Positions 1 through 64,000 of a stretch of DNA of 64,000 bases are shown here, piece by piece. This stretch comes from Sphingomonas sp. AOB5 (GTDB lineage: Bacteria > Pseudomonadota > Alphaproteobacteria > Sphingomonadales > Sphingomonadaceae). Position 1 is the stretch's first letter; each line of letters starts with the position of its first letter. The stretch is from NCBI RefSeq assembly GCF_029433115.1, contig NZ_JARNTV010000015.1, positions 1-64,000 of the forward strand, in the 5' to 3' direction. Position numbers and translations under genes: made by a program. The notes beneath the pieces were generated by a model. That model was not told the origin of the DNA. It did not search any database and saw only the letters and a program-made list of their open reading frames with translations.

Positions 1-1188
1 GGCCTTCGGCTCGGGCGGACGGGCGGCGAGCGCGCTGCGGCCGACGAACGCCTTCAACTGGGTCGCGACATTGCCGCCGAGGCCGCCCCAGGGATCCCAT
101 TCCTCGCCCTCGGCGATGCCCAGACTCGCGCGCAAAGTGGCGATCTGGGGCGGGTTCATCATCCCCGAATGATTGTCCTTGTGGCCCGCCAGCGGCAGGC
201 CGAAGCCCTTGATCGTATAGGCGATGAACAGGGTCGGACGCTCGTCCTGCGCGCTATCGAACGCGTCGATCAGCGTTTCCATGCAATGACCGCCCAGATT
301 GGTCATGAGCCGGGCCAGCGCATCGTCGTCGAAGCTGGCGAGCAGCTTTTCGACATTGGGCCGGGTGCCGATATCGACGGTCAGCCGCGCCCGCCATGCC
401 GCGCCGCCCTGATAGGTCAGCACCGCATAATCGGCATTTGGGCAGTTATCGATCCACTCCTCCAGCGTCTTGCCGCCGGGCCGCTTGAACGCCGCCTTTT
501 GCAGCTTGCCATGCTTGAGGGTGAGGACGCGCCAGCCGCAGGTTTCGAAGATATCGTCGAAGCGGCGGAACATGCGGTCCGCGGTGGTGTGATCGAGCGA
601 CTGGCGGTTGTAATCGACCACCCACCAGCAATTGCGCAGGTCGTGCTTATAGCCCTCGATCAGGCACTCGTAGATATTGCCCTCGTCCAGCTCGGCATCG
701 CCCATCAGCGCGATCATCCGCCCGGCACCGGCTTCGTCGAGCTGGCCGTGCGCGATCAGATAATCCTGCACCAGGCTGGAAAAGGCGGTGACCGCGACGC
801 CGAGGCCGACCGAGCCGGTGGAGAAATCGACCGGGATCTTGTCCTTGGTGCGCGAGGGATAGCTTTGCGCGCCGCCAAGGCCGCGGAAGCGCTGGAGCTG
901 ATCGAGGCTCTGATTGCCCAGCAGATAATGGATCGCGTGCAGCACCGGCCCGGCATGCGGCTTCACCGCCACCTTGTCCTGCGGGCGCAGCGCGTGGAAA
1001 TAGAGCGCGGCCATGATCGCGGTCATCGACGCGCAGCTGGCCTGATGCCCGCCGACCTTCAGCCCGTCGCGCTTCTCGCGCAGGTGGTTGGCGTTGTGGA
1101 CGGTCCAGGACGAGAGCCAGCGCAGGCGGGTGTCGAGCAGCTCCAGCATCTGCCGGGTCTGGGCCTGTTCGCTGATCGTCGTCGTCAT
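1..1188 (-). CDS. Homodimeric 2-oxoacid dehydrogenase E1 / transketolase-like protein (3' part outside window)
   Basis: The first 396 codons of a thiamine-diphosphate enzyme are visible; the frame stays open to the left edge. The segments HNANHL (residues 31-36), VGGHQASCAS (45-54) and KPHAGPVLHAIHYLLG (76-91) match the N-terminal half of AceE-type pyruvate dehydrogenase E1 and its transketolase relatives. The ThDP/Mg motif is present as GDAELDEGN (163-171) followed by N194-QS, so the usual third residue of GDG is Ala. The ATG at 1188 has AGAGG just upstream and lies 17 bases after the FAH-family gene, so they are probably one operon. The expected reaction is decarboxylation of a 2-oxoacid or ketol transfer in the cytoplasm; the substrate cannot be told. 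The family is fairly sure, the exact enzyme is not. Confidence 0.75.
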   Translation of the reverse strand, partial: MTTTISEQAQTRQMLELLDTRLRWLSSWTVHNANHLREKRDGLKVGGHQASCASMTAIMAALYFHALRPQDKVAVKPHAGPVLHAIHYLLGNQSLDQLQRFRGLGGAQSYPSRTKDKIPVDFSTGSVGLGVAVTAFSSLVQDYLIAHGQLDEAGAGRMIALMGDAELDEGNIYECLIEGYKHDLRNCWWVVDYNRQSLDHTTADRMFRRFDDIFETCGWRVLTLKHGKLQKAAFKRPGGKTLEEWIDNCPNADYAVLTYQGGAAWRARLTVDIGTRPNVEKLLASFDDDALARLMTNLGGHCMETLIDAFDSAQDERPTLFIAYTIKGFGLPLAGHKDNHSGMMNPPQIATLRASLGIAEGEEWDPWGGLGGNVATQLKAFVGRSALAARPPEPKA

Positions 1189-1205
1189 GGGAAAGCCTCT
1201 GGGTC

Positions 1206-2054
1206 CTAAACCTGCTCGGTCACGATCCGGTGCCGTTGCGTGCCGAGCTTGTCCGCACGGCATGTAACCACGTCGCCGGGTTTGAGATAGACCGGGTTTT
1301 CAGCACCATAGGCGACGCCTGCCGGGGTACCGGTCTGGATCACGTCGCCGGGCAGCAGCGTCTGGAACTGGCTGATATGCGAAACGATCGCGGCGATAGC
1401 GAATACCATGTCGCTGCTGGAGCCACGCTGGCGCACCGCGTCGTTGACCTCGAGCTGCATCGCCAGCGCCTGCGGATCGCCGACTTCGTCCATCGTCGTC
1501 AGCCAGGGGCCGAGCGGGGTGAAGCGGTCATAGCTCTTCCCCTTGCCGTGCTGGCCGCCCATTTCCATCTGCCAGGCGCGCTCGGAGAATTCGATCGACA
1601 GGCACAGGCCGCCGATGTGCGACAGCGCCTCGGCTTCGCTGAGATGCCGTCCGGTGCGGCCGATCACGATCGCCAGTTCGATCTCCCAGTCCAGCTTTGC
1701 CGCGCCCGGTGGAATCGCTACATCGTCGTTCGCGCCGCACAAGGATGCGATGCTCTTGGCGAACAGCATCGGGTGGGTGGTGAGGGCGAGGCCGGTCTCG
1801 ACCGAGTGATCGACATAGTTCAGCCCGACCGCGAAGATCTGGCGCAGCCCGGCCACCGGTACGCCCAGCCGCGGCGTGCCCGGCACCAGCGGCAGCCGGT
1901 CGATATCGACTGCGCCGAGGATCGCGAGCGCATCGGGTGAGAGCAGTTCGGGCGTCCAGTCCGTCACCAGCGGTGCGACCGAGCGTAGCCGGCCCTCGCC
2001 GTCGATCAGCCCGGGCCGCTCCGCTCCCATCTCTCCGTACCGGACCAGCTTCAT
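1206..2054 (-). CDS. Fumarylacetoacetate hydrolase (FAH) family protein
   Basis: 282 aa, the usual length for bacterial FAH-family hydrolases, isomerases and decarboxylases that act on ring-cleavage products and acylpyruvates. The core starts at FAVGLNYVDHSVE (74-86). The metal-binding LDWEIELAIVIG segment (121-132) supplies E124 and E126, and KSYDRFTPLGPW (173-184) and GDVIQTGTPAGVAYG are typical. The third metal ligand is usually the Asp of an N-D-V motif; the aligned position here reads I-E-F (E155), an Asp to Glu change. It is cytoplasmic. It lies downstream of a TBDR and just upstream of the ThDP enzyme, which suggests cleavage of a 1,3-diketo or acylpyruvate intermediate (inference). 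Confidence 0.88.
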   Translation of the reverse strand: MKLVRYGEMGAERPGLIDGEGRLRSVAPLVTDWTPELLSPDALAILGAVDIDRLPLVPGTPRLGVPVAGLRQIFAVGLNYVDHSVETGLALTTHPMLFAKSIASLCGANDDVAIPPGAAKLDWEIELAIVIGRTGRHLSEAEALSHIGGLCLSIEFSERAWQMEMGGQHGKGKSYDRFTPLGPWLTTMDEVGDPQALAMQLEVNDAVRQRGSSSDMVFAIAAIVSHISQFQTLLPGDVIQTGTPAGVAYGAENPVYLKPGDVVTCRADKLGTQRHRIVTEQV

Positions 2055-2107
2055 CGCACTTCATCCCATCCGCCCGGGATGCCCGGGCCTTTGTACGCTC
2101 TTGGTCA

Positions 2108-2139
2108 AAGGGCCGGGCGCAGCGTTGCACCCGGCCCTT
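2108..2139 (-). terminator. Hairpin after the TBDR gene
   Basis: Ten-base perfect arms AAGGGCCGGG (2108-2117) and CCCGGCCCTT (2130-2139) with a 12-base loop lie in the gap between the TBDR stop (2176) and the FAH-family start (2054). Read on the minus strand, the hairpin is followed by only a short T run, so it may attenuate rather than stop transcription. Confidence 0.5.
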
Positions 2140-2175
2140 CACGCCTTCCCTTGCCGTCGGCCGAAGCCGGACGGA

Positions 2176-4374
2176 TCAGAAGCCGAACTTCAACCCGACG
2201 CCGTAGGTCGCCGGATCGCTGACGACGGCCGACACCGCGCCGCCGAAGCGGAACGCCATCACGATGTGCCGGTCGCCGGTGATGTTGTGGCCGAAGACAT
2301 AGGCTTCGAGGCCGTTGGCCAGCTCGATCCCGGCGCGGGCGTCGAGCTTGTGCCAGCCGCCGGTCGAGACCTGGGCTTCGTTGGCGGCGGTGAAGTAGCT
2401 GTTCGATTCCCAGCTATAGCTGAGATTGAAGTTCAGCTTGTTGTCGCCGCCGATCGGCGTCTTGTAGTTGATCGATGCGCCACCCGACCAGCGCGGCGCC
2501 TGATTGAGCGCGTTGCCGGCGCGGTCCGCGGTGGGCGCCGGCGTGCCGACGCATTGCGGATCGTTGTTCTGCGGCGTGCCGGTGGTGATGCCTTCGCAGA
2601 AATTGGTGTAGACACCCTCCGAATAGGTCGCCTGGGCGCTGAGCGTCAGCCCGTTGACCGGCACCACGATCAGCTCGCCCTCGATACCCGTCACCTTTGC
2701 CGAGCCGACATTCTCGATCCGCGAGATCAGCGGCGAGATCAGGCGGCGGAGCTGGATGCCGGCATAGTCGTAGCGGAAGGCCGCGGTGTTGAGGGTGATG
2801 CGGCGATCGGCGAACTGCATCTTCGCGCCGCCTTCATAGGCCCAGAGCTTCTCCGCGCCGAAGGTGTTGAGCGCGCCGCCCGCACCCGGCTGATAGGCGA
2901 AGCCCGGCGACTGATAGCCGCGGCTGGCCTTCACATAGAACAGCAGGTTGCTGTCCGGCTGGAAGTTCAGGCCGGCCGAGGGCAGGAATGCGGTGTCGTT
3001 CACATTGCCGATGATCGGCGGATATTGGCCCGGCGTGCCCGCGGTCGAATAGTCGATCGAGAAGTCGCGCGTCTCGTAATTGACGCGCGCACCGGCCACC
3101 ACGGTCAGCGTGTCGGTGATGTCGAATTCGAACTGGCCGAAGCCGGCGAGCGCGGTCAGGTGGTTCTGCGCATGCGGGCGCGGATCGAGGCGCAGCTGCG
3201 CCTCGGTATAGGCGACCGGATTGACGCGAAGCATCACGTCGCCTTCTTCCTGATAGTAGTTGGCGCCGATGGTGAAGCGCAGCCGCTCACCGGTATAGAC
3301 GCCGCGGACCTCCTGGCTGAACGTGTCGATCTTGTTGGTGAAGATCGGCTGGATCGAGGTCGCGGTGGTCGCGTCGATGTCGTAGATCGTGAAGAAATCG
3401 AAGGTGCGATAGGACGAGACCGAGGTGACGGTGAAGTTGTTCGCCGCCTCGAAATTCATCGTCAGCGAGACGCCGCCGGTCTTCAGCCGGGTGCCGATCT
3501 GATCCTCGATATTGGTCGAGACGGTCTTGGTGTTGAACAGCACCTGGCCGCTCACCAGCGTGGCGGGGGTGAAGATGTCCTGCGAGTAGCGGCTGGTGTA
3601 ATCGCCCGACAGGGTCGCGTCGAAACCGCCATTCTCATACTTCACCCGCGCGCGGCCGGTATAGCTGTCGGTCTTGCCGATGCGGTTGTTGGTCACCGTG
3701 TTGCGGTAATAGCCGTCGCGCGACGAATAGGAGCCGGACAGGCTGCCCGAGAAATTGCCGCCCAGCGGACCGGCGACATAGCCGCCCAGGTCGATGCTGT
3801 TGTAATTGCCATAGCTGGCGGCAAGCTTGCCTTCGAGCTGCTGGCTCGGCTCGCGGGTGATGATGTTGATCGCGCCCGCGGTGGCGTTGCGGCCGTAGAG
3901 CGTGCCCTGCGGACCGCGCAGCACCTCGACCCGCTCGACATCCTCCAGCGCGAAGAAGGCGGCGTCGGGTTTGGCGAGGAATACGCCGTCGAGATAGACG
4001 GCGGTCGCCTGGCTCGCGCCGATCGGCACCGGCTGGCCGGCAATGCCGCGCAGCGAGACAAGGTTGGTCGAGTTGACGCCGGCAAAGCCGGTGATCGACA
4101 GGCCGGGAATGGCGCCCTGCAGATCCTCGGCCGAGGCGATGCCGCGGCTTTCGAGGCCCTCCGAACCGAGCGCGGAGATGGCGATCGGCACATCCTGAAG
4201 CCGTTCGGAACGGCGCTGCGCCGTCACGACGATATCGGCATTGGCGGGTTCGGCCTCGGCCTGTTCTTCGGTGGCGGCCTGTGCCCAGGCAGTGGCCGGC
4301 ATGAGAGCGCTTCCTGCCAGCAAGAGACTGGCGACACCGAGGGTGCGACCATGGCCGCGCGTGAGAATCTTCAT
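2176..4374 (-). CDS. TonB-dependent outer-membrane receptor
   Basis: About 732 aa from the ATG at 4374, chosen because GGGGAGGAAG lies just upstream and the protein then begins with a clean Sec signal peptide ending near the AWAQ cleavage site. The mature N terminus carries a TonB-box/plug start (ADIVVTAQRRSERLQDVPIA) and the plug signature DVERVEVLRGPQGTLYGRNA. The rest is beta-barrel repeats ending in an aromatic residue (LKFGF), as outer-membrane insertion requires. It should import a ligand across the outer membrane with TonB-ExbBD energy. No STN domain is seen. It lies between an acyl-CoA ligase and an FAH-family hydrolase on the same strand, so an organic carbon source is more likely than iron (inference). 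Confidence 0.93.
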   Translation of the reverse strand: MKILTRGHGRTLGVASLLLAGSALMPATAWAQAATEEQAEAEPANADIVVTAQRRSERLQDVPIAISALGSEGLESRGIASAEDLQGAIPGLSITGFAGVNSTNLVSLRGIAGQPVPIGASQATAVYLDGVFLAKPDAAFFALEDVERVEVLRGPQGTLYGRNATAGAINIITREPSQQLEGKLAASYGNYNSIDLGGYVAGPLGGNFSGSLSGSYSSRDGYYRNTVTNNRIGKTDSYTGRARVKYENGGFDATLSGDYTSRYSQDIFTPATLVSGQVLFNTKTVSTNIEDQIGTRLKTGGVSLTMNFEAANNFTVTSVSSYRTFDFFTIYDIDATTATSIQPIFTNKIDTFSQEVRGVYTGERLRFTIGANYYQEEGDVMLRVNPVAYTEAQLRLDPRPHAQNHLTALAGFGQFEFDITDTLTVVAGARVNYETRDFSIDYSTAGTPGQYPPIIGNVNDTAFLPSAGLNFQPDSNLLFYVKASRGYQSPGFAYQPGAGGALNTFGAEKLWAYEGGAKMQFADRRITLNTAAFRYDYAGIQLRRLISPLISRIENVGSAKVTGIEGELIVVPVNGLTLSAQATYSEGVYTNFCEGITTGTPQNNDPQCVGTPAPTADRAGNALNQAPRWSGGASINYKTPIGGDNKLNFNLSYSWESNSYFTAANEAQVSTGGWHKLDARAGIELANGLEAYVFGHNITGDRHIVMAFRFGGAVSAVVSDPATYGVGLKFGF

Positions 4375-4471
4375 CAGCTTCCTCCCCATATGGGCGCGCC
4401 CGGTTATGCGGGCTGCGTGGCAGACCTTAAGTGCGGTCCGGGCCTTTCGGCGCATGATCAGTTTCGATGCA

Positions 4472-4494
4472 GGCCATGTCGGAAACCAATGGCC
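4472..4494. promoter_or_regulatory. Inverted repeat upstream of the TBDR
   Basis: GGCCAT and ATGGCC, spaced by 11 bases, about 100 bases upstream of the TBDR start and just after the ligase stop codon. It could be an operator or a short hairpin; no regulator is linked to it by sequence. Confidence 0.25.
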
Positions 4495-4506
4495 CCCTCG
4501 CCTGCG

Positions 4507-6126
4507 CTATCCCGCGAGGTGATCGCGATAGCGGTCGCGCAGCACCTTCTTGTCGATCTTGCCGGTGGCGGTCAGCGGCACGGGGGTGAACACCACCGCA
4601 TCGGGCATCCACCATTTGACGATACGGGTGGAGAGAAAGTCGCGGACCTCGGCTTCGCTGACCGTCACGCCCTCATGCGTCTCGATCGCGAGCAGCGGGC
4701 GCTCCTCCCATTTGGGGTGGAAGATGCCGACCACCGCCGCGATCTTCACGCCGGGACAGGCGACCGCGACATTCTCCAGATCGATCGAGCTGATCCATTC
4801 GCCGCCGGACTTGATCACGTCCTTCTTGCGATCGGTGATGCGCATGAAGCCATAGGCGTCGATCGTCGCGACGTCGCCGGTATCGAACCAGCCGTCCGCG
4901 TCGGCCGCATCCTCCTCTGCGCGGAAATAGCGTTGCACGCACCATGGCCCGCGCACCATCAACGCGCCGGATTGCTCGCCGTCATGGGGCAGGTCGGCAC
5001 CTTCCTCGTCGACGATCTTGAGTTCGATGCCGAATTGCAGCCGGCCCTGACGGGTCCAGATCACCTCGTCGAGATAATCCTCGCCCTCATCCGCGAGCTT
5101 GGGCGTGGGTGTCGCGACGACGCCGAGCGGGCAGGTCTCGGTCATGCCCCAGAGCTGACGGACGACCACGCCGTATCTCTTCTGGAAGGTCTCGGCCATG
5201 GCGCGGGGCACCGCCGATCCGCCGATCACCAGCCGCTGCAACGTGCCGGCATCGCCGCCGGTCGCCTCGAGATGCGCGAGATACATGGTCCAGATCGTCG
5301 GTACGCCGCCCGAGAAGGTGACACCTTCGTCGCGGATCAGCTCGTGCAGGCTGGCACCGTCCATCTTGTCGGCGGGCAGCACCAGCTTGCAGCCGTTGAT
5401 CAGCGCGATGAAGGGCAGGCCCCATGCCGTCGCGTGATAGAGTGACGAGCAGGGCATGATCACGTCGAACGCGGAGAAGCCCAGAGCGCTGTTCAGCCCG
5501 CCGGCCATGGCGTGGAGCACCACCGCGCGATGGCTGTAGAGCACGCCCTTGGGATCGCCGGTCGTGCCCGAAGTGTAGCAGAGAAAGGCCGCGCTGTTCT
5601 CGTCGAAGACCGGCCATGCGAAGCCGTCTTCCTGTCCGGCCAGCAGGGCCTCATAGCCGGTGGCGCCGACCGTGCCGGGATCGAGCCGGGCATCGTCGGA
5701 GAGCATCACATAGTGCCGCACCTGGCCCAGATGCGGCTTCAGCCGCTCGACCAGCGCCAGCATGTTGCGTTCGAAGAAGAGGACGCCGCTGCCGGCATGT
5801 TGAATCGTATAGGCGATCTGGTCCTCGGCCAGCCGCGGATTGGCGGTGTGCAGCACGGCGCCCATGCCGGTGACGCCGTAGAACAGTTCGAGATGGCGAT
5901 GCGTGTTCCAGCCGAGCGAGCTGACCCGGTCGCCCGGCGCGACGCCCAGCGTCACCAGCGCCCTGGCCAATCGCCCGGCGCGGCGTTCGAGCGCGGCATA
6001 ATCGTAGCGCCAGATCGGCTCGTCGATCAGGCGCGAGACGATCTCGCGATCGCCATGTGCCGTTGCCGCAAAGCGCAGGATCGCGCTGATCTGGAGCGGC
6101 GTGGTCTGCATCAGGCCCGGCAACAT
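4507..6126 (-). CDS. Acyl-CoA ligase (AMP-binding, FadD-like)
   Basis: 539 aa from the ATG at 6126, which has GAGAGG upstream. All adenylate-forming motifs are present: the P-loop YTSGTTGDPKG (184-194), LWGMTE (325-330), DGWFDTGDVA (411-420), the hinge DRKKDVIKSGGEWIS (432-446) and the C-terminal catalytic Lys region TGKIDKK. It makes acyl-CoA from a carboxylic acid, ATP and CoA in the cytoplasm. Length and motif spacing fit medium- or long-chain and aryl-alkanoic acid ligases. The TBDR follows 132 bases downstream on the same strand, suggesting that the imported compound or its acid product is activated here. The substrate is not known. Confidence 0.9.
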   Translation of the reverse strand: MLPGLMQTTPLQISAILRFAATAHGDREIVSRLIDEPIWRYDYAALERRAGRLARALVTLGVAPGDRVSSLGWNTHRHLELFYGVTGMGAVLHTANPRLAEDQIAYTIQHAGSGVLFFERNMLALVERLKPHLGQVRHYVMLSDDARLDPGTVGATGYEALLAGQEDGFAWPVFDENSAAFLCYTSGTTGDPKGVLYSHRAVVLHAMAGGLNSALGFSAFDVIMPCSSLYHATAWGLPFIALINGCKLVLPADKMDGASLHELIRDEGVTFSGGVPTIWTMYLAHLEATGGDAGTLQRLVIGGSAVPRAMAETFQKRYGVVVRQLWGMTETCPLGVVATPTPKLADEGEDYLDEVIWTRQGRLQFGIELKIVDEEGADLPHDGEQSGALMVRGPWCVQRYFRAEEDAADADGWFDTGDVATIDAYGFMRITDRKKDVIKSGGEWISSIDLENVAVACPGVKIAAVVGIFHPKWEERPLLAIETHEGVTVSEAEVRDFLSTRIVKWWMPDAVVFTPVPLTATGKIDKKVLRDRYRDHLAG

Positions 6127-6321
6127 GGGATATCCTCTCGTTCGTTCGCGGCCTTGGCGCCGCCGATTTGCCCCCAGCCTACAAGCCGCCCCGGGCTGCG
6201 CCACATGAAAGCTTTGCGGGCCGCTCATCAACGCTGCTGATGGACCGCCGCGATATCGATCATGGCGCGGGCGGGCGCAGCCTTGCTAACAGGATGGGAA
6301 AATCCACAGGAGAGGAAGCCG

Positions 6322-6852
6322 ATGCACAATCCGCGCGTACCGGTATCACTGGTCGCCGAGCCGCAGGACGAGATCGTCGCGGAAGTGTTCGGCCGCCTTG
6401 CCGCGGGATCGGTGGGGGTGGTCAACATTCACCGCACGCTGGCCAATTCGCCCGAGGTGTTCGCGGCATTCATCGGGCTGGCCCATGCGCTGCGCTTCAA
6501 GACGATCCTCGATCCGGCGGAGCGCGAGCTGGCGATCCTGCGTGCGCTGTTCGTGCATCACGGCGATTATGAGATCGGGCATCACCGGCGTCTCGGCGCG
6601 GCGGCGGGGCTGAGCGACGCCGAGATGGACGTGGCGTGCAGCGTGGGTGACGGGGCAGGGCTGACCGATCGCCAGCGCGCGATCCTTGGCTATGCCGATG
6701 CCTTTGCGAAGGGCCGGGGGGTGGTGCCCGCGGATGCGGCGGCGCTGACCGGCGTGCTGGACAATCGCAGCGTGGTCGAGCTGTCGCTGACCCTCGCACT
6801 CTATGTCGGGCTGGCGCACCTGACTGCCTCGCTCGACGTGCCGGTCGATTGA
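6322..6852 (+). CDS. Carboxymuconolactone decarboxylase / AhpD-like family protein
   Basis: 176 aa from the ATG at 6322, preceded by GGAGAGGAAG. The protein is helical and has the family core ERELAILRA followed by HHGDYEIGHHRR, where Glu and His of the Y-E-x-x-H segment replace the CxxC of true AhpD peroxidases. This points to the CMD branch. The biochemical role is uncertain because many family members are annotated only by fold. It is divergent from the acyl-CoA ligase (195-base gap) and just upstream of a LysR gene. Confidence 0.8.
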   Translation: MHNPRVPVSLVAEPQDEIVAEVFGRLAAGSVGVVNIHRTLANSPEVFAAFIGLAHALRFKTILDPAERELAILRALFVHHGDYEIGHHRRLGAAAGLSDAEMDVACSVGDGAGLTDRQRAILGYADAFAKGRGVVPADAAALTGVLDNRSVVELSLTLALYVGLAHLTASLDVPVD

Positions 6853-6896
6853 CGCGCGGCGTCACTTCTCCTTAGTTTCGGGGACAGGAGAGGGAA

Positions 6897-7817
6897 TTGG
6901 CGTTTCGGGGATCGCTTCAGGACATCCGCCTTTTCGTCGCGGCCTATGAGGAGAAATCCTTCACCGCGGCGGCACAGCGCGAGAACAGCACCCAATCGGG
7001 TGTGTCCCATCATATCCGGCAGCTCGAGATGCTGCTCGATGTGAAGCTGTTCGTGCGCGAGAAAGCGGGGGTGAGCGCGACGCCGGTGGCCGACCTTCTC
7101 TATCGCCACTGCATCGAATTGCTGCGCTCGCTGGAACAGGCATCGATCGACGTTGCGCGGTTCAAGGGTGGGTATGAGGGCAGCTTTACCGTCGGCATCA
7201 TCCCCGCGCTGACCCACCGGATCGCGGCGCCTGCGCTGCTGCGCTTCAACGCGCTGCACCCCAATGTGAAGGTGCGCATCGTCGAGGCGTACAGCACGAT
7301 CCTGCCCTCGATGGTCGCCGCCGACGATGTCGATTTCGCGATCTGCACGCTGCAGGGCGGCGCGCCAGGCGTGGAGGCGCGCGCGCTGTTCACCACGCCG
7401 GAATGCCTCGCCTCGCGCCACGATCCGCAAGACGGCGAAGCCTGGCCCGGTGCGCCGGTCAACATCATCTGGGCGAGCGGGATGGAGGCGCGGCGGACCG
7501 CGATCATCGCCGCGCTGGCGGCCAAGGGCGTCGAGATCGGCGCGTCGTTCGAAGTCGATTCGGCGCTGGCCTCGCTCGATCTGGTTAGCCGAAGCGACTG
7601 GCGGATGGTCAATCCGCTGGTGATGTTCGATCCGGTCGCCGATGCCGGCAGGCTGCGCGTGCGGCCGCTGGACGATTTGTCGTTCGACGTGATGCTGTTG
7701 CGGCGGACCAGCACCCAGCTCGCGCCCGAAGCCGAGGCCTTTGCCGAGATCATGATCGAGGAAGCGCGCCGCGCGACCGATGCCTGGGGCGTCGCGTCCG
7801 CCGTCACCGCCGGCTGA
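6897..7817 (+). CDS. LysR-family transcriptional regulator
   Basis: 306 aa with a TTG start at 6897 supported by GGACAGGAGAGGGAA upstream. The N-terminal winged helix-turn-helix covers about residues 5-65 (FTAAAQRENSTQSGVSHHI), and a periplasmic-binding-like effector domain fills the rest. It lies 44 bases after the CMD-family gene and about 120 bases before the flavin monooxygenase gene on the same strand, so it may regulate either neighbour, or the divergent ligase/TBDR operon. The effector is unknown. Confidence 0.9.
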   Translation: MAFRGSLQDIRLFVAAYEEKSFTAAAQRENSTQSGVSHHIRQLEMLLDVKLFVREKAGVSATPVADLLYRHCIELLRSLEQASIDVARFKGGYEGSFTVGIIPALTHRIAAPALLRFNALHPNVKVRIVEAYSTILPSMVAADDVDFAICTLQGGAPGVEARALFTTPECLASRHDPQDGEAWPGAPVNIIWASGMEARRTAIIAALAAKGVEIGASFEVDSALASLDLVSRSDWRMVNPLVMFDPVADAGRLRVRPLDDLSFDVMLLRRTSTQLAPEAEAFAEIMIEEARRATDAWGVASAVTAG

Positions 7818-7827
7818 TTTCATCAGG

Positions 7828-7842
7828 GGGTCCGATGGACCC
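7828..7842. promoter_or_regulatory. Short hairpin after the LysR gene
   Basis: GGGTCC-GAT-GGACCC, a perfect 6-base stem, lies 10 bases after the LysR stop codon with no T run. It could be a weak terminator or an operator for the next gene. Confidence 0.25.
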
Positions 7843-7935
7843 GGCGTAAATTCATCATGCCCGCCGCGCCGCCGCTGCGCGTAAGCTCCGGCGCAGCGAA
7901 CATGCCCGGCAGGGCAGACCAAGTGAGAGGACGCA

Positions 7936-9285
7936 ATGCCCAAGGAAATCCGCCTGAACGCGCTCGAGCAGGGCAATCCGAGCTTCCAGGCCTTTGGCCT
8001 CTGGGCGCATCCGAACGATCGTTCGATGGATTACACCAAGCTCAGCTACTGGACCAATTACGCCCGGATGCTGGAGCGCGGGCTGTTCGACAATTTCTTC
8101 CTGGCCGACGTGTACGGCATCCCCGACGTTTACGAGGGCAAGGCCGACGCGGCGCTGCGCAACGGATCGCAATCGCCCAGCCTCGATCCCGCGATCGTGG
8201 TGGCGGGCATGGCCGGCGCGACCAGCAATCTGTGCTTCACCATGACCGGCAGCGCCTCGTACGAGCAGCCCTATCAGTTCGCGCGGCGACTCTCGACGCT
8301 CGACCATATGACCGAGGGCCGGCTCGGCTGGAACATCGTCACGTCGTATCTGCGCAGCGGGGCGCTGGCGATGGGCAAGCCCAGTCTGACCGAGCACGAC
8401 CTGCGCTACGAAATGGCCGATGAATTCTGCGAAGCGGTCTACCGGCTGTGGGAGGAAAGCTGGGCCGAAGGCGCGCTGCTGAAGGATAAGGAGAAGCGCC
8501 TCTATACCGATCCCTCGAAGATCAAGGAGATCGTCTACGAGGGCCAGTTCCACAAATTCCGCGCGATCCATGCGGTCGAGACCTCGCCGCAGCGCACCCC
8601 CGTGCTGTTTCAGGCAGGTGGTTCGGAGCGCGGGCGGCAGTTCGCGGCGACCCATGCCGAGGGCGTCTATCTCAACGGTACCAAGCCCGAGCTGGTCAAG
8701 GCGCAGGTCGGCCGGGTCCGTCAGGCGCTGGCCGATCAGGGCCGCGATCCGCAATCGGTGAAATTCTTCACCGGCGTGTCGGTGTTCGTCGACGAGACCG
8801 AGGCGCTGGCGAAGGCGCGCTATGAGGACTATCGCAAATATACCAGCTTCGAGGGGCTGATCGCCGCCATGTCCGGCATCATGGGCATCGACCTGTCCAG
8901 ATATCCGCCCGACGAGATCATCCAGTACGAGAAGAACGACGCCAACCAGTCGGCGCTGGAGATGTTCACCCGCGGCAACCAGTGGACGCTGCGCCAGGTG
9001 CTTGAGGAAAAGGCGCTGTGCGGCACCAATGTCGCGATCATCGGCGATCCGGGTCAGGTGGCGGAAGAGATGATCCGCTGGATGGACGAGACCGATATCG
9101 ACGGCTTCAACATCGCCCGCATCGTCAATCCCGAGACGACCGAGAATTTCATCGAGATGGTGGTGCCTGAGCTGCAGAAGCGCGGCCGCTACAAGACCGA
9201 ATACCGGCCCGGCACCTTCCGCGAGAAGCTGTTCGGCTATTCGCGCATCGCGCCCGATCACATGGCTGGCAAGTTCCGCCGCTGA
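7936..9285 (+). CDS. LLM-class flavin-dependent monooxygenase (NtaA/SnaA/DszA type)
   Basis: 449 aa, the normal length of this bacterial luciferase-like subfamily. Typical stretches include ERGLFDNFFLADV, QFARRLSTLDHMTEGRLGWN and VLFQAGGSERGRQFAATHAE. These enzymes use FMNH2 from a separate reductase and O2 to hydroxylate or oxidatively cleave C-N or C-S bonds, or the backbone of xenobiotics. No flavin reductase lies next to it, so one encoded elsewhere would be needed. The start ATG at 7936 follows AGTGAGAGG. The substrate cannot be inferred from sequence. Confidence 0.9.
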   Translation: MPKEIRLNALEQGNPSFQAFGLWAHPNDRSMDYTKLSYWTNYARMLERGLFDNFFLADVYGIPDVYEGKADAALRNGSQSPSLDPAIVVAGMAGATSNLCFTMTGSASYEQPYQFARRLSTLDHMTEGRLGWNIVTSYLRSGALAMGKPSLTEHDLRYEMADEFCEAVYRLWEESWAEGALLKDKEKRLYTDPSKIKEIVYEGQFHKFRAIHAVETSPQRTPVLFQAGGSERGRQFAATHAEGVYLNGTKPELVKAQVGRVRQALADQGRDPQSVKFFTGVSVFVDETEALAKARYEDYRKYTSFEGLIAAMSGIMGIDLSRYPPDEIIQYEKNDANQSALEMFTRGNQWTLRQVLEEKALCGTNVAIIGDPGQVAEEMIRWMDETDIDGFNIARIVNPETTENFIEMVVPELQKRGRYKTEYRPGTFREKLFGYSRIAPDHMAGKFRR

Positions 9286-9292
9286 TCGGGCG

Positions 9293-9333
9293 TTCCCCGG
9301 CGGCCCTCGGGTCGCCCCAAATCCGCCGGGGAA
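9293..9333. terminator. Bidirectional terminator-like hairpin
   Basis: Perfect 11-base arms TTCCCCGGCGG (9293-9303) and CCGCCGGGGAA (9323-9333) separated by 19 bases fill the 52-base gap between the convergent monooxygenase and GST genes. There is no clear T run. Confidence 0.55.
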
Positions 9334-9337
9334 TCGA

Positions 9338-10120
9338 CTAACGCAAACGCTTGAGAAGCTGGTCGCGCGCTTCGGTGAACGAATCGATGAGTTCGACCAG
9401 CAGCGAGGGGTCGGCCATGTCGACGAGCCGGCGCATCGTGGGGCGTGCGGACAGGCGCTGCCACCAGTCGCTCAGCGCGGGCAGTTGCTCCCAGGCCGGT
9501 GAGAGCCCGACTTCGTTCAGCCGCAGCATGATCGGCGCCATCGCGCAATCCGCCAGCGTCAGCGTGTCGCCGGCCAACCAAGGTTGGCGCGAGAGGACCT
9601 CGTCCATCCGCTTGAGCATTTCGCGCAGCTTCGCGAGGCCAGCTTCGGAGAAGGGCGAGGCGAGGCCCATGCGGATGCATTCCTCGCGCATCATCCGCGC
9701 ATTGTGATCGGTGAGCGAGGCGAGCATCGCCGCCAGTTTCTGTTCGTCACCCGGCATGCCGAACAGCTTGCGCAGGAAGGTGGCGGCGGTCGGCGCGCCG
9801 AGGGCGGGGAAATACTTCTCGTCGATCCACTTCATCCACAGGTTCATCTGCGCGCGGCGCACCGGATCGGCGGGCTGAAGCGAGGGGCCGTCATAGGCCT
9901 CGTCGATGTAGCGCATGATCACCGTGGACTCGACCAGCACCTGCCCGTCGTCGAGCCTGAGCGTCGGCACCAGCCCGTCGGGGTTCATCGCGCGATATTC
10001 GGGGGTGACCAGATACATGCGGTCGACCTCGACCGTGGGCAACGGCGCGCCCTTTTCCAGCAGCGCGAACAGCGCCTTCCGCGCGCAGGTGGCGTGGTGC
10101 ATCACATAGAGTTCGGCCAT
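9338..10120 (-). CDS. Glutathione S-transferase family protein
   Basis: 260 aa from the ATG at 10120, the start that leaves a complete thioredoxin-fold N terminus. C12 sits at the active-site position (ATCARKALFALLEKG). The glutathione-binding cis-Pro and Glu-Ser segment is LVPTLRLDDGQVLVEST, and the C-terminal helical domain contains WLAGDTLTLADCAMAP. It begins 13 bases after the bicupin gene on the same strand, so the two are likely co-transcribed. Possible roles are glutathione conjugation, ether cleavage or isomerisation of ring-cleavage products, as in other sphingomonad aromatic pathways (inference). Confidence 0.9.
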   Translation of the reverse strand: MAELYVMHHATCARKALFALLEKGAPLPTVEVDRMYLVTPEYRAMNPDGLVPTLRLDDGQVLVESTVIMRYIDEAYDGPSLQPADPVRRAQMNLWMKWIDEKYFPALGAPTAATFLRKLFGMPGDEQKLAAMLASLTDHNARMMREECIRMGLASPFSEAGLAKLREMLKRMDEVLSRQPWLAGDTLTLADCAMAPIMLRLNEVGLSPAWEQLPALSDWWQRLSARPTMRRLVDMADPSLLVELIDSFTEARDQLLKRLR

Positions 10121-10133
10121 TCGTCGCGTCCCG

Positions 10134-10916
10134 CTATTGCGCCAGCATGCGGACCTGCACCGCTTCGTAATCCGCCGAATAGCCGAGATCGACATAGGCG
10201 GCACCCTCAGGCACTACCAGCAGATCGCCGGCCTCGGCACGCATCGCCCCGCCGCCGGTATCCACATCGTTCCAGCCCTGCATCACCATGGTGAAGCGCC
10301 AGGCATCGTCATGGCTGCGCATGCCGGGTTCGAACGCATCGACCCGTGACCTGACCAGCCGGCGGATCGCGAAGCGGCCGTCGAGGCCGCCGGCAACCGG
10401 ATAGCGATATTCGATCACTCCGTCGGTCACCCCGATCCGTTCGGCGGCGCTGGGGCCGAGCGTTGCGGCGGGGGTCACTACATCGCGCGGCGGCATCGTG
10501 GCTTCGGTCGTGCCGAAGCTGCCGGGAAAGGTGATCTCGGCGACCTGATAATCGGCCGAAGGCGCGCTGACGTCGTGCAGCACATGGCCGGGGATGAACA
10601 ATATGTCGCCCTTGATCGCGCGGGCATAGCTGTCGCCGCGATAGCCCAGCTCGATCGATCCCTCGAGCACCAATGCCACCTGAAGATCGCAATCGTGATA
10701 GTGCCACGGGCTGCCGAAGGCGGGCTTTTCCGCGAACTGATCGGGCACGGTGGAAATGGCGCGGGCGAGGCCGCCGGTCAGTTCCTGCAGCTTGTAGTCG
10801 ATCGTCCAGCCCGCCGCCGAACGATGCGCCTGCCCGGGCTGGTGCGGCAGCTCGATGCGGAAATCGGCTGCCTTGCGGAGCGATGCGGTGCCTGCGGATG
10901 CCGTGATCGTCGCCAT
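10134..10916 (-). CDS. Bicupin protein, probably a metal-dependent dioxygenase or isomerase
   Basis: 260 aa with two cupin barrels. The N-terminal cupin keeps a plausible metal site: H72 and H74 in WHYHDCD, Q79, and H114 in PGHVLHDV. The C-terminal cupin (around HDDAWRFTMVMQGWN and EAGDLLVVPEG) has fewer candidate ligands and may be structural. The overall design recalls gentisate-type and other bicupin oxygenases, but key residues are too different to name a reaction. It lies between an MFS carrier (54 bases upstream) and a GST (13 bases downstream) on the same strand. Confidence 0.75.
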   Translation of the reverse strand: MATITASAGTASLRKAADFRIELPHQPGQAHRSAAGWTIDYKLQELTGGLARAISTVPDQFAEKPAFGSPWHYHDCDLQVALVLEGSIELGYRGDSYARAIKGDILFIPGHVLHDVSAPSADYQVAEITFPGSFGTTEATMPPRDVVTPAATLGPSAAERIGVTDGVIEYRYPVAGGLDGRFAIRRLVRSRVDAFEPGMRSHDDAWRFTMVMQGWNDVDTGGGAMRAEAGDLLVVPEGAAYVDLGYSADYEAVQVRMLAQ

Positions 10917-10969
10917 ATCCTCGTCCCTGATTTTCCCCGGTTATATCAGTCCTTGCCGGCCGCGGCGCA

Positions 10970-12214
10970 TCACGATTTCCCGGCCGCCTCATGCGGCTGG
11001 CTGATGGCGAAGCGGGGAAGGGTGAGGAACATCGCCGCCGCGCAGGACAGCCCGATGGTCGCCGCGATCAGCACCGGATCGTATCCGCCCGCCAGATCCG
11101 CCCAGAAACCGTAGAGCGAGGTGGAGGTCAGCGTGCCGATCACCATCACCGTGAACAACATGCCATAGACCCGGCCGAACATGGTGGCGGGGAAGTAGCG
11201 CGAGGCGAGATAGGCGGCGAGATCGAACTCGGCGCCGATCACCAGCCCCACCGCGATCGCCCCGAACGGCGCCATGCCTGCGCCGCCGAATGCCAGCAGC
11301 GCGACGCCGCCCGCCGACACCGCGGTGACCACCAGCGCGACGTGCGGCGCGAACACCCGGTCGATCACCACGCCGGTGATCAGTCGCGAGACGATCATCA
11401 TGCCCCCGATGATGCCGGCATAGGCTGCGGCTTCCTTTGCCGACATGCCGCGATCGTTGAGCAGCGGTATGAAGTGGACCAGCAGCCCGGTGATCGACAC
11501 CTGGACGAGGAAGAAGCTGAGTGCGAGCTTCCAGAAGACCGGACGGCCGAGGATCGCGGCAAAGCCACCGCGTGCGGTCTCGACCGCTTTCGCGACCACC
11601 GGCTTGGCCTTTTCGTGGCGCCATACCGGAATGGCGACCAGCGGCGTCGCGACCAGCAAGAGCACGACCAGCGCGAGATAGGCGCCGCGCCAGCCATGCA
11701 GCGCGGTGACATGGCTGAGCAGGCTCGGCCCGATCATCGAAGTGATGCCGATGCCGGCAAGACCCAGCCCGAGCGCGGTGCCGCGTGCCTTGTCGAACGC
11801 CGCGGTCAGGATGCGCGACATGATCAGGGTCGAGGCGCCCGATCCGATCAGCCCGAGCAGCAGCAGGACCGCGAGATAGAAGGGATAGCTGCCGTCGAGC
11901 AGGCTGAGCGCGCCGAAGCACAAGGCGCCTGCCAGCAGCGAGACCGGCAGCATCACCCGCACGCCGCTCTTGTCCGCCAGCGTGCCTGCCGCGGGCGCGA
12001 GCAGGGCGGTGGTGGCGAGGAACAGGGTGACGCCGAGCGAGGTCATGCCGCGCGTCCAGCCGAACTCGGCCTGCAGCGCCGGCATGAAGATGCCTGCCGT
12101 ATAGGGCACCAGCACCGTCGGCCCGATCGCGCTGCCGAGGATCACCGCGGCGATCAGCACCCATCCGCGGCGCAGTTCGGCCCCGGCTGTCGCCGCGCCG
12201 TCGCTTCTGTCCAT
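10970..12214 (-). CDS. MFS transporter (monocarboxylate/oxalate-formate antiporter-like)
   Basis: 414 aa with 12 hydrophobic segments and the central hydrophilic loop typical of MFS carriers. The loop-2 motif appears as GTLADKSGVRVML. The opening helix, in which a Trp-Thr-Arg-Gly segment follows helix 1, resembles the monocarboxylate/oxalate-formate branch. It is an inner-membrane carrier, probably for an organic acid. It reads into the bicupin and GST genes, which suggests one uptake-and-processing unit. It is divergent from the dehydrogenase gene at 12363 over 148 bases. Confidence 0.88.
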   Translation of the reverse strand: MDRSDGAATAGAELRRGWVLIAAVILGSAIGPTVLVPYTAGIFMPALQAEFGWTRGMTSLGVTLFLATTALLAPAAGTLADKSGVRVMLPVSLLAGALCFGALSLLDGSYPFYLAVLLLLGLIGSGASTLIMSRILTAAFDKARGTALGLGLAGIGITSMIGPSLLSHVTALHGWRGAYLALVVLLLVATPLVAIPVWRHEKAKPVVAKAVETARGGFAAILGRPVFWKLALSFFLVQVSITGLLVHFIPLLNDRGMSAKEAAAYAGIIGGMMIVSRLITGVVIDRVFAPHVALVVTAVSAGGVALLAFGGAGMAPFGAIAVGLVIGAEFDLAAYLASRYFPATMFGRVYGMLFTVMVIGTLTSTSLYGFWADLAGGYDPVLIAATIGLSCAAAMFLTLPRFAISQPHEAAGKS

Positions 12215-12362
12215 GCATCCTTCTCCCAGGGGTCAGGCTAACAGCGGCGCCGTTTGCGCGATCATGAAGAATATCGGCGCGGTGCATGCGATCTTTTGAT
12301 GAGGGGCAGGCGCGGCGCGGGCGATAGCCAGCGGCAAAGATCAATCGGGAGAGGAGGCGCGC

Positions 12363-13262
12363 ATGGCGGCAGGCGATGTGGCGATGCCGGTCGGGATGAT
12401 CGGGCTGGGATCGATGGGTATGTGCCTGGCGCGGCGGTTGATCGCGGCGGGCCGCGAGGTAATCGGTTACGATCCGGTTCCGGCGACGATGGCGGCGTTC
12501 GGCGAGGCGGGCGGGCATGCCGCACAGGATGTTGCCGATGTCGCGGCGCGCGCGGACCTGCTCATACTTGCGCTGCCGACGGTCGAGATCTTCCGCGACG
12601 TGGTCGGCCAGATCGCGGCCTGCCCGCGTACCGGCATCATCCTCGATATCGATACGCTGCTGCCGCCCGAGAAGATCGCGGCGCGCGACCGGCTGGCGCC
12701 TGCGGGCTGGACGATGCTCGACTGCACGATCAGCGGCACGCCCGAGATGGTCGCGACCGACAGCCACAGCTTCTATGTCAGCGGCGATGGCCGCGATGCG
12801 CCGCAGGTGCGTGCACTGGTCGAGCAGATCGCGCTTAAGCGTTTCGACATGGGCGATTTCGGCAATGCCGCGACGATCAAGCTGATCATCAATCACATGG
12901 TGATCGCACACAATGTGGTGGCGGCCGAGGCGATGAGCCTTGCGGTCCATGCGGGACTCGATCCGGCGCGGGCCTATGAGACGATCGCCGCAAGCGCTGG
13001 GAGCTCGCGCATCTTCGAGCTGCGCGGGCGGATGATGGTGAGCGAGGCGTATCCCGACGCCGCGATGTACGCGCTGATCGTCGACAAGGATGCCGAACTG
13101 ATCGCCGATATGGCGCGGAGCCTGCGTCATCCGGTGCCGATGCTGGCCACCGCCGTGCAGCAGCATGTGCTGGCGATGGCGCAGGGATGGGGCGGCAAGG
13201 ACCCGGCGTCGCTGGGATCGATGATGGAGCGGCTGGCGGGCGTCACGCGGAGCAAGGCGTGA
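12363..13262 (+). CDS. NAD(P)-dependent oxidoreductase of the 3-hydroxyisobutyrate dehydrogenase family
   Basis: 299 aa. The Rossmann motif GMIGLGSMGMCLARR (11-25) and the catalytic Lys segment NAATIKLIINHM (K173, N177) define the beta-hydroxyacid dehydrogenase family. The substrate-binding signature reads DCTISGTPEMV instead of the usual D-x-P-V-S-G-G, so the substrate is probably not hydroxyisobutyrate. The ATG at 12363 follows GGGAGAGGAGG. Its stop codon overlaps the start of the GMC oxidoreductase (GTGA), showing translational coupling: two redox enzymes acting in sequence on an alcohol or hydroxyacid (inference). Confidence 0.87.
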   Translation: MAAGDVAMPVGMIGLGSMGMCLARRLIAAGREVIGYDPVPATMAAFGEAGGHAAQDVADVAARADLLILALPTVEIFRDVVGQIAACPRTGIILDIDTLLPPEKIAARDRLAPAGWTMLDCTISGTPEMVATDSHSFYVSGDGRDAPQVRALVEQIALKRFDMGDFGNAATIKLIINHMVIAHNVVAAEAMSLAVHAGLDPARAYETIAASAGSSRIFELRGRMMVSEAYPDAAMYALIVDKDAELIADMARSLRHPVPMLATAVQQHVLAMAQGWGGKDPASLGSMMERLAGVTRSKA

Positions 13263-14926
13263 GCGCAGCCGGATATGACTATATCGTGGTGGGGGCCGGG
13301 GCGGCGGGATGCGTGCTGGCCGCGCGGCTCTCCGAAAACCCGTCTCGCCGGGTGCTGCTGATCGAGGCAGGACCGGATCATGCGCCGGGGCAGGAACCGG
13401 CCAGCGTGCGCGATTGCTTTCCGTCGTCCGTGTCCGAACCCGATTTCTTCTGGCCCGGACTGATCGCCGAAGTCGGGGCGAAGCCGGCGGGGGGCGGCGC
13501 GCGTTTCTCCCGCCCCTATCACCAGGCGCGGATGATGGGCGGGGGCTCCTCGATCATGGGCATGCTCGCGCTGCGCGGGCTGGCGAGCGACTATGACGAA
13601 TGGGCCGCGATGGGGGCGACCGGCTGGGACTGGGAAGGCGTGCTGCCCTGGTTCCGCAAGCTGGAGAGCGACCGCGATTTCGGCGGGGCGATGCATGGCG
13701 ATAGCGGCCCGATCCCGATCCGCCGCCACCCGCAAGAAGCATGGCCGCCGTTCTGCGCGGCGGTGGGGCAGGCAATCTCTGCGCGGGGGCATGGCTCTCT
13801 CGACGATGCCAATGGCGATTTCCGCGACGGGCTGTTCCCGCTGCCGATGAGCAATTTGCCGAGCGGGCGGGTGTCGTCGGCGATGGGCTATCTGACGCCT
13901 GCGGTTCGCGCGCGGCCCAATCTGCAGCTGATGTGCGGCGCGACGGTCGAGCGGCTGTTGTTCGAGGGGAAGCGCGTGACCGGCGTACGGGCCGGCGGGA
14001 CGGAGATTCGCGCGCGGGAGACGATCCTGAGCGGCGGAGCGATCCATTCGCCTGCGCTGCTGCTGCGATCCGGGATCGGGCCGGGCGCTGCGCTGGCCTC
14101 GCTGGGGATAGCGGTGGTGGCGGACCGGACTGGGGTCGGCGCGCAGCTGATGAACCATCCGGCACTGTATCTCGCCACCTGGCTGGATCGCGGGTCGCGC
14201 CAGAGCGTGTCGCAGCCGGGCTGGTGCCAGGATGCGCTGCGCTATTCCTCGGGCATGGCCGGATGCCCGGCGGGCGACATGTTCCTGTTCGCGTTCAACA
14301 AGACCGGCACGCACGCGCTGGGCCGGGCGATCGGATCGATCAATGTCAGCGCGTACAAGAGCTTCTCGCGCGGATCGGTGACGCTGCGCAGCGCCGATCC
14401 GGTGGCGATGCCCGAAGTGCGGTTCAACCTGCTCGACGATGCGCGCGACCGTGAGCGGCTGATCGCCGGGGTGGAACTTGCGCTGGCGCTGATGATCGCG
14501 CCCGAAGTGGTGGCGCATCATCGCGAGAGCTTCGTTGCGGGCGGGCCGATGGTTGCGCGCGTGTCGCGGCCGCGCGCCGCCAATCGTGTGCTTTCGTCGG
14601 TGCTGCGGGTGCTGCTCGATACGCTTCCGATGGTGCGGCGGCGGGCGCTGGCGGGGATGACGATCGATCCGGCGGCGTTGCTTGCCGATCCCGCCGCGCT
14701 GGAGGCGTTCGTGCTGCAGCATGCTTTCCCGATGGGCCATGTCTCGGGCACCTGCCGCATGGGGCCGCCGGACGATCCCGGCGCGGTCTGCGATCCGCAG
14801 GGGCGGGTGATCGGCGTTGACGGCCTGCGCGTCGCCGATGCCTCGATCATGCCAAGCATCCCGACCGCCAACACCCATATCCCGACGCTGATGATCGCCG
14901 AGAAGCTGGCCGCTTCGTTCGGTTAG
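13259..14926 (+). CDS. GMC-family FAD-dependent oxidoreductase (alcohol/choline dehydrogenase-like)
   Basis: About 555 aa from the GTG at 13259, whose bases overlap the upstream stop codon. The FAD-binding motif YIVVGAGAAGCVLAARLSE is at residues 8-26, and the GMC signature around GGGSSIMGMLALRG follows. The active site is recognisable: H494 in GHVSGTCRMG, the equivalent of the catalytic base in choline oxidase, and H540 in TANTHIP, in place of the common Asn. It would oxidise a primary or secondary alcohol to an aldehyde or ketone. There is no signal peptide, so it acts in the cytoplasm. Confidence 0.92.
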   Translation: MSAAGYDYIVVGAGAAGCVLAARLSENPSRRVLLIEAGPDHAPGQEPASVRDCFPSSVSEPDFFWPGLIAEVGAKPAGGGARFSRPYHQARMMGGGSSIMGMLALRGLASDYDEWAAMGATGWDWEGVLPWFRKLESDRDFGGAMHGDSGPIPIRRHPQEAWPPFCAAVGQAISARGHGSLDDANGDFRDGLFPLPMSNLPSGRVSSAMGYLTPAVRARPNLQLMCGATVERLLFEGKRVTGVRAGGTEIRARETILSGGAIHSPALLLRSGIGPGAALASLGIAVVADRTGVGAQLMNHPALYLATWLDRGSRQSVSQPGWCQDALRYSSGMAGCPAGDMFLFAFNKTGTHALGRAIGSINVSAYKSFSRGSVTLRSADPVAMPEVRFNLLDDARDRERLIAGVELALALMIAPEVVAHHRESFVAGGPMVARVSRPRAANRVLSSVLRVLLDTLPMVRRRALAGMTIDPAALLADPAALEAFVLQHAFPMGHVSGTCRMGPPDDPGAVCDPQGRVIGVDGLRVADASIMPSIPTANTHIPTLMIAEKLAASFG

Positions 14927-14981
14927 AGTCTGATCCGCGCACGCGGATGCGGTGCCGGCCCGCTAACTGAAAGCGACTCTA
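14924..14981. terminator. Convergent terminator-like structure
   Basis: TAGAGTC (14924-14930) and GACTCTA (14975-14981) form outer arms, with an inner hairpin ATCCGCG/CGCGGAT (14933-14948). The stop codons of both convergent genes lie within the outer arms. There is no T run, so termination is only suggested. Confidence 0.4.
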
Positions 14982-15722
14982 GACGGGGTCCTGTCCCGAG
15001 ATCGGCATGTCGAGCGACAGGCCGGCATGTTCGTAGCCGCGGCGGAAATCGGCCATGTGCCGGTGCATCCATAACCGTGCCGCGGGCAGATCGCGCGCAC
15101 GCAGCCCCTCGACGATCTCGCGATGCGCGTCGAGCAGGCGCTGCGGCGAACGGTCGCGCGTCTTCGGATGGGTGAACAGACGGTCGAGCGAGGGGTAGAA
15201 GAGCTGCGACACCGGCTCGCGCGACAGCAGCAGCACGCGGTTGCGAGTGGCGTGCGCGATCAGCGCGTGGAAGGCGACGTCGAGCGCGATGATCGATTCG
15301 CCGCGTTCCAGCGCCAGCGCCATCGCGGCGATATTCGCATCCAGATCGGCGATCAGCGCGTCGTCCACCTGCTCGGCGAGCAGGTCCATCGCCAGCAGTT
15401 CGAGCTGCATCGCCACTTCCCAGATCTCGCGGAACGACACCTGCTGCATCAGCAATGCGCGCGAGGATTGCGAGGCGAGCGCGTCGTGCTTGGGGCGGGT
15501 CACATGCAGGCGGCGGCCGGCGTCGCGCTTGACCAGACCGCTCTGTTCGAGCGCGCGCATTCCTTCGCGCACCGTGTGCCTTGTGACGCCGAACTTCTCC
15601 GCCAGCTCCGTCTCGGTCGGCAAAGGCTGCCCCGGCGCCAGCGCGCCGCTCATGATCGCATCCTCCAGCGCCTGCTGCACCGCCTGATAGGCGCGGGCGA
15701 TCTGAAGCTTCCCGAACTGCAT
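14979..15722 (-). CDS. GntR-family regulator, FadR/FCD subfamily
   Basis: 247 aa from the ATG at 15722, chosen because AAAGGA lies 7 bases upstream; a TTG 21 bases further up would extend it but overlaps the putative operator. The N-terminal winged helix contains PLPTETELAEKFGVTRHTVREG. The C-terminal FCD domain has the metal-ligand pattern Asp/His in LDVAFHALIAHAT, DAHREI and WMHRHM. FCD regulators usually bind a carboxylate or acyl-CoA and leave DNA when the ligand is present. It is divergent from the SDR-thiolase pair, which it very likely controls along with itself through the TTGTCCAACAA site. Confidence 0.92.
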   Translation of the reverse strand: MQFGKLQIARAYQAVQQALEDAIMSGALAPGQPLPTETELAEKFGVTRHTVREGMRALEQSGLVKRDAGRRLHVTRPKHDALASQSSRALLMQQVSFREIWEVAMQLELLAMDLLAEQVDDALIADLDANIAAMALALERGESIIALDVAFHALIAHATRNRVLLLSREPVSQLFYPSLDRLFTHPKTRDRSPQRLLDAHREIVEGLRARDLPAARLWMHRHMADFRRGYEHAGLSLDMPISGQDPV

Positions 15723-15732
15723 CAAAAATCCT

Positions 15733-15743
15733 TTGTCCAACAA
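15733..15743. promoter_or_regulatory. Predicted FadR-class operator
   Basis: TTGTCCAACAA fits the TNGTNNNACNA half-site pair reported for FadR-subfamily GntR proteins. It lies 11 bases upstream of the GntR start codon, next to its ribosome-binding site, and 108 bases upstream of the divergent SDR gene, so binding would repress at least the regulator itself. Confidence 0.6.
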
Positions 15744-15850
15744 TCCAACAATTGATAGATGCCGCGCACCCCGATGCCAATGGGGAATGCCTGCCGGAAA
15801 AGGTCAAGGCACCGGCACCGGGCTGGGTCGCGAGCGAAGGGATTTTGGCG

Positions 15851-16738
15851 ATGGGTATCGAACTGGGAACGCGCGTGGCGATCGTGACCGGGGCCGGCGG
15901 CGGACTGGGTGCGGCGCATGCGGTCGCGCTGGCGGCGCGGGGGGCGAAGGTCGTCGTCGCCGATCTGAACGGCGATGCCGCGGCCGAGGTCTGTGCCCGG
16001 ATCGAGGCGGCAGGCGGCGAAGCGATGGCGTGCGGCGTCAGCGTCGCCGATTTCGCGGGCGTGCAGGCGATGTGCGAGGCTGCGCTCAGCCGCTGGGGCC
16101 GGATCGATATCCTGGTCAACAATGCCGGCATCCTGCGCGACCGCACCTTCGCCAAGATGGAGCTCGACGATTTCCGGCTGGTGCTCGAAGTGCATCTGAT
16201 GGGATCGGTGAACTGCACCAAGGCGGTGTGGGATACGATGCGCGCGCAGAATTACGGGCGGATCATATTCACCACCTCGTCCTCCGGCCTGTACGGCAAT
16301 TTCGGGCAGGCGAATTACTCGGCGGCCAAGATGGGGCTGGTCGGCCTGATGCAGACGCTGGCGATCGAGGGCGAGCGCTATGGCATCCGCGTCAATTGCC
16401 TGGCGCCGAGCGCGGCGACGGGGATGACCAACGAACTCTATTCGCCCGAGATGCTGGCGGGCCTCGGTCCGGATCTGGTCAGCCCGGTGATCGTCGCGCT
16501 GTCGAGCGAGGATGCGCCGAGCCGGGCGATCCTGCTGGCCGGGGCGGGCAGCTTCGAACAGGCGCATGTCACCATGACCCAAGGCCTGTATCTGGGCGAA
16601 GGCGAAGGCGTTGCCGACACGCTGCTGGCACGGCTGGGCGAGGTTGCCGCCCGCGAAGGCGAAGCGATCCCCGCGCGCGGCGAGGAACAGTATCGCTACG
16701 AGATGAGCATGCGCGCGGCGCATATGGTGCGCGCATGA
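15851..16738 (+). CDS. Short-chain dehydrogenase/reductase, 3-hydroxyacyl-CoA dehydrogenase-like
   Basis: 295 aa from the ATG at 15851 (GAAGGG upstream). Classical SDR features are TGAGGGLG (14-20), NNAG (90-93), the catalytic Ser within TTSSSG (141-146), Y156 and K160. The NAGILRDRTFAKM segment is characteristic of the 3-hydroxyacyl-CoA dehydrogenase domain of MFE-2-type enzymes and FabG relatives. It should oxidise a 3-hydroxyacyl-CoA to the 3-ketoacyl-CoA with NAD(P). The next gene is a thiolase whose ATG overlaps this stop codon (ATGA), giving the last two steps of a beta-oxidation round. Confidence 0.9.
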   Translation: MGIELGTRVAIVTGAGGGLGAAHAVALAARGAKVVVADLNGDAAAEVCARIEAAGGEAMACGVSVADFAGVQAMCEAALSRWGRIDILVNNAGILRDRTFAKMELDDFRLVLEVHLMGSVNCTKAVWDTMRAQNYGRIIFTTSSSGLYGNFGQANYSAAKMGLVGLMQTLAIEGERYGIRVNCLAPSAATGMTNELYSPEMLAGLGPDLVSPVIVALSSEDAPSRAILLAGAGSFEQAHVTMTQGLYLGEGEGVADTLLARLGEVAAREGEAIPARGEEQYRYEMSMRAAHMVRA

Positions 16739-17913
16739 CCCCGGTCTATATCGTCGCGGCGCAGCGGACCGCGATCGGCACCTTTGGCGGGTCGCTCAAG
16801 GACGAGACCCCGGCGGTGCTGGCCACCACCGTCACCCGTGCCGCGCTGGAAGCCGGTGGCGTCGATCCGGCGACGGTCGGCCATGTCGTGTTCGGACAGG
16901 TGATCCCGACCGCGCCGCGCGACGCCTATCTGGCGCGGGTCGCGGGGATCGAGGCGGGGATTCCGCAGGAAGTGCCTGCGCTGACCCTCAACCGGCTGTG
17001 CGGTTCGGGCCTGCAGGCGGTGGTGTCCGCCGCGCAGATGCTGATGCTGGGCGATGCCGACATTGCCGTGGCGGGTGGCAGCGAAGTGATGAGCCGTGCC
17101 CCCTATTTCGCGCCGATGACGCGCTGGGGCCAGAAGATGGGCGATGCGTTGCTGGTCGATGGGCTGAACGGCGCGCTGACCGATCCGTTCGGCGCCGGGC
17201 TGATGGGCGTCACCGCCGAGAATGTCGCCGAGCGGCACGGCGTGGATCGCGCGCGGCAGGATGAATATGCAGCCGAAAGCCATCGCCGCGCGGCCCGGGC
17301 GATCGCGGAAGGGCGGTTCGACGGGCAGATCGTGCCGGTCGAGGTGAAGGCCGGCCGCGCCACGCGGATGTTCGACACCGACGAGCATGTCCGCCCGGAC
17401 GCCGATGCGACCGAGCTGGGCAAGCTGCGGACCATCTTCCGCAAGGACGGCACCGTCACCGCGGGCAATGCATCGGGGATCAACGACGGTGCGGCGGCCT
17501 TGGTGCTGGCAACGGCGGATGCGGTCGAGCGTCATGGGCTGACGCCGATGGCGAAGATCGTGGCGTACGGCCATGCCGGTGTCGATCCCGCCTATATGGG
17601 CATGGGTCCGGTCCCGGCGACGCAGGCGGCGCTGGCGCGGGCGGGGCTTTCGATCGCGGACATGGACGTGATCGAATCGAACGAGGCGTTCGCGGCACAG
17701 GCCTGCGCCGTTTCCGATGCGCTGGGCTTCGATCCCGAGCGGGTCAATCCCAATGGCAGCGGCATCTCGCTCGGCCATCCGGTTGGCGCGACCGGCGCGA
17801 TCATCGCCACCAAGCTGGTGCACGAACTCGCGCGGACCGGTGGACGCTATGGGCTGGCGACGATGTGCATCGGCGGCGGACAGGGGATCGCGCTGATCGT
17901 CGAGCGGGTGTGA
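16735..17913 (+). CDS. Acetyl-CoA acetyltransferase / 3-ketoacyl-CoA thiolase
   Basis: 392 aa. The three catalytic residues fall at the canonical numbers: C89 in NRLCGSGLQ, H348 in GHPVGATG and C378 in MCIGGGQG, with NEAFAAQ (316-322) also intact. It cleaves a 3-ketoacyl-CoA with CoA to acetyl-CoA plus a shortened acyl-CoA. It is translationally coupled to the SDR, and both probably respond to the GntR regulator. Only 6 bases separate its stop from the stop of the convergent acyl-CoA ligase. The chain length or aryl preference is unknown. Confidence 0.95.
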   Translation: MTPVYIVAAQRTAIGTFGGSLKDETPAVLATTVTRAALEAGGVDPATVGHVVFGQVIPTAPRDAYLARVAGIEAGIPQEVPALTLNRLCGSGLQAVVSAAQMLMLGDADIAVAGGSEVMSRAPYFAPMTRWGQKMGDALLVDGLNGALTDPFGAGLMGVTAENVAERHGVDRARQDEYAAESHRRAARAIAEGRFDGQIVPVEVKAGRATRMFDTDEHVRPDADATELGKLRTIFRKDGTVTAGNASGINDGAAALVLATADAVERHGLTPMAKIVAYGHAGVDPAYMGMGPVPATQAALARAGLSIADMDVIESNEAFAAQACAVSDALGFDPERVNPNGSGISLGHPVGATGAIIATKLVHELARTGGRYGLATMCIGGGQGIALIVERV

Positions 17914-17919
17914 CCCGGC

Positions 17920-19491
17920 TCAGCCGCCGCTGAACGAAGCGCGCAGGCTGAGCTTGTCGATCTTGCCGGTCGAAGCGAGCGGCATGCTGGGCACGCGCAC
18001 GACCGAATCCGGGATCCACCACGACGCCACCCGGCCGCGCAGCGCGCCGAGCAGGTCTTGGTCCGAAATGTCCTGATCCTCGCGCAGCTCGACCAGCAGC
18101 ATCGGACGCTCGCCCCATTTATCGTCGCTGCGGCCGATCACCGCGGCGAGCGAGACCTGCGGCAGCGCGCAGACCACCGCCTCGATCTCGGCGGGGTTGA
18201 TCCATTCGCCGCCCGACTTGATCAGGTCCTTGGCCCGGCCGGTGATCATCAGGTTTCCGCGCCGGTCGATCTTCGCCAGATCGCCGGTATCGAACCAGCC
18301 CTCGGCATCGGCGCAGGGCGTTTCCTGCCCGAAATAGCGCTCGATCACCGCCGCGCCGCGCACATGCAGCCGGCCTTCCCGATCGCGCTGGTCGGCCAGC
18401 GGATCGCCCTTCTCGTCGGCCAGCATCAGATCGACGCCGAGCGCGGGACGGCCCGAGATGGCGGCGGGGCGATCCGCATCGGTCATCACGCCGAAGGTGC
18501 CGACCGGCGACAATTCGGTCATGCCCCAGCTGGTCTGCACCGCCACGCCGAGCTGGTCCTCGATCCGCGCCATCAGCGCAGGCGGCATCGGCGCGCCGCC
18601 GACGGTGATCCGCTGCAGCGAAGGCAGCCGCGTGCCGGTCGTTTCCAGATGCTCGCACAGGCCGAGCCACACCGTCGGCACGCCGACCGCGATGGTCACA
18701 TTCTCGCTCTCGATCAGCCGGGCGAGGCTGGCGCCATCGGTATGGCGGCCGGGCAGGACCAGCTTCGCGCCGGCACCCGGCACCGCGAAGGGCAGGCCCC
18801 AGGCATTGGCGTGGAACATCGGCACCACCGGCAACACGCTGTCGGTGCTACGCACGCCCAGCACGTCCGCCTGCATCAGCCGCAGCGTGTGGAGGAAGCT
18901 GGAGCGATGGGTATAGGTCACGCCCTTGGGCGCGCCGGTCGAGCCCGAGGTGAAGCACAGGCCGCTCGGTGCGGTCTCGTCGAAGCCGCCCCAAGCGATG
19001 TCGAGCGATGCCGCCTCGATAAGCGGCTCGAGCGTCGCGCCGATCCCGGGCGAGGCTTCACCGTCGATCACCAGCACGCGTTCGAGATGCGGCGCTTCCG
19101 CGACGATCTTTGCCGCCAGCGGCTGAAGGTCGGCGCTGACGATCAGGATCGTCGCGCCCGACTGGCCGAGCATCCAGGCGAGCTGGGTCGCGGTGAGGCG
19201 CGGGTTGAGCGTGTGGCACACAGCCCCCATGCCCATGATCGCGTACCATACCTCGACATGCGCCTGGCTGTTCCATGCGAGCGTCGCCACGCGATTGCCC
19301 CGCACCACGCCATAGTCGCGCAGCAGCGAGGAGACCTTCAGCGCGCGCTGGCGCAGTGTCGCATAATCGACCCGGCGATTGATGCCGCCCTCGCCCGCAG
19401 TGACCACCTCGGTATCGGGATGCCATTTGGCGGCATGATCGAGGATCCGGTCCAGCGTCAGCGGAAAGGATTGGATGCTCCCGTCGATCAC
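17920..19491 (-). CDS. Acyl-CoA ligase (AMP-binding, FadD-like)
   Basis: 523 aa from a GTG at 19491 whose bases overlap the esterase stop codon (GTGA). It has the P-loop CFTSGSTGAPKG (179-190), WGMTELSP, EGWFDTGDLA, TGRAKDLIKSGGEWINP and the C-terminal STGKIDK Lys region. It forms an acyl-CoA from the free acid, most simply the acid released by the esterase encoded directly upstream. A longer reading frame is open upstream but overlaps the esterase gene, so the GTG is preferred. It is similar in build to the ligase at 4507-6126. Confidence 0.9.
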   Translation of the reverse strand: MIDGSIQSFPLTLDRILDHAAKWHPDTEVVTAGEGGINRRVDYATLRQRALKVSSLLRDYGVVRGNRVATLAWNSQAHVEVWYAIMGMGAVCHTLNPRLTATQLAWMLGQSGATILIVSADLQPLAAKIVAEAPHLERVLVIDGEASPGIGATLEPLIEAASLDIAWGGFDETAPSGLCFTSGSTGAPKGVTYTHRSSFLHTLRLMQADVLGVRSTDSVLPVVPMFHANAWGLPFAVPGAGAKLVLPGRHTDGASLARLIESENVTIAVGVPTVWLGLCEHLETTGTRLPSLQRITVGGAPMPPALMARIEDQLGVAVQTSWGMTELSPVGTFGVMTDADRPAAISGRPALGVDLMLADEKGDPLADQRDREGRLHVRGAAVIERYFGQETPCADAEGWFDTGDLAKIDRRGNLMITGRAKDLIKSGGEWINPAEIEAVVCALPQVSLAAVIGRSDDKWGERPMLLVELREDQDISDQDLLGALRGRVASWWIPDSVVRVPSMPLASTGKIDKLSLRASFSGG

Positions 19492-21146
19492 CGGCAGGCT
19501 TCCACGGCAGGCGGCAGTGCAGGCGAGGCGACGCCGACATTCCAGTTCCACGGGATGTTGCCCATTGCGCGGCGGCGGCACACGACCTGGTCGTGCAGCC
19601 GGTACTGGCCGGGCATCAGGTCCGTCGCGACGCGCGGCGTACCGGCAAAGATCATATAATCGGCTCGCTTGTTGTGGGACGGCCAGGCCGGCTGGCCCGG
19701 CGCCTTCGGCACGCCGGAGCGGGCGAAGGACGTCCAGTAATCGACCATCGCATCGGAAAGCGTTCGCTCCGCCGCGGTGTCGGGGAATTTCGGCCACAGT
19801 GCGGTGACCTGTCCGATCGTGCCGAACATGTAGGGCACTTCGGAGGCGTGGAAGGCATGGATGCCGGCCTGATCGGCGGCAGGCGTGCCATGGTCGAAAA
19901 AGTAGAGATACGCGGGTTGCCCGATCCGCGCCTGTTCGCGCACCAGCCGCTGCGAGGTCCATCCGAAGAAGCCGTCGCGCGCCGCGCCGAAGATGCCGCC
20001 ATCGATGTCGCTGGCCGGATAGAGGCGGAGGAAAGCGTCGGCCAGCTCGCCATAATTGGCGCGGATCGCGGCTTCGTATTTCGCGGGATCGAACTGCGAG
20101 ACGTCGGGCAGCATCGGCAGGATCGATTTCATCGTGCGGATCTCGCCCGCGGTGAAACCGGTCATCAGCGGTACGCGCGCCTGCTCGCCGCGCTCGAACG
20201 TCTCGATCAGCTGGCGGGGCAGGATCTTGCCGTCGACGATGGCGGTCGAGGCGAACCGGCCCTGCGCCAGCGCGGTGAGGCGCGGCCCGTCGATCGCGCG
20301 CAGATCGGCGAGGGTCCTCGCGCCGGCCATGGCGGCGAAGCCCGATCCGGTGCTTTCCGCAGAGGGCAGGCCATGGCTCGCCTGCTTCAGCTCCGGGATG
20401 TTCATCAGCGATGCGCTCTGGACGATTGCCCTGGCGAACAGGCCGCGGGCATCGGGTGCGGCGAGCAGGTGCAGGATCGCGAGGCCGCCCGCGGATTCGC
20501 CCGCGATGGTCACCTTCGCCTTGCTGCCGCCGAACGCGGCGATGTTGCGGTTGACCCAGCGCAGCGCAGCGATCTGATCGAGCAGGCCATAATTGCCCGA
20601 CACGCCCCGCGGCGATTCCGCGCTCAGTTCGGGATGGGCGAAATAGCCGAAGATTCCGAGGCGATAGTTGATCGAGACGACCACCACGCCGCGCTTCGCC
20701 AGCGCCGCGCCGTCGAACATCGCCTGTTGCGAGGAGCCGCGGACCAGATTGCCGCCGTGTATCCACACGAATACCGGCGCATTCTTCGCCTTGGCCGGTG
20801 CCCAGATGTTGAGCGACAGGCAATCCTCGCTCATCGCCGGATAGGTTTCGGCATAAATGCTGCCGGCGGGTGCCGCAGGCTGCTGGCAGGCGGCGCCGAA
20901 CGCGCTCGCGTCGCGCACGCCGGACCATGCGGGAAGGGCATCGGGTGCCTTCCAGCGCCGCTCGCCGACCGGGGGCAGCGCGTAGGGGATGCCGCGGAAG
21001 ATGCGCTCGCCATTGGCTTCGACGCCCTGCACTGCGCCTGCAGGCGCGCGAACGACCGGACCGGCCTCTGCAGGCGCGACCGCGCACAGGGCAGCGGCGC
21101 ATAGGGTCGCGGCGTTCAGGGCCGCGATGCGATGGGCAATCGCCAT
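19488..21146 (-). CDS. Type-B carboxylesterase, secreted
   Basis: 552 aa with an N-terminal Sec signal peptide ending near PAEA (residues 25-28). The alpha/beta hydrolase catalytic parts are the oxyanion loop HGG (130-132), the nucleophile S218 in AGESAGG, a candidate acid in FTAGEIRT and the His in HAFHASEVPYMFG; SEDCLSLNIWAP is the type-B signature. It hydrolyses a carboxylic ester, probably in the periplasm. The ATG at 21146 follows GGGGAGAAG. It is the third gene of the GntR operon and is coupled to the ligase, which fits an ester to acid to acyl-CoA sequence. Confidence 0.92.
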   Translation of the reverse strand: MAIAHRIAALNAATLCAAALCAVAPAEAGPVVRAPAGAVQGVEANGERIFRGIPYALPPVGERRWKAPDALPAWSGVRDASAFGAACQQPAAPAGSIYAETYPAMSEDCLSLNIWAPAKAKNAPVFVWIHGGNLVRGSSQQAMFDGAALAKRGVVVVSINYRLGIFGYFAHPELSAESPRGVSGNYGLLDQIAALRWVNRNIAAFGGSKAKVTIAGESAGGLAILHLLAAPDARGLFARAIVQSASLMNIPELKQASHGLPSAESTGSGFAAMAGARTLADLRAIDGPRLTALAQGRFASTAIVDGKILPRQLIETFERGEQARVPLMTGFTAGEIRTMKSILPMLPDVSQFDPAKYEAAIRANYGELADAFLRLYPASDIDGGIFGAARDGFFGWTSQRLVREQARIGQPAYLYFFDHGTPAADQAGIHAFHASEVPYMFGTIGQVTALWPKFPDTAAERTLSDAMVDYWTSFARSGVPKAPGQPAWPSHNKRADYMIFAGTPRVATDLMPGQYRLHDQVVCRRRAMGNIPWNWNVGVASPALPPAVEACR

Positions 21147-21186
21147 GACTTCTCCCCGGATTGGATGGCTGCCGCGCGTGCGGCGG

Positions 21187-22221
21187 TCAGCCGATGACCT
21201 TGTTCAGCCGCTGCCAGAGCTGCTGGTCGAACTCCTTGTCGCCCGCCGCGGCGCCGGTGCGCACCACCACCAGCTTCTTGCTGGGCACGATGTAGAGGCG
21301 GCGATCGAACGCGCCGAGCGCGGCGATGGTATCGGTGGGCGCGGTGGCGATCAGCGGGCCGTCGCGGCGTCCACCCAGCGCGCGGATCGTATAGGCGCCG
21401 CTGTTCAGCCACCACAGCCGGGCATAGGCCGGGTTGGTGGCCGAGGGCGTGAACAGCGCCTTCAAGCTGGCTTCGGAAACCACGCGCTTGCCGTCGTTCG
21501 AGACGCCGCCGTGCAGCACCATCAGGCCGAACAGCGCGGTGTCGCGCGGGGTGGTGACCAGCCCGGTATCATTGCCGACCGAAGCGAGCGCGGCGGGCCG
21601 CTTGCGCCATGCGGTGTTGTTCATGCCGGCGGGCACGGTCAGCCAGTCGCGGGTGATGACGTCGAGCGGCTGTTTCGCGGCGGCGGCCACGATGCGCTTG
21701 CTCACGGCATAGACCGGGGTGTTGTAGAAGAAGGCGGTGCCCGCGGGCGCGGTGTAGCCGAACTTCTCGTCCAGCCCCGAGCTCATCGTCAGGATATCGA
21801 GGACGCGGATCTTTGCTTCCTGCTCGGGCGTCGCCTTGGACCAGCCGGCGCCGATATAGTCGGACACCGGCTTTTCGACGTCGATCAGCCCCTTGTCGAT
21901 CGCGATGGCGACCAGCACCGCGACGAAGCTCTTCTGCTGCGACGCGACGTCCTCCAGGAGCGCGCCTTCGCCCGAGCGGCCATAGACGAACATCGCATAT
22001 TGCGGATTGCCCTCGGGCGCGGGCCAGTATTTCTCGACCAGGATCTTGCCGTCCTGGATCACCAGCAGCCCGGTGCTGTTCTGGTTGCGCGCATAGTCGA
22101 GCAGCGCGCTGACATCGGAGGCCGGGGTCGCAACTGCAGGCCGCTGCGGCGGAACCGCGGCGACGCCGGGCGCGCAGGCGATCAGCGAAGTGCACAGAAG
22201 CAGGGAAGCTCGCATCATCAT
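21187..22221 (-). CDS. Serine hydrolase of the beta-lactamase / class C family, probable lipoprotein
   Basis: 344 aa. The N terminus carries a lipobox-like LIAC (13-16), so it is probably lipid-anchored in the periplasm. The S-x-x-K nucleophile is SQQK (94-97), and a Tyr motif (FFYNTPVY) follows where family members have Y-x-N. Such proteins are often esterases or amidases rather than antibiotic-resistance enzymes. There are three consecutive ATG codons; the first (22221) overlaps the GntR stop (ATGA) and has CCGGAG upstream. Together with the type-B esterase it gives this operon two exported serine hydrolases. Confidence 0.87.
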   Translation of the reverse strand: MMMRASLLLCTSLIACAPGVAAVPPQRPAVATPASDVSALLDYARNQNSTGLLVIQDGKILVEKYWPAPEGNPQYAMFVYGRSGEGALLEDVASQQKSFVAVLVAIAIDKGLIDVEKPVSDYIGAGWSKATPEQEAKIRVLDILTMSSGLDEKFGYTAPAGTAFFYNTPVYAVSKRIVAAAAKQPLDVITRDWLTVPAGMNNTAWRKRPAALASVGNDTGLVTTPRDTALFGLMVLHGGVSNDGKRVVSEASLKALFTPSATNPAYARLWWLNSGAYTIRALGGRRDGPLIATAPTDTIAALGAFDRRLYIVPSKKLVVVRTGAAAGDKEFDQQLWQRLNKVIG

Positions 22222-23003
22222 CTCCGGTTGCCGGCTGCGCGGCGCTTGATCGGCGGAACGGGGCGCGGCAGCGGGGCGTCGGCCCGGACGCGGGTGCCGC
22301 GCGTCAGCATGATCCGGGCGACCTCGCCCTGCATGTAATAGAGGATGTCGCGCGCGGCCTGGCTTGCCTTGTCGGCATCGCGGGTGACCAGCGCAGCGCG
22401 AACCTGGCGCCAATATTCATAGGGGCCGGGCGAGTCGGCGGTGAGCGCCAGCGCGACATAGGAGAAGTGGAAGCGCGTCTTGCGGCGGACCGACTCGATC
22501 ATCTTCTGCGCATCGGTGCTGGCGCTTTCGGCCATCTCGCTGAAGATCGCTTCGCTGACCTCGATGATCTGTTCGGCCGGGGCGCCGCTGGCGGCGTCGC
22601 TCAGCAGGCGGTCGATATTGACCAGCATGTGCCGGATCGCGGCGTCGGACCCGCGCAGGCAGGCGAAGCGCGCGGCAAGGCCATAGAGCGCGGCGCGGAC
22701 TTCGTAGAGATCGAACACTTCCTCGACGGTGGTGGTCGAGACGCGCGCGCCGCGATTTTCCTCCAGCTCGATCAGGCCGTCATCGGCGAGCGTGCGTAGC
22801 GCACGGCGGACGATCGAGCGGCCGACGCCGAACTCGCTGCACAGCTTCGCCTCGCGCAGCCATTCGTCGGGCAGGAGTTCGCTGCGCTGGATCCGCAGCC
22901 GCAGCACCTGGGCGAGATCGTCCGCGGTGGACACCGGATGGCCTTCGGCGTGATCGTCCTGCGATGCGGATTCCGGGCTGTCTTTCAAAGGTTTACCTCT
23001 CAC
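22218..23003 (-). CDS. GntR-family regulator, FadR/FCD subfamily
   Basis: Up to 261 aa. The winged helix holds LCSEFGVGRSIVRRALRTLADDGLIE, followed by an all-helical FCD-type ligand domain. The GTG at 23003 has no good ribosome-binding site, and a second GTG about 24 codons in (before STADDL) is a possible start. The gene leads a minus-strand operon (serine hydrolase, esterase, ligase) and is divergent from a TBDR. A perfect FadR-class operator lies about 100 bases upstream, so it likely represses both arms until an acid or acyl-CoA from the pathway appears. Confidence 0.9.
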   Translation of the reverse strand: MRGKPLKDSPESASQDDHAEGHPVSTADDLAQVLRLRIQRSELLPDEWLREAKLCSEFGVGRSIVRRALRTLADDGLIELEENRGARVSTTTVEEVFDLYEVRAALYGLAARFACLRGSDAAIRHMLVNIDRLLSDAASGAPAEQIIEVSEAIFSEMAESASTDAQKMIESVRRKTRFHFSYVALALTADSPGPYEYWRQVRAALVTRDADKASQAARDILYYMQGEVARIMLTRGTRVRADAPLPRPVPPIKRRAAGNRR

Positions 23004-23101
23004 GGATTGCTGCGTTCGTTTGAACTTTTACCAATCTCGCCCCTCGATTCCTATTGCGGCGGCCCCGCGAGAGCAAGCGATTTGTGCAACGATCAAATCA
23101 A

Positions 23102-23116
23102 GATTGTCGTACAATC
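23102..23116. promoter_or_regulatory. Predicted FadR-class operator in the TBDR/GntR divergent promoter
   Basis: GATTGTCGTACAATC is a perfect palindrome with 6-base arms; its core TTGTCGTACAA (23104-23114) fits TNGTNNNACNA. It sits between the GntR start (23003) and the TBDR start (23192), so one site could control both transcripts. Confidence 0.7.
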
Positions 23117-23191
23117 CATTTGACATTGGTGCGCGATAATTTGATGAAGCGGCCGTGGCGCAGCAAAAAATGCGCGCCAGTGGGAGGATGC

Positions 23192-25576
23192 ATGCGAGAC
23201 TTTTTTGCCACGACCGCAACCCTTGCGCTCGTCATCGCGACGCCGGCTCTGGCGCAGACCGCGAACCCCGAATCGCAGGACAGCGCGGCGGCGACCCCGG
23301 CCGAGGATCAGGATCCCGAGACCAGTGCCAAAGCGCAGAGCGGCGATATCGTCGTCACCGCGCGCCGCCGCGAGGAAAGCATCCGCGACGTGCCGGGCAC
23401 CATCTCCGCAGTGACCGCCGACCAGCTCGAATCCAAGGGCACCGTCGCGGGCAGCGGCGACCTGCTCAACACCGTTCCCGGCGTCCGCTTCAACGACGTC
23501 GCCAGCGAGAATCTCGCCGAGGTTTCGATCCGCGGATCGGGCACGGCGCGCGCCACCGGCGCCGATTCGGGCGTGGGCCTGTTCGTCAACGGCGCCTATG
23601 CCGGCAGCTCGACGCTGGGCGGCCGCAACTTCAAGACCATCGACTATTTCGATATCGAGCGGGTCGAAGTGCTCGAAGGGCCGCAGGGCGCGCTGTACGG
23701 CCGCAACTCCGAATTCGGCGTGGTCAACATCGTGCTGGCCAAGCCGCGCTTCAACGACTCCGGCTATATCCGCAACACCTTCACCTTCGGGCTGAACCAG
23801 GATCGCCTCGCGGTGGTCGTCAACAAGACGCTGAGCGACACTGTCGCGATCCGCATCGGCGCCGAGGGCTATGCCCAGTCGGACGGCTTCTACTTCAATC
23901 CGCGCACCGAGAAATATTACGACAGCACCAAGGGGTGGAATGGGCGCGCCCAGCTCCGCTACCGCTCCGGCCCGCTGGACGTCACCTTCCTGGTGGATTC
24001 GCAGGACCTGAACCTGCCGAGCTTCGTCAACAGCCTGGTGATCCCCGGCGGCGGCGTGAACGCCGCGGTGCCGCAGGGCTTCCAGCAGTCGCGCTTCACC
24101 CTGCCGCATGAAGGCGAGGACGGCATGCAGCAGAAGACGCTGCGCGGCATGCTGCTCGCCAGCTATGATTTCGGCTGGGCCACGCTGGAATCGACTACGA
24201 TGGCGACGCGCTGGCGCTCCAGCCAGCAATATGCCTCGGCGATCGACTATCCCACGCTGGCGGCGCTGCGCCAGTCGGGCCAGCTTGGCCTCTATCCGTT
24301 CAGCCAGGTGCGTACCAATGTGGTCGACCGCACCTTGTATCAGGACCTGCATCTGACCGGGAAGACCGGCGCGCTGACCTGGATCGTCGGCGTCGAAGGC
24401 CTGTACCAGAATGACGATTACCGGCTGGCGGTGGCGTCCTCGCCCTGCGCCTTTACCGGCATCAATCAGGGCATCTGCACCGGTACGCCGACCGCGCCGG
24501 TCTGCCTGAAGCCGCTGCCGACCTCGGCCAACTGCCCGGCGACCTTCCCGCTGGTGTTTGGCAGCGACGCCAACACCAAGCAATATATCTACTCCGCGGC
24601 AGCCTATGCCTCGCTGCAATACACGATCGGCAATTTCTCGGTCGTCGGCGAAGGGCGCATCACCTATGACCACAAGGAGGCGACCCTGTTCGCCTATGCG
24701 CTCTACACCACCACCTATACCCGCGCGCCGACCACCTTCTCGTTCAGCGCGGAGCAGCCGGTGTTCACCGTCACCGCCAGCTACAAGGTGCCGGGCCTGA
24801 ACAATGCGTTGTTCTATGCCAAGGTCGGCACCGGCTATCGCGCGGGCGGCGTGAACAATGGCGCGTTCCGGGCGGCGGCGCCCAATCCGTTCGTGTTTAC
24901 CTACGACAACGAAAAGACGCTGGGCTGGGAAGCGGGCATCAAGGCAAACATCACGCCCAATCTGTTCTTCCGCACCGCCGCCTATCTGTCGCGCACGACC
25001 GATGCGATCACCAGCATCAACGATGGCTGCACGCTCACCAATGCGTGCGGCGTGGCGGGGCAGAATTTCAACATCAATGGCGGCACGATCGAGGCACGCG
25101 GCGTTTCCGCCGCGCTCGACGGACGCTTCCGGCTCGGCGGCGGCCTGTTCTCGTTCGGCCTGAACGCCGCGACCCAGCGCGCCCGCTTCGAAAGCGTGCC
25201 CGCGGGTCTGACCGGCCTGCCGGTGGTCGGCAGCTCGGTCGCGCAGATCCCCGACTGGACCATGTCCGCGGTGGTCGATTACCGCCGCCCGATCAACGAG
25301 CGCGTGACCGGCTTCTTCAACCTGAGCTATTCGGGCCAGCGCGGCGGATCGCAGGACACGACCACGCTTGCCACCCCGGCGATCCCGATGACCGATTTTG
25401 ACATCTTCAACGGGCAGATCGGTTTCAGCGTCGGCAAGACGCGGGTGGCGCTGAACGTGCGCAACCTGACCGATCGTCAGGTCCAGGTGCTCAAGTTCAC
25501 CCAGGCGGGCTATCCGCTGTCGGTGCGCTACAACAAGCCGCGCACCTTCGCGCTGACCGTGGGCTATCGCTGGTAA
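23192..25576 (+). CDS. TonB-dependent outer-membrane receptor
   Basis: 794 aa from the ATG at 23192, which has GGGAGG close upstream and yields a clean signal peptide (cleavage near PALAQ, residues 18-22). Upstream in-frame ATGs would spoil it. The plug begins GDIVVTARRREESIRDVPG and carries IERVEVLEGPQGALYGRN; the C terminus ends VGYRW, an aromatic terminus suited to barrel insertion. Some predicted outer loops contain paired Cys. It is the outer-membrane gate of the GntR-controlled unit and is followed 28 bases later by an MFS carrier, so the ligand probably crosses both membranes or is processed between them. Confidence 0.94.
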   Translation: MRDFFATTATLALVIATPALAQTANPESQDSAAATPAEDQDPETSAKAQSGDIVVTARRREESIRDVPGTISAVTADQLESKGTVAGSGDLLNTVPGVRFNDVASENLAEVSIRGSGTARATGADSGVGLFVNGAYAGSSTLGGRNFKTIDYFDIERVEVLEGPQGALYGRNSEFGVVNIVLAKPRFNDSGYIRNTFTFGLNQDRLAVVVNKTLSDTVAIRIGAEGYAQSDGFYFNPRTEKYYDSTKGWNGRAQLRYRSGPLDVTFLVDSQDLNLPSFVNSLVIPGGGVNAAVPQGFQQSRFTLPHEGEDGMQQKTLRGMLLASYDFGWATLESTTMATRWRSSQQYASAIDYPTLAALRQSGQLGLYPFSQVRTNVVDRTLYQDLHLTGKTGALTWIVGVEGLYQNDDYRLAVASSPCAFTGINQGICTGTPTAPVCLKPLPTSANCPATFPLVFGSDANTKQYIYSAAAYASLQYTIGNFSVVGEGRITYDHKEATLFAYALYTTTYTRAPTTFSFSAEQPVFTVTASYKVPGLNNALFYAKVGTGYRAGGVNNGAFRAAAPNPFVFTYDNEKTLGWEAGIKANITPNLFFRTAAYLSRTTDAITSINDGCTLTNACGVAGQNFNINGGTIEARGVSAALDGRFRLGGGLFSFGLNAATQRARFESVPAGLTGLPVVGSSVAQIPDWTMSAVVDYRRPINERVTGFFNLSYSGQRGGSQDTTTLATPAIPMTDFDIFNGQIGFSVGKTRVALNVRNLTDRQVQVLKFTQAGYPLSVRYNKPRTFALTVGYRW

Positions 25577-25604
25577 CAACAGGCAGTTCGGGAGAGTGCA
25601 CGAC

Positions 25605-26906
25605 GTGGCAAGTCAGCAGGCGGAAAGCAGCAAGCCGAGTACCAAGGTTGCGGTGATGGCGTCGGCGGGCGCGGCGGTCGAATGGTATGATTTCTTCATC
25701 TACGGCACCGCCGCGGCGCTGGTCTTCCCCAAGCTGTTCTTCCCGCCCGAACTGCCCCTGTTCGTCGCGCAGATCGCGGCGTTCAGTACCTTTGCCGTGG
25801 GCTTCATCGCCCGGCCGATCGGGGGCCTGCTGTTCGGTCATCTCGGCGATCTGCACGGGCGCAAGAATGCGCTGGTGCTGGCGATGATGCTGATGGGCGC
25901 GGCGACGACCATCATCGGGCTGTTGCCGAGCTATGCCGCCGCCGGCGTGCTCGCGCCGCTGGCGCTGGTGGCGATGCGCTTCATCCAGGGCCTTGCCGTC
26001 GGCGGGCAATGGGGCGGCGCGGCACTGCTCGCGATCGAAAGCGCACCGGCCAACAAGCAGGGCTATTATGGCAGCTTCGTGCAGGTCGGCGTGCCGCTTG
26101 GCGTCGTGCTGGCCAACACTGCCTTCCTCATTTCCAGCGCGCTGGTATCCCCCGATCAGTTCCTCGTCTGGGGCTGGCGGATCGGGTTCGTCATCAGCAT
26201 CGCGCTGATCTTCATCGGCCTCTATATCCATTGGCGGGTCGAGGAGCCGCAGCACGAGGCGGCGCCGGTAGCCAAGGTGGAAACGGCCAAGCCCTCCTCG
26301 CCGCTGTTCGCGGTGCTTCGCGGGCACTGGCGCGAAGTGCTGCTCGCGGGCGGCGCGTTCATCGCCAACAATGTCTGCTTCTACATCGCGATCACCTATG
26401 CGGTGGCGTACGGCACCACCACCATGGGGCTGTCGCGCGAGACGATGCTGGCCGCGGTCATGATCGGCAGCGTGGCGATGATCCCGGCGCTGATCCTGTG
26501 CGGTGCTCTGTCGGACCGGTTCGGGCGGCGCGGCATCTTCATGCTGGGTGCGATCCTCTCGGGCGCATGGGCGTTCGCAGTGTTCCCGCTGATCGATTCG
26601 CAATCGCCGGTCGCGGTGACGGTGGCAATCGCGGTGGCGCTGATCTTCGTCGCCTTCATGTACGGGCCGCAGGCGGCCTTGTTCGCCGAGCTGTTCCCGC
26701 GCGAAGTCCGCTATTCGGGCGCGTCGCTCGGCTATCAGATCGGCACGCTGGCCGGTGGCGGCTTCGCGCCGATCATCGCGACGGCCCTGTTCGCCCATTA
26801 CCAGACGACCCTGTCGATCTCGGTCTATCTCGCCGCGACCTGCGTGGTATCCTTGGTCTGCATCATCCTGCTGGGACGGATGAACCGGGGAGCCGTGCAT
26901 GCCTGA
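25605..26906 (+). CDS. MFS transporter, metabolite:H+ symporter (MHS) type
   Basis: 433 aa from the GTG at 25605, favoured over a GTG at 25596 because GGGAGAG then lies at normal spacing. The opening AVEWYDFFIYGTAAALVF and the loop RPIGGLLFGHLGDLHGRK are hallmarks of the MHS branch (ShiA, KgtP, ProP relatives), and 12 membrane helices are evident. It should move an organic acid into the cytoplasm with protons. It lies between the TBDR and the M28-fold protein, whose ATG falls 8 bases inside this gene's end, so they are translated together. Confidence 0.92.
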   Translation: MASQQAESSKPSTKVAVMASAGAAVEWYDFFIYGTAAALVFPKLFFPPELPLFVAQIAAFSTFAVGFIARPIGGLLFGHLGDLHGRKNALVLAMMLMGAATTIIGLLPSYAAAGVLAPLALVAMRFIQGLAVGGQWGGAALLAIESAPANKQGYYGSFVQVGVPLGVVLANTAFLISSALVSPDQFLVWGWRIGFVISIALIFIGLYIHWRVEEPQHEAAPVAKVETAKPSSPLFAVLRGHWREVLLAGGAFIANNVCFYIAITYAVAYGTTTMGLSRETMLAAVMIGSVAMIPALILCGALSDRFGRRGIFMLGAILSGAWAFAVFPLIDSQSPVAVTVAIAVALIFVAFMYGPQAALFAELFPREVRYSGASLGYQIGTLAGGGFAPIIATALFAHYQTTLSISVYLAATCVVSLVCIILLGRMNRGAVHA

Positions 26907-28179
26907 CAGGCGGAGTTTTCTGGCGGGCAGCGTGGTGCTGCCTGCCCTGACTGCAGCGACCCTCGATGGCGGCGGCCGCGATGCGATGGTGGCGACCGAC
27001 CTCGCCAACTATATCGGCTTCGGCAGCAAGCAGGCAGGCGGCGCGGGCGACAACGCCGGTGGCGAGTGGCTCGCCGCGGAACTCGAAAAGCTCGGCTTCG
27101 CGATCCAGCGCCAGAGCTTCCAGACGCCTTATTTCGAGCCGACCCGCGCGGAGCTGATCGCGGGCGAGGCAAAGGCCGCGGTCTGGCCGCAACCCATCGT
27201 CATCCAGACCGGGGCGGACGGCATGAGCGGTCCGCTGGTCCGGGTCGATGGCGCCGGAAAGGCTGATGGGGAACTGGCCGGCGCCATCGCACTGGTCGAT
27301 CTGCCTTCGGGCCGCTGGTCGACCGCGCTGGCCAAGCCGATCCGCGCACCGATCACCGCGGCGTTCGCGGGCGGGGCGAAGGCAGTGGTCGCCATCACCA
27401 ATGGCCCGACCGGCAAGATCATCGCGCTCAACGCCGATGGCCGCCAGCCGATGTTTGCGGGGCCGGTCGCGCTGATCGCGCCTGCCGACGCGCAGCCTTT
27501 CCTCGATGCCGCGCGTAGCCGTGCCTCGGCCACGCTGCACATTACAGGCAAGGGTGGGCACCGGCCCGCGTTCAACTTCATCGGTCGCATCGACCGGGGG
27601 AAGAAGCGCTGGCTGGCGGTCTCGACGCCGCGTTCGGGCTGGTATGGCTGCGCGGGCGAGCGCGGACCCGGTGTCGCGGCCTGGCTGTGGCTGGCGCGCT
27701 GGGCGAGCAAGGCGGTGCAGGATCACGACCTCGCCTTTGTGTGCAACACCGGGCACGAATATGAGTATCTCGGTGCTTCCGAAGCGCTGAAGGAGATCGC
27801 GCCCAAGCCCGCCGATACGCGCTTCTGGCTGCATCTCGGCGCCAATGTTGCCGCGCGCGACTGGCACGATATCAGCGGGTCGCCGCTGCCCAGCCCCGAC
27901 ACGCAGCGCTATCTGTCGGCCAGCCCGTCGCTGTTGCCGGTCGCGCGCGAGGCCTTTGCCGGGCTTGCCGGATATGAGGCCCCCTATTCGACCGACACGC
28001 TGACCGCGGGCGAACTGACCGAGATCGTCGCGGCGGGGTACAAGCCGGCCGCGGGCGTGTTCGGCATCCACCGCTATCACCATGTCGCCGAAGACGATGC
28101 GCGGTGCGTGCATGCACCCAATGTCATCGCCGCTTCCGCCGCCTTCCAGAGCTTCGTCGAGCGCGTGCTCGCCGGCTGA
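26899..28179 (+). CDS. Tat-exported M28-peptidase-fold protein with degenerate metal site
   Basis: 426 aa. The start MPDRRSFLAGSVVLPALTAA is a twin-arginine signal. A PA-like insert (about residues 100-200) and the order of secondary structure resemble M28 aminopeptidases with a PA domain. The usual first ligands (H-x-D and a following D) are absent: the corresponding stretch is VSTPRSGWYGCAGERGPG, and the E-E position reads NTGHEYEYLG. A late HRYHHVAEDD resembles the last metal His motif. It may be a non-peptidase, for example a binding protein or altered hydrolase, or my alignment may be off. It overlaps the MFS gene and ends the TBDR operon. Confidence 0.65.
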   Translation: MPDRRSFLAGSVVLPALTAATLDGGGRDAMVATDLANYIGFGSKQAGGAGDNAGGEWLAAELEKLGFAIQRQSFQTPYFEPTRAELIAGEAKAAVWPQPIVIQTGADGMSGPLVRVDGAGKADGELAGAIALVDLPSGRWSTALAKPIRAPITAAFAGGAKAVVAITNGPTGKIIALNADGRQPMFAGPVALIAPADAQPFLDAARSRASATLHITGKGGHRPAFNFIGRIDRGKKRWLAVSTPRSGWYGCAGERGPGVAAWLWLARWASKAVQDHDLAFVCNTGHEYEYLGASEALKEIAPKPADTRFWLHLGANVAARDWHDISGSPLPSPDTQRYLSASPSLLPVAREAFAGLAGYEAPYSTDTLTAGELTEIVAAGYKPAAGVFGIHRYHHVAEDDARCVHAPNVIAASAAFQSFVERVLAG

Positions 28180-28270
28180 CGCCGAAAGGCGATTGTGCAG
28201 CTTGTGAGCCCCCCAGCTGGTGGCCAGTGATCCAATTGCCGACGTGCGGTCGGCATGTGATATCTGCGTA

Positions 28271-28519
28271 ATGAAAAGCCTGGTTCGTATTGGCGCGCTC
28301 GACATCGCGGAGGCCATTTCGGAACGAATCGGCTCCTACGTGGATATGGAATTCATGCAGTTTCTGGCGGTGCAAGGTGACCGCATCGACTGCTGGTATA
28401 TGAATAGCGGTGGCGACGGCCCGTCATTTGCAATCGAGATTGTCCGAAGCGGCAACGGATGGGAACTCCATCTGACGGAGCATCCTGCGGGGACCGAGCA
28501 GTCCATCGAGCTTCCCTGA
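28271..28519 (+). CDS. Small hypothetical protein
   Basis: 82 aa from the ATG at 28271; a GTG at 28220 would add 17 residues. I do not recognise the family. The protein is acidic and looks soluble (FMQFLAVQGDRIDCWYMN, GWELHLTEHPAG). The stretch is visibly less GC-rich than its neighbours, no ribosome-binding site is evident, and it stands alone between the M28-fold gene and the terminator of the convergent TBDR. It may be an imported or decaying gene. Confidence 0.4.
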   Translation: MKSLVRIGALDIAEAISERIGSYVDMEFMQFLAVQGDRIDCWYMNSGGDGPSFAIEIVRSGNGWELHLTEHPAGTEQSIELP

Positions 28520-28574
28520 CGGCTGCCTTCCAGAAAAACTGCCCGGTGGCCGTCATACTCGCCGGCTGACCCAC

Positions 28575-28611
28575 AAAAAAAGGCCAGCTGCCGGGGGAAG
28601 GGCAGCTGGCC
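28575..28611 (-). terminator. Rho-independent terminator of the minus-strand TBDR
   Basis: Perfect 11-base stem GGCCAGCTGCC (28582-28592) / GGCAGCTGGCC (28601-28611) with an 8-base loop, followed on the minus strand by seven T (plus-strand A run 28575-28581). It lies 33 bases after the TBDR stop codon. Confidence 0.92.
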
Positions 28612-28644
28612 GATGGCGCTCCGGGGAGGAGGGGCCGGGAGAGG

Positions 28645-31443
28645 TTAGAAGGAGAGGCGCCCGCCCAGCACGAACTGCCGCCCGCTATGGGTCAGCACGT
28701 TCAGGCGGTTGGTCTCGTCGACGAACTGGTCGTTCTTCTCGTCGGTGAGGTTGATCATCTCGAGGCTCACCTTGAAATTGTCGGTGATGTTGTACGAGAT
28801 CTGCGCGTCGACATTGGTGGTGGCGTTGGTGCCGTTATAGGCATTGCCTTCGGTGCCCGGCACCGCGGTCAGATAGCTCGAGCGATAGGCGACCGATCCG
28901 CGGATCGAGAACTTGCCGGTCTCGTAATAGAGCGTGCCGTTGGCGGCGTACTTCGACAGACCGAGCAGCGAGGCGCGGACGGTGGTCGCACCGGTGGCCG
29001 AGGTCAGATACTCGATGTCCGACGTGACATAGGTGAAGTTCGCCAGCACGCCGAAGTTCGACAGGAAGCCCGGCAGGAAGGTGAAGGGCTGCTGCACATT
29101 CACTTCGAAGCCGCGCAGCATGCCGCCCTTCGAATTGACCGGCTGGCTGACGATGAAGATGTCGGTCGGCGACGCCGTCGTGCCGGTCAGCAGCGAATTG
29201 GGCAGGCCCAGGCTGGTATAGGGCACGCTGGTGCTCAGCGTCTGGACGAAGGTGCCGATATCCTTCTGGAACACCGAGACCGCATAGATGGCGCCGCGGG
29301 TCGGATACCATTCGATCGAGGCGTCGAGATTGTTCGACTGGGTCGGGATCAGGTTCGGGTTGCCCGAGCTGAAGGTACGGTTGCCGCCCGACACGTTGAG
29401 GTTGCCGCCGGGGCTGAGCGAGCCGATGCCGGCGCGGGCGATGGTCTTCGCCGCCGCGACACGAACCAGCAGATTGTCGGTCACGTCGAACACGAGGTTC
29501 GCCGAGGGCAGCCAGCGGCTATAGCTGTTCTCGGCATTGACCAGATTCACCGTCGCGCCCTGGCTGGCATAGCTGGTCGAGAACTGATCGGTGCGGACAT
29601 AGCGCAGGCCGATATCGCCGCGCAGCGGCAGGCCGACGTCGCGGAAGTTGAAGGTCGCCATGCCCCATGCGCCGATATCGTCCTCGCGAACGGTGACATA
29701 GGAGCCGCGCGCGGTTGCGTTCTCGACGCCGCCGGTGGCGTAGGTCGGGTTGGTCGAGGTGCCGAGCGCATCCTGGAAGGCGGCCAGATTGGGAACGACC
29801 CAGCTGGTCGGCGTGCCCGAGGGGATGCCCAGCCCGCGGCCGAAGCCCGAGAAGGTGGTGAGCAGCGGCGCAAGCTGCGCGGCCGTGAGGGTGGTCACCA
29901 CCGTCTCGCCCTGCAGGCGGCGCTGTTCGGTCGAGCTGTATTCGAAGCGGCGCCAGTCGGCCCCGGCCTTCAGCGACACCACCGAGCTGGCGGTCCATTC
30001 GACGAAGCCCTTGGCGTTGGTGAAGCTGTTGTCGACCGTCTGCGGACGGATGCGGACTTCCGAAGTGCCGTTGGTGAACGAGAAGGTGCTCGCGCTGGCG
30101 ATGTTCACGCCCGGACGGATTGTCGGGAAGCGGGTCGAGAAGTCGTAGTAGAAGCCGTTGGTGTTGGCCGCGTCGATGGTGACCGTGGTCTGCACCGGGT
30201 TGCGGAAGGCCGAGTTCGAATAGCCGACCACGACGCCCATCTTCACCTTGTCCCCGAACTTCTGATCGAGCGTGCCGGTGAGCTGGTAGAAATCGGTGGT
30301 CAGCTCGTCATAGCGGGCCTGGGTGCGCAGATCGACATTGTCGAACGTACCCGAGATGATGTTGCTGTTCGAATCGACGGTGGCCGAGCGGATGATCGTC
30401 TGCGGCTTGCCGGTGCCCGAGCGGCTGAAGCTGATTGCCTGGAACTGCGACTCACTGCGCGTGCCGTCGAGGCGCGAATAGAGGCCGTCGATCGAGATCA
30501 GCGTGCGGTCGGTCGGCTGGAACTGCAGCGACAGGGCGGCGCCGAGGCGCTGCTGCTGGATGTCGTAGCTGACCAGGCCCGGGATGCGCGGATGATAGAG
30601 TGCGGTCTCGGGATTGGTGTCGTTGATCTGGGCGATGGTCTTGCCGTTGATCGTCGAGGCGGCGTTGAAGCCGCCGTTGAAGCCGCCATAGGTCCAGCGC
30701 GTGATGTTCGCGCCTTCCTCGGTCAGGCGGCGCTCTTCGTACGAGAAGGACAGCAGCACGCCGAACCGGCCGTCATTGGTGCTGGTGGTGACCAGGCCCG
30801 ACAGGCGCGGCTTCGCCTTGCGGGCGAGATCGTTGTAGCTGACCGAGGCCGAGAAGACGGCGGTCGGCTTCTTGTAGTCGAGCGGACGCGCGGTCTGCAG
30901 GTCGACGGTGCCGCCGAGCGACCCTTCCTCGACATCGGCGGTCGCAGTCTTGCGCACGGCCAGGCTGTTGAACAGGTCCGACGAGAAGATGTTGAAGTCG
31001 AAGCCGCGGCCGCGGTTCACGCCGCCCGAATTGTCGGTGCCGCCGGTGGTGCCGATGGCTTCCATGCCGTTGATGCGCACGCGGCTATATTCGGGCCCGA
31101 GGCCGCGGACCGAGATGTTGCGGCCTTCGCCGTTGACGCGGCTGATCGCGACGCCGGGAATGCGCTGAAGCGACTCGGCGAGGTTCAGGTCCGGAAATTC
31201 GGCGATGTCTTCCGCCTTGATGACGTCGACGGTCGCGGTCTCGTTGCGCTTGATGCCGATCGCGCCGCTCAGGCTCTCGCGGAAGCCCTTCACGACGATC
31301 TCGTTGCCGGCGCCTTCGTCCTGCGCATCCTGCGCGATATCGGCGGGCGCATCAGTCGACTGGGCGAACGCACTGGTCGCGGTCAGGGCTGCCGCTGCAC
31401 CGGAAAGGGCGAGAAGGGACTTGAAGATACGAATGCGGGTCAT
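28645..31443 (-). CDS. TonB-dependent receptor, carbohydrate-type
   Basis: 932 aa from the ATG at 31443 (AGGGGAGT upstream), with a signal peptide ending near SAFAQ. The N terminus has the arrangement EIVVKGFRESLSGAIGIKRN and AEDIAEFPDLNLAESLQRIP, then VRGLGPEYSRVRINGMEA. This is typical of the roughly 900-1000 aa TBDRs that take up sugars and oligosaccharides in Caulobacter, Xanthomonas and sphingomonads. The C terminus ends GGRLSF. It is divergent from an ACS-type sugar-acid carrier over 285 bases and has a strong terminator. The ligand is probably a carbohydrate or sugar acid (inference from subfamily and neighbours). Confidence 0.93.
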   Translation of the reverse strand: MTRIRIFKSLLALSGAAAALTATSAFAQSTDAPADIAQDAQDEGAGNEIVVKGFRESLSGAIGIKRNETATVDVIKAEDIAEFPDLNLAESLQRIPGVAISRVNGEGRNISVRGLGPEYSRVRINGMEAIGTTGGTDNSGGVNRGRGFDFNIFSSDLFNSLAVRKTATADVEEGSLGGTVDLQTARPLDYKKPTAVFSASVSYNDLARKAKPRLSGLVTTSTNDGRFGVLLSFSYEERRLTEEGANITRWTYGGFNGGFNAASTINGKTIAQINDTNPETALYHPRIPGLVSYDIQQQRLGAALSLQFQPTDRTLISIDGLYSRLDGTRSESQFQAISFSRSGTGKPQTIIRSATVDSNSNIISGTFDNVDLRTQARYDELTTDFYQLTGTLDQKFGDKVKMGVVVGYSNSAFRNPVQTTVTIDAANTNGFYYDFSTRFPTIRPGVNIASASTFSFTNGTSEVRIRPQTVDNSFTNAKGFVEWTASSVVSLKAGADWRRFEYSSTEQRRLQGETVVTTLTAAQLAPLLTTFSGFGRGLGIPSGTPTSWVVPNLAAFQDALGTSTNPTYATGGVENATARGSYVTVREDDIGAWGMATFNFRDVGLPLRGDIGLRYVRTDQFSTSYASQGATVNLVNAENSYSRWLPSANLVFDVTDNLLVRVAAAKTIARAGIGSLSPGGNLNVSGGNRTFSSGNPNLIPTQSNNLDASIEWYPTRGAIYAVSVFQKDIGTFVQTLSTSVPYTSLGLPNSLLTGTTASPTDIFIVSQPVNSKGGMLRGFEVNVQQPFTFLPGFLSNFGVLANFTYVTSDIEYLTSATGATTVRASLLGLSKYAANGTLYYETGKFSIRGSVAYRSSYLTAVPGTEGNAYNGTNATTNVDAQISYNITDNFKVSLEMINLTDEKNDQFVDETNRLNVLTHSGRQFVLGGRLSF

Positions 31444-31541
31444 GCTTTCAGACTCCCCTGAAATGGCGCGGCTTCGTGACGAGCCTGCTTCGATTGGCTG
31501 GTTAGCCGCGGCGGGCGGCGACATGCCAATCTCAATCGGAC

Positions 31542-31553
31542 ATGGATCGATGC
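31542..31553. promoter_or_regulatory. 12-base motif shared with the kdgD upstream region
   Basis: ATGGATCGATGC occurs here, between the divergent TBDR and MFS genes, and again at 38624-38635 upstream of the kdgD-like gene. It contains the palindrome ATCGAT and could be a common operator. Confidence 0.35.
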
Positions 31554-31728
31554 GCGACATGCACTGATCGGGCGTCTGGGAGAGGCGGCGGAGTCGCATC
31601 GAGCCAAGATGTGGCTGGATCGTTCCCGAATTTGACTTGGACCGCCACGCATGCCGCAGGTACGCCGATTCAAAGGACAAACGCGCGCCCGCAACAGAGG
31701 CGCGCGAGTCAGCGAAGGAGAGCGTGCC

Positions 31729-33036
31729 ATGATCGATCAGCGCACCAGACCCACCCATGTGCGCTATGCGATCATCGCATTGATCTTCATCATCACATCG
31801 GTGAACTATGCCGATCGCGCGACCTTCTCGATCGCGGGCAGTGCGGCATCGTCGGAACTGGGGCTGTCCCCGATCCAGACCGGATATATCCTTTCCGCCT
31901 TTGCCTGGGCCTATGCGCTGGCGCAGATCCCGGGCGGCATCCTGCTCGACAAGTTCGGTACCAAGCGCATCTATGCCGGCGCGATTGCGCTATGGTCGCT
32001 GTTCACCGCGACGCAGGGCTTTGCCGGCTGGCTGCCCGGGGTGTCGGCGGTCACGATGCTGTTCGCGATGCGCTTTCTGGTCGGGCTGGCCGAGGCGCCG
32101 TCCTTCCCGGGCAATGCGCGGCTGGTCACCGCATGGTTCCCTTCGGCCGAGCGCGGGACCGCATCGGCGATCTTCAATTCCGCGCAATATTTCTCGATCG
32201 TGGTGTTCGTGCCGCTGATGGGCTGGCTGGCGCATGAGCATGGCTGGCGCACGATCTTCTGGACGATGGGCGTGATCGGCCTGCTCGCCACGCTGGCCTT
32301 TCTGCGCTTCATCCACAGCCCGGTGAACCACCCCTCGATCAACGCCGCCGAGCTGGCGCATATCGAGGCGGGCGGCGGTCAGGTGAACATGGAAACGGCC
32401 ACGGTCCAGAAGTTCGACTGGGGCAATGTCGGCAAGCTGATCGCCAACCGGATGATGCTGGGAATCTATCTTGGCCAGTACTGCATCAACGTGCTGACCT
32501 ATTTCTTCGTCACCTGGTTCCCGATCTATCTGGTCAAGGAGCGCGGGCTGAACATCATGGAGGCGGGCTTTGCAGCCGCAGCACCCGCGATCTTCGGCTT
32601 CGTCGGCGGGCTGGCGGGCGGATACGCTTCGGACATGATCCTGAAGCGGACCGGATCGCTCGATCTGGCGCGCAAGGGACCTCTGGTGTTCGGCATGGTG
32701 CTGGCGACGATGATCATCGCCTGCGTCTGGGCGCAGACCGAGTGGATGGTGATCGTGCTGATGTCGATCGCGTTCTTCGGCAAGGGCGTCGCGTCGCTCG
32801 GCTGGGCGATCATGGCTGATGTCGCGCCGCGCAAGCTGGCGGGCCTGTCGGGCGGCGTGTTCAACATGTTCGGCAATCTGGCGGGCATCGCGACGCCGAT
32901 CGTGGTCGGCTATATCGTCAGCGCGACCGGCTCGTTCGATCTGGCGCTCGTCTATGTCGGTGCGCACTGCCTGCTGACGATCTTCGCCTTCATGGTCATC
33001 GCCGGACCGATCCGCCGGGTGGAGCTGCCGGAATGA
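31729..33036 (+). CDS. MFS transporter, anion:cation symporter (ACS) type
   Basis: 435 aa from the ATG at 31729, with AAGGAGAG upstream. VNYADRATFSIAG in helix 1 and QIPGGILLDKFGTKR in loop 2-3 are typical of the ACS branch (hexuronate ExuT, glucarate GudP, galactonate DgoT and phthalate carriers). Twelve helices are visible. It is an inner-membrane proton symporter for an organic anion, most likely an acidic sugar given the divergent carbohydrate-type TBDR and the kdgD-like gene 5 kb away. Its stop overlaps the ATG of the following Tat-exported protein (ATGA). Confidence 0.92.
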   Translation: MIDQRTRPTHVRYAIIALIFIITSVNYADRATFSIAGSAASSELGLSPIQTGYILSAFAWAYALAQIPGGILLDKFGTKRIYAGAIALWSLFTATQGFAGWLPGVSAVTMLFAMRFLVGLAEAPSFPGNARLVTAWFPSAERGTASAIFNSAQYFSIVVFVPLMGWLAHEHGWRTIFWTMGVIGLLATLAFLRFIHSPVNHPSINAAELAHIEAGGGQVNMETATVQKFDWGNVGKLIANRMMLGIYLGQYCINVLTYFFVTWFPIYLVKERGLNIMEAGFAAAAPAIFGFVGGLAGGYASDMILKRTGSLDLARKGPLVFGMVLATMIIACVWAQTEWMVIVLMSIAFFGKGVASLGWAIMADVAPRKLAGLSGGVFNMFGNLAGIATPIVVGYIVSATGSFDLALVYVGAHCLLTIFAFMVIAGPIRRVELPE

Positions 33037-34877
33037 GCATCGCCCAGAACGGAACGCGCCGCGACTTCCTGTTCCGTTCGGCGGCCACCGCCACGCTGAT
33101 GTTGCCCGCGACGGCGCGTGCCGCGGCGCCTGCACTGGTCGCCCGCACGCCGATGGCGGCGCCCGAATGGGCCACGCTCCAGCGCGAACTGCTCCGCCGC
33201 AATGCCGAGGCGTGCGAGGCCTTCTATGCCAGCTATGTCGACCGCAAGGGCTGGCTGAAGGTGTTCGAGCGCTGGGGCGCGAACGATGGTCCCGACGATG
33301 CGGCCGAAGCGACCAACGACTGGGCGATCCTGCACGCGCTGGGCGGATCGGACCGGATCCTGACGCTGACCCACAGCTTCTGGGAAGGGCATCTCAAGCA
33401 GTACACGGCGATGCGGACCGTCGAGACCCCGGCGGCGCGGCGCGGCATGTATTATCGCGAATTCCCGGTCCAGATGGACTGGCAGCACAACAGCGAAGGC
33501 CTCACCACCTTCAATTGCATGGGGCTTTCGACCCCGCGCGATGCGAAGCTGTTGGCGCGCACCCGCCGCTATGCCGATTTCTACACCGGCGCGGACAAGT
33601 CGGTGCGGAACTACGATCCGAAGCTGCGGATGATGCGCAGCATGATGAATGGCAGCCGCGGCCCGATGCTGCGCGATGCGACAGCGCTCGACTGGGCGGG
33701 CGATCCGTTCGAGGCCGGCGCGCGCTTCCATATGGAGCATGGCGAGACGACCTATCAGGAAACGCTCGATCACTATGTCGAGTATACCGATGTGGTCGGC
33801 GACAATCCCTTGAACCTTCAGGCGACCACGCTGGGCCTGAACGCGTACGCACTGGGCGCGGGCGAGCGGTTCCGGCGATGGGCGCTCGACTATCTCGATG
33901 CCTGGGTGGATCGCGCCAAGGCCAATGGCGACATGCTGCCGAGCAAGATCCTGCCCGACGGCAAGATCGCGCCGGACTGGTGGGGCGGCGTCTATGGCTG
34001 GGGCTTCTCGCCCATCGCGACGCCGGGCAAGCGCGAGGATCGCAACCGCGTACCGCGTTCGATCACCGCCTTCCTCAACGGCACGCTGCTGACCGGCGAT
34101 TCGGCTTATATCGACGTGTGGCGCCGCCAGAATGCGCGGATCAACGAGGCCGGGCGGCAGAAGGACGGCAAGTTCGAGGCGCCGACCATGTATGGCGCCG
34201 AAGGCTGGTACAGCTTCAAGCCCGGCCCCTATCGCACCAACGGGTTCGAGATCTGGTATGTCAGCCAGCGCGCCGACGATCGCGCGGCGGCGGGCGATCA
34301 TCCTTGGGTCTCGTTCCTCGAAGGCGGCAATCCGGACTATCCGGTGCAGGCGCTGAACAAGGATCTGAAGCGCGTCGCGGATCGCGTCGCGGCGCGCGAG
34401 GCGGACACGACCACGGCCGATACGCGGCTGGCCGACTGGCCGATCGACAAGAACCCGGCGAGCGTCACCAGCCTGATCCAGCTGATGACCGGCGGCATGC
34501 ACATCGCCCGCCCGCCCTGGACCTCGACTTCGCCCAATCAGGGCGGCGTGCCGTTCCATTGCCGGCTGCGCTATTTTGACGCGGAGAAGCGCCGCGCGGG
34601 CGTGCCGGAGGATGTCGCGGCGCTGGTGCATGCGATGGGCGATACCTCGGCCGAGGTGACGCTCGTCAATCTGGGCAAGGCGCGGCGCACGGTGATCGTG
34701 CAGGGCGGCGCCTATGCCGAGCACGCAATCGAGAGCGTGACGATGGACGGCGCGCCGATGGCCGTCGGCGGGCGCGACTTCACGCTGCGGCTGGAGCCGG
34801 GCTGCGGCACGCGGCTGAAGCTGGCGATGAAGCGCTATGCCAACCGGCCGACTCTGGCGTTTCCCTGGGATCGCTGA
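33033..34877 (+). CDS. Tat-exported protein of unknown family
   Basis: 614 aa. The start contains a twin-arginine motif, TRRDFLFRSAATATLMLPA (residues 8-26), so it is folded in the cytoplasm and exported. The body is rich in Trp, Tyr, His and Asp: FWEGHLKQYTAMR, MDWQHNSEGL, CMGLSTPRDAK, WGGVYGWGF. This looks like a helical-toroid enzyme with a sugar-binding cleft, followed by a beta-rich C-terminal domain of about 100 residues (AEVTLVNLGKARRTVIVQGG). I do not recognise a named family and do not assign an activity; a lyase or glycosidase role is only a guess. It is translationally coupled to the ACS carrier. Confidence 0.85.
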   Translation: MSIAQNGTRRDFLFRSAATATLMLPATARAAAPALVARTPMAAPEWATLQRELLRRNAEACEAFYASYVDRKGWLKVFERWGANDGPDDAAEATNDWAILHALGGSDRILTLTHSFWEGHLKQYTAMRTVETPAARRGMYYREFPVQMDWQHNSEGLTTFNCMGLSTPRDAKLLARTRRYADFYTGADKSVRNYDPKLRMMRSMMNGSRGPMLRDATALDWAGDPFEAGARFHMEHGETTYQETLDHYVEYTDVVGDNPLNLQATTLGLNAYALGAGERFRRWALDYLDAWVDRAKANGDMLPSKILPDGKIAPDWWGGVYGWGFSPIATPGKREDRNRVPRSITAFLNGTLLTGDSAYIDVWRRQNARINEAGRQKDGKFEAPTMYGAEGWYSFKPGPYRTNGFEIWYVSQRADDRAAAGDHPWVSFLEGGNPDYPVQALNKDLKRVADRVAAREADTTTADTRLADWPIDKNPASVTSLIQLMTGGMHIARPPWTSTSPNQGGVPFHCRLRYFDAEKRRAGVPEDVAALVHAMGDTSAEVTLVNLGKARRTVIVQGGAYAEHAIESVTMDGAPMAVGGRDFTLRLEPGCGTRLKLAMKRYANRPTLAFPWDR

Positions 34878-34944
34878 GGCTGAAACTTCACACTAGCTTC
34901 ACACTGACCCGGATGGTTTGAGCGAGGCGGTTTCTCCATTCCTG

Positions 34945-35035
34945 CGTCACCCTGAACTTGTTTCAGGGTCCATTTCTCCACCGGCGCTGTCATCGCTTGT
35001 TGGGCGATGGATGCTGAAACAAGTTCAGCATGACG
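34945..35035. repeat. Palindromic intergenic element (TGAACTTGTTTCAG type)
   Basis: Arms 34945-34972 (begins CGTCACCCTGAACTTG) and 35008-35035 (ends TTCAGCATGACG) are inverted over 28 bases with four mismatches; each arm carries a smaller hairpin. It lies between the convergent genes ending at 34877 and 35134. I associate this kind of element with many scattered copies in sphingomonad genomes; only one copy is in this window. Confidence 0.75.
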
Positions 35036-35133
35036 GAAGGGGAAAGCGGGGTTCGCTGGCAATATCAAAGAGCGGTCGGAAACAACACCGACCGCGCGAG
35101 CCAAGCAGGCGAAGTCCAACATTGCAAGCGGGG

Positions 35134-36681
35134 TCAGCCGCCCGGCTTGATATAGGGGGCGACCGACCAGAGCAGCCGTTCCTCGCGGCGCGGATCGCCT
35201 TCGACATGGGTGTCGGTGTCGAAGATCATCGTCAGCCGCTTCTCGAGATCGAACTTCGGCCATGCCGGGATGCTGGCGCAATTCGGATCGCCGGTGCGGG
35301 CGAAGGCGATGAAGCTGTCCGCCATCCGGCCCGCGAGCAATCGTGCCGCGGCGCTGTCGCCGGTGCGCGATCCGGGTGCGGTCGTGTTGTCGAACACCAG
35401 GGGGATATCGAGCGTGTGGAACGCGCCCAGCACGCCGCCAGCCTCGGGCGCGGGGAAGTCGAGCTGGTACATCCAGGTCGGCGCGCCGATCCGCGCACGT
35501 TCCTCGGCCTGGATCAGATGGCCGGGCCAGGATCGGCCCGCGGTGGTCGCGGCGAGCAGGATCTGGCCGGGCGTCTTGTCCGGGTAAATCTCGCGGTAGC
35601 GGCGCACGACCCAGTCGGGCGCGACATCCTTGGTGATCTGCGAATCGATCCGGCCGGGCAGATTGTCCCATGTCGTGTCGCCGGCCTTCAGCCAGTTGGC
35701 GATCCACAGCCCGGTCTCGTCATGGGTGTTGCCGACGATCAGCGGGATATGCGCTGCCTCGCGCGGGGCATCGGGGACGAAGGGATGGCGGGGGAGGGCG
35801 CCATGATCGAGGGTGGAGACGAAGCTGATCTCGCCCTTGCCCTCCAGTGGATCGGTCATGCCCATCGCCTCGACCAGCCGCTCGAGCGGCAGCATGGCGA
35901 GTTCTGCGACGGTCGCGGCGCCTGCTTTTGCCATCCATGCCTGCGCGCGCTTCGTGGCGTTGCGCGGGCCTGCGGCAGTGACGTGCTGGCCGCTCATCGT
36001 CGCGACGCGGTGGATCAGCGGGCGAGCCTCGGGCATCGCCATCAGGGTGATCGCCTTGCCGCCGCCGCCCGACTGGCCGAACACCATCACGCAGTTCGGG
36101 TCTCCGCCGAACCCCGCGATATTGTCGCGCACCCATTGCAGCGCCAGCACGATATCGAGATTGCCGACATTGCCCGATTCCGCCGGTCCGCCGAGCTGGG
36201 CGAGATAGGCATAGCCGAGTGCCGCCAGCCGGTGATTGAGCGTCACCACCACCACATCACCGCGCCGGACGAGGTTGGTGCCGTCGTAGAGCGGATCCGA
36301 TCCCGAGCCGTGCGCATGCGCGCCGCCATGGAGATAGACCATCACCGGGCGCTTCGCGGCATCCAGCGCGGGGGTCCAGATATTGAGGAACAGGCAGTCC
36401 TCGCTGGTCGGTTCCTCGGCCTTGGTCTGGGGTGCCGCCGCGCCGTAACGCGTAGCGTCGGCGATGCCGGTCCATGGTTGCGGTGGCCGCGCGCGCTGGA
36501 AGCGGCGTTGCCGCGTGTCCGCGCCGTAGCCATTGCCGTTGGAGATCAGCACGCCGTTCTTGCGGCTTCCGCGCACCCGGCCATGGCGGGTCGCCGCGAC
36601 CGGATCGCCCTTGGCGGGGCCGGCCCAGGCTGCGGCAGGCAGCAGCAATGCGCCGCCGATCAGGCCGCGCCGGTCGATCAT
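35134..36681 (-). CDS. Type-B carboxylesterase, probably Tat-exported
   Basis: 515 aa. The start MIDRRGLIGGALLLPAAAWA is a twin-arginine-like signal. Type-B features are SEDCLFLNIWTP (93-104), the oxyanion loop HGG (118-120), the nucleophile S204 in FGQSGGGG, an acid candidate in NTHDETGLW and a His in GAFHTLDIPLVF. The ATG at 36681 overlaps the LysR stop codon (ATGA); a longer frame continues upstream but lies entirely within the LysR gene. It hydrolyses an ester outside the cytoplasm. The other type-B esterase (19488-21146) has an ordinary Sec signal. Confidence 0.9.
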   Translation of the reverse strand: MIDRRGLIGGALLLPAAAWAGPAKGDPVAATRHGRVRGSRKNGVLISNGNGYGADTRQRRFQRARPPQPWTGIADATRYGAAAPQTKAEEPTSEDCLFLNIWTPALDAAKRPVMVYLHGGAHAHGSGSDPLYDGTNLVRRGDVVVVTLNHRLAALGYAYLAQLGGPAESGNVGNLDIVLALQWVRDNIAGFGGDPNCVMVFGQSGGGGKAITLMAMPEARPLIHRVATMSGQHVTAAGPRNATKRAQAWMAKAGAATVAELAMLPLERLVEAMGMTDPLEGKGEISFVSTLDHGALPRHPFVPDAPREAAHIPLIVGNTHDETGLWIANWLKAGDTTWDNLPGRIDSQITKDVAPDWVVRRYREIYPDKTPGQILLAATTAGRSWPGHLIQAEERARIGAPTWMYQLDFPAPEAGGVLGAFHTLDIPLVFDNTTAPGSRTGDSAAARLLAGRMADSFIAFARTGDPNCASIPAWPKFDLEKRLTMIFDTDTHVEGDPRREERLLWSVAPYIKPGG

Positions 36682-37568
36682 GCGCCGGCGGTCTGGGCGC
36701 AGAGCAGGCGCATCGGTTCGAGCGCCGGATTGGTGTTGTCGCGGCGCCAGACCATGTGGAGTTCGACCGGGTTCTCCGGCTCGGCCTTCAGCGCGCGGAA
36801 CTGGACGTCCATCAGGTGCAGCCCCGATGCCGATTGCGGGACCAGAGCGGCGGCGAGACCGGCATGGACCAGTCCCAGCATCGAATGGATCTGGGTCACG
36901 TGCTGCAGATAGTTGGGCGATACGCCGGCATCGTCGAACAGCCGCACCAGCATGTCGTGGAAATAACCCGCGCCCTGTCGCGCATACATGATCAGCGGCT
37001 CGCCATCGAAATCGGACAGCTCGAAGCTGGGCTTGGACTGGCGCGGATCGCCGGGGGGCAGTGCCACGACCAAAGGCTCGCGCAGCACGCACAACGTATC
37101 GAACTCGTGCCGGTCGATCGGCGGGCGGACGAAACCGATATCGATCAGCCCGGTCAGCAGTGCATCGACCTGCTCGCCGGTCACCATCTCGTGCAGTTCG
37201 AGATCGATATTGGGGAGGCTCGCGCGGGCATTCGCCACGATCTGCGGCACGAGGCTGTAGCCCGAGACGGCGGTGAAGCCGATCGAGACCTTGCCGGTAT
37301 CGCCCTTCGCCACGCGGCGCGCGGAAAGCGATGCGCTTTCGGCGAGGCGGACGATACGCCGTGCCTCAATCAGGAAGACATGCCCCGCCGGGGTCAGACT
37401 CACCTGGCGGCTGGTGCGTTCGAGCAGGGTGACGCCCAATATGCGCTCAAGCAGCTGGATCTGCCGGCTGAGCGGGGATTGGGTCATGTTCAGACGCTGC
37501 GCAGCGCGGCCGAAATGGAGTTCCTCGGCCGCGGCGACGAAGCAGCGGAGCTGGCTAAGCTCGAACAT
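36678..37568 (-). CDS. LysR-family transcriptional regulator
   Basis: 296 aa from the ATG at 37568 (MFELSQLRCFVAAAEELHFG). The HTH is RAAQRLNMTQSPLSRQIQLLE, followed by a type-2 periplasmic-binding-fold effector domain; the pattern of the first 60 residues resembles CatR/BenM-like members. It lies within a minus-strand run: kdgD-like gene 32 bases upstream, esterase overlapping downstream. A LysR gene translated in line with its likely targets is unusual, since most are divergent, and suggests autoregulation of the whole run. Confidence 0.92.
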   Translation of the reverse strand: MFELSQLRCFVAAAEELHFGRAAQRLNMTQSPLSRQIQLLERILGVTLLERTSRQVSLTPAGHVFLIEARRIVRLAESASLSARRVAKGDTGKVSIGFTAVSGYSLVPQIVANARASLPNIDLELHEMVTGEQVDALLTGLIDIGFVRPPIDRHEFDTLCVLREPLVVALPPGDPRQSKPSFELSDFDGEPLIMYARQGAGYFHDMLVRLFDDAGVSPNYLQHVTQIHSMLGLVHAGLAAALVPQSASGLHLMDVQFRALKAEPENPVELHMVWRRDNTNPALEPMRLLCAQTAGA

Positions 37569-37600
37569 GGCCCCGCTGTATCGCAAGCCCTGCCATGCTG

Positions 37601-38539
37601 TCACGCGGCGTGCGCGACCGTCTTGGCCGAAGCCCGTTCGATCAGTGCGCGCAGTTCGTCGTCTTCAGCCTGGGTCAGGTCGGTCAGCGGGCTGCGGACC
37701 GGACCGGCGTCGCGGCCGACCATGCGCATGCCCGCCTTGACGATCGACACCGCATAGCCGCGGCCGCGATTGCGCAGCAGGATATAGGGCAGCACGAAAT
37801 CGCGCAGGCGGTCCATCACCTCGTCGTTCCGCCCGGCGCGGACCGCGGCATAGAAGTCGAGTGCCCATTCGGGCATGAAGTTGAAGATCGCCGAGGAGTA
37901 AGTGGTGACGCCCATCGTCAGATAGGGAACGGCGAAGGTCTCGGCGGTGGGCAGGCCGCCGATATAGGTCAGCCGGTCGCCCATCCGCGCATAGATGCGG
38001 GTCATCAGCTCGATATCGCCTACGCCGTCCTTGTAGCCGACCAGATTGGGGTTGCGCTCGCAGAGCTTCGCCAGCGTCTCGTCGTTCACCACAGCGTTGT
38101 CGCGGTTATAGACGATCACGCCGAGGCCGGTGGAACGGCACACGGCTTCGATATGTTCGGCAAGCCCGTCCTGGCTCGAACCGACCAGATAGGGTGGGAG
38201 CAGGAGGAGACCGTCGGCGCCTGCGCCTTCGGCGTTGCGGGCGATGCCCGTCGCGATGGCGGTGCCATAGCCGCAGCCCGAGATAACCGGGACACCAGCC
38301 TTGCGCTCGGCAACCGCGGCGCGGACGACGGTGGTGACTTCGTCGGGGGTCAGCGAGAAGAATTCGCCGGTGCCGCCGGCGGCGAACAGGCCCGACAGCT
38401 CGTAGGACAGCATCCATGCGCAATGCGCACGATAGGCGGCTTCATCGAATGCGCCATCGGCATCGAAATGCGTGACGGGGAAAGAGAGAAGGCCGGTGCC
38501 AAGCGTGCGGGCCATTTCGGCCGGACCCATCGTCGTCAC
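37601..38539 (-). CDS. kdgD: 5-dehydro-4-deoxyglucarate dehydratase
   Basis: 312 aa, member of the DHDPS/NAL class I aldolase family. The Schiff-base Lys is K170 in VGYKDGVGD and the catalytic Tyr is Y144 in VIVYNRDN. The loop [15 protein letters not shown] (53-67) is diagnostic for KdgD, which turns 5-keto-4-deoxy-D-glucarate into 2-oxoglutarate semialdehyde, CO2 and water. The GTG at 38539 is favoured by GAGGAG 6 bases upstream. Enzymes for the preceding step (glucarate or galactarate dehydratase) and the following one (semialdehyde dehydrogenase) are not in the window. Cytoplasmic. Confidence 0.87.
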
Positions 38540-38623
38540 AATCTTCTCCTCAGCACCACGCCTCGTCCGGGCGAAGCCTGTTAGCTATTGTGTCGAAGGC
38601 GCATCGTCCAAACCAAAGCCGCG

Positions 38624-38635
38624 ATGGATCGATGC
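38624..38635. promoter_or_regulatory. Second copy of the 12-base motif ATGGATCGATGC
   Basis: It lies 85 bases upstream of the kdgD-like start and is identical to 31542-31553 between the divergent TBDR and ACS carrier. Confidence 0.35.
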
Positions 38636-38661
38636 ACAGCTTGGCTTGATCGAGGTTGGGT

Positions 38662-40194
38662 CTATCCGGCGAGGAGCGGCTTCAGGGCAGTCAATGCCGG
38701 ACGGGACTTGAGGTGAAGGCCGAGGATTGCCGCCGCCAACCGCTCGGATCGTGCGTGGGGCATTTTCGCCGCGGCGGTCTGGCGGTGGAACTTGGCGAGG
38801 ATCTCCGCTTCGCTGCTGATCTGCTTCATCGGGTGGCGCGAGGCGATGGGGACGTGCGCGGACTCGGTGCGCCCGTCGGCCAGCTCGACGGTAACGCGGG
38901 AGCCGCGCATGCCTGCCGGAAGCGGCGCCAGCTTCGACTTTGCCGCGAGCATCGCGATCTGCGGGCTGCGCACCATCGCGTCGTCATAATGATCCAGCCA
39001 CATCGATCCGCGCAGCAGTGCGTTCACACTAGCGAACTGGTAGCTGAAATTGGCGTCGGCATGCGCGTCGCGGCCGATCACGAACGGCTTGGCGACGAAG
39101 CCGGTCAGCGATCCGGCGGGATATTCGATGGTGATCGATTTCGCGGCCAGCACATCGGCCTCGCTCAGCCTTCCGGGTTCGCGCAGCGCCAGCCCCGCCT
39201 CGATCCCGCAATGCGTCGCCATGCAGGCGGGATAGGGCTTGAAATAGGCTTCGCCATGGAAGCGTTTCCCCAGGTCCGCGCTGAGGATTTCGGGCCGTGC
39301 GCAGCCGGCGGTATATTGGGCATAGAAGCCATAGGGGGCGAGCAGCGCATCGCCGATGCCAGTCCAGCCGCGCTTCGCCAGTTCGGCGGAAAGGATCGCG
39401 GCGCGCGCGACCAACCCCTGCGGCAGTTTGAAGTCGGTCGCGCCGTCCCAGATATTCTGGACCGTGCCCGCAATCTGATCGACGCAGATGCCGAATGCGT
39501 CGCGCATCTGGATCGGCGACAGCTTGAGCAGACGTCCGGCGATGGCAGTGGCGGCGATGGCGCTGAACACCGGCGCGCCGTCCCAGCCCTGTTCGAAGTC
39601 CAGCCCCGCCGCGACCAGCATCCGCGCGGCGATATCGTCGCCGATGGTGAGGGCGGCCAGCAGTTCGGGACCGGTCGCGCCTTCGCGCTCGGCAAGGGCG
39701 AGGGCGGTCATCACCGTGGTGGGCGAATGGTGCGAGGGGACCGAGGCGCGATCGATCACCACGGTCATCACTTCGAAGTCATAGGCGCGCGCGGAGACGG
39801 CGTTGAGCAGGGCGGCCTGTGCGGCGGGCAGGCGGAAGGGATAACCGATCACCGTCGCTTCGCCCTTGCCGCCGCTGTCGCGCAGCACATCGGCCAGAGC
39901 GGATGCGCGCGGGTGCACCGTGCCGCCGAATGCGCAGCCAATGGTGTCGAGCAGGCGGTGGCGGGTGGCGAGCAGCGCGGCGGGGTCGATCGCTTCGAAC
40001 GGGCAAGTTGCGGCATGGGTCGCCAGCAGATCGGTGATGCCCGGCTTCTCGCCGCTGCGCCGGTTGACGAAGCTGCCGCCGGACTTAAGCAGGCTGCCGT
40101 CCTGCGGCGGCGCGTCCTGCGCCTTTGCGCCCGCTCCTATGATCGCGGCGGGTGCGATCATCGCCCCCGCGCCCAGCACTTGCCTGCGTCGCAT
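38662..40194 (-). CDS. MmgE/PrpD-family protein with Tat signal
   Basis: 510 aa from the ATG at 40194 (GGGAGAG upstream). The start MRRRQVLGAGAMIAPAAIIG is a twin-arginine signal, ending near GAKAQ. The mature part is a full MmgE/PrpD domain pair: RHRLLDTIGCAFGG, SHHSPTTVMTALALAE, YKPYPA-like YFKPYPACMATH, and a C-terminal KSITIEYPAG region. Known members are cytoplasmic 2-methylcitrate dehydratase, cis-aconitate decarboxylase and iminodisuccinate epimerase, so export is unusual. It is divergent from a TBDR and 122 bases upstream of the kdgD-like gene. The reaction is unknown; a dehydratase or decarboxylase is most likely. Confidence 0.87.
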   Translation of the reverse strand: MRRRQVLGAGAMIAPAAIIGAGAKAQDAPPQDGSLLKSGGSFVNRRSGEKPGITDLLATHAATCPFEAIDPAALLATRHRLLDTIGCAFGGTVHPRASALADVLRDSGGKGEATVIGYPFRLPAAQAALLNAVSARAYDFEVMTVVIDRASVPSHHSPTTVMTALALAEREGATGPELLAALTIGDDIAARMLVAAGLDFEQGWDGAPVFSAIAATAIAGRLLKLSPIQMRDAFGICVDQIAGTVQNIWDGATDFKLPQGLVARAAILSAELAKRGWTGIGDALLAPYGFYAQYTAGCARPEILSADLGKRFHGEAYFKPYPACMATHCGIEAGLALREPGRLSEADVLAAKSITIEYPAGSLTGFVAKPFVIGRDAHADANFSYQFASVNALLRGSMWLDHYDDAMVRSPQIAMLAAKSKLAPLPAGMRGSRVTVELADGRTESAHVPIASRHPMKQISSEAEILAKFHRQTAAAKMPHARSERLAAAILGLHLKSRPALTALKPLLAG

Positions 40195-40239
40195 ACCACT
40201 CTCCCGATGATGCAAGCGTGCGCCGGAAACGGGCCATTG

Positions 40240-40254
40240 CTCTTGTCTCAAGAG
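40240..40254. promoter_or_regulatory. Perfect palindrome in the PrpD/TBDR divergent promoter
   Basis: CTCTTG-TCT-CAAGAG lies 46 bases upstream of the PrpD start and 111 bases upstream of the TBDR start. It is a candidate operator for an unidentified regulator. Confidence 0.4.
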
Positions 40255-40364
40255 GAACCGTTATGGCGCATTGCAAACCGCGATTAGGGCGCTTCGAGGC
40301 AAGCGGGCCGCGGCCGCGACCGGTTAGTGACGGACAAAACCGAAACTGATTATGGGAGGGCTAT

Positions 40365-43256
40365 ATGGCATCATCGACAAAGAACCGGACCGGCATGGGA
40401 TTGCGCACGCTGCTGCTGATCAGCGCCTGCGCCATCGGCAGCGCCGCGACCCCCGCACTGGCGCAGGACGCGCCCGAGCCAGAAGCGGTTGTGGAAGCGC
40501 CCCAGGATGATGCCGCCGTCCAGCCCGGCGATATCGTCGTCACCGGATCGCGCGTCGCCCGTTCCGGCTTCAGCGCGCCGACGCCGACCACGATCATCGG
40601 ATCGGAGCAGATGGAGCAGCGCGGATCGACCAACGTCGCGACCATGCTCAACGAGATCCCGTCGTTCCGCGGCACGGTGAACCCGGCCGCCAGTGGCATC
40701 CGCACCACCACGCCGGGCGCCAACTATGCCGATCTTCGCGGCCTTGGCAGCTTCCGCACGCTGACCTTGGTCGAGGGCCGCCGCTTCGTGCCGTCGGTGC
40801 CGACCGCGAGCACCAGCACGCCCTATCAGGTCGATCTGAACGCGGTGCCGTCGCTGATGGTCGATCGCGTCGAAGTGGTGACCGGTGGCGCTTCGGCGCA
40901 ATGGGGTTCGGACGCGGTTTCGGGCGTGGTCAACCTGATCCTCAACACCCGGTTCGAAGGGCTGAAGGCCGAAGCGCAGTTCGGCGTTTCGGGCCATGGC
41001 GATGGTCAGGAATATCGCATCGGCGGGCTGTTCGGCACCTCGTTCGCGGGCGGCCGCGGCCATGTGACCATCGCCGGCGACTATGTGAAGAATGACGGCA
41101 TCTACGACGTCTACACCCGCGATTGGGGCCGCGATCAGTATATGATCCTGACCAATCCGGGCAGCACCGTGGCCAACGGCCAGCCGCGCCAGATCATCTC
41201 CAGCAACGTCCGCTATGGCACGATCACGCCGGGCGGCCTGATCGTCGGCGTGGGCGGCGGTTCGCCCGCGAGTCTCGTCGGCACCGAATTCCTGGCCGGC
41301 GGCGTTCCCGCAGCCTTCGTGCGCGGCCAGTACGGCACGGTCACCAACGCGCTGCAGATCGGCGGCGGCAACGATACCGTCACCACCACCCGTGGCGTGA
41401 CGCTGACTCCGAAGCTCGAGCGGCGCACTTTGTTCGGCCATGTCGAGTTCGAATTCTCGGACGCGGTCACCGGCTTTGCCGACCTGACCTATGGGTACAG
41501 CCGCGGCCAGTCGCAGACACTGCCGGCGCGCGATCAGGGCACTACGGTCGTCACCATCCAGCGCGACAATGCCTATCTGCCTGCATCGATCGCGGCGCAG
41601 ATGCCGGTGGGCGGCACGATCCGTCTTGGCCGTATCGACTATGATCTGGGCCATGCCCGTCCCGACGTGACCAACGATCTGATCCAAGGCACGGTCGGCC
41701 TGCGTGGCGATCTGGGCGGCAGCTGGAAGTGGGACGCCCATTATTCCTACGGCGTGAACACGTACGAGCAGCACATCTACGGGATGCGCAACAAGCAGAA
41801 GTACGTCTTCGCCGCCGACGCGGTGAACAGCGGCGGGCAGATCGTGTGCCGCGCGACCATCGCGGGCCCATCGTTCAACGCGGCGGCCGCGGGCTGCGTG
41901 CCGCTCAACCTGTTCGGCAACGGATCGCCCAGCGCGGCGGCCATCGCCTATGTCACCGGCACCGTGTTCAGCCGCAATCGCTATACCCAGCATGCGGCGG
42001 CGGTGAATTTGCGCGGCGATCCCTTCTCGACCTGGGCCGGGCCGGTCTCGTTCGCGACCGGCGTCGAATATCGTAGCGAAAGCTCGACCGCGATCGTCGA
42101 TCCGGTGGCGGCGGCGAACAATTGGGAATCGGGTAATGGCCTGCCCTATTCCGGTTCGTTCAACGTGCTGGAAGGCTATGCCGAGACGGTGGTGCCGCTG
42201 GCGCGCGACCTGCCCTTCGCCAAGTCGTTCGACTTCAACGCCGCGGTCCGCCACGCCGAATATAGCGGCGCGGCTGGTGGCCAGACGACGTGGAAGCTCG
42301 GCTCGACCTGGGAGCCGGTCGACGGCCTGCGCCTGCGCTTCGCACGTTCGCGCGATATCCGCGCACCAAGCCTGTTCGAACAGCGCAGCGTCACCGTGCA
42401 GGGCCTGAACGTCACCTATCTGGGCGGATCGGCATTCGTGCAGGTCAACAATACCGGCAACACCCAGCTGCAGCCCGAAAAGTCGGACACGCTGACGCTC
42501 GGCTTCGTCTGGTCGCCCAGCTTCGTGCCGCGCCTGCAATTCTCGGTCGATTATTACGACATCGCCGTGAAGGGCGCGATCGACCGAATCGGGCAGCAGA
42601 ACATCATCGACCAGTGCGCCGCGGGCAACACGTCGCTCTGTTCGTATCTGCAGCTTTCGGGCGCGACGCTGGTGGGGATCAACAATCCCTATGTGAACCT
42701 GAACACGATCACGACCCGCGGCTTCGACGGTGCGCTCAGCTATCGCGCGCCGATCGACTCGATCTTCGGGGCGCCGGGTTCGATCTCATTCAACCTGTCG
42801 GGCACCTACACCACCGACATGCTGTTCGGCACGCCGGGCGCGGCGGTGGTGCAGCGCGCGGGTGAGAACAGCATCTTCAACGGCGTGTCGGGCTATGCGG
42901 TGCCAACCTTCCGCGGCAACGCATCGATCTCGCTGAACGCCGGCCGCTTCACGCTGACGCCGCAGCTGCTCTACATCAGCAGCGGCAAATATAATAACGT
43001 GTGGACCGACGTTTCGACCGCCACCAAACAGGCCGACATCAACGACAACAGCATCCCTGCCGTCGCCTATGTGAACCTCTCCTTCAGCTACGATGTTCTC
43101 GGCGAGAACCGTCTCCAGCTGTTCGGCGTGGTCAACAATCTGTTCGACAAGGATCCGCCGCCGGTGCCGAGCTTCACCTCGGGCCAGTCGGTGAATACCG
43201 TGCTGTACGATGCGGTCGGCCGCTACTTCCGCATCGGCGTTCGCGCCAAGTTCTGA
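40365..43256 (+). CDS. TonB-dependent outer-membrane receptor
   Basis: 963 aa with TGGGAGGG just before the ATG. The signal peptide ends near PALAQ. The plug starts GDIVVTGSRVARSGFSAPTP and carries MVDRVEVVTGGASAQWGSDA and SGVVNLILN, the Gly-Ala-Ser-Ala variant seen in a large TBDR subgroup that includes sugar, polyphenol and peptide receptors. Paired Cys occur in loops (CRATIAGPS to AAGCVPL; QCAAGNTSLCSYL). The C terminus ends IGVRAKF. It is divergent from the Tat-exported PrpD protein and followed by a terminator and a MarR gene. The ligand is unknown. Confidence 0.94.
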   Translation: MASSTKNRTGMGLRTLLLISACAIGSAATPALAQDAPEPEAVVEAPQDDAAVQPGDIVVTGSRVARSGFSAPTPTTIIGSEQMEQRGSTNVATMLNEIPSFRGTVNPAASGIRTTTPGANYADLRGLGSFRTLTLVEGRRFVPSVPTASTSTPYQVDLNAVPSLMVDRVEVVTGGASAQWGSDAVSGVVNLILNTRFEGLKAEAQFGVSGHGDGQEYRIGGLFGTSFAGGRGHVTIAGDYVKNDGIYDVYTRDWGRDQYMILTNPGSTVANGQPRQIISSNVRYGTITPGGLIVGVGGGSPASLVGTEFLAGGVPAAFVRGQYGTVTNALQIGGGNDTVTTTRGVTLTPKLERRTLFGHVEFEFSDAVTGFADLTYGYSRGQSQTLPARDQGTTVVTIQRDNAYLPASIAAQMPVGGTIRLGRIDYDLGHARPDVTNDLIQGTVGLRGDLGGSWKWDAHYSYGVNTYEQHIYGMRNKQKYVFAADAVNSGGQIVCRATIAGPSFNAAAAGCVPLNLFGNGSPSAAAIAYVTGTVFSRNRYTQHAAAVNLRGDPFSTWAGPVSFATGVEYRSESSTAIVDPVAAANNWESGNGLPYSGSFNVLEGYAETVVPLARDLPFAKSFDFNAAVRHAEYSGAAGGQTTWKLGSTWEPVDGLRLRFARSRDIRAPSLFEQRSVTVQGLNVTYLGGSAFVQVNNTGNTQLQPEKSDTLTLGFVWSPSFVPRLQFSVDYYDIAVKGAIDRIGQQNIIDQCAAGNTSLCSYLQLSGATLVGINNPYVNLNTITTRGFDGALSYRAPIDSIFGAPGSISFNLSGTYTTDMLFGTPGAAVVQRAGENSIFNGVSGYAVPTFRGNASISLNAGRFTLTPQLLYISSGKYNNVWTDVSTATKQADINDNSIPAVAYVNLSFSYDVLGENRLQLFGVVNNLFDKDPPPVPSFTSGQSVNTVLYDAVGRYFRIGVRAKF

Positions 43257-43280
43257 TTGCGCTCCAAAGGGGGAGCGTTC

Positions 43281-43323
43281 AGCACCCGCAGGGTCTGCCT
43301 TGACGGCAGAACCTGCGGGTGCT
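43281..43323 (+). terminator. Terminator-like hairpin after the TBDR
   Basis: Nineteen-base arms AGCACCCGCAGGGTCTGCC (43281-43299) and GGCAGAACCTGCGGGTGCT (43305-43323) pair with one mismatch around a 5-base loop, followed by GTCCCTTTG. It separates the TBDR from the MarR gene. Confidence 0.8.
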
Positions 43324-43353
43324 GTCCCTTTGTATCACTTCAAGGAGAAGCGC

Positions 43354-43833
43354 GTGCGTCGACCGGTCGAGGACGAGTTCGAACTTAGGAACCGCTATTC
43401 CACGATGGAGCGCGGCGAACTGGACCAGACCGTCGGGTTCCTGCTGCGCGCGGCGTGGAAGGAAGTGTCGCGCCAGTTCAACGCGTTTTTCCGCGACGCC
43501 GATTTCACGCCGGGCCTCTACACCATCATGGTGCTGGTCGATCTCAATCCGGGCTGCAATCCGGGCGACCTCGCCAAGCCGATGGGCATTTCGCAGAACA
43601 ATCTGGTCGCGCATATCGACGAGCTGGTCGAGCGCGGCTTCCTGACCCGCAGCGTGCATCCGCGCGACCGGCGAGTGAAGGTGCTCAACCTCACCGATCT
43701 GGGCAAGGAAAGGCTGGCCGAGCTGCGCAAGGCGCACAAGGTGTACGAGAAGCGCATCGCCCAGCAGATCGGCAAGGACGAGATGACGCAGCTGTTGCGC
43801 ATCCTCGGCAAGTTCGAGGCAGTGCCGGACTAG
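43354..43833 (+). CDS. MarR-family transcriptional regulator
   Basis: 159 aa from a GTG at 43354 with AAGGAGAAG at ideal spacing. The winged helix is recognisable (PGDLAKPMGISQNNLVAHIDELVERGFL, wing HPRDRRVKVLNLT) and is flanked by dimerisation helices. MarR proteins usually repress until they bind a phenolic or CoA-thioester ligand. It follows the TBDR terminator and faces a convergent AraC gene across a repeat element. Its target could be the TBDR upstream or the large block downstream. Confidence 0.92.
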   Translation: MRRPVEDEFELRNRYSTMERGELDQTVGFLLRAAWKEVSRQFNAFFRDADFTPGLYTIMVLVDLNPGCNPGDLAKPMGISQNNLVAHIDELVERGFLTRSVHPRDRRVKVLNLTDLGKERLAELRKAHKVYEKRIAQQIGKDEMTQLLRILGKFEAVPD

Positions 43834-43849
43834 GTTGGGTCGGCATTAA

Positions 43850-43985
43850 AATCCTCCCCCGGAGGGGGAGGTGGCAGCCGCAGGCTGACGGAGGGGGAAC
43901 ACCACAGGCGATATCGCTTGGGGCAAGCCCCCTCCACCGCTTCGCGGTCCCCCTCCCCCTCCCCCTCCCCCTCCAGGGGAGGATT
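43850..43985. repeat. GC-rich palindromic intergenic element, copy 1
   Basis: It begins AATCCTCCCCCGGAGGGGGA and ends CCAGGGGAGGATT, the ends being inverted copies. The right half holds four to five tandem CCCCCT units (about 43949-43974). It fills the gap between the convergent MarR and AraC genes and shares its ends and internal GACGGAGGGGGA with the element at 62930-63055. Confidence 0.82.
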
Positions 43986-43988
43986 GGC

Positions 43989-44849
43989 CTAGATGCCCGC
44001 GATTGCTGTCGCACGATAGCTGCGTGGCGAGGCGCCGAAGCGTTCGCGGAACAGCCGGCTGAAGTGCGACGAGCTGTTGAAGCCCCATGAGAAGGCGATG
44101 TCGGTGATCGGACGTCCGGCCTCGGCGGACAGGTCCTGACGGCAGCGCTCGAGCCGCAGGCCCCAGATATGCGACGCGATGGTCTCGCCGCTGTCGCTGA
44201 ACGCCTTGTGGACATAGCGCTTGGTGCAGTTGAGCGCGCCTGCGACGCGATCGACCGACAGTTCGGGATCGGCGAGGTTGCGCGCGATATAGGCCTGGGC
44301 GCGGGCGAGCAGCGCGTGGCGCGAGCTGAGGCCCCGCTGGCGGTCGCGATTCTCCCATGCGGCCGAGCGGACGAGCTGGAGCGCGATGCGCGAAATCTCG
44401 TCGCCCTGTGCGGAGTCGATCGTGTCGGCGGCGTCGGCGAGCGAGGCGAGGAAGGTGCCGGCAACGCGGCCCATGCCCGATCCGCCCATGCTGCGCCCCG
44501 CCGCCCGGGTCAGTTCCAGCGTGCGTGACCAGCCGGATTCGGCTTCCTCGCCATGCAGCAGCAGGATCGCGCCTTCATGGGCGGTTTCCAGTTCCAGCCG
44601 GGGGCCGGGGACGACCGCCCAGTCGAGCGCTTCCAGCTTCACCGCACCGTTGCGCCAGGCGACGGCGCTGCTGCCGCTGCGCTGAAGCACCAGCGCGCCG
44701 CTGCGCGGGATCGACACGGTCAGCATGCGGGCGGCGCGGCCGAGCGCCAGGCTTTCCATCTGGACGCGCCCGAAGCGGCGGCGCTGCGGCGGAAACTCGC
44801 TCGCCCCGGATGCTTGCCGCTCCGGAATGACTGAAATCGCCTGTGCCAT
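43989..44849 (-). CDS. AraC-family transcriptional regulator
   Basis: 286 aa. The N-terminal domain (about residues 30-180) fits the ligand-binding type found in FeaR/AlkS-like activators. The C-terminal double HTH (about 185-286) is clear: LSVDRVAGALNCTKRYVHKA and ITDIAFSWGFNSSSHFSRLFRE. It is divergent from the lignostilbene-dioxygenase-like gene; the AT-rich intergenic region carries a direct repeat and a palindrome suited to AraC binding. It likely activates the CCD operon in response to an aromatic inducer (inference). Confidence 0.93.
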   Translation of the reverse strand: MAQAISVIPERQASGASEFPPQRRRFGRVQMESLALGRAARMLTVSIPRSGALVLQRSGSSAVAWRNGAVKLEALDWAVVPGPRLELETAHEGAILLLHGEEAESGWSRTLELTRAAGRSMGGSGMGRVAGTFLASLADAADTIDSAQGDEISRIALQLVRSAAWENRDRQRGLSSRHALLARAQAYIARNLADPELSVDRVAGALNCTKRYVHKAFSDSGETIASHIWGLRLERCRQDLSAEAGRPITDIAFSWGFNSSSHFSRLFRERFGASPRSYRATAIAGI

Positions 44850-44885
44850 GTCGACCTCTCCTGCCGCTCGCTGTGCGAGTCATAT

Positions 44886-44923
44886 TATGTATGTAATATA
44901 CATATTCTGTCGTATATACATAT
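44886..44923. promoter_or_regulatory. Candidate AraC operator: palindrome plus direct repeat
   Basis: TATGTAT-GTAAT-ATACATA (44886-44904) is a perfect 7-base inverted repeat. ATATACATAT occurs at 44896-44905 and again at 44914-44923, an 18-base shift, close to two helical turns. This AT-rich patch stands out in a GC-rich region between the AraC start and the CCD start. Confidence 0.6.
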
Positions 44924-45043
44924 CCAGTGTCAACCGGGTGCGGATTGCCGCGGTTTCGGGACGGCGAATGTTCGTCGTCAGGCAAGTCTGAAGGCGCGGC
45001 CGCGTTCAAAAAGGCGGGGCAACACAAGATACCGAAAGAGACG

Positions 45044-46510
45044 ATGGCACTTTTCCCCGACACGCCGATGTTCCGCGGACCGAACCGGCCGCAGCGTATC
45101 GAGGCGGATATCTATGAGCTGGAATATGAGGGGGTGATCCCCGAGGCGATCCGCGGCGCCTTTTACCGCTGCGGTCCGGACCCGCTGTTCCCGCCGCGTG
45201 CGGGCACCGATATCGGCATCAACGGCGACGGCTTCGTCTCGCAATTCCTGTTCGACGACGGCCATGTCGATTTCCGCCTGCGCTTCGTGCGGACCGACAA
45301 GTTCCTGGCCGAGCGCAAGGCGCGCGAGGCGCTGTTCGGATCGTACCGCAATCCCTTCACCGACGATCCGAGCGTCGCGGGGGTGGATCGCACCACCGCC
45401 AACACCGCGATCGCCTGGTATGACGGCCGCCTGCTCGCGCTGAAGGAAGACGGGCTGCCGCACGAGCTGGACCCGTTCACGCTGGAGACTTTGGGCAAGT
45501 TCGATTTCGGCGGCGCGCTGCGCACCCCGATGGTTACCGCGCATCCCAAGGTCGATCCGGCGACCGGCGACTGGCTGTTCTACGGCTTCGAATGCGGCGG
45601 GCTGGCCACGCTCGACGCGTCCTTCTGCGTCGGCGCTCCGGACGGCACATTGACGCATGAGGAATGGTTCAAGCTGCCCTATGCGGCGATGATCCATGAT
45701 TTCGCGGTGACCGAGAATTACGCGATCTTCCCGATCATGCCGACCGTGTCGGATATCGAGCGGATGCGCCGTGGCGGCGATCACTGGGCATGGGATCCGT
45801 CGCTGCCGACCTGGATCGGCGTGCTGCCGCGGGGCGGCACGGCTGCGGACATCCGCTATTTCCGCGGGCCCGCGCGCTGGTCGTTCCACACGATGAACGC
45901 GTTCGAAGAGGGGCGGCTGATCCATCTCGACACGACCGCCGCGCCGACCAACGCCTTTTTCCCCAATGTCGACGGGTCGCGGCCCAGGCCGAGCGAAGGC
46001 GACTTTCATCTGACGCGCTGGACGTGCGATCTGGCGGGCAATGAGGACGAGTTCACCGAGCGGCGCCTGTTCGACCTGCCGAGCGATTTCTACGATGTCG
46101 ATCCGACCGTGGTCGGCCGCCCCTATCGCTATGGCTTCATGGCGGTGAAGGCCACCGATCGCCCCGCCAACAGCATCGGCGCGCCGCATCCGTTCAACGC
46201 GCTGGGCAAGATCGACGTGACCAGCGGCGAGACCGAGCTGTGGTATGCCGGGCCCGAAAGCGCGGTGCAGGAGCCGGTGTTCGTGCGGCGCAGCGAGGAT
46301 GCTGCGGAAGGCGACGGCTATCTGCTGGCGGTGGTCAACCGGCTGGCCGAGCGCACCAGCGAGCTGGCGATCCTCGATACCGCGAAACTGGCCGATGGGC
46401 CGGTTGCGCGTATCTATGTGCCGCTGCACCTGCGCATGGCGTTCCACGGCATGTTCATTTCTGCGGACGATCTGGCCGGTGCGCGCCGCCCGCAGGAGTT
46501 GGCAGCATGA
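45044..46510 (+). CDS. Carotenoid oxygenase family, lignostilbene-alpha,beta-dioxygenase-like
   Basis: 488 aa from the ATG at 45044. The four Fe(II)-binding His are present: H167 (TAHPKVD), H218 (MIHDFAVT), H282 (SFHTMNAF) and H468 (AFHGMF). Y101 (GSYRNPFTDD) and K134 (LLALKEDG) match, in position and context, the Tyr and Lys that bind the 4-hydroxyl group in Sphingomonas lignostilbene dioxygenases. It is therefore expected to split the C=C of a 4-hydroxystilbene-like substrate into two aromatic aldehydes with O2, in the cytoplasm. It is the first gene of an operon (ATGA overlap with the hydrolase), divergent from AraC. The true substrate could be another p-hydroxyphenyl alkene. Confidence 0.92.
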   Translation: MALFPDTPMFRGPNRPQRIEADIYELEYEGVIPEAIRGAFYRCGPDPLFPPRAGTDIGINGDGFVSQFLFDDGHVDFRLRFVRTDKFLAERKAREALFGSYRNPFTDDPSVAGVDRTTANTAIAWYDGRLLALKEDGLPHELDPFTLETLGKFDFGGALRTPMVTAHPKVDPATGDWLFYGFECGGLATLDASFCVGAPDGTLTHEEWFKLPYAAMIHDFAVTENYAIFPIMPTVSDIERMRRGGDHWAWDPSLPTWIGVLPRGGTAADIRYFRGPARWSFHTMNAFEEGRLIHLDTTAAPTNAFFPNVDGSRPRPSEGDFHLTRWTCDLAGNEDEFTERRLFDLPSDFYDVDPTVVGRPYRYGFMAVKATDRPANSIGAPHPFNALGKIDVTSGETELWYAGPESAVQEPVFVRRSEDAAEGDGYLLAVVNRLAERTSELAILDTAKLADGPVARIYVPLHLRMAFHGMFISADDLAGARRPQELAA

Positions 46511-47283
46511 CCCTGGTCCAGAGCTTCGACGGGGTTCGCCTCGCGGTCGTCGATGAAGGCGAAGGCGTGCCGGTGCTGATGGCGCACAGCCTGGGCGCCG
46601 ATCATCGCATCTGGGATCCGGTCGCGGCCGAGCTGCGCACCGCGGGCTTCCGCACGATCCGCTATGACCTGCGCGGGCATGGCGCATCGGACGTGCCGGA
46701 CGGACCTTATGACGTGGCGATGTTCGGCAAGGACATGGTGGCGATCCTCGACGCGCTGGGCATTGCCCGCGCGCATGCGGTCGGCCTGTCGGTCGGCGGG
46801 ATGGCGGCGATGTGGCTGGCGGTGAACGCGCCCGATCGCGTCGACCGGCTCGTGCTGGCCAACACCACGCCGTTCATTCCGGTCAAGGATCGCTGGGACC
46901 CGCTGATCGCCGAAGCGCTGGATGCGGGACTCGACGGAATCGCCAAGCCGATGATCCTCGGCTGGCTGTCGGCGGGGTTCAAGGCGGAGCAGCCGGACGC
47001 TGCGGTCGGTCTCGTCAACGCGATGCTGCACATGCCGCCCGCGGGCTTTGCCGGGACCTGCGCGATCCTGCGCGACGTCGATCTGCGCGCGGACCTGTCG
47101 CGCATCGCTGCGCCTACGCTGGTGGTGCATGGCGTGGAGGACGAGCGCGGCGTGCCCGCATCCGCCGCCCTCGTTTCGCACATTGCCGGTGCGGTCCGTG
47201 CCGACATAGCTGACGCTGCCCATCTGTCGCCCGCGGAAAATCCGGGGCAGGTGGCGCGGGCGATACTGGAGTTCCTCGCATGA
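46507..47283 (+). CDS. Alpha/beta hydrolase (3-oxoadipate enol-lactonase-like)
   Basis: 258 aa. The triad is plausible: S95 in VGLSVGGM, D212 in HGVEDERG and H239 in DAAHLSP, with HSLGADHRIWDP near the N terminus as in PcaD-type lactonases. It cleaves a lactone, ester or C-C bond of a pathway intermediate in the cytoplasm. Both ends overlap neighbours by 4 bases (ATGA), first with the CCD and then with the MFS carrier, so the three are made together. No other protocatechuate-branch genes are present, so a true enol-lactonase role is doubtful. Confidence 0.9.
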   Translation: MTLVQSFDGVRLAVVDEGEGVPVLMAHSLGADHRIWDPVAAELRTAGFRTIRYDLRGHGASDVPDGPYDVAMFGKDMVAILDALGIARAHAVGLSVGGMAAMWLAVNAPDRVDRLVLANTTPFIPVKDRWDPLIAEALDAGLDGIAKPMILGWLSAGFKAEQPDAAVGLVNAMLHMPPAGFAGTCAILRDVDLRADLSRIAAPTLVVHGVEDERGVPASAALVSHIAGAVRADIADAAHLSPAENPGQVARAILEFLA

Positions 47284-48563
47284 CCGCCGCGACTGCCACC
47301 CCCGACGAACGCGACTGGACCGTCACCAGCGGCTGGACGCTCGGCCTGCTGACCGTGATCTATGCGCTCAACTATCTCGACCGGCAGATCCTCAGCCTGG
47401 TGCTGCCGCTGATCAAGGCCGAGCTGCACGTGTCGGACACGATGCTCGGGCTCGTCACCGGCTTTGCGTTCGTGCTGTTCTATTCGCTGATGGGTATTCC
47501 CATCGCGCGGTTGGCCGACCGCTCGAACCGGCGCAACATCATCGCCATCGGCTGCGCTTTCTGGAGCGCGATGACGATGGTGACCGGCCTCGTCACCTCG
47601 GTGTGGCAGCTGGCCGTCACCCGCTTCATGATGGGTGCGGGCGAGGCGTGCGGGATCGCGCCGAGCAATTCGATGATCGCCGACATCTTCAGCGCGGCGA
47701 AGCGCCCGCTGGCGCTGTCGATCATGACCGCGGGCAACGGCCTCGGCTCGCTGCTGCTGTTCCCGATCGTCGGCTGGATCGCGCTCCATTATGGCTGGCG
47801 CTGGACCTTTTATGTCGCGGGCGCGGCGGGGATTATCGTTGCGCTGATCTTCTTCCTGACCGTGCGCGAACCGGTGCGGCGCGACGCGAAGCCGCTGATC
47901 CGGCGCGAGACGTTCAAGGAAGCGATGGCCTTCCTTGCCGGATCGCGCGCCTATCTGTGGATCCTTGCCGGCGGCGCGTTTATGGGCGTCAGCCTCTATG
48001 CCAACATCGTGTGGAACTCGAGCTTCCTCGTCCGCGTGCATGGCTTCAACATGGCCGAGATCGGATCGACGCTGGGGCCGATCCGCGGCATCGCCAGTGC
48101 GGCGGGCGTGGTGCTGGGCGGCATGCTCGTGTCGAAGCTGGGCGCACGCGATGCGCGGCTGCGGCTGATCGTGCCGGGCATCGCCTGTATCCTGGTGCTG
48201 CCCGCCGAGGTCCTGTTCCTGCTGCCGAGCGATCCGACGATCTCGCTGATCGGCCTCGCGCTGGCGACCTTCCTGTCCGCCGTGCATCTGGGCCCGGTCT
48301 ATGCCGCGTGCATGAGCCTGGTCCCGCCGGGGCTGCGTGCCACGGCGTGCGCGGTGTTCCTGTTCGTCGCCAATCTGGTCGGCCAGATCATCGGGCCGCT
48401 GCTGGTCGGTGCGCTGAACGATCACTGGGCGTCGCTCTATGGCGATCTGGCGATCCGTTATTCGATGATGGTCGGGGCAAGCTGTGCCACCGTCGCGGGC
48501 GTGTTCCTGATCTTCTCGGCCCGCCACTTCGCCAATGACACACGCCGCGCCGAAGCGGCCTGA
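47280..48563 (+). CDS. MFS transporter, spinster-like
   Basis: 427 aa with 12 membrane helices. LNYLDRQILSLVLPLIK in helix 1 and GIPIARLADRSNRRN in loop 2-3 are typical of the spinster-like MFS group that is abundant in sphingomonads near aromatic catabolic genes. The substrate is probably a hydrophobic organic acid or aldehyde product. It is the third gene of the CCD operon, overlapping the hydrolase stop (ATGA) and followed 17 bases later by the DUF3237 gene. Confidence 0.9.
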   Translation: MTAATATPDERDWTVTSGWTLGLLTVIYALNYLDRQILSLVLPLIKAELHVSDTMLGLVTGFAFVLFYSLMGIPIARLADRSNRRNIIAIGCAFWSAMTMVTGLVTSVWQLAVTRFMMGAGEACGIAPSNSMIADIFSAAKRPLALSIMTAGNGLGSLLLFPIVGWIALHYGWRWTFYVAGAAGIIVALIFFLTVREPVRRDAKPLIRRETFKEAMAFLAGSRAYLWILAGGAFMGVSLYANIVWNSSFLVRVHGFNMAEIGSTLGPIRGIASAAGVVLGGMLVSKLGARDARLRLIVPGIACILVLPAEVLFLLPSDPTISLIGLALATFLSAVHLGPVYAACMSLVPPGLRATACAVFLFVANLVGQIIGPLLVGALNDHWASLYGDLAIRYSMMVGASCATVAGVFLIFSARHFANDTRRAEAA

Positions 48564-48580
48564 TCCCCCAGGAGAGTATC

Positions 48581-49138
48581 ATGACCACCGACACGTCCGT
48601 CCTCGGCGAGGACTATCAGCCGATCTCGCTGATCGGGCTCGAATTCGCCTTCCGCATCCGCATCTATTTCGCCGAGCGCCGCAAGTTCGAGCCGACCACG
48701 CCGATGGGTGGCCGCGTCTATGTGCCGCCGCTTTCGGGCGATATTTCGGGGCCGCGGCTTCAGGGCCGGGTGATCCCGCACAGCGGCGGCGACTGGGCAC
48801 GCGGGCGCAGCGACAATGCGGCCGAGCTGAACGCGCATTACATGCTGGAAGCATCGGACGGCACGCCGATCTACATCAACAATCGCGGCTTCCTGTACGG
48901 ACGCGACGATGCCGGTTTGCCGGTGAAGGTCGCCAACAAGACGCAGGAAAACCTGGCCGAAGGCGCCGAGACCAGCTGGAAGATTGCGCCGGACACCTAT
49001 TTCTTCTGCATCCCGGCATTCGATGCCCCGGTCGGCCCGCATGACTGGCTGACCCGCCACGTCTTTATCGGCCGCGGCCGCCGGGTGCCCAGCCCGGATC
49101 ATACCTGCTTCGACTATTATATCGTCGATAACGCCTGA
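48581..49138 (+). CDS. DUF3237 family protein, cytoplasmic paralogue
   Basis: 185 aa, with AGGAGAG before the ATG. The beta-barrel core is recognised by GGRVYVPPLSGDISGPRLQG, VIPHSGGDWARGRSDN, NAHYMLEASDGTPIYINNRG and a C-terminal TRHVFIGRGRR. There is no export signal, unlike the paralogue at 62372-62926. The function of the family is not established; members often occur in aromatic and polyketide-like catabolic clusters. Its place in the CCD operon suggests a role on a pathway intermediate. Confidence 0.88.
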   Translation: MTTDTSVLGEDYQPISLIGLEFAFRIRIYFAERRKFEPTTPMGGRVYVPPLSGDISGPRLQGRVIPHSGGDWARGRSDNAAELNAHYMLEASDGTPIYINNRGFLYGRDDAGLPVKVANKTQENLAEGAETSWKIAPDTYFFCIPAFDAPVGPHDWLTRHVFIGRGRRVPSPDHTCFDYYIVDNA

Positions 49139-49140
49139 CC

Positions 49141-50634
49141 ATGGGCACGCAGATCGACCGGCGCGGGTTTCTCGGCAGTGCGACGCTGGCCGCGACGCTC
49201 GCGGCTTCGGCCCGGGCCGGTGCCCGGCCGGTGGTGGCGGATGCGCCGTCGGTCACCGGCCGACTCGTCGATTTCGCGCTGAAGACCCGGTTCGAGAATC
49301 TGCCGGCCGCGGTGGTGCATGAGTGCCGCCGCTATGTCCTCGACGCGCTGGGTTGCGGGGTGGCGGGGCATCTCACTGCCAAAGGCCGCCTTGCCGCCGC
49401 TCATGCCGCGGCGATGGGCGGGCGTGGGCAGCCGGGACGGATATTGGGCAGCATGGCGCGGACCGATCTGGCGCATGCCGCCTTTGCCAATGGCGAGCTG
49501 ATCAATGCGTTGGATTATGACGCGATCCCGCATGTGCCGCCCTTCCTGCTGCCGCCGCTGCTGGCGGTTGCGGGGCGCGAGGGTTCGTCGGGTCGCGAGC
49601 TGATCCGCGCGGTCGCGGTCGGCACCGAGATCGCGCTGCGGCTCGAACGCGGCACCAGCCGGATGGGCGCCTCGATCGCCGCCACCGGCAAGACGCCCGA
49701 CGTGTTCGGCATCTGCAATGCCAGCATCGTCGCGGCGGCGGTCGGCTGCGCGATGCTGCTCAAGCTGGACGCGACGCGCACCGCCAATGCGCTGGGCCTC
49801 GCCGCCTATTTCTGCGCGGTGCCGTCCAGCCATGCGTGGGAGACGCGGGCACCCAAATCGATGGTGAAATACTCGCCCGTCGGCGTCAGCTGCCAGAATG
49901 CGGTGACCGCGGCGCTGCTGGCGGCCAGCGGCTATACCGGCGATCCGGTTGCGCTCGATGGACCCGCCGGTTTTCCCTTGTTCTTCGCCGGTCTGCAATG
50001 GGACGATGCCGCGGTGATCGCGGGCCTCGGCGAGCGCTGGGGCATTGTCGGCACGCAGTACAAGCCGCATGCCTGTTGCCGCTTCACCCATGCCGAGGTC
50101 GATTGCCTTCAGGCGCTGGTGGCCGAACATGCGATCCGCGCGGACGGGATCGCCGCCATCCATTCGCTGGGCATTCCCTTCGTCGCCAATCCCGACATGA
50201 CCGTGGTGCGCACGCAGGAAGATGCGCAGTTCAGCACCCATTATGTGCTGGCGCTCGCCGCGCTCGGCATCCCGCTCGACGCGCGCTGTCAGGATCCGGC
50301 GCTGTTCACCGATCCGCGCATCACCGGGCTGATGGCGCGGACCACGCGCGACGTGCATCCCGAGGCGCTGACCGCGCGGCGGAGCGATCCGTCGAGCTAT
50401 CTCGCCCGCGTCGAAGTGACGATGAAGGACGGCCGCAAGCTGGTTCAGGAAACGCGCTATCCGCGCGGCACGGTGAAGCCCGGATTCGAGATTCCCGACG
50501 CCGAGCTGGTCGCGAAATGCCGCGCCAATCTGGAGACCGGGCTGAGCGCAACGAAAGCTGCCCGCGCGCTGGAGATGATGACCGCGCTCAACCGGCTGGA
50601 CGATGTCGGAACGCTGCTCGCCCAACTGGGCTAA
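49141..50634 (+). CDS. MmgE/PrpD-family protein with Tat signal
   Basis: 497 aa. The ATG follows the DUF3237 stop by 2 bases. The start QIDRRGFLGSATLAATLAAS is a twin-arginine signal. The PrpD fold is seen in VHECRRYVLDALGCGVAG, ANGELINALDYDA, KSMVKYSPVG, YKPHACCRFTHAEVD and the C-terminal small domain. As with the family member at 38662-40194, export is unexpected for this mostly cytoplasmic family, and the recurrence suggests a specialised periplasmic branch. A dehydratase, decarboxylase or isomerase activity is likely; the substrate is unknown. Confidence 0.88.
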   Translation: MGTQIDRRGFLGSATLAATLAASARAGARPVVADAPSVTGRLVDFALKTRFENLPAAVVHECRRYVLDALGCGVAGHLTAKGRLAAAHAAAMGGRGQPGRILGSMARTDLAHAAFANGELINALDYDAIPHVPPFLLPPLLAVAGREGSSGRELIRAVAVGTEIALRLERGTSRMGASIAATGKTPDVFGICNASIVAAAVGCAMLLKLDATRTANALGLAAYFCAVPSSHAWETRAPKSMVKYSPVGVSCQNAVTAALLAASGYTGDPVALDGPAGFPLFFAGLQWDDAAVIAGLGERWGIVGTQYKPHACCRFTHAEVDCLQALVAEHAIRADGIAAIHSLGIPFVANPDMTVVRTQEDAQFSTHYVLALAALGIPLDARCQDPALFTDPRITGLMARTTRDVHPEALTARRSDPSSYLARVEVTMKDGRKLVQETRYPRGTVKPGFEIPDAELVAKCRANLETGLSATKAARALEMMTALNRLDDVGTLLAQLG

Positions 50635-50641
50635 ACCACGG

Positions 50642-50754
50642 ATACGCTAGCGGAAGGTATTGTTGCGCAAGGACCTTTTCCTGCGCCGATGCTGCGCGCC
50701 CTGCAACCTTCGCCAGAGTGAAGAAAAGGCCAAACGCGCCTGCTGCTAGCGTAT
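50642..50754. promoter_or_regulatory. Spaced inverted repeat ATACGCTAGC / GCTAGCGTAT
   Basis: Perfect 10-base arms at 50642-50651 and 50745-50754, 93 bases apart, each with a GCTAGC core, lie in the 180-base gap before the TBDR. They may be two operator sites or a looping pair. Confidence 0.35.
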
Positions 50755-50764
50755 TGCCAAACCC

Positions 50765-50793
50765 CAAGTAACTTGTATAACCGAACCTACAAG
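50765..50793. promoter_or_regulatory. Overlapping palindromes upstream of the TBDR
   Basis: CAAGT-A-ACTTG (50765-50775) overlaps CTTGTA-N10-TACAAG (50772-50793), about 25 bases before the start codon and next to GGGGAGGG. The position fits a repressor site. Confidence 0.4.
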
Positions 50794-50814
50794 ATAAAGA
50801 TGGGGAGGGTTGGA

Positions 50815-53073
50815 ATGGTTCGCACTCGCGTTGCTGGCGTCGCGCTGGCGCTGTGTCTCACCGCTTATGCTGCACAGGCTCAGGCGCAGAATGCCGCCGA
50901 TGACAGTGCGCAGGATGAAGGCGGCGTCGTCGAAATCGTCGTCACCGCGCAGAAGCGCGTCCAGGGTCTTGCCGAAGTTCCGATCTCGATCAGCGTGGTC
51001 AGCGGCGAGCAGCTCGAGCGTTCGGGCGTGAGCCGGGTCGAGGATCTCTACGCGATCGCACCCTCGCTTTCCTTCTCGCCCGCCCAGTCCTCGTCGGGCG
51101 CCGGCTTGCGCATCCGCGGCGTCGGCAGCGCGGCGTTCGGTTCGGCGACCGAGCCTTCGGTCTCGACCATCGTCGATGGCATGGTGACCGGCCCCGGCGG
51201 ATCGGCGCTGGTCGATCTGTTCGACGTCGAGCGGATCGAGGTGCTGCGCGGCCCGCAGGGGACCTTGTTCGGCAAGAATTCGTCGGCGGGCGCGGTCAAC
51301 ATCGTCAGCCGCGGACCGACCGAGGATTTCTCGGGTTATGCCAATGTCCGCTATGGCGACACGCTTCAGGAGATCCGCGTCGAGGGCGCGGTCGGCGGCC
51401 GGATCGGCAATGGCGCGAAGGTGCGCGTGGCCGGTTACATGCTCGATCAGGGTAAGGGGCAGGTCTATAATCCCGTCCGCAAGACCGACGAGAACAAGCG
51501 CAAGCGCTGGGGCACCCGCCTGACCGGCGAGTTCGAGAGCGGCACCACGACCTTCCGCCTGACTGCGCAATATGAGGAGCAGAACAACGCCTGTTGCCGC
51601 ACCTCATTCTATGGCCTCGATCCGCGTGCCTATGGTGCGCTGACCCGCCTCTATCTGCTGCCGCGCCAGGCCGCGAACGGCGTGGTGCCCGGGCCGAACA
51701 ACCGCATCTCGATCGCGGACGGCCCGCTGAACGAGCGGACCCAGACGCTGCAGATCGTCGGCAATGTCAGCCATGAGTTCGACAGCGGCCTGACCTTGCG
51801 CTCGATCACCGGCTATCGCAGCTGGTACGAAGTCGACACGATCGACGTGGACGGCGTGGACGTGAACATCGGCAACGATCCGCGCCAGCAGCGCGATCTG
51901 CAGGTGGTCAGCCAGGAACTGCAGCTGGTCTCGCCCGATCGCGGCGCTTTCAAATGGGTGATCGGCGCCTATTTCTACAGCCATGTGCTGAAGGGCAACA
52001 CCGTCACCGCGGGCGGCGTCGGCACCATCCTGGGCCAGACCTCGACCCGCGGCATCGGCCGGACCAAGACCAGCAACTATGCGCTGTTCGCCGACGGCAC
52101 GCTCGAACTCGGCACCATGTTCGAACTCTTCGCGGGTGTGCGTGGGCTGTACGAGGACCTGAAGGTCGACAGTTATCGCAGCGGCAATTATTTCGCGTTC
52201 ACGGCGGGCACGTTCCAGGGATCGATCGCGACCGACGACACCAACTGGGTCGGCCGCGCCGGCATCCGCTTCACCCCCGCGCCGCGCCAGAGCTTCTATT
52301 TCTCGGTCTCGCGCGGATACAAGGGCCGGGCGATCGACAACAACACCGGCAACGTCTTCTACAACAATCCGACGCGCGCGGTGCTGAACCCGGAAACGGT
52401 GCTGTCGTTCGAACTGGGCGCGCGCACCAGCTGGTTCCGCAATCGCCTGGTGGTCAATGCGACGGCTTTCTACAGCGATTTCAGCAACTATCAGGCATCG
52501 TCGTTCGACAATGTCACCTCGTCGCAGATCCTGCGCAACGCAGGCAAGCTGCGCAGCCAGGGCTTCGAGGCGGATATCGCGGCGAACCCGTGGAAGGGCG
52601 GCAATTTCTCGGTCGGCCTCGCTTATGTCGATGCGATCTACAAGGAATATGTCGGCGCGCCGTGCACCAGCGTACAGACCGCGACCGCGACCTGCCCGGT
52701 GGGTGGGCAGAACCTGTCGGGCAAGCCGCTGAGCAACAATCCCAAGTGGCAGTATAACCTGCGCGGCCAGCAGGATTTCGAGCTGGGCGGCGGTACGGCC
52801 TTCTATGTCCGCGGCGAATATAACTGGCGCGACGCGGTGATCTATGGCGGCGACCTCAACCCGGCCACGCGGCAGGCGGCGTTCGGCGTGGCGAACTTCC
52901 GCGCGGGCGTGACCTTCGCCGGCGGCAAGTATGAGCTGTCGGGCTTTGTCGAAAACGCATTCGACGAAAGCTATGCGCTGCGTATCTATGACTCGCCGGG
53001 CTTCACCGGATCCTACTCGGCCTTTTTCGGTCCGGCGCGGACCTGGGGCGGCGAACTGCGCGTGAAGTTCTGA
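50815..53073 (+). CDS. TonB-dependent outer-membrane receptor
   Basis: 752 aa from the ATG at 50815, which has GGGGAGGG at good spacing and gives a signal peptide ending near AQAQA. The plug begins VEIVVTAQKRVQGLAEVPISI and carries DVERIEVLRGPQGTLFGKNS; the C terminus ends GELRVKF. This is the common small FecA/IroN-like sphingomonad TBDR type often tied to aromatic and steroid-like compounds. It is followed 14 bases later by the VOC pair, so it is probably the outer-membrane entry of the 43-64 kb block. Confidence 0.94.
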   Translation: MVRTRVAGVALALCLTAYAAQAQAQNAADDSAQDEGGVVEIVVTAQKRVQGLAEVPISISVVSGEQLERSGVSRVEDLYAIAPSLSFSPAQSSSGAGLRIRGVGSAAFGSATEPSVSTIVDGMVTGPGGSALVDLFDVERIEVLRGPQGTLFGKNSSAGAVNIVSRGPTEDFSGYANVRYGDTLQEIRVEGAVGGRIGNGAKVRVAGYMLDQGKGQVYNPVRKTDENKRKRWGTRLTGEFESGTTTFRLTAQYEEQNNACCRTSFYGLDPRAYGALTRLYLLPRQAANGVVPGPNNRISIADGPLNERTQTLQIVGNVSHEFDSGLTLRSITGYRSWYEVDTIDVDGVDVNIGNDPRQQRDLQVVSQELQLVSPDRGAFKWVIGAYFYSHVLKGNTVTAGGVGTILGQTSTRGIGRTKTSNYALFADGTLELGTMFELFAGVRGLYEDLKVDSYRSGNYFAFTAGTFQGSIATDDTNWVGRAGIRFTPAPRQSFYFSVSRGYKGRAIDNNTGNVFYNNPTRAVLNPETVLSFELGARTSWFRNRLVVNATAFYSDFSNYQASSFDNVTSSQILRNAGKLRSQGFEADIAANPWKGGNFSVGLAYVDAIYKEYVGAPCTSVQTATATCPVGGQNLSGKPLSNNPKWQYNLRGQQDFELGGGTAFYVRGEYNWRDAVIYGGDLNPATRQAAFGVANFRAGVTFAGGKYELSGFVENAFDESYALRIYDSPGFTGSYSAFFGPARTWGGELRVKF

Positions 53074-53087
53074 GCGGAGAGGGTGAC

Positions 53088-53891
53088 ATGCTGGACAAGG
53101 ATTTTGCGATGACGAGGCGGACCCTGCTCGGTGCGACGGCGGCGGCGGGCATGGCCGCCGCCGGCCCGGCGCTGGGCGCAATCGCCGAGCGGCCCAGCCG
53201 GGTGCGCCACTATGTGCTGGCGACGCACGACATGAACTTCGTGTGCGACCAGATCTACGAAGTGCTGGGCCTGCCCGCGACGCCCAAGAAGGAAGGGCCG
53301 GGCGTCACCGAGAAATACGGCTTCTACTCGACCATGATGCGCGTCGGCACGACGATGATCGAAGTCGTCCAACCGGTGAATGCCGATCACCACCTCAACA
53401 AATGGTTCGACGAGCGGGGCGGCGACGGCGGATACATGGTCGTGATGCAGACCTATGACGCCGATGCGCTGAAGGCCCGTGCGGCGGCCGAGAACCTCAA
53501 GCTGACCCGCGACATGCCGTTCATGGGCCAGCACATGATCCAGTTCGATTACAAGCATTTCGGCACGCATTTCGAACTCTACAAATATACGCCCGAGGAC
53601 AATTGGTGGGGCAACCCGCTGACCGGTCCCTATTCGGATGCGCGCGTCGTATCCGACGTGATCGGATGCGAAGTCGCGGTCGAGAATCCGGAGGCCATCG
53701 CGGCGCAGGCGGCGCGGCTGTTCCTGGGGCGTCAGGAGGGGACCAAGGTCCACTTCACCGATCGCACCGTCAGCTTCGTCGAGTCCAAGGGCCAGTGGCG
53801 TGGCCTTACCGCGCTCGACCTCAAGGCGCGCGAGCCGGCGCGCGTGGGCGACTGGGCGCGTATCGGCGGCGTCAAGTTCCGGCTGGTTTGA
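53088..53891 (+). CDS. VOC-superfamily (glyoxalase/dioxygenase fold) protein with Tat signal
   Basis: 267 aa. The N terminus has MTRRTLLGATAAAGMAAA, a twin-arginine signal. The mature part is a VOC fold with candidate metal ligands H41 (RHYVLA), E92 (MIEVVQP), H161 and E163 (GTHFELY). It shares an extended pattern with the next gene: HLNKWF, GGYMVVMQT, KLTRDMPF, MIQFD, NWWGNP. The reaction could be ring cleavage, isomerisation or hydrolysis; I cannot tell which. Being exported, it would act on the substrate in the periplasm just after TBDR uptake. Confidence 0.83.
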   Translation: MLDKDFAMTRRTLLGATAAAGMAAAGPALGAIAERPSRVRHYVLATHDMNFVCDQIYEVLGLPATPKKEGPGVTEKYGFYSTMMRVGTTMIEVVQPVNADHHLNKWFDERGGDGGYMVVMQTYDADALKARAAAENLKLTRDMPFMGQHMIQFDYKHFGTHFELYKYTPEDNWWGNPLTGPYSDARVVSDVIGCEVAVENPEAIAAQAARLFLGRQEGTKVHFTDRTVSFVESKGQWRGLTALDLKAREPARVGDWARIGGVKFRLV

Positions 53892-53902
53892 GGGTTATGA
53901 GC

Positions 53903-54607
53903 ATGAGCGAGAAACCTCACGTCATCCGCCACTATGTGCTGGCCAGCCCCGACATCGACGCGGTGTCGGCGCAGATCCAGTCGTTCCTGAAAGTGCCGCA
54001 GGGGCATCGCCACGATATGGGCGCGATCCTGGGCTTCCGGAACGAGATGATGATGATCGGCCAGACGATGTTCGAATTCGTCCAGCCGGTGAAGCCCGAT
54101 CATCGCCTGCATCGCTGGTTCAAGGAACATGGCGGCGAAGGCGGCTATATGATCGTGCTGCAGACTTTCGACGCCGAGGCGTTCCGCGCGCGTTCGACGG
54201 CCGAAAAATTGCGCCTGACGCGCGACATGCAGTTCCGCGGTCAGGACATGATCCAGTTCGATCCGAAGCGTTTCGGCACGCATTTCGAGACCTATCAATA
54301 CTCGCTGCCCAATGGCTGGTGGGGCGACCCCGTCGGCCGCAAGTACGAGAAGAGCGCAGCTGCGTCGGAGATCGTCGCGGCCGAGGTTTCGGTCGATGCC
54401 GCCCCCCCGGCCGAGATCGCGGCACAGATCGGGCGGCTGTTCCTGTCGCCGGTCTCGGGCAGCGACGTGAAGTTCGTCGACAAGACGGTGCGCTTCCGCC
54501 GCGCGACCGGGCGCACCGGCCTGACTGCGCTCGATTTCAAGGCGATCGATCGCAAGTCGGCAGGCAAGACCGCCACGATCTGCAATATGGAATTCCGGCT
54601 GGTCTGA
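53903..54607 (+). CDS. VOC-superfamily protein, cytoplasmic paralogue of the upstream gene
   Basis: 234 aa from the ATG at 53903, preferred over 53897 because GAGGG then has normal spacing. It aligns along its length with the Tat-exported VOC protein: RHYVLAS (H10), MFEFVQP, HRLHRWF, GGYMIVLQT, RLTRDMQF, MIQFD, GTHFETYQY, GWWGDP. There is no signal peptide. The pair is a tandem duplication in which one copy gained or lost export. The likely metal ligands are conserved, so both are probably active. Confidence 0.83.
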   Translation: MSEKPHVIRHYVLASPDIDAVSAQIQSFLKVPQGHRHDMGAILGFRNEMMMIGQTMFEFVQPVKPDHRLHRWFKEHGGEGGYMIVLQTFDAEAFRARSTAEKLRLTRDMQFRGQDMIQFDPKRFGTHFETYQYSLPNGWWGDPVGRKYEKSAAASEIVAAEVSVDAAPPAEIAAQIGRLFLSPVSGSDVKFVDKTVRFRRATGRTGLTALDFKAIDRKSAGKTATICNMEFRLV

Positions 54608-54635
54608 ACCGGCGGGGAGAGGACGGAGTGCGGCA

Positions 54636-55865
54636 ATGGTCTATGTGCTGGGCGGCTGGCAGAGCGATTTCTCGCGCAACTGGGCGCGCGATGGGATGGA
54701 GATCGTCGACGGCTTCGCCGAAGCGCTGAACGAGGGCCTTGCCGCGACCCGGCTCGATCCGGCGGAGGTCGAATGCGGCCATGTCGGGAATTTCGTCGGC
54801 GACCTGTTTGCGGGGCAGGGTCTGCTGGGCGGGTTTTTCGGGCTGGTCGATAGCGCGTTCGACGGGCTGCCGACCTCGCGGCACGAGGCGGCCTGCGCAT
54901 CGGGCAGCGTGGCGATCCTGGCGGCGATGGCCGAGATCGAGGCGGGCCGGTACGATCTGGCGTGCGTGCTCGGGCTGGAGCAGATGCGCAACGTGCCGGG
55001 GCAGATTGCTGCGCAGCATCTGGGCGCGGCGGCATGGGCGGGGCATGAGTACGGCGATGCGCGCTATGTGTGGCCGCGCGCCTTTTCCGATGTCGCCGAG
55101 GAATATGACCGCCGCTACGGCGTGAAGTACGAGCATCTGATGCGCATCTCCGAAGTGAATTTCGGCAATGCGAAGCGCAACCCCAACGCCCAGTCGCGCG
55201 GATGGGCATTTGCGGAGAATGCATTCACCGAAGACGACGAAGCCAACCCGGTGGTCGAGGGCCGTACCCGCAAGATGGATTGCGGACAGGTGACCGATGG
55301 CGCGGCGGTGGTGTTCCTCGCTTCGCCTGCGCGTGCTGCGGAATATGCGGCGAAGCGCGGGATCGCGCTGGAGAGCCTTCCGCGGATTTCGGGTTGGGGG
55401 CATCGCTCCGCGCCGATCTCGTACAAGCAGAAGATCGCCGCGAGCGAAGGTGCTGAATATGTCTTCCCGCAGGTGCGCCGGGCGATCCTGGAAGCGCGCG
55501 AGCGGGCGGGTGTTGGCGACCTGTCGCAGATCCACGCGGTCGAGACGCACGACTGTTTCGCGATGACCGAATATATGGCGATCGACCATCTGGGCCTGAC
55601 CGCGCCGGGCGAAAGCTGGAAGGCGATCGAGGCGGGCGATATCGAGATCGGGGGCAAGCTGCCGATCAATCCTTCGGGCGGTCTGATCGGGCTTGGGCAT
55701 CCGGTCGGCGCGACCGGCGTGCGGATGGCACTGGACGCGTACAAGCAGGTGAGCGGCACCGCGGGCGACTATCAGGTCGATGGCGCGAAGACCGTGCAGA
55801 CGCTGAACATCGGCGGATCGACCACCACCACCGTCAGCCTGATCGTGACGAGCGAAGCGGCATGA
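54636..55865 (+). CDS. Thiolase-family enzyme, SCP2/SCP-x-like
   Basis: 409 aa. C87 in EAACASGS is the nucleophile, HDCFAMTE replaces NEAFA, and GHPVGATG is intact. The final motif is LNIGGSTTTT in place of C-x-G, as in SCP2-type thiolases that use a different acid-base arrangement. These enzymes cleave branched or aryl 3-ketoacyl-CoAs, for example steroid or phenylpropanoid side chains. The stop overlaps the start of the ligase (ATGA), so the two are coupled, consistent with activation followed by chain shortening. Confidence 0.9.
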   Translation: MVYVLGGWQSDFSRNWARDGMEIVDGFAEALNEGLAATRLDPAEVECGHVGNFVGDLFAGQGLLGGFFGLVDSAFDGLPTSRHEAACASGSVAILAAMAEIEAGRYDLACVLGLEQMRNVPGQIAAQHLGAAAWAGHEYGDARYVWPRAFSDVAEEYDRRYGVKYEHLMRISEVNFGNAKRNPNAQSRGWAFAENAFTEDDEANPVVEGRTRKMDCGQVTDGAAVVFLASPARAAEYAAKRGIALESLPRISGWGHRSAPISYKQKIAASEGAEYVFPQVRRAILEARERAGVGDLSQIHAVETHDCFAMTEYMAIDHLGLTAPGESWKAIEAGDIEIGGKLPINPSGGLIGLGHPVGATGVRMALDAYKQVSGTAGDYQVDGAKTVQTLNIGGSTTTTVSLIVTSEAA

Positions 55866-57643
55866 GCGAAGCCGCGCCGTTCCGCGAAGCCGAGTTCCTT
55901 CCGGTCGATCTCGATGTGCAGCGCGATGGCGATGGCACGATCCGGTTGAAGTCGCGCGTGCCGCTCGACGTGGGCGACGCGAACCTGCCGCGGGCGATTG
56001 CTGCGCGGGCGCTGGCGATGGGCGACAAGAGCGCGGTCGCGTGGCGTGGGGCGGAGGGGGAGTGGGTCCATCTTCGCTATGACCAGCTCAAGCGCGAGAT
56101 TGATGCGGCGACGCAGTGGCTGATCGACCATGTGCCGCGCGGACGCACCATGATCCTGATGGCCGGCAATGGCCGTGCTGCGGCGGTGTTGACCGTGGCG
56201 GCATGGGGCGCTGGCGTGATCCTGTGTCCGGTGGGTCCGGCTTACGGGCTGGCTGGCGGCGAATTGCTGCGGCTTCGCCATGTGTTCGCGAAGACTGATC
56301 CGGCGGTTGTCTTTGCCGATCCGCATCCGGCGCTGGCTGCGGCGGTCGCGGCCGTGGCGGGGCCGGAGGTGACGATCATCGCCGCCGATCCGTCGCTCTA
56401 CAATCGCGACGCGGTGGCGCTGGAGGAGGTGCTTGCGACTGAGCCGACCGACGCGGTGGCGGGATCGATCGACGCGATCGATCCGGATGCGGTTGCGTCG
56501 TACATGCTGACCTCGGGTTCGACCGGGCTGCCCAAGCTGGTCGAGATCAGCCTCGCCAATTTCGCGGCGAACAGCGCGCAGGGGTTGATGTCGATCGGCC
56601 GCGCGGCGGGCTGGGGTGACATGATGCTCGACTGGCTGCCGTGGCATCATGCCGCGGGCGCCGGGCTGCTCCGCGCGACCCTGCTGAACGGTGGCACCAT
56701 CTATGTCGATGGTGGAAAACCGATGCCCGGGCTGTTCGAGGAGAGTCTCCGCAACATGCGCGAGATTCCGGTGGCGTATGTCAACAATGTGCCGCTGGGC
56801 TATGCGATGCTGGTCGATGCGATGGAGCAGGACGCGGTGCTGCGCGCGACCTATTTCTCGAAGCTGCGGCTGATGCTCTATGGCGGTGCCGGCCTGCCGC
56901 AGCATGTCCATGACCGGCTGCAGCAAATGGCGGTCGCGGAGACCGGGCACCGCATCCACATGACCACCGGATACGGCATGACCGAGAGCGTTTCGGGTTG
57001 CATGACGATCCATTTCCCGACCGACAAGGTGGGTATCGGCCTGCCCGCGCCGGGGCTGGAAGTGAAATTGGTGCCGCATGACGATCGCTACGAAGTCCGC
57101 CTGCGCGGGCCGAACGTGACGCGGGGCTATCTCGACGAACCGGCGAAGACGGCGCAAGCGTTCGACGAGGAAGGCTATTACCGCACCGGCGATCTGGCGG
57201 TGTTCCATGACGATGCGCAGCCCGAGGCCGGGCTGGCCTTCGCCGGGCGGCTGGCCGAGGAGTTCAAGCTCTCCAACGGGACATGGGTCTATGGCGGGCA
57301 GCTGCGTGAGGCGTTGCTGAAGGCGCTGGCGCCGCATGTCGGCGAGCTGGTGCTGTGCGACGACAATCGCGATTGTCTGGGCGTGCTGGCATGGCCCAAG
57401 CCCGATGCGCCGGACGACCTGCTCGATCTGGTGGCCGAGCAATTGCGCGTGTTCAATTCGCAGCAGCGCGGCGGATCGGCGACCGTGCGCCGCGTGGCGC
57501 TGTTCGACCGGCCGCCCAATCCCGGCGCGAACGAGATGTCGGACAAGGGCACGATCAATCGCCGCGCGGTGCTCGACAACCGGCCGGACGATCTGGAGCG
57601 GCTGTACGCGGCCTTGCCGGGCGACGGGGTGCGCGCGGTTTGA
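55862..57643 (+). CDS. Feruloyl-CoA synthetase-like acyl-CoA ligase
   Basis: 593 aa, within the usual size of FCS-type ligases. The P-loop is YMLTSGSTGLPKL (214-226). The C-terminal half has the FCS pattern EVRLRGPNVTRGYL, EEGYYRTGD, GLAFAGRLAEEFKLSNGTWV and the end motif MSDKGTINRRAVL with the catalytic Lys. Such enzymes make CoA thioesters of hydroxycinnamic acids such as ferulate, caffeate and p-coumarate. It is coupled to the SCP2-type thiolase upstream and the DUF1295 protein downstream. No enoyl-CoA hydratase/aldolase (Ech) is next to it, so the classical ferulate to vanillin route is not complete here. Confidence 0.88.
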   Translation: MSEAAPFREAEFLPVDLDVQRDGDGTIRLKSRVPLDVGDANLPRAIAARALAMGDKSAVAWRGAEGEWVHLRYDQLKREIDAATQWLIDHVPRGRTMILMAGNGRAAAVLTVAAWGAGVILCPVGPAYGLAGGELLRLRHVFAKTDPAVVFADPHPALAAAVAAVAGPEVTIIAADPSLYNRDAVALEEVLATEPTDAVAGSIDAIDPDAVASYMLTSGSTGLPKLVEISLANFAANSAQGLMSIGRAAGWGDMMLDWLPWHHAAGAGLLRATLLNGGTIYVDGGKPMPGLFEESLRNMREIPVAYVNNVPLGYAMLVDAMEQDAVLRATYFSKLRLMLYGGAGLPQHVHDRLQQMAVAETGHRIHMTTGYGMTESVSGCMTIHFPTDKVGIGLPAPGLEVKLVPHDDRYEVRLRGPNVTRGYLDEPAKTAQAFDEEGYYRTGDLAVFHDDAQPEAGLAFAGRLAEEFKLSNGTWVYGGQLREALLKALAPHVGELVLCDDNRDCLGVLAWPKPDAPDDLLDLVAEQLRVFNSQQRGGSATVRRVALFDRPPNPGANEMSDKGTINRRAVLDNRPDDLERLYAALPGDGVRAV

Positions 57644-58422
57644 GCTGGCTGGCGGTCAACGCCGCGGTGCTGGCCGGGTTCTTCCTGGCCGCCTGGCTGG
57701 TCTGCCTGAAGTTGCGCGACGTGACGCCGGTCGACAGCCTGTGGGCTTTCGGGATGGTCGTGCTGGCGATTTCCAGTTTCGTGCAGACCGGCGGCCTGCG
57801 CGAACGCAAGCTGTTGCTGCTTTTATTGTGCGCAGCATGGGGGCTGCGGCTGGGCGGATACATGCTGTGGCGGTGGCGGACGCATGGGACCGATCGGCGC
57901 TATGCCGCGATGCTGGGCAAGGCGGAGGCGCGGCGCGGCTGGGGCTTCGCCAAGGCCTCGCTGCTGCTGGTGTTCGCGACCCAGATGCCGTTGCTGTTCA
58001 TCGTCGCGCTGCCGGTGCAACTGGGGCAGGCCGATGCTGCGCCGGGGCTGGGATTGCTGGCATGGATCGGCGCCGGGCTAGCGGTGTTCGGGATCGCCTT
58101 TGAGACCATTGGCGACGCGCAACTGGTCCGCTTCCGTCGCGATCAGGCCAATGCGGGGCAGGTGATGCAGTCCGGCCTGTGGCGCTACACGCGGCACCCC
58201 AATTATTTCGGCGACGCCTGTACCTGGTGGGGGCTGTACCTGATCGCGGCGGAGACACCGACGGGCATCTGGGCGTTACCCGGACCGCTGCTGCTCACCT
58301 GGACGCTTATGAAGTGGAGCGGTGCGCCGACCGTGGAGGGCCGGCTGCACAAAACGCGGCCGGGCTATGCCGATTATGTGCGGCGGACCTCGGGCTTCGT
58401 GCCGTGGGTGCCGCGCACCTAG
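57640..58422 (+). CDS. DUF1295 membrane protein (steroid 5-alpha-reductase / isoprenylcysteine methyltransferase-like)
   Basis: 260 aa with about seven membrane helices. The TTG start at 57640 overlaps the ligase stop codon (TTGA). The conserved C-terminal part is GLWRYTRHPNYFGDACTWWG and RPGYADYVRRTSGFVPWVP, typical of DUF1295 and the nicotinamide-nucleotide or SAM binding face of this superfamily. It may reduce a C=C bond or methylate a lipophilic intermediate at the inner membrane. It ends the plus-strand run and faces the minus-strand thiolase with overlapping ends. Confidence 0.85.
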   Translation: MSWLAVNAAVLAGFFLAAWLVCLKLRDVTPVDSLWAFGMVVLAISSFVQTGGLRERKLLLLLLCAAWGLRLGGYMLWRWRTHGTDRRYAAMLGKAEARRGWGFAKASLLLVFATQMPLLFIVALPVQLGQADAAPGLGLLAWIGAGLAVFGIAFETIGDAQLVRFRRDQANAGQVMQSGLWRYTRHPNYFGDACTWWGLYLIAAETPTGIWALPGPLLLTWTLMKWSGAPTVEGRLHKTRPGYADYVRRTSGFVPWVPRT

Positions 58423-59561
58423 TTCAACCGCTCGACAACCATCGCTACGCCGACCCCCTGCGCGCCGGTCGCAACGACGAGGCCGTAGGTGCCGTCGGCT
58501 TCGTCCAGCGCATCGAGCAGTGTCGACAGCAGTATCGCCCCGGTGGCGCCCATCGGGTGACCCTTGGCAATGTGGCCGCCGCCGACATTGACGCGATCCG
58601 GATCGACCAGCCGGTCGCGGAGGAACTTTGCGATCACCACCGCGAAGGCCTCCATGAACTCCACCCGGTCCATATTTGCGAGGGTCAGGCCGGCGCGGGC
58701 GAGCGCAAGATCCATCGCGGTGAAACCCGCGAGGAGCGAGTCGCGCGCATCGCCGCCGGTCTCGGCGAAACCAAGGATGCGGGCGCGGGGGCGTTCGCCA
58801 TGGCCGATCAGCGCGAGGCCCGCGCCATCGGCCATGGGCGGGGCATGGGCGACGCTGTGGCGATGGTCGATCTCCGCGCCGTCGAGCGCCGCGCGATACT
58901 GGTCGGCGAAGGCGGTGAAGGCGGCGGGCATGGCGGCGAGCTTGCCGGGATCGGTCGCGCGCGGGGCTTCGTCGCGGGTGAGCTTGCCCGCCGGAATGCG
59001 CGAGGCGAGCAAGGCGGGGCGATCCTCGGCGGCCAGCGCGCGGGTCTGTGAGGTGAGCGCGGCGGCATCCAGTTCGGCGCGGGTGATCCCTTCCTTCACC
59101 GCCAGAAGGTCCGCCGCGAGCGCCACGGGAATGTAGCGCAGTCGCGGCGGCAGGCTGGTGGCCGTGTAATAATCGGCCTGATCGGCCATGAAGGGCACGC
59201 GCGACATCATCTCGACGCCGCCGGCGAGCGCGCGATCCGTCACGCCCGCGTCGATCATCGCCGCGGCCTGACCGATGGCGGAAAGACCCGAGGCGCAGAA
59301 ATTGTTGAGGCTGTGCGCGGCAGTTTCGGGCGGCATGCCCGCGGCGAGCTTGGCGATCATCGCGATATGCCCGCCCTGCGCGCCGATTTGCCCGACGCTG
59401 CCGATGGTCATCAGCCCGGCACTGCGCGGATCGCGACCGCGCGCGTCGAGCGCATCGACGAGGTGCGCGATCAGGCCCTCTGGAGTCTCGGCCGCGAGAC
59501 CGCCATCCTTCTTCGCCTTGCCGCGCGGAGTGCGGACGGCATCGAGGATCAGCGCCTTCAT
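58419..59561 (-). CDS. Thiolase-family protein lacking the second catalytic Cys
   Basis: 380 aa from the ATG at 59561, which overlaps the upstream stop (ATGA). C89 in NNFCASGLS and the His in KGHPMGATG are intact, and the NEAFA equivalent is MEAFAVV. The C-terminal Cys motif (C-x-G-G-G-x-G in normal thiolases) reads ATGAQGVG, with no Cys. It may be an altered thiolase, such as a hydrolase or condensing enzyme, or it may be inactive. It is coupled to the dihydrodipicolinate-reductase-like gene. Its 3' end overlaps the 3' end of the convergent DUF1295 gene by 4 bases. Confidence 0.87.
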   Translation of the reverse strand: MKALILDAVRTPRGKAKKDGGLAAETPEGLIAHLVDALDARGRDPRSAGLMTIGSVGQIGAQGGHIAMIAKLAAGMPPETAAHSLNNFCASGLSAIGQAAAMIDAGVTDRALAGGVEMMSRVPFMADQADYYTATSLPPRLRYIPVALAADLLAVKEGITRAELDAAALTSQTRALAAEDRPALLASRIPAGKLTRDEAPRATDPGKLAAMPAAFTAFADQYRAALDGAEIDHRHSVAHAPPMADGAGLALIGHGERPRARILGFAETGGDARDSLLAGFTAMDLALARAGLTLANMDRVEFMEAFAVVIAKFLRDRLVDPDRVNVGGGHIAKGHPMGATGAILLSTLLDALDEADGTYGLVVATGAQGVGVAMVVERLN

Positions 59562-60595
59562 GCCTGCCACACGCCCTGCGGCTGATAGGCGAACAGGCCC
59601 GGCGGTGCGGCGACCACATCGGGGATGGCGCGGATCGCGACGGCCATGGTCGCGTCGGTCAGCGCGCGGCTGGGCGGGGCGGTAGGATCGCCTTCATGGA
59701 TGTCGAGCGTCATGCGCACATTGGGGCGGCCGGTGATGTCGACGATCCAGTGACCCGTGGTGCCGTCGCCATGCAGGCTGGGATCGGCGGTCCACAGGAT
59801 CGCGAGCGTCATCGCCACGCCATTGGCCAAATGCGCGGTCCAGCGCCAATGGGTCGCGGCGACCCGGCCCTGCGCGATGGTACCCGCGGGGATGACGATC
59901 TCGCGCGGGGCGAGCACCAGGTCGTGGTGCGGATCGATCCGCTCGACATGGCTGCCCATCGCGTCAGCGGAGAAGTGCAGCACTTCGCTGAACAAGGTCG
60001 AATAGAGCGCGGCCAGCGGTCCGGTGCGGATATCGGAGACGGCGGGATCGGAGCCGAGGCCCATCAGCCCGAACACGAATTCGGGCGAGGCCATCGCCGA
60101 AGCGTCGACCGTTTCGCGGATCTCGATCGTCTCGATGCTGGCGCACATGGCGGTGGCGGCAAGGGTCAGCCGCTCGACCACGACGCCGGGCTGCACACCC
60201 ACGCCCGCCAAGGTCACGCCGCCCCGGATCGCCGCGGCATGAAGCCGCTCGGCATAGGCGGCGCCATGTGCATGCGGCCAGTGGAAGCCTGCGGTGGAAA
60301 CGACATTCTTGCCCGATTCGAGCAGGCGGATCACGTCCTCCGCCATCGCATCATAGGGCAAGGTGATGCGCGGCGTGTGCAGCACAACATCGGCGTCGGT
60401 TGCCAGCGTCGCCTCGATATCGTTGGTGGCGAGGATACCGGTATCGGGCCGCCGCGCGATGGCGCCAGCGTCCATGCCTGATTTGGCCGGGCTATAGACA
60501 TGGACCCCGGCCAGTTCGAGGCCGGGGGAATCGATGATACGCCGCAGCGCGGTTCTGCCCATCGAGCCGGTGGCCCATTGGATGACGCGGATCAT
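59558..60595 (-). CDS. Dihydrodipicolinate reductase-like oxidoreductase (2,4-diaminopentanoate dehydrogenase type)
   Basis: 345 aa from the ATG at 60595, where GGGGAGG is at normal spacing; a GTG directly before it is possible. The N-terminal Rossmann fold begins VIQWATGSMGRTALRRI (G-S-M-G). The C-terminal domain has the family pattern VGVQPGVVVERL and later ETVDASAMASPE. The family includes 2,4-diaminopentanoate dehydrogenase and many uncharacterised actinobacterial and sphingomonad proteins. It is probably a NAD(P)H-dependent reductase of a carbonyl, imine or CoA-thioester intermediate. It is divergent from the ligase at 60687 over 91 bases. Confidence 0.83.
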   Translation of the reverse strand: MIRVIQWATGSMGRTALRRIIDSPGLELAGVHVYSPAKSGMDAGAIARRPDTGILATNDIEATLATDADVVLHTPRITLPYDAMAEDVIRLLESGKNVVSTAGFHWPHAHGAAYAERLHAAAIRGGVTLAGVGVQPGVVVERLTLAATAMCASIETIEIRETVDASAMASPEFVFGLMGLGSDPAVSDIRTGPLAALYSTLFSEVLHFSADAMGSHVERIDPHHDLVLAPREIVIPAGTIAQGRVAATHWRWTAHLANGVAMTLAILWTADPSLHGDGTTGHWIVDITGRPNVRMTLDIHEGDPTAPPSRALTDATMAVAIRAIPDVVAAPPGLFAYQPQGVWQA

Positions 60596-60686
60596 CACTT
60601 CCTCCCCTTTGCGAATCCCGCATAGGGCGATTGCGCGAGCGTGTCAGTCTATTTATGCAAGTCACTAGCGAAATGAGGAGAGAGCC

Positions 60687-62372
60687 GTGTTCCTGACCCC
60701 TGCGGAGCGCATCGCCGATTACGAATCGCGCGGCTGGTGGGAGGGGATCACGGTCGACGCCCTGTTCCGCCGTGCCGTCGCCGGCGGCGTCGACGGCCTG
60801 GCGCTGGTCGATCCGCTCAATCGCGCCGATCTGGACGGCGTTGCGCCCGAACGGCTGAGCTGGCGCGCGCTGGACGCGCGGGTCGGGCGGATGGCGGCGG
60901 GGCTGCTCGCGGCGGGACTGGTCAAGGACGACATCGTCGCGGTCCAGCTTCCCAACACGGTGGACGCGGTGATCCTGTTTCTCGCCGCCGCGCGCATAGG
61001 GCTGATCGTCAGCCCGGTGGTGATGCAATATCGCGAGCATGAGCTGGGGCATATCGTCGAGCGGACGCAGCCCAAGGCATTCGTGACGGTGCCGATGTTC
61101 GCGGGGCACGATCATGTCGCGATGGTCGCCCGGCTGGGCATGCGCGTGCTGGTGCTGGGCGAAGCGGCGGGCGCGGAGGATTTGCTGGCGCTCGCCCGCG
61201 CTGCCGATCCGCTGTCGGCCGAGGCCTATGCTGCGCAGCATAAGGTCGCGGCGGGCGAGGTGCTGACGATCTGCTGGACCTCGGGCACCGAGGCGCGGCC
61301 CAAGGGCGTGCCGCGCGATCACAATCATTGGGTGCTCAATGGAAAGCTGGTGGCCGAGGCTGGCGACATGCGGCCGGGCGAGACGTTGCTCAACCCGTTC
61401 CCGCTGGTGAATATCGGATCGATCGGCGGGTTGGTGATGCCGTGGCTGACGATTCAGGGGACGCTGGTGTTGCACCACCCGTTCGATCTCGGCGTGTTCC
61501 TGCGCCAGATCGCGGCGGAGCGCGTGAACTATACCATCGCGCCGCCCGCGGTTCTGACCGCCCTGCTCAAACAGCCCGCGATGCTGGCCGATGCCGACCT
61601 GTCCTCGCTGCGCGCGGTGGGATCGGGATCGGCGCCGCTGTCGCCGTGGCTGATCTCGGGCTGGCGCGACGGGCATGGGGTGGAAGTGTGCAACATGTTC
61701 GGATCGAACGAAGGCGCGTCGCTCTTCTCCAATCATGTCGATGTGCCCGATCCGGAGGAGCGCGCGCGCTTCTTCCCGCGGCTGGGCGGCGAGGGGGTGG
61801 AATGGCCATGCCTAATGCACCGGGTGATGCGCTCGCGGCTGGTCGATCCGGCGACCGAGGCGGAGATCACCGAGCCGGGTATTGCGGGTGAATTGCGGGT
61901 CGACGGGGCGTTCCTGTTCAGCGGGTACTGGCGCGCGGAGGACCCGGCGGCGGCGTTCGATGAGCGGGGCTGGTTCCGCACCGGCGACCTGTTCGAGATC
62001 GCGGGCGAGGGCGGGCGCTTCTATCGCTTCGTTGGGCGCAGCAAGGAGATCATCATGCGCGGCGGGGTCAACATCTCTCCCGCCGAACTGGACGATCTGC
62101 TGACCGGCATGCCTTCGGTGCGTGAGGCGGCGGTGGTGGGTATCCCCGATCCTGTGCTGGGCGAACGCGTTGCGGTGGCGGTGGTACCGCAGGGCGATGC
62201 GCCGTCCCTGGCAGACGTCACCGCATGGCTGCGCCTTCGTGACGTGGCGGTCTTCAAGCAGCCCGAACGGCTGGTGGTGCTTGACGCCCTGCCGCGAAAC
62301 GCGATGAACAAGATCGTACGCAGCAATTTGCGCGAGACCGTGCTGGCCGCGATGCAGGGAGATACGAAGTGA
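60687..62372 (+). CDS. Acyl-CoA synthetase (AMP-binding)
   Basis: 561 aa with a GTG start after GAGGAGAGAG. The P-loop is WTSGTEARPKGVPR (197-210), in which Thr-Glu-Ala replaces the usual second Thr-Gly; FGSNEGA replaces the G-M-T-E motif, as in some aryl-acid and cyclohexane-carboxylate ligases. RGWFRTGDLFEI, GRSKEIIMRGGVNISP and the C-terminal LPRNAMNKIVR Lys motif are present. It activates a carboxylic acid different from those of the other three ligases, judging by the unusual P-loop and A5 motif. Its stop overlaps the start of the Tat-exported DUF3237 gene. Confidence 0.9.
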   Translation: MFLTPAERIADYESRGWWEGITVDALFRRAVAGGVDGLALVDPLNRADLDGVAPERLSWRALDARVGRMAAGLLAAGLVKDDIVAVQLPNTVDAVILFLAAARIGLIVSPVVMQYREHELGHIVERTQPKAFVTVPMFAGHDHVAMVARLGMRVLVLGEAAGAEDLLALARAADPLSAEAYAAQHKVAAGEVLTICWTSGTEARPKGVPRDHNHWVLNGKLVAEAGDMRPGETLLNPFPLVNIGSIGGLVMPWLTIQGTLVLHHPFDLGVFLRQIAAERVNYTIAPPAVLTALLKQPAMLADADLSSLRAVGSGSAPLSPWLISGWRDGHGVEVCNMFGSNEGASLFSNHVDVPDPEERARFFPRLGGEGVEWPCLMHRVMRSRLVDPATEAEITEPGIAGELRVDGAFLFSGYWRAEDPAAAFDERGWFRTGDLFEIAGEGGRFYRFVGRSKEIIMRGGVNISPAELDDLLTGMPSVREAAVVGIPDPVLGERVAVAVVPQGDAPSLADVTAWLRLRDVAVFKQPERLVVLDALPRNAMNKIVRSNLRETVLAAMQGDTK

Positions 62373-62926
62373 TGAGCCGACGGGAAGCAATCGGAGTCGG
62401 CGCGGCGGCGCTGGCGGCGGGCGGTGCGGCTCCGGCGATCGCGGGGGCGAGCGACCCGATGGCGCTGCCCGAGCCGAGCCTCGCTTTCGCCTTCCAGCTC
62501 GAGGTGACGCTCGGGCCGCCGCAGGAGCTGGGTGTGGTCGACGGCGTGCGCAAGCGGATCATCCCGATCACCGGCGGCAGTTTTTCCGGCGAGAAGATCA
62601 AGGGCGCGGTGATGCATGGCGGCGCCGACTGGCAGGATATCCGGCCCGAGGACGGGCTGACCCGGGTGTTCGCGCATTACTGGCTGAAGGCCGATGACGG
62701 CGCGGTGATCTCGGTAAAGAACAACGGCGTGCGCCGCGCCCCGCCCGAGGTGATGAAGAAGATGATGGCGGGCGAGATCGTGCCGCCCGCAGACTATTAT
62801 TTCCGGACCAACCCGGTGTTCGACACCGGCGCCGCGGCGCATCGCTGGCTGAACGAGAATATGTTCGTGTGCGTGGGCGCGAGGCTGCCGGACAAAGTGG
62901 TGATCCGGACGTATCTGGTGCTTTGA
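62372..62926 (+). CDS. DUF3237 family protein with Tat signal
   Basis: 184 aa from the ATG at 62372, one base overlapping the ligase stop. The start MSRREAIGVGAAALAAGGAA is a twin-arginine signal, cleaved near AIAGA. The DUF3237 core is well kept: PITGGSFSGEKIKGAVMHGG, ADWQDIRPEDG, AHYWLKADDGAVISVKNNG and a C-terminal NENMFVCVGAR. It is the exported counterpart of the protein at 48581-49138. It faces the second carotenoid oxygenase across a palindromic element. The function is unknown. Confidence 0.9.
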   Translation: MSRREAIGVGAAALAAGGAAPAIAGASDPMALPEPSLAFAFQLEVTLGPPQELGVVDGVRKRIIPITGGSFSGEKIKGAVMHGGADWQDIRPEDGLTRVFAHYWLKADDGAVISVKNNGVRRAPPEVMKKMMAGEIVPPADYYFRTNPVFDTGAAAHRWLNENMFVCVGARLPDKVVIRTYLVL

Positions 62927-62929
62927 CCC

Positions 62930-63055
62930 AATCCTCCCCCGCAAGGGGGAGGTGTCAGCGCAGCTGACGGAGGGGGAGGTAAGCGATCCGCTATCTTTAG
63001 TGATTCCGCCCCCTCCGCCGCCTTCGGCGTCACCTCCCCCTTGCGGGAGAGGATT
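62930..63055. repeat. GC-rich palindromic intergenic element, copy 2
   Basis: Arms 62930-62954 (AATCCTCCCCCGCAAGGGGG and GAGGTG) and 63031-63055 pair over 25 bases with one mismatch. Internal GTCAGC-GCA-GCTGAC and GACGGAGGGGGA are shared in layout with copy 1 at 43850-43985. It lies between convergent genes and touches the stop codon of the carotenoid oxygenase, so it may double as a bidirectional terminator. Confidence 0.87.
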
Positions 63056-64000
63056 TAGGAACGCAGCAATTCCCGCCCAACCCAATGCGCGTGCGTCCCA
63101 CTGCTGATCTTGTGCGGCAGCGCGATGCGGCAGACCGGGCCTTCCTCGAACCGCTTGCAATCGATCAGCACGCATTCCGATGTGCCGCGATTTTCGTCGA
63201 TGATGAAGCTGACCAGATAGCCGTCATCCTCGTCCTTCGCGTCCACCCGCGGCGCGAACGGCGCTTCGCTGGCGTAGCGGCCTTCCTCCAGCTTGAGCGA
63301 CCAGCTCTCGCCGGTTTCCAGATCATGCTTCACGAAGCCGTTGAACAGGAACCAGCCGGGCCGCGTCGTCGTGCTGTACGCATAGCGATAAGGGCGGCCG
63401 GCATAGGCCTGATTGAACATCCCGAATTCGAGGATGCGATCGTCGAGATGGCCTTCCTTCGTCTCGCCCGTCGCGAGGTTGAAACGCCAGCGGTGGAGCT
63501 TGGGGCGGAAGCTGTGCTCGTCGAGATAGCCCATCAGATGACCATGCTCGCCCATGTCGGCGAGCGGCTCTGGCATCGGGTTTTCCTGGAAATAGCCGTC
63601 CATCACCACTTCGTCGCCATCCTCATAGGCGTTGAGGAAATGGAGAATGTAGGTGGGCTTCGCGTCGAACCAGCGGATATCCGCTTCGCCGCCATGGCGC
63701 GGGATCAGGGCAAAGCGCGAGGGCAGGTCGTGCATGCGCACCGCATGGATATCGCGTTCGAGCAGCTTCTGGTCCCAGAATACCGGCAGGTCGTTGAGGA
63801 TCGACCAGTTCTCCGAAAAGCACATGTCGTGCGGCAGGCGCGGCCCGGGCAGCGGCACCGGCGTGTAGGTGACCAGCTTCCCCGAATGATCGACCACGCC
63901 GTAATGCATATAGGGCGCGTGCTTCGAGTAGTTGAAGAACATCAGCTCGCCGGTGCGGTCGTCCACCTTGGGATGCGCCGAGATGCCGTCAAGCGGCACC
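63055..64000 (-). CDS. Carotenoid oxygenase family protein (5' part outside window)
   Basis: About 315 C-terminal residues are visible; the frame is open at the right edge and the start lies outside. The four-His Fe(II) pattern is present: SAHPKVDD, LPHDMCF, ILHFLNAYED and GTHAHWV. The sequence differs clearly from the CCD at 45044-46510 and looks closer to the apocarotenoid / RPE65-like branch than to the lignostilbene dioxygenases. The Tyr and Lys that mark those enzymes would fall in the missing part. It is convergent with the DUF3237 gene. The expected reaction is oxidative C=C cleavage with O2. Confidence 0.9.
   Translation of the reverse strand, partial: VPLDGISAHPKVDDRTGELMFFNYSKHAPYMHYGVVDHSGKLVTYTPVPLPGPRLPHDMCFSENWSILNDLPVFWDQKLLERDIHAVRMHDLPSRFALIPRHGGEADIRWFDAKPTYILHFLNAYEDGDEVVMDGYFQENPMPEPLADMGEHGHLMGYLDEHSFRPKLHRWRFNLATGETKEGHLDDRILEFGMFNQAYAGRPYRYAYSTTTRPGWFLFNGFVKHDLETGESWSLKLEEGRYASEAPFAPRVDAKDEDDGYLVSFIIDENRGTSECVLIDCKRFEEGPVCRIALPHKISSGTHAHWVGRELLRS

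Follow-up and report, generated by a model that had tools for sequence, protein, structure and literature searches.

A gene module of Sphingomonas sp. AOB5 with a predicted GntR/FCD operator and a probable role in the import and cleavage of large ester- or amide-linked compounds

The locus lies in a 64,000-nucleotide stretch of Sphingomonas sp. AOB5 DNA (contig NZ_JARNTV010000015.1, positions 1 to 64,000; hereafter the window) and consists of seven genes in two divergent arms with an operator between them. The minus arm (17920-23003) encodes a GntR-family regulator of the FCD type (22218-23003), a beta-lactamase-fold serine hydrolase (21187-22221), a type-B carboxylesterase (19488-21146) and an acyl-CoA ligase (17920-19491). 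The regulator and hydrolase genes share an ATGA overlap, 40 bases separate the hydrolase and carboxylesterase genes, and the GTG start of the ligase gene overlaps the carboxylesterase stop codon (GTGA). The plus arm (23192-28179) encodes a TonB-dependent receptor (TBDR; 23192-25576), an MHS-type MFS carrier (metabolite/H+ symporter; 25596-26906) and an M28-fold protein (26899-28179), the last two genes overlapping by 8 bases. Gene calls and junctions bear out an initial annotation of this DNA as to the genes of both arms and the overlaps and short gap of the minus arm. The span of 22218-28179 that it assigned to the unit omits the carboxylesterase and ligase genes (17920-21146).

The beta-lactamase-fold hydrolase belongs to PF00144 and is predicted to be exported. 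It has the motif S94-Q-Q-K97 and Y166, with S94, K97 and Y166 invariant in 12 alignment rows. It had been described as a lipoprotein, and the window protein does carry a LIAC lipobox, but a lipobox-like cysteine is present in only 8 of the 12 rows (alignment A3, in which the row of the frame-broken L054 hydrolase ends out of frame). True beta-lactam resistance was considered as a role for the locus and dropped for lack of support. The carboxylesterase has a signal-like N-terminus, matches PF00135 (330 bits) and has GESAG (GxSxG) at position 216. The ligase matches PF00501 and PF13193, and the MHS carrier scores 403.5 bits against TIGR00883 (cut-off 443.45). The TBDR has a signal-like N-terminus and a plug domain (PF07715), for which siderophore-receptor models score best, though far under their cut-off. 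This plug match would suit a siderophore- or cofactor-scavenging locus whose hydrolases free a metal or vitamin from the TBDR ligand. So would the distant relatives L075 and L076, where the 20 kb around a GntR-M28 pair include a TBDR gene and another gene with a start that resembles, in our own reading, an iron-type ABC component (the genes compared at L072-L076 were those other than c6, c7, c8 and c12). The MHS carrier, the acyl-CoA ligase and the SDR discussed below indicate carbon use instead, and scavenging is very unlikely.

The M28-fold protein has a twin-arginine-like start (DRRSFL) and matches no curated family among the Pfam and NCBIfam models up to 0.001. Its AF2 model (pLDDT 76.8) resembles the M28 aminopeptidases with a PA domain over the whole chain: BSAP (6hc6; Z 31.6, 3.3 A over 359 residues) and the Aneurinibacillus enzyme (2ek8; Z 28.4). 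The label "M28-fold" is thus right by predicted fold, although no Pfam M28 model matches. The ligands of the two zincs and the catalytic EE are not retained in the alignment: P244-R245-S246 stand at the HxD position, E254 at that of the bridging D and H286-E287 at that of EE. HxD and the first Glu of EE are thus replaced, and a later D is probably H312 (our own alignment reading). These replacements are invariant in 14 orthologues and mostly kept down to 30% identity. On this alignment evidence, the protein is an unnamed relative of the zinc aminopeptidases whose active site has been rebuilt. In alignment A1, the chosen coordinates shorten several rows at the N-terminus. A class-level search with it found seven places besides the window's own; at least 5 of 385 genomes are positive. 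A GntR-type gene adjoins in five of them; of the other two, one is at a contig end and one has no match within 3.8 kb.

The module is found in both Alpha- and Gammaproteobacteria. It is rare in its genus, with at least 8 of 295 genomes positive, and at least 2 of 397 carry it in a further genome search (both counts include its own genome); these counts and that of the class-level search are lower bounds because only part of the first-look candidates were scored. Gene tallies at 22 loci (thresholds 45% identity and 150 bits) include genes in pieces (the MHS and M28 genes of L053 and the hydrolase gene of L054) and exclude L063 (a 209-base, 55% match) and L001, L003, L004 and L034, which repeat other loci. 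The beta-lactamase-fold hydrolase is present at 21 loci and the M28-fold protein at 20 after extension, which recovered four more. These two proteins are the core of the module. Among the arm genes, the carboxylesterase is found at the fewest loci (8/22), with six copies in the same arm position and two (L051 and L058; 52-54%) outside the arm. L060-L062 have the GntR, hydrolase and M28-fold genes and no TBDR, MHS or ligase gene within about 10 kb on each side, and L059 has a TBDR gene, with neither MHS carrier nor ligase found over the same distance. The uptake and CoA steps are therefore not universal. L057 has GntR and the operator, with none of the partners found within about 10 kb on each side.

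As first proposed, the gene set is naturally read as serving import, hydrolysis outside the cytoplasm and CoA activation. The specification of an ester as the substrate is not supported, given the inconstant carboxylesterase, and both constant hydrolases could act on amides. A peptide- or amide-like substrate, perhaps an N-acylated or cyclic peptide, is a real though lesser possibility; these two hydrolases would then cleave amide bonds and the carboxylesterase would be accessory. The M28-fold protein shares its fold with aminopeptidases, the beta-lactamase-fold enzyme is kin to a class C beta-lactamase-related hydrolase and to 6-aminohexanoate-dimer hydrolase, and a 51% identical M28-fold relative is encoded on a Novosphingobium plasmid near an annotated M14 carboxypeptidase, a membrane dipeptidase and a TBDR. 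Against an amide substrate stand the carboxylesterase itself, a second PF00144 hydrolase with named esterases as its nearest solved relatives, extra alpha/beta hydrolases beside the operator in one genome, and the loss of the M28 catalytic Glu and HxD. A GST-like gene, present at 9 of the 22 loci, and the beta-lactamase fold would also fit a locus that detoxifies a xenobiotic or antibiotic rather than feeding on it, but TBDR and MHS import with CoA ligation is a feeding layout and not one for export, which makes detoxification improbable.

Between the arms lies the main operator, ATTGTCGTACAAT (23103-23115). It had been described as a perfect palindrome; the 6-base arms GATTGT and ACAATC are indeed symmetric, but they flank a non-symmetric CGT centre, the usual form in the FadR subfamily. 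In operators of this subfamily, as described in PMC4494728, the divergent promoter region has TKGT and ACMA boxes separated by 3 bases, and TTGTCGTACAA has these boxes at this spacing. A second, weaker operator-like site, TTTGTGCAACGAT (23081-23093), lies 22 bases from the main operator, and its TTTGT is invariant in all 10 distinct Sphingomonas-type sequences aligned. A search of the window for TTGTCGTACAA that tolerated one mismatch gave a single site, and shuffled sequences have a mean of 0.09 occurrences (9 of 100 with at least one). The exact main operator is a single copy in the 4.28 Mb genome, which has a one-mismatch copy, ATTGTCGTAGAAT, on contig C2. ATTGTYGTACAAT precedes the GntR gene in 24 of the 25 distinct orthologues, the remaining one has a near match, and the pattern TTGTYGTACAA is present in all 25 (L043-L046 and L048 were removed as repeats of the L037-L041 regions). 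In 23 genomes, the relaxed site WTTGTYGTACAAW has 43 copies, 41 of which are beside GntR or module genes and two unlinked (L108 and L109); the reversed pattern, used as a control, occurs twice. The single-window count would be insufficient by itself, but the 25 orthologous regions and 23 whole genomes make a chance operator untenable. In all eight loci where the TBDR gene is split from GntR, the TBDR or MHS unit has an operator copy of its own, and a further copy precedes a second PF00144 hydrolase gene, often divergent from GST/MFS genes. This conservation, the linkage to module genes and the separate copies at split-off units argue that a single GntR regulon, with one predicted operator sequence, is what covers both arms. 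The shared operator of the initial annotation is upheld on this basis.

Four bases after the main operator is TTGACA (23120-23125, plus strand), the probable -35 box of the plus arm. Among 44 distinct operator copies (drawn from 30 sequences, with L109 left out), 34 have TTGAC[AT] 1-5 bases downstream and 10 lack it; the background is 118 in 120,000 random 14-mers (0.1%). A generic promoter scan of the region found no promoter, so the -35 assignment draws on conservation. From the near-consensus box and the variable spacing we infer that the GntR protein most likely represses its targets, as repression fits this geometry better than activation; its release would follow the binding of a product of the compound. 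FadR-type proteins can also activate from a site upstream of -35, and at all 34 box-bearing copies the operator is upstream of the box, never over or after it. As spacing that varies between 1 and 5 bases does not keep the helical phase and the box is already close to consensus, an activator is unlikely.

The regulator has an N-terminal GntR winged helix (PF00392; 51.5 bits, cut-off 27) and a C-terminal FCD domain (PF07729; 36.4 bits, cut-off 24.3). In metal-dependent FCD regulators, an Asp and three His bind the metal. The three histidines are absent at all three positions in 17 aligned GntR orthologues, whereas the D, H, H, H pattern is present in the window's other GntR/FCD regulator (14979-15743, minus strand), which served as a control. 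FadR-specific models give no Pfam match up to 0.001 and no NCBIfam FadR match. In a weak structural model (pLDDT 67.2), whose fold matches give no more than an indication, the domain matches the PdhR C-terminal domain (Z 18.3, 2.5 A over 147 residues), and FadR chains (Z 12.7, 11.3 A over 201 residues) rank under several FCD proteins. The suggestion of an acid or acyl-CoA as inducer thus loses its backing. A plasmid search with the regulator gave relatives of 28% identity and no orthologue.

The unit is probably not self-contained, contrary to what had been proposed. A same-strand gene for a (3R)-hydroxyacyl-CoA-dehydrogenase-like SDR follows the ligase gene in L033 and L044, and in the window the ligase gene converges on an SDR-thiolase pair, beside which the second GntR/FCD gene lies; both observations suggest that the route continues outside the unit. 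The SDR (15752-16738, plus strand, with the earliest start codon in the frame taken as its start) is of the (3R)-hydroxyacyl-CoA dehydrogenase/17beta-HSD4 type (nearest solved structures 2et6 and 1gz6). The thiolase (16735-17913, plus strand) is BktB-like (PRK09051; 632.5 bits, cut-off 565), and its gene shares an ATGA overlap with that of the SDR. The two enzymes may continue the route. In L043, L045 and L048, a FadB-like hydratase/dehydrogenase gene stands next to this pair.

A bolder and rather doubtful proposal is that an undescribed GntR/M28-fold module family feeds on large natural products in which ester bonds occur together with amide bonds, (3R)-hydroxyacyl lipodepsipeptides for instance, with the M28-fold protein as a new hydrolase class. 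Its rebuilt site would probably hold a single metal (E254, E287 and H394/395), and H286 would stand where M28 enzymes have the catalytic Glu. Ester bonds would be opened by the serine hydrolases, and the freed 3-hydroxy acid would pass to the ligase, (3R)-hydroxyacyl-CoA dehydrogenase and thiolase. The FadB-like gene beside the SDR-thiolase pair weakens the 3-hydroxy-acid idea.

The preferred reading, to which we assign a probability of about 0.72, is of a horizontally shared catabolic module under one GntR/FCD regulator. Its gene content, folds, operator conservation and specificity, and operator-TTGACA geometry are directly supported. A GntR dimer would bind ATTGTYGTACAAT, in most copies 1-5 bases upstream of the target -35 box, with the weaker operator copy facing its own arm. 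Binding of a product of the compound would derepress the targets, and the TBDR would then bring into the periplasm a compound whose size keeps it out of porins. Its ester and/or amide bonds would be cleaved there by the beta-lactamase-fold hydrolase and M28-fold protein, joined in some lineages by the carboxylesterase. The freed carboxylic acid would enter through the MHS carrier, the ligase would turn it into a CoA thioester, and 3-hydroxyacyl-CoA dehydrogenase and thiolase would carry this onward. We infer the direction of control, the localisation, the order of steps and the acid product; the likeliest role of the module is uptake of a large ester- or amide-linked compound, its cleavage in the periplasm and the burning of the acid set free. 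As prediction of the regulon from sequence comes close to base resolution, an assay is ready at hand: a compound that lifts the control of one promoter is the inducer. The inducer would name the substrate of a module spanning Alpha- and Gammaproteobacteria and would give a function to an M28-fold family without a curated model and with an active site unlike those of the aligned M28 enzymes.

A literature search with the operator string returned only papers unrelated by title or abstract, and one with the gene combination returned no paper. A microcystin mlr-type locus was considered and dropped when the literature search gave no supporting text. The acyl-CoA ligase has as its nearest solved relative 6ihk, which we take to be a DmdB-type acyl-CoA ligase, but it scores 518 against the NCBIfam model for 3-(methylthio)propionyl-CoA ligase, under the cut-off of 822. 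The carboxylesterase resembles FumD of the Sphingopyxis macrogoltabida MTA144 fumonisin degradation route, also a type-B carboxylesterase, and its nearest solved structure is the fumonisin B1 esterase 8s6d. PMC10746191 describes FumD as a secreted carboxylesterase of the periplasm; its hallmark is activity on tricarballylic esters. The fum route uses an aminotransferase, and the comparison covers this enzyme and the esterase. None of the seven unit genes encodes an aminotransferase, and fumonisin degradation was dropped, as only the esterase kinship speaks for it.

A sister module is present elsewhere in the same genome (G000:C55) and on a plasmid of S. macrogoltabida 203N. It likewise has a beta-lactamase-fold gene divergent from GntR, M28, TBDR and carboxylesterase genes, but its proteins are 22-47% identical where compared and its palindrome is TATTATCGATAATA. 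The regulator itself shares the winged helix and FCD domain with the FadR-subfamily regulators with divergon operators covered in PMC4494728. It differs from them in having no FCD metal histidines, in its targets (a TBDR and predicted exported hydrolases) and in its operator, which is also present at split-off target units, mostly just before TTGACA.

Between positions 17920 and 28179 of the window, the gene and family calls bear out the two divergent arms and the gene junctions described in the initial annotation. The minus arm runs from 23003 down to 17920 and encodes a GntR/FCD regulator, a beta-lactamase-fold hydrolase, a type-B carboxylesterase and an acyl-CoA ligase. The plus arm (23192-28179) encodes a TonB-dependent receptor (TBDR), an MHS-type carrier and an M28-fold protein. 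The span originally assigned, 22218-28179, covers GntR to the M28-fold gene and leaves the remainder of the minus arm outside. The observation of the two-armed unit is confirmed, and its interpretation (ester import, hydrolysis outside the cytoplasm, acid uptake and CoA activation) is partly supported. Judged from sequence, the unit is a scavenging module linked to a TBDR; its regulon can be predicted cleanly, and an M28-fold family lacking a curated model stands at its core. A literature search, judged at overview level, found no published description of the module. Catabolic genes are abundant in the window: two genes of the MmgE/PrpD type and one of the carotenoid oxygenase family (RPE65) lie at 38662-40251, 44927-46510 and 49135-50634, surrounded by MFS, TBDR and regulator genes.

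The predicted operator (23103-23115) lies between the arms. Even when one mismatch is tolerated, the window contains a single copy of TTGTCGTACAA, which by itself would be weak evidence; the case for the operator rests on relatives. Orthologues of GntR are rare at an E-value of 1e-25 (at least 8 of 295 genus genomes and at least 2 of 397 family genomes, this genome included in each). Of the 21 loci obtained from the named collection, one is a short partial match; the hosts include Sphingomonas, Novosphingobium, Sphingopyxis, Parasphingorhabdus, Brevundimonas, Caulobacter and Kordiimonas. The orthologue of the gammaproteobacterium Peristeroidobacter soli is 80% identical, which suggests interclass transfer. 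Among 25 distinct regions upstream of GntR (the window included), 24 have ATTGTYGTACAAT exactly and one has GTTGTCGTACAAA. The 13-base block does not vary among 10 aligned Sphingomonas-type regions, nor do the TTTGT half-site 22 bases from the operator and the adjoining TTGAC. A scan of 23 whole genomes found WTTGTYGTACAAW at 43 sites, versus 2 for the reversed control, and 41 of the 43 adjoin GntR or module genes; this genome has one site only. Of the two unlinked sites, one (G629, locus L108) lies 5' of a gene set in which a thiolase is flanked by two alpha/beta hydrolases, and the other (G1102, L109) lies near a glycoside hydrolase gene and a gene that by eye reads as TetR-like. The L108 copy, around 9919, is exact; a thiolase of matching Pfam type adjoins the M28-fold gene in another locus, L114.

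The strongest test of the operator comes from eight split loci, mainly of Caulobacterales, in which the TBDR is not divergent from GntR. All eight have a copy at the TBDR or MHS unit (that of L056 on a separate contig, L110), and all eight have a further copy 89-194 bases 5' of a second gene for a PF00144 hydrolase; across this copy from the hydrolase stand GST and/or MFS genes, or the ligase. In L049 and L051, a single site is common to divergent TBDR and MHS genes. TTGAC[AT] begins 1-5 bases past the operator in 34 of 44 distinct copies, versus 118 of 120,000 random 14-mers. Nine of the ten exceptions precede a GntR gene with a non-divergent TBDR, and the tenth is the unlinked L108 copy. In the gaps between GST/MFS genes and hydrolase, the box is oriented to the GST/MFS side in L049-L056 and to the hydrolase in L058. 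Because this near-consensus -35 stands at variable spacing from the operator, the geometry favours GntR as a putative repressor of its targets; activation, with which the operator's position upstream of the box would agree, is less probable.

The FadR-class label given to the regulator stands (Pfam GntR and a modest FCD match), but the proposed acid or acyl-CoA inducer is not supported. Compared with the window's second GntR (14979-15743), which has a D, H, H, H pattern at positions that we take to be metal ligands, the module GntR and 17 aligned orthologues lack the three FCD histidines. Its predicted model is weak (pLDDT 67.2); the best fold matches are FCD domains, e.g., those of PdhR, DhdR and VanR, and FadR chains rank lower. 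The second GntR/FCD gene is divergent from an SDR-thiolase pair (14979-17913 in all). ATTGTTGGACAAA, at 15732 near its start, recurs in L043 and L045 beside the counterpart of this gene, with no copy listed for L048, and may be that regulator's operator.

Gene content was tallied in 22 orthologous loci, excluding the window. The beta-lactamase-fold gene is present in 21, the TBDR in 17, the ligase in 16, the M28-fold gene in 16 (20 with extended sequence) and MHS in 15 (17 with extended sequence). A GST-like gene is found in nine loci, a particular type of MFS gene in eight, SDR in eight and thiolase in four. The carboxylesterase, whose nearest solved relative is a fumonisin esterase, is present in 8/22 (six within the arm; a ninth, 56% identical, is on L110) and is therefore regarded as accessory. 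In Brevundimonas naejangsanensis (L053, 11830-13597), the module is apparently decaying, with a truncated MHS gene, an M28-fold gene split in two and no ligase found nearby.

The nearest relatives of the window SDR are (3R)-hydroxyacyl-CoA dehydrogenase and 17beta-HSD4, and its gene overlaps that of a BktB-like thiolase; in L033 and L044, the ligase is followed by an SDR relative on the same strand. The unit genes tested include no acyl-CoA dehydrogenase or hydratase, a lack that would fit a 3-hydroxy acid. Three loci, however, have a FadB-like hydratase/dehydrogenase gene beside the SDR-thiolase pair, and these steps could also come from housekeeping enzymes. The substrate may also be an amide or peptide, since an M28-fold relative has annotated peptidases as neighbours on a Novosphingobium plasmid. 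On this plasmid (strain EMRT-2; L077, 9214-15284), the relative lies beside an M14 carboxypeptidase and a membrane dipeptidase, and an Lrp/AsnC regulator replaces GntR.

The M28-fold protein (26899-28179) matched no Pfam or NCBIfam model; two relatives have PA-domain matches slightly under the cut-off. Its AF2 model (pLDDT 76.8) aligns with the Bacillus aminopeptidase BSAP (Z 31.6, 3.3 A, 359 residues). In the profile alignment to a solved M28 enzyme, P244-R245-S246 occupy the HxD position, E254 the bridging Asp position and H286-E287 the EE position; in our reading, H312 would stand at the later Asp and H394/395 at the last His. These replacements are invariant in 14 orthologues and, except for R245, kept in six relatives down to 30% identity. 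We infer a distinct M28-fold family of putative enzymes or binding proteins whose site has been rebuilt.

GntR-type genes adjoin distant M28-fold genes in 5/7 places, and the module is probably one of a family of modules with these two genes. A second set in this genome (G000:C55:16500-36400; L072, 8178-15314) has a beta-lactamase-fold gene (29% identity to the module protein) divergent from GntR (26%), M28-fold (44%), TBDR (35%) and carboxylesterase (40%) genes. A Sphingopyxis macrogoltabida 203N plasmid (L078) has the same annotated order, its M28-fold gene annotated as a hypothetical protein. This sister module has its own perfect palindrome, TATTATCGATAATA, common to both sets within a 30-base shared block. 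This palindrome fits the BioR-type consensus TTATMKATAA, as cited in PMC4494728.
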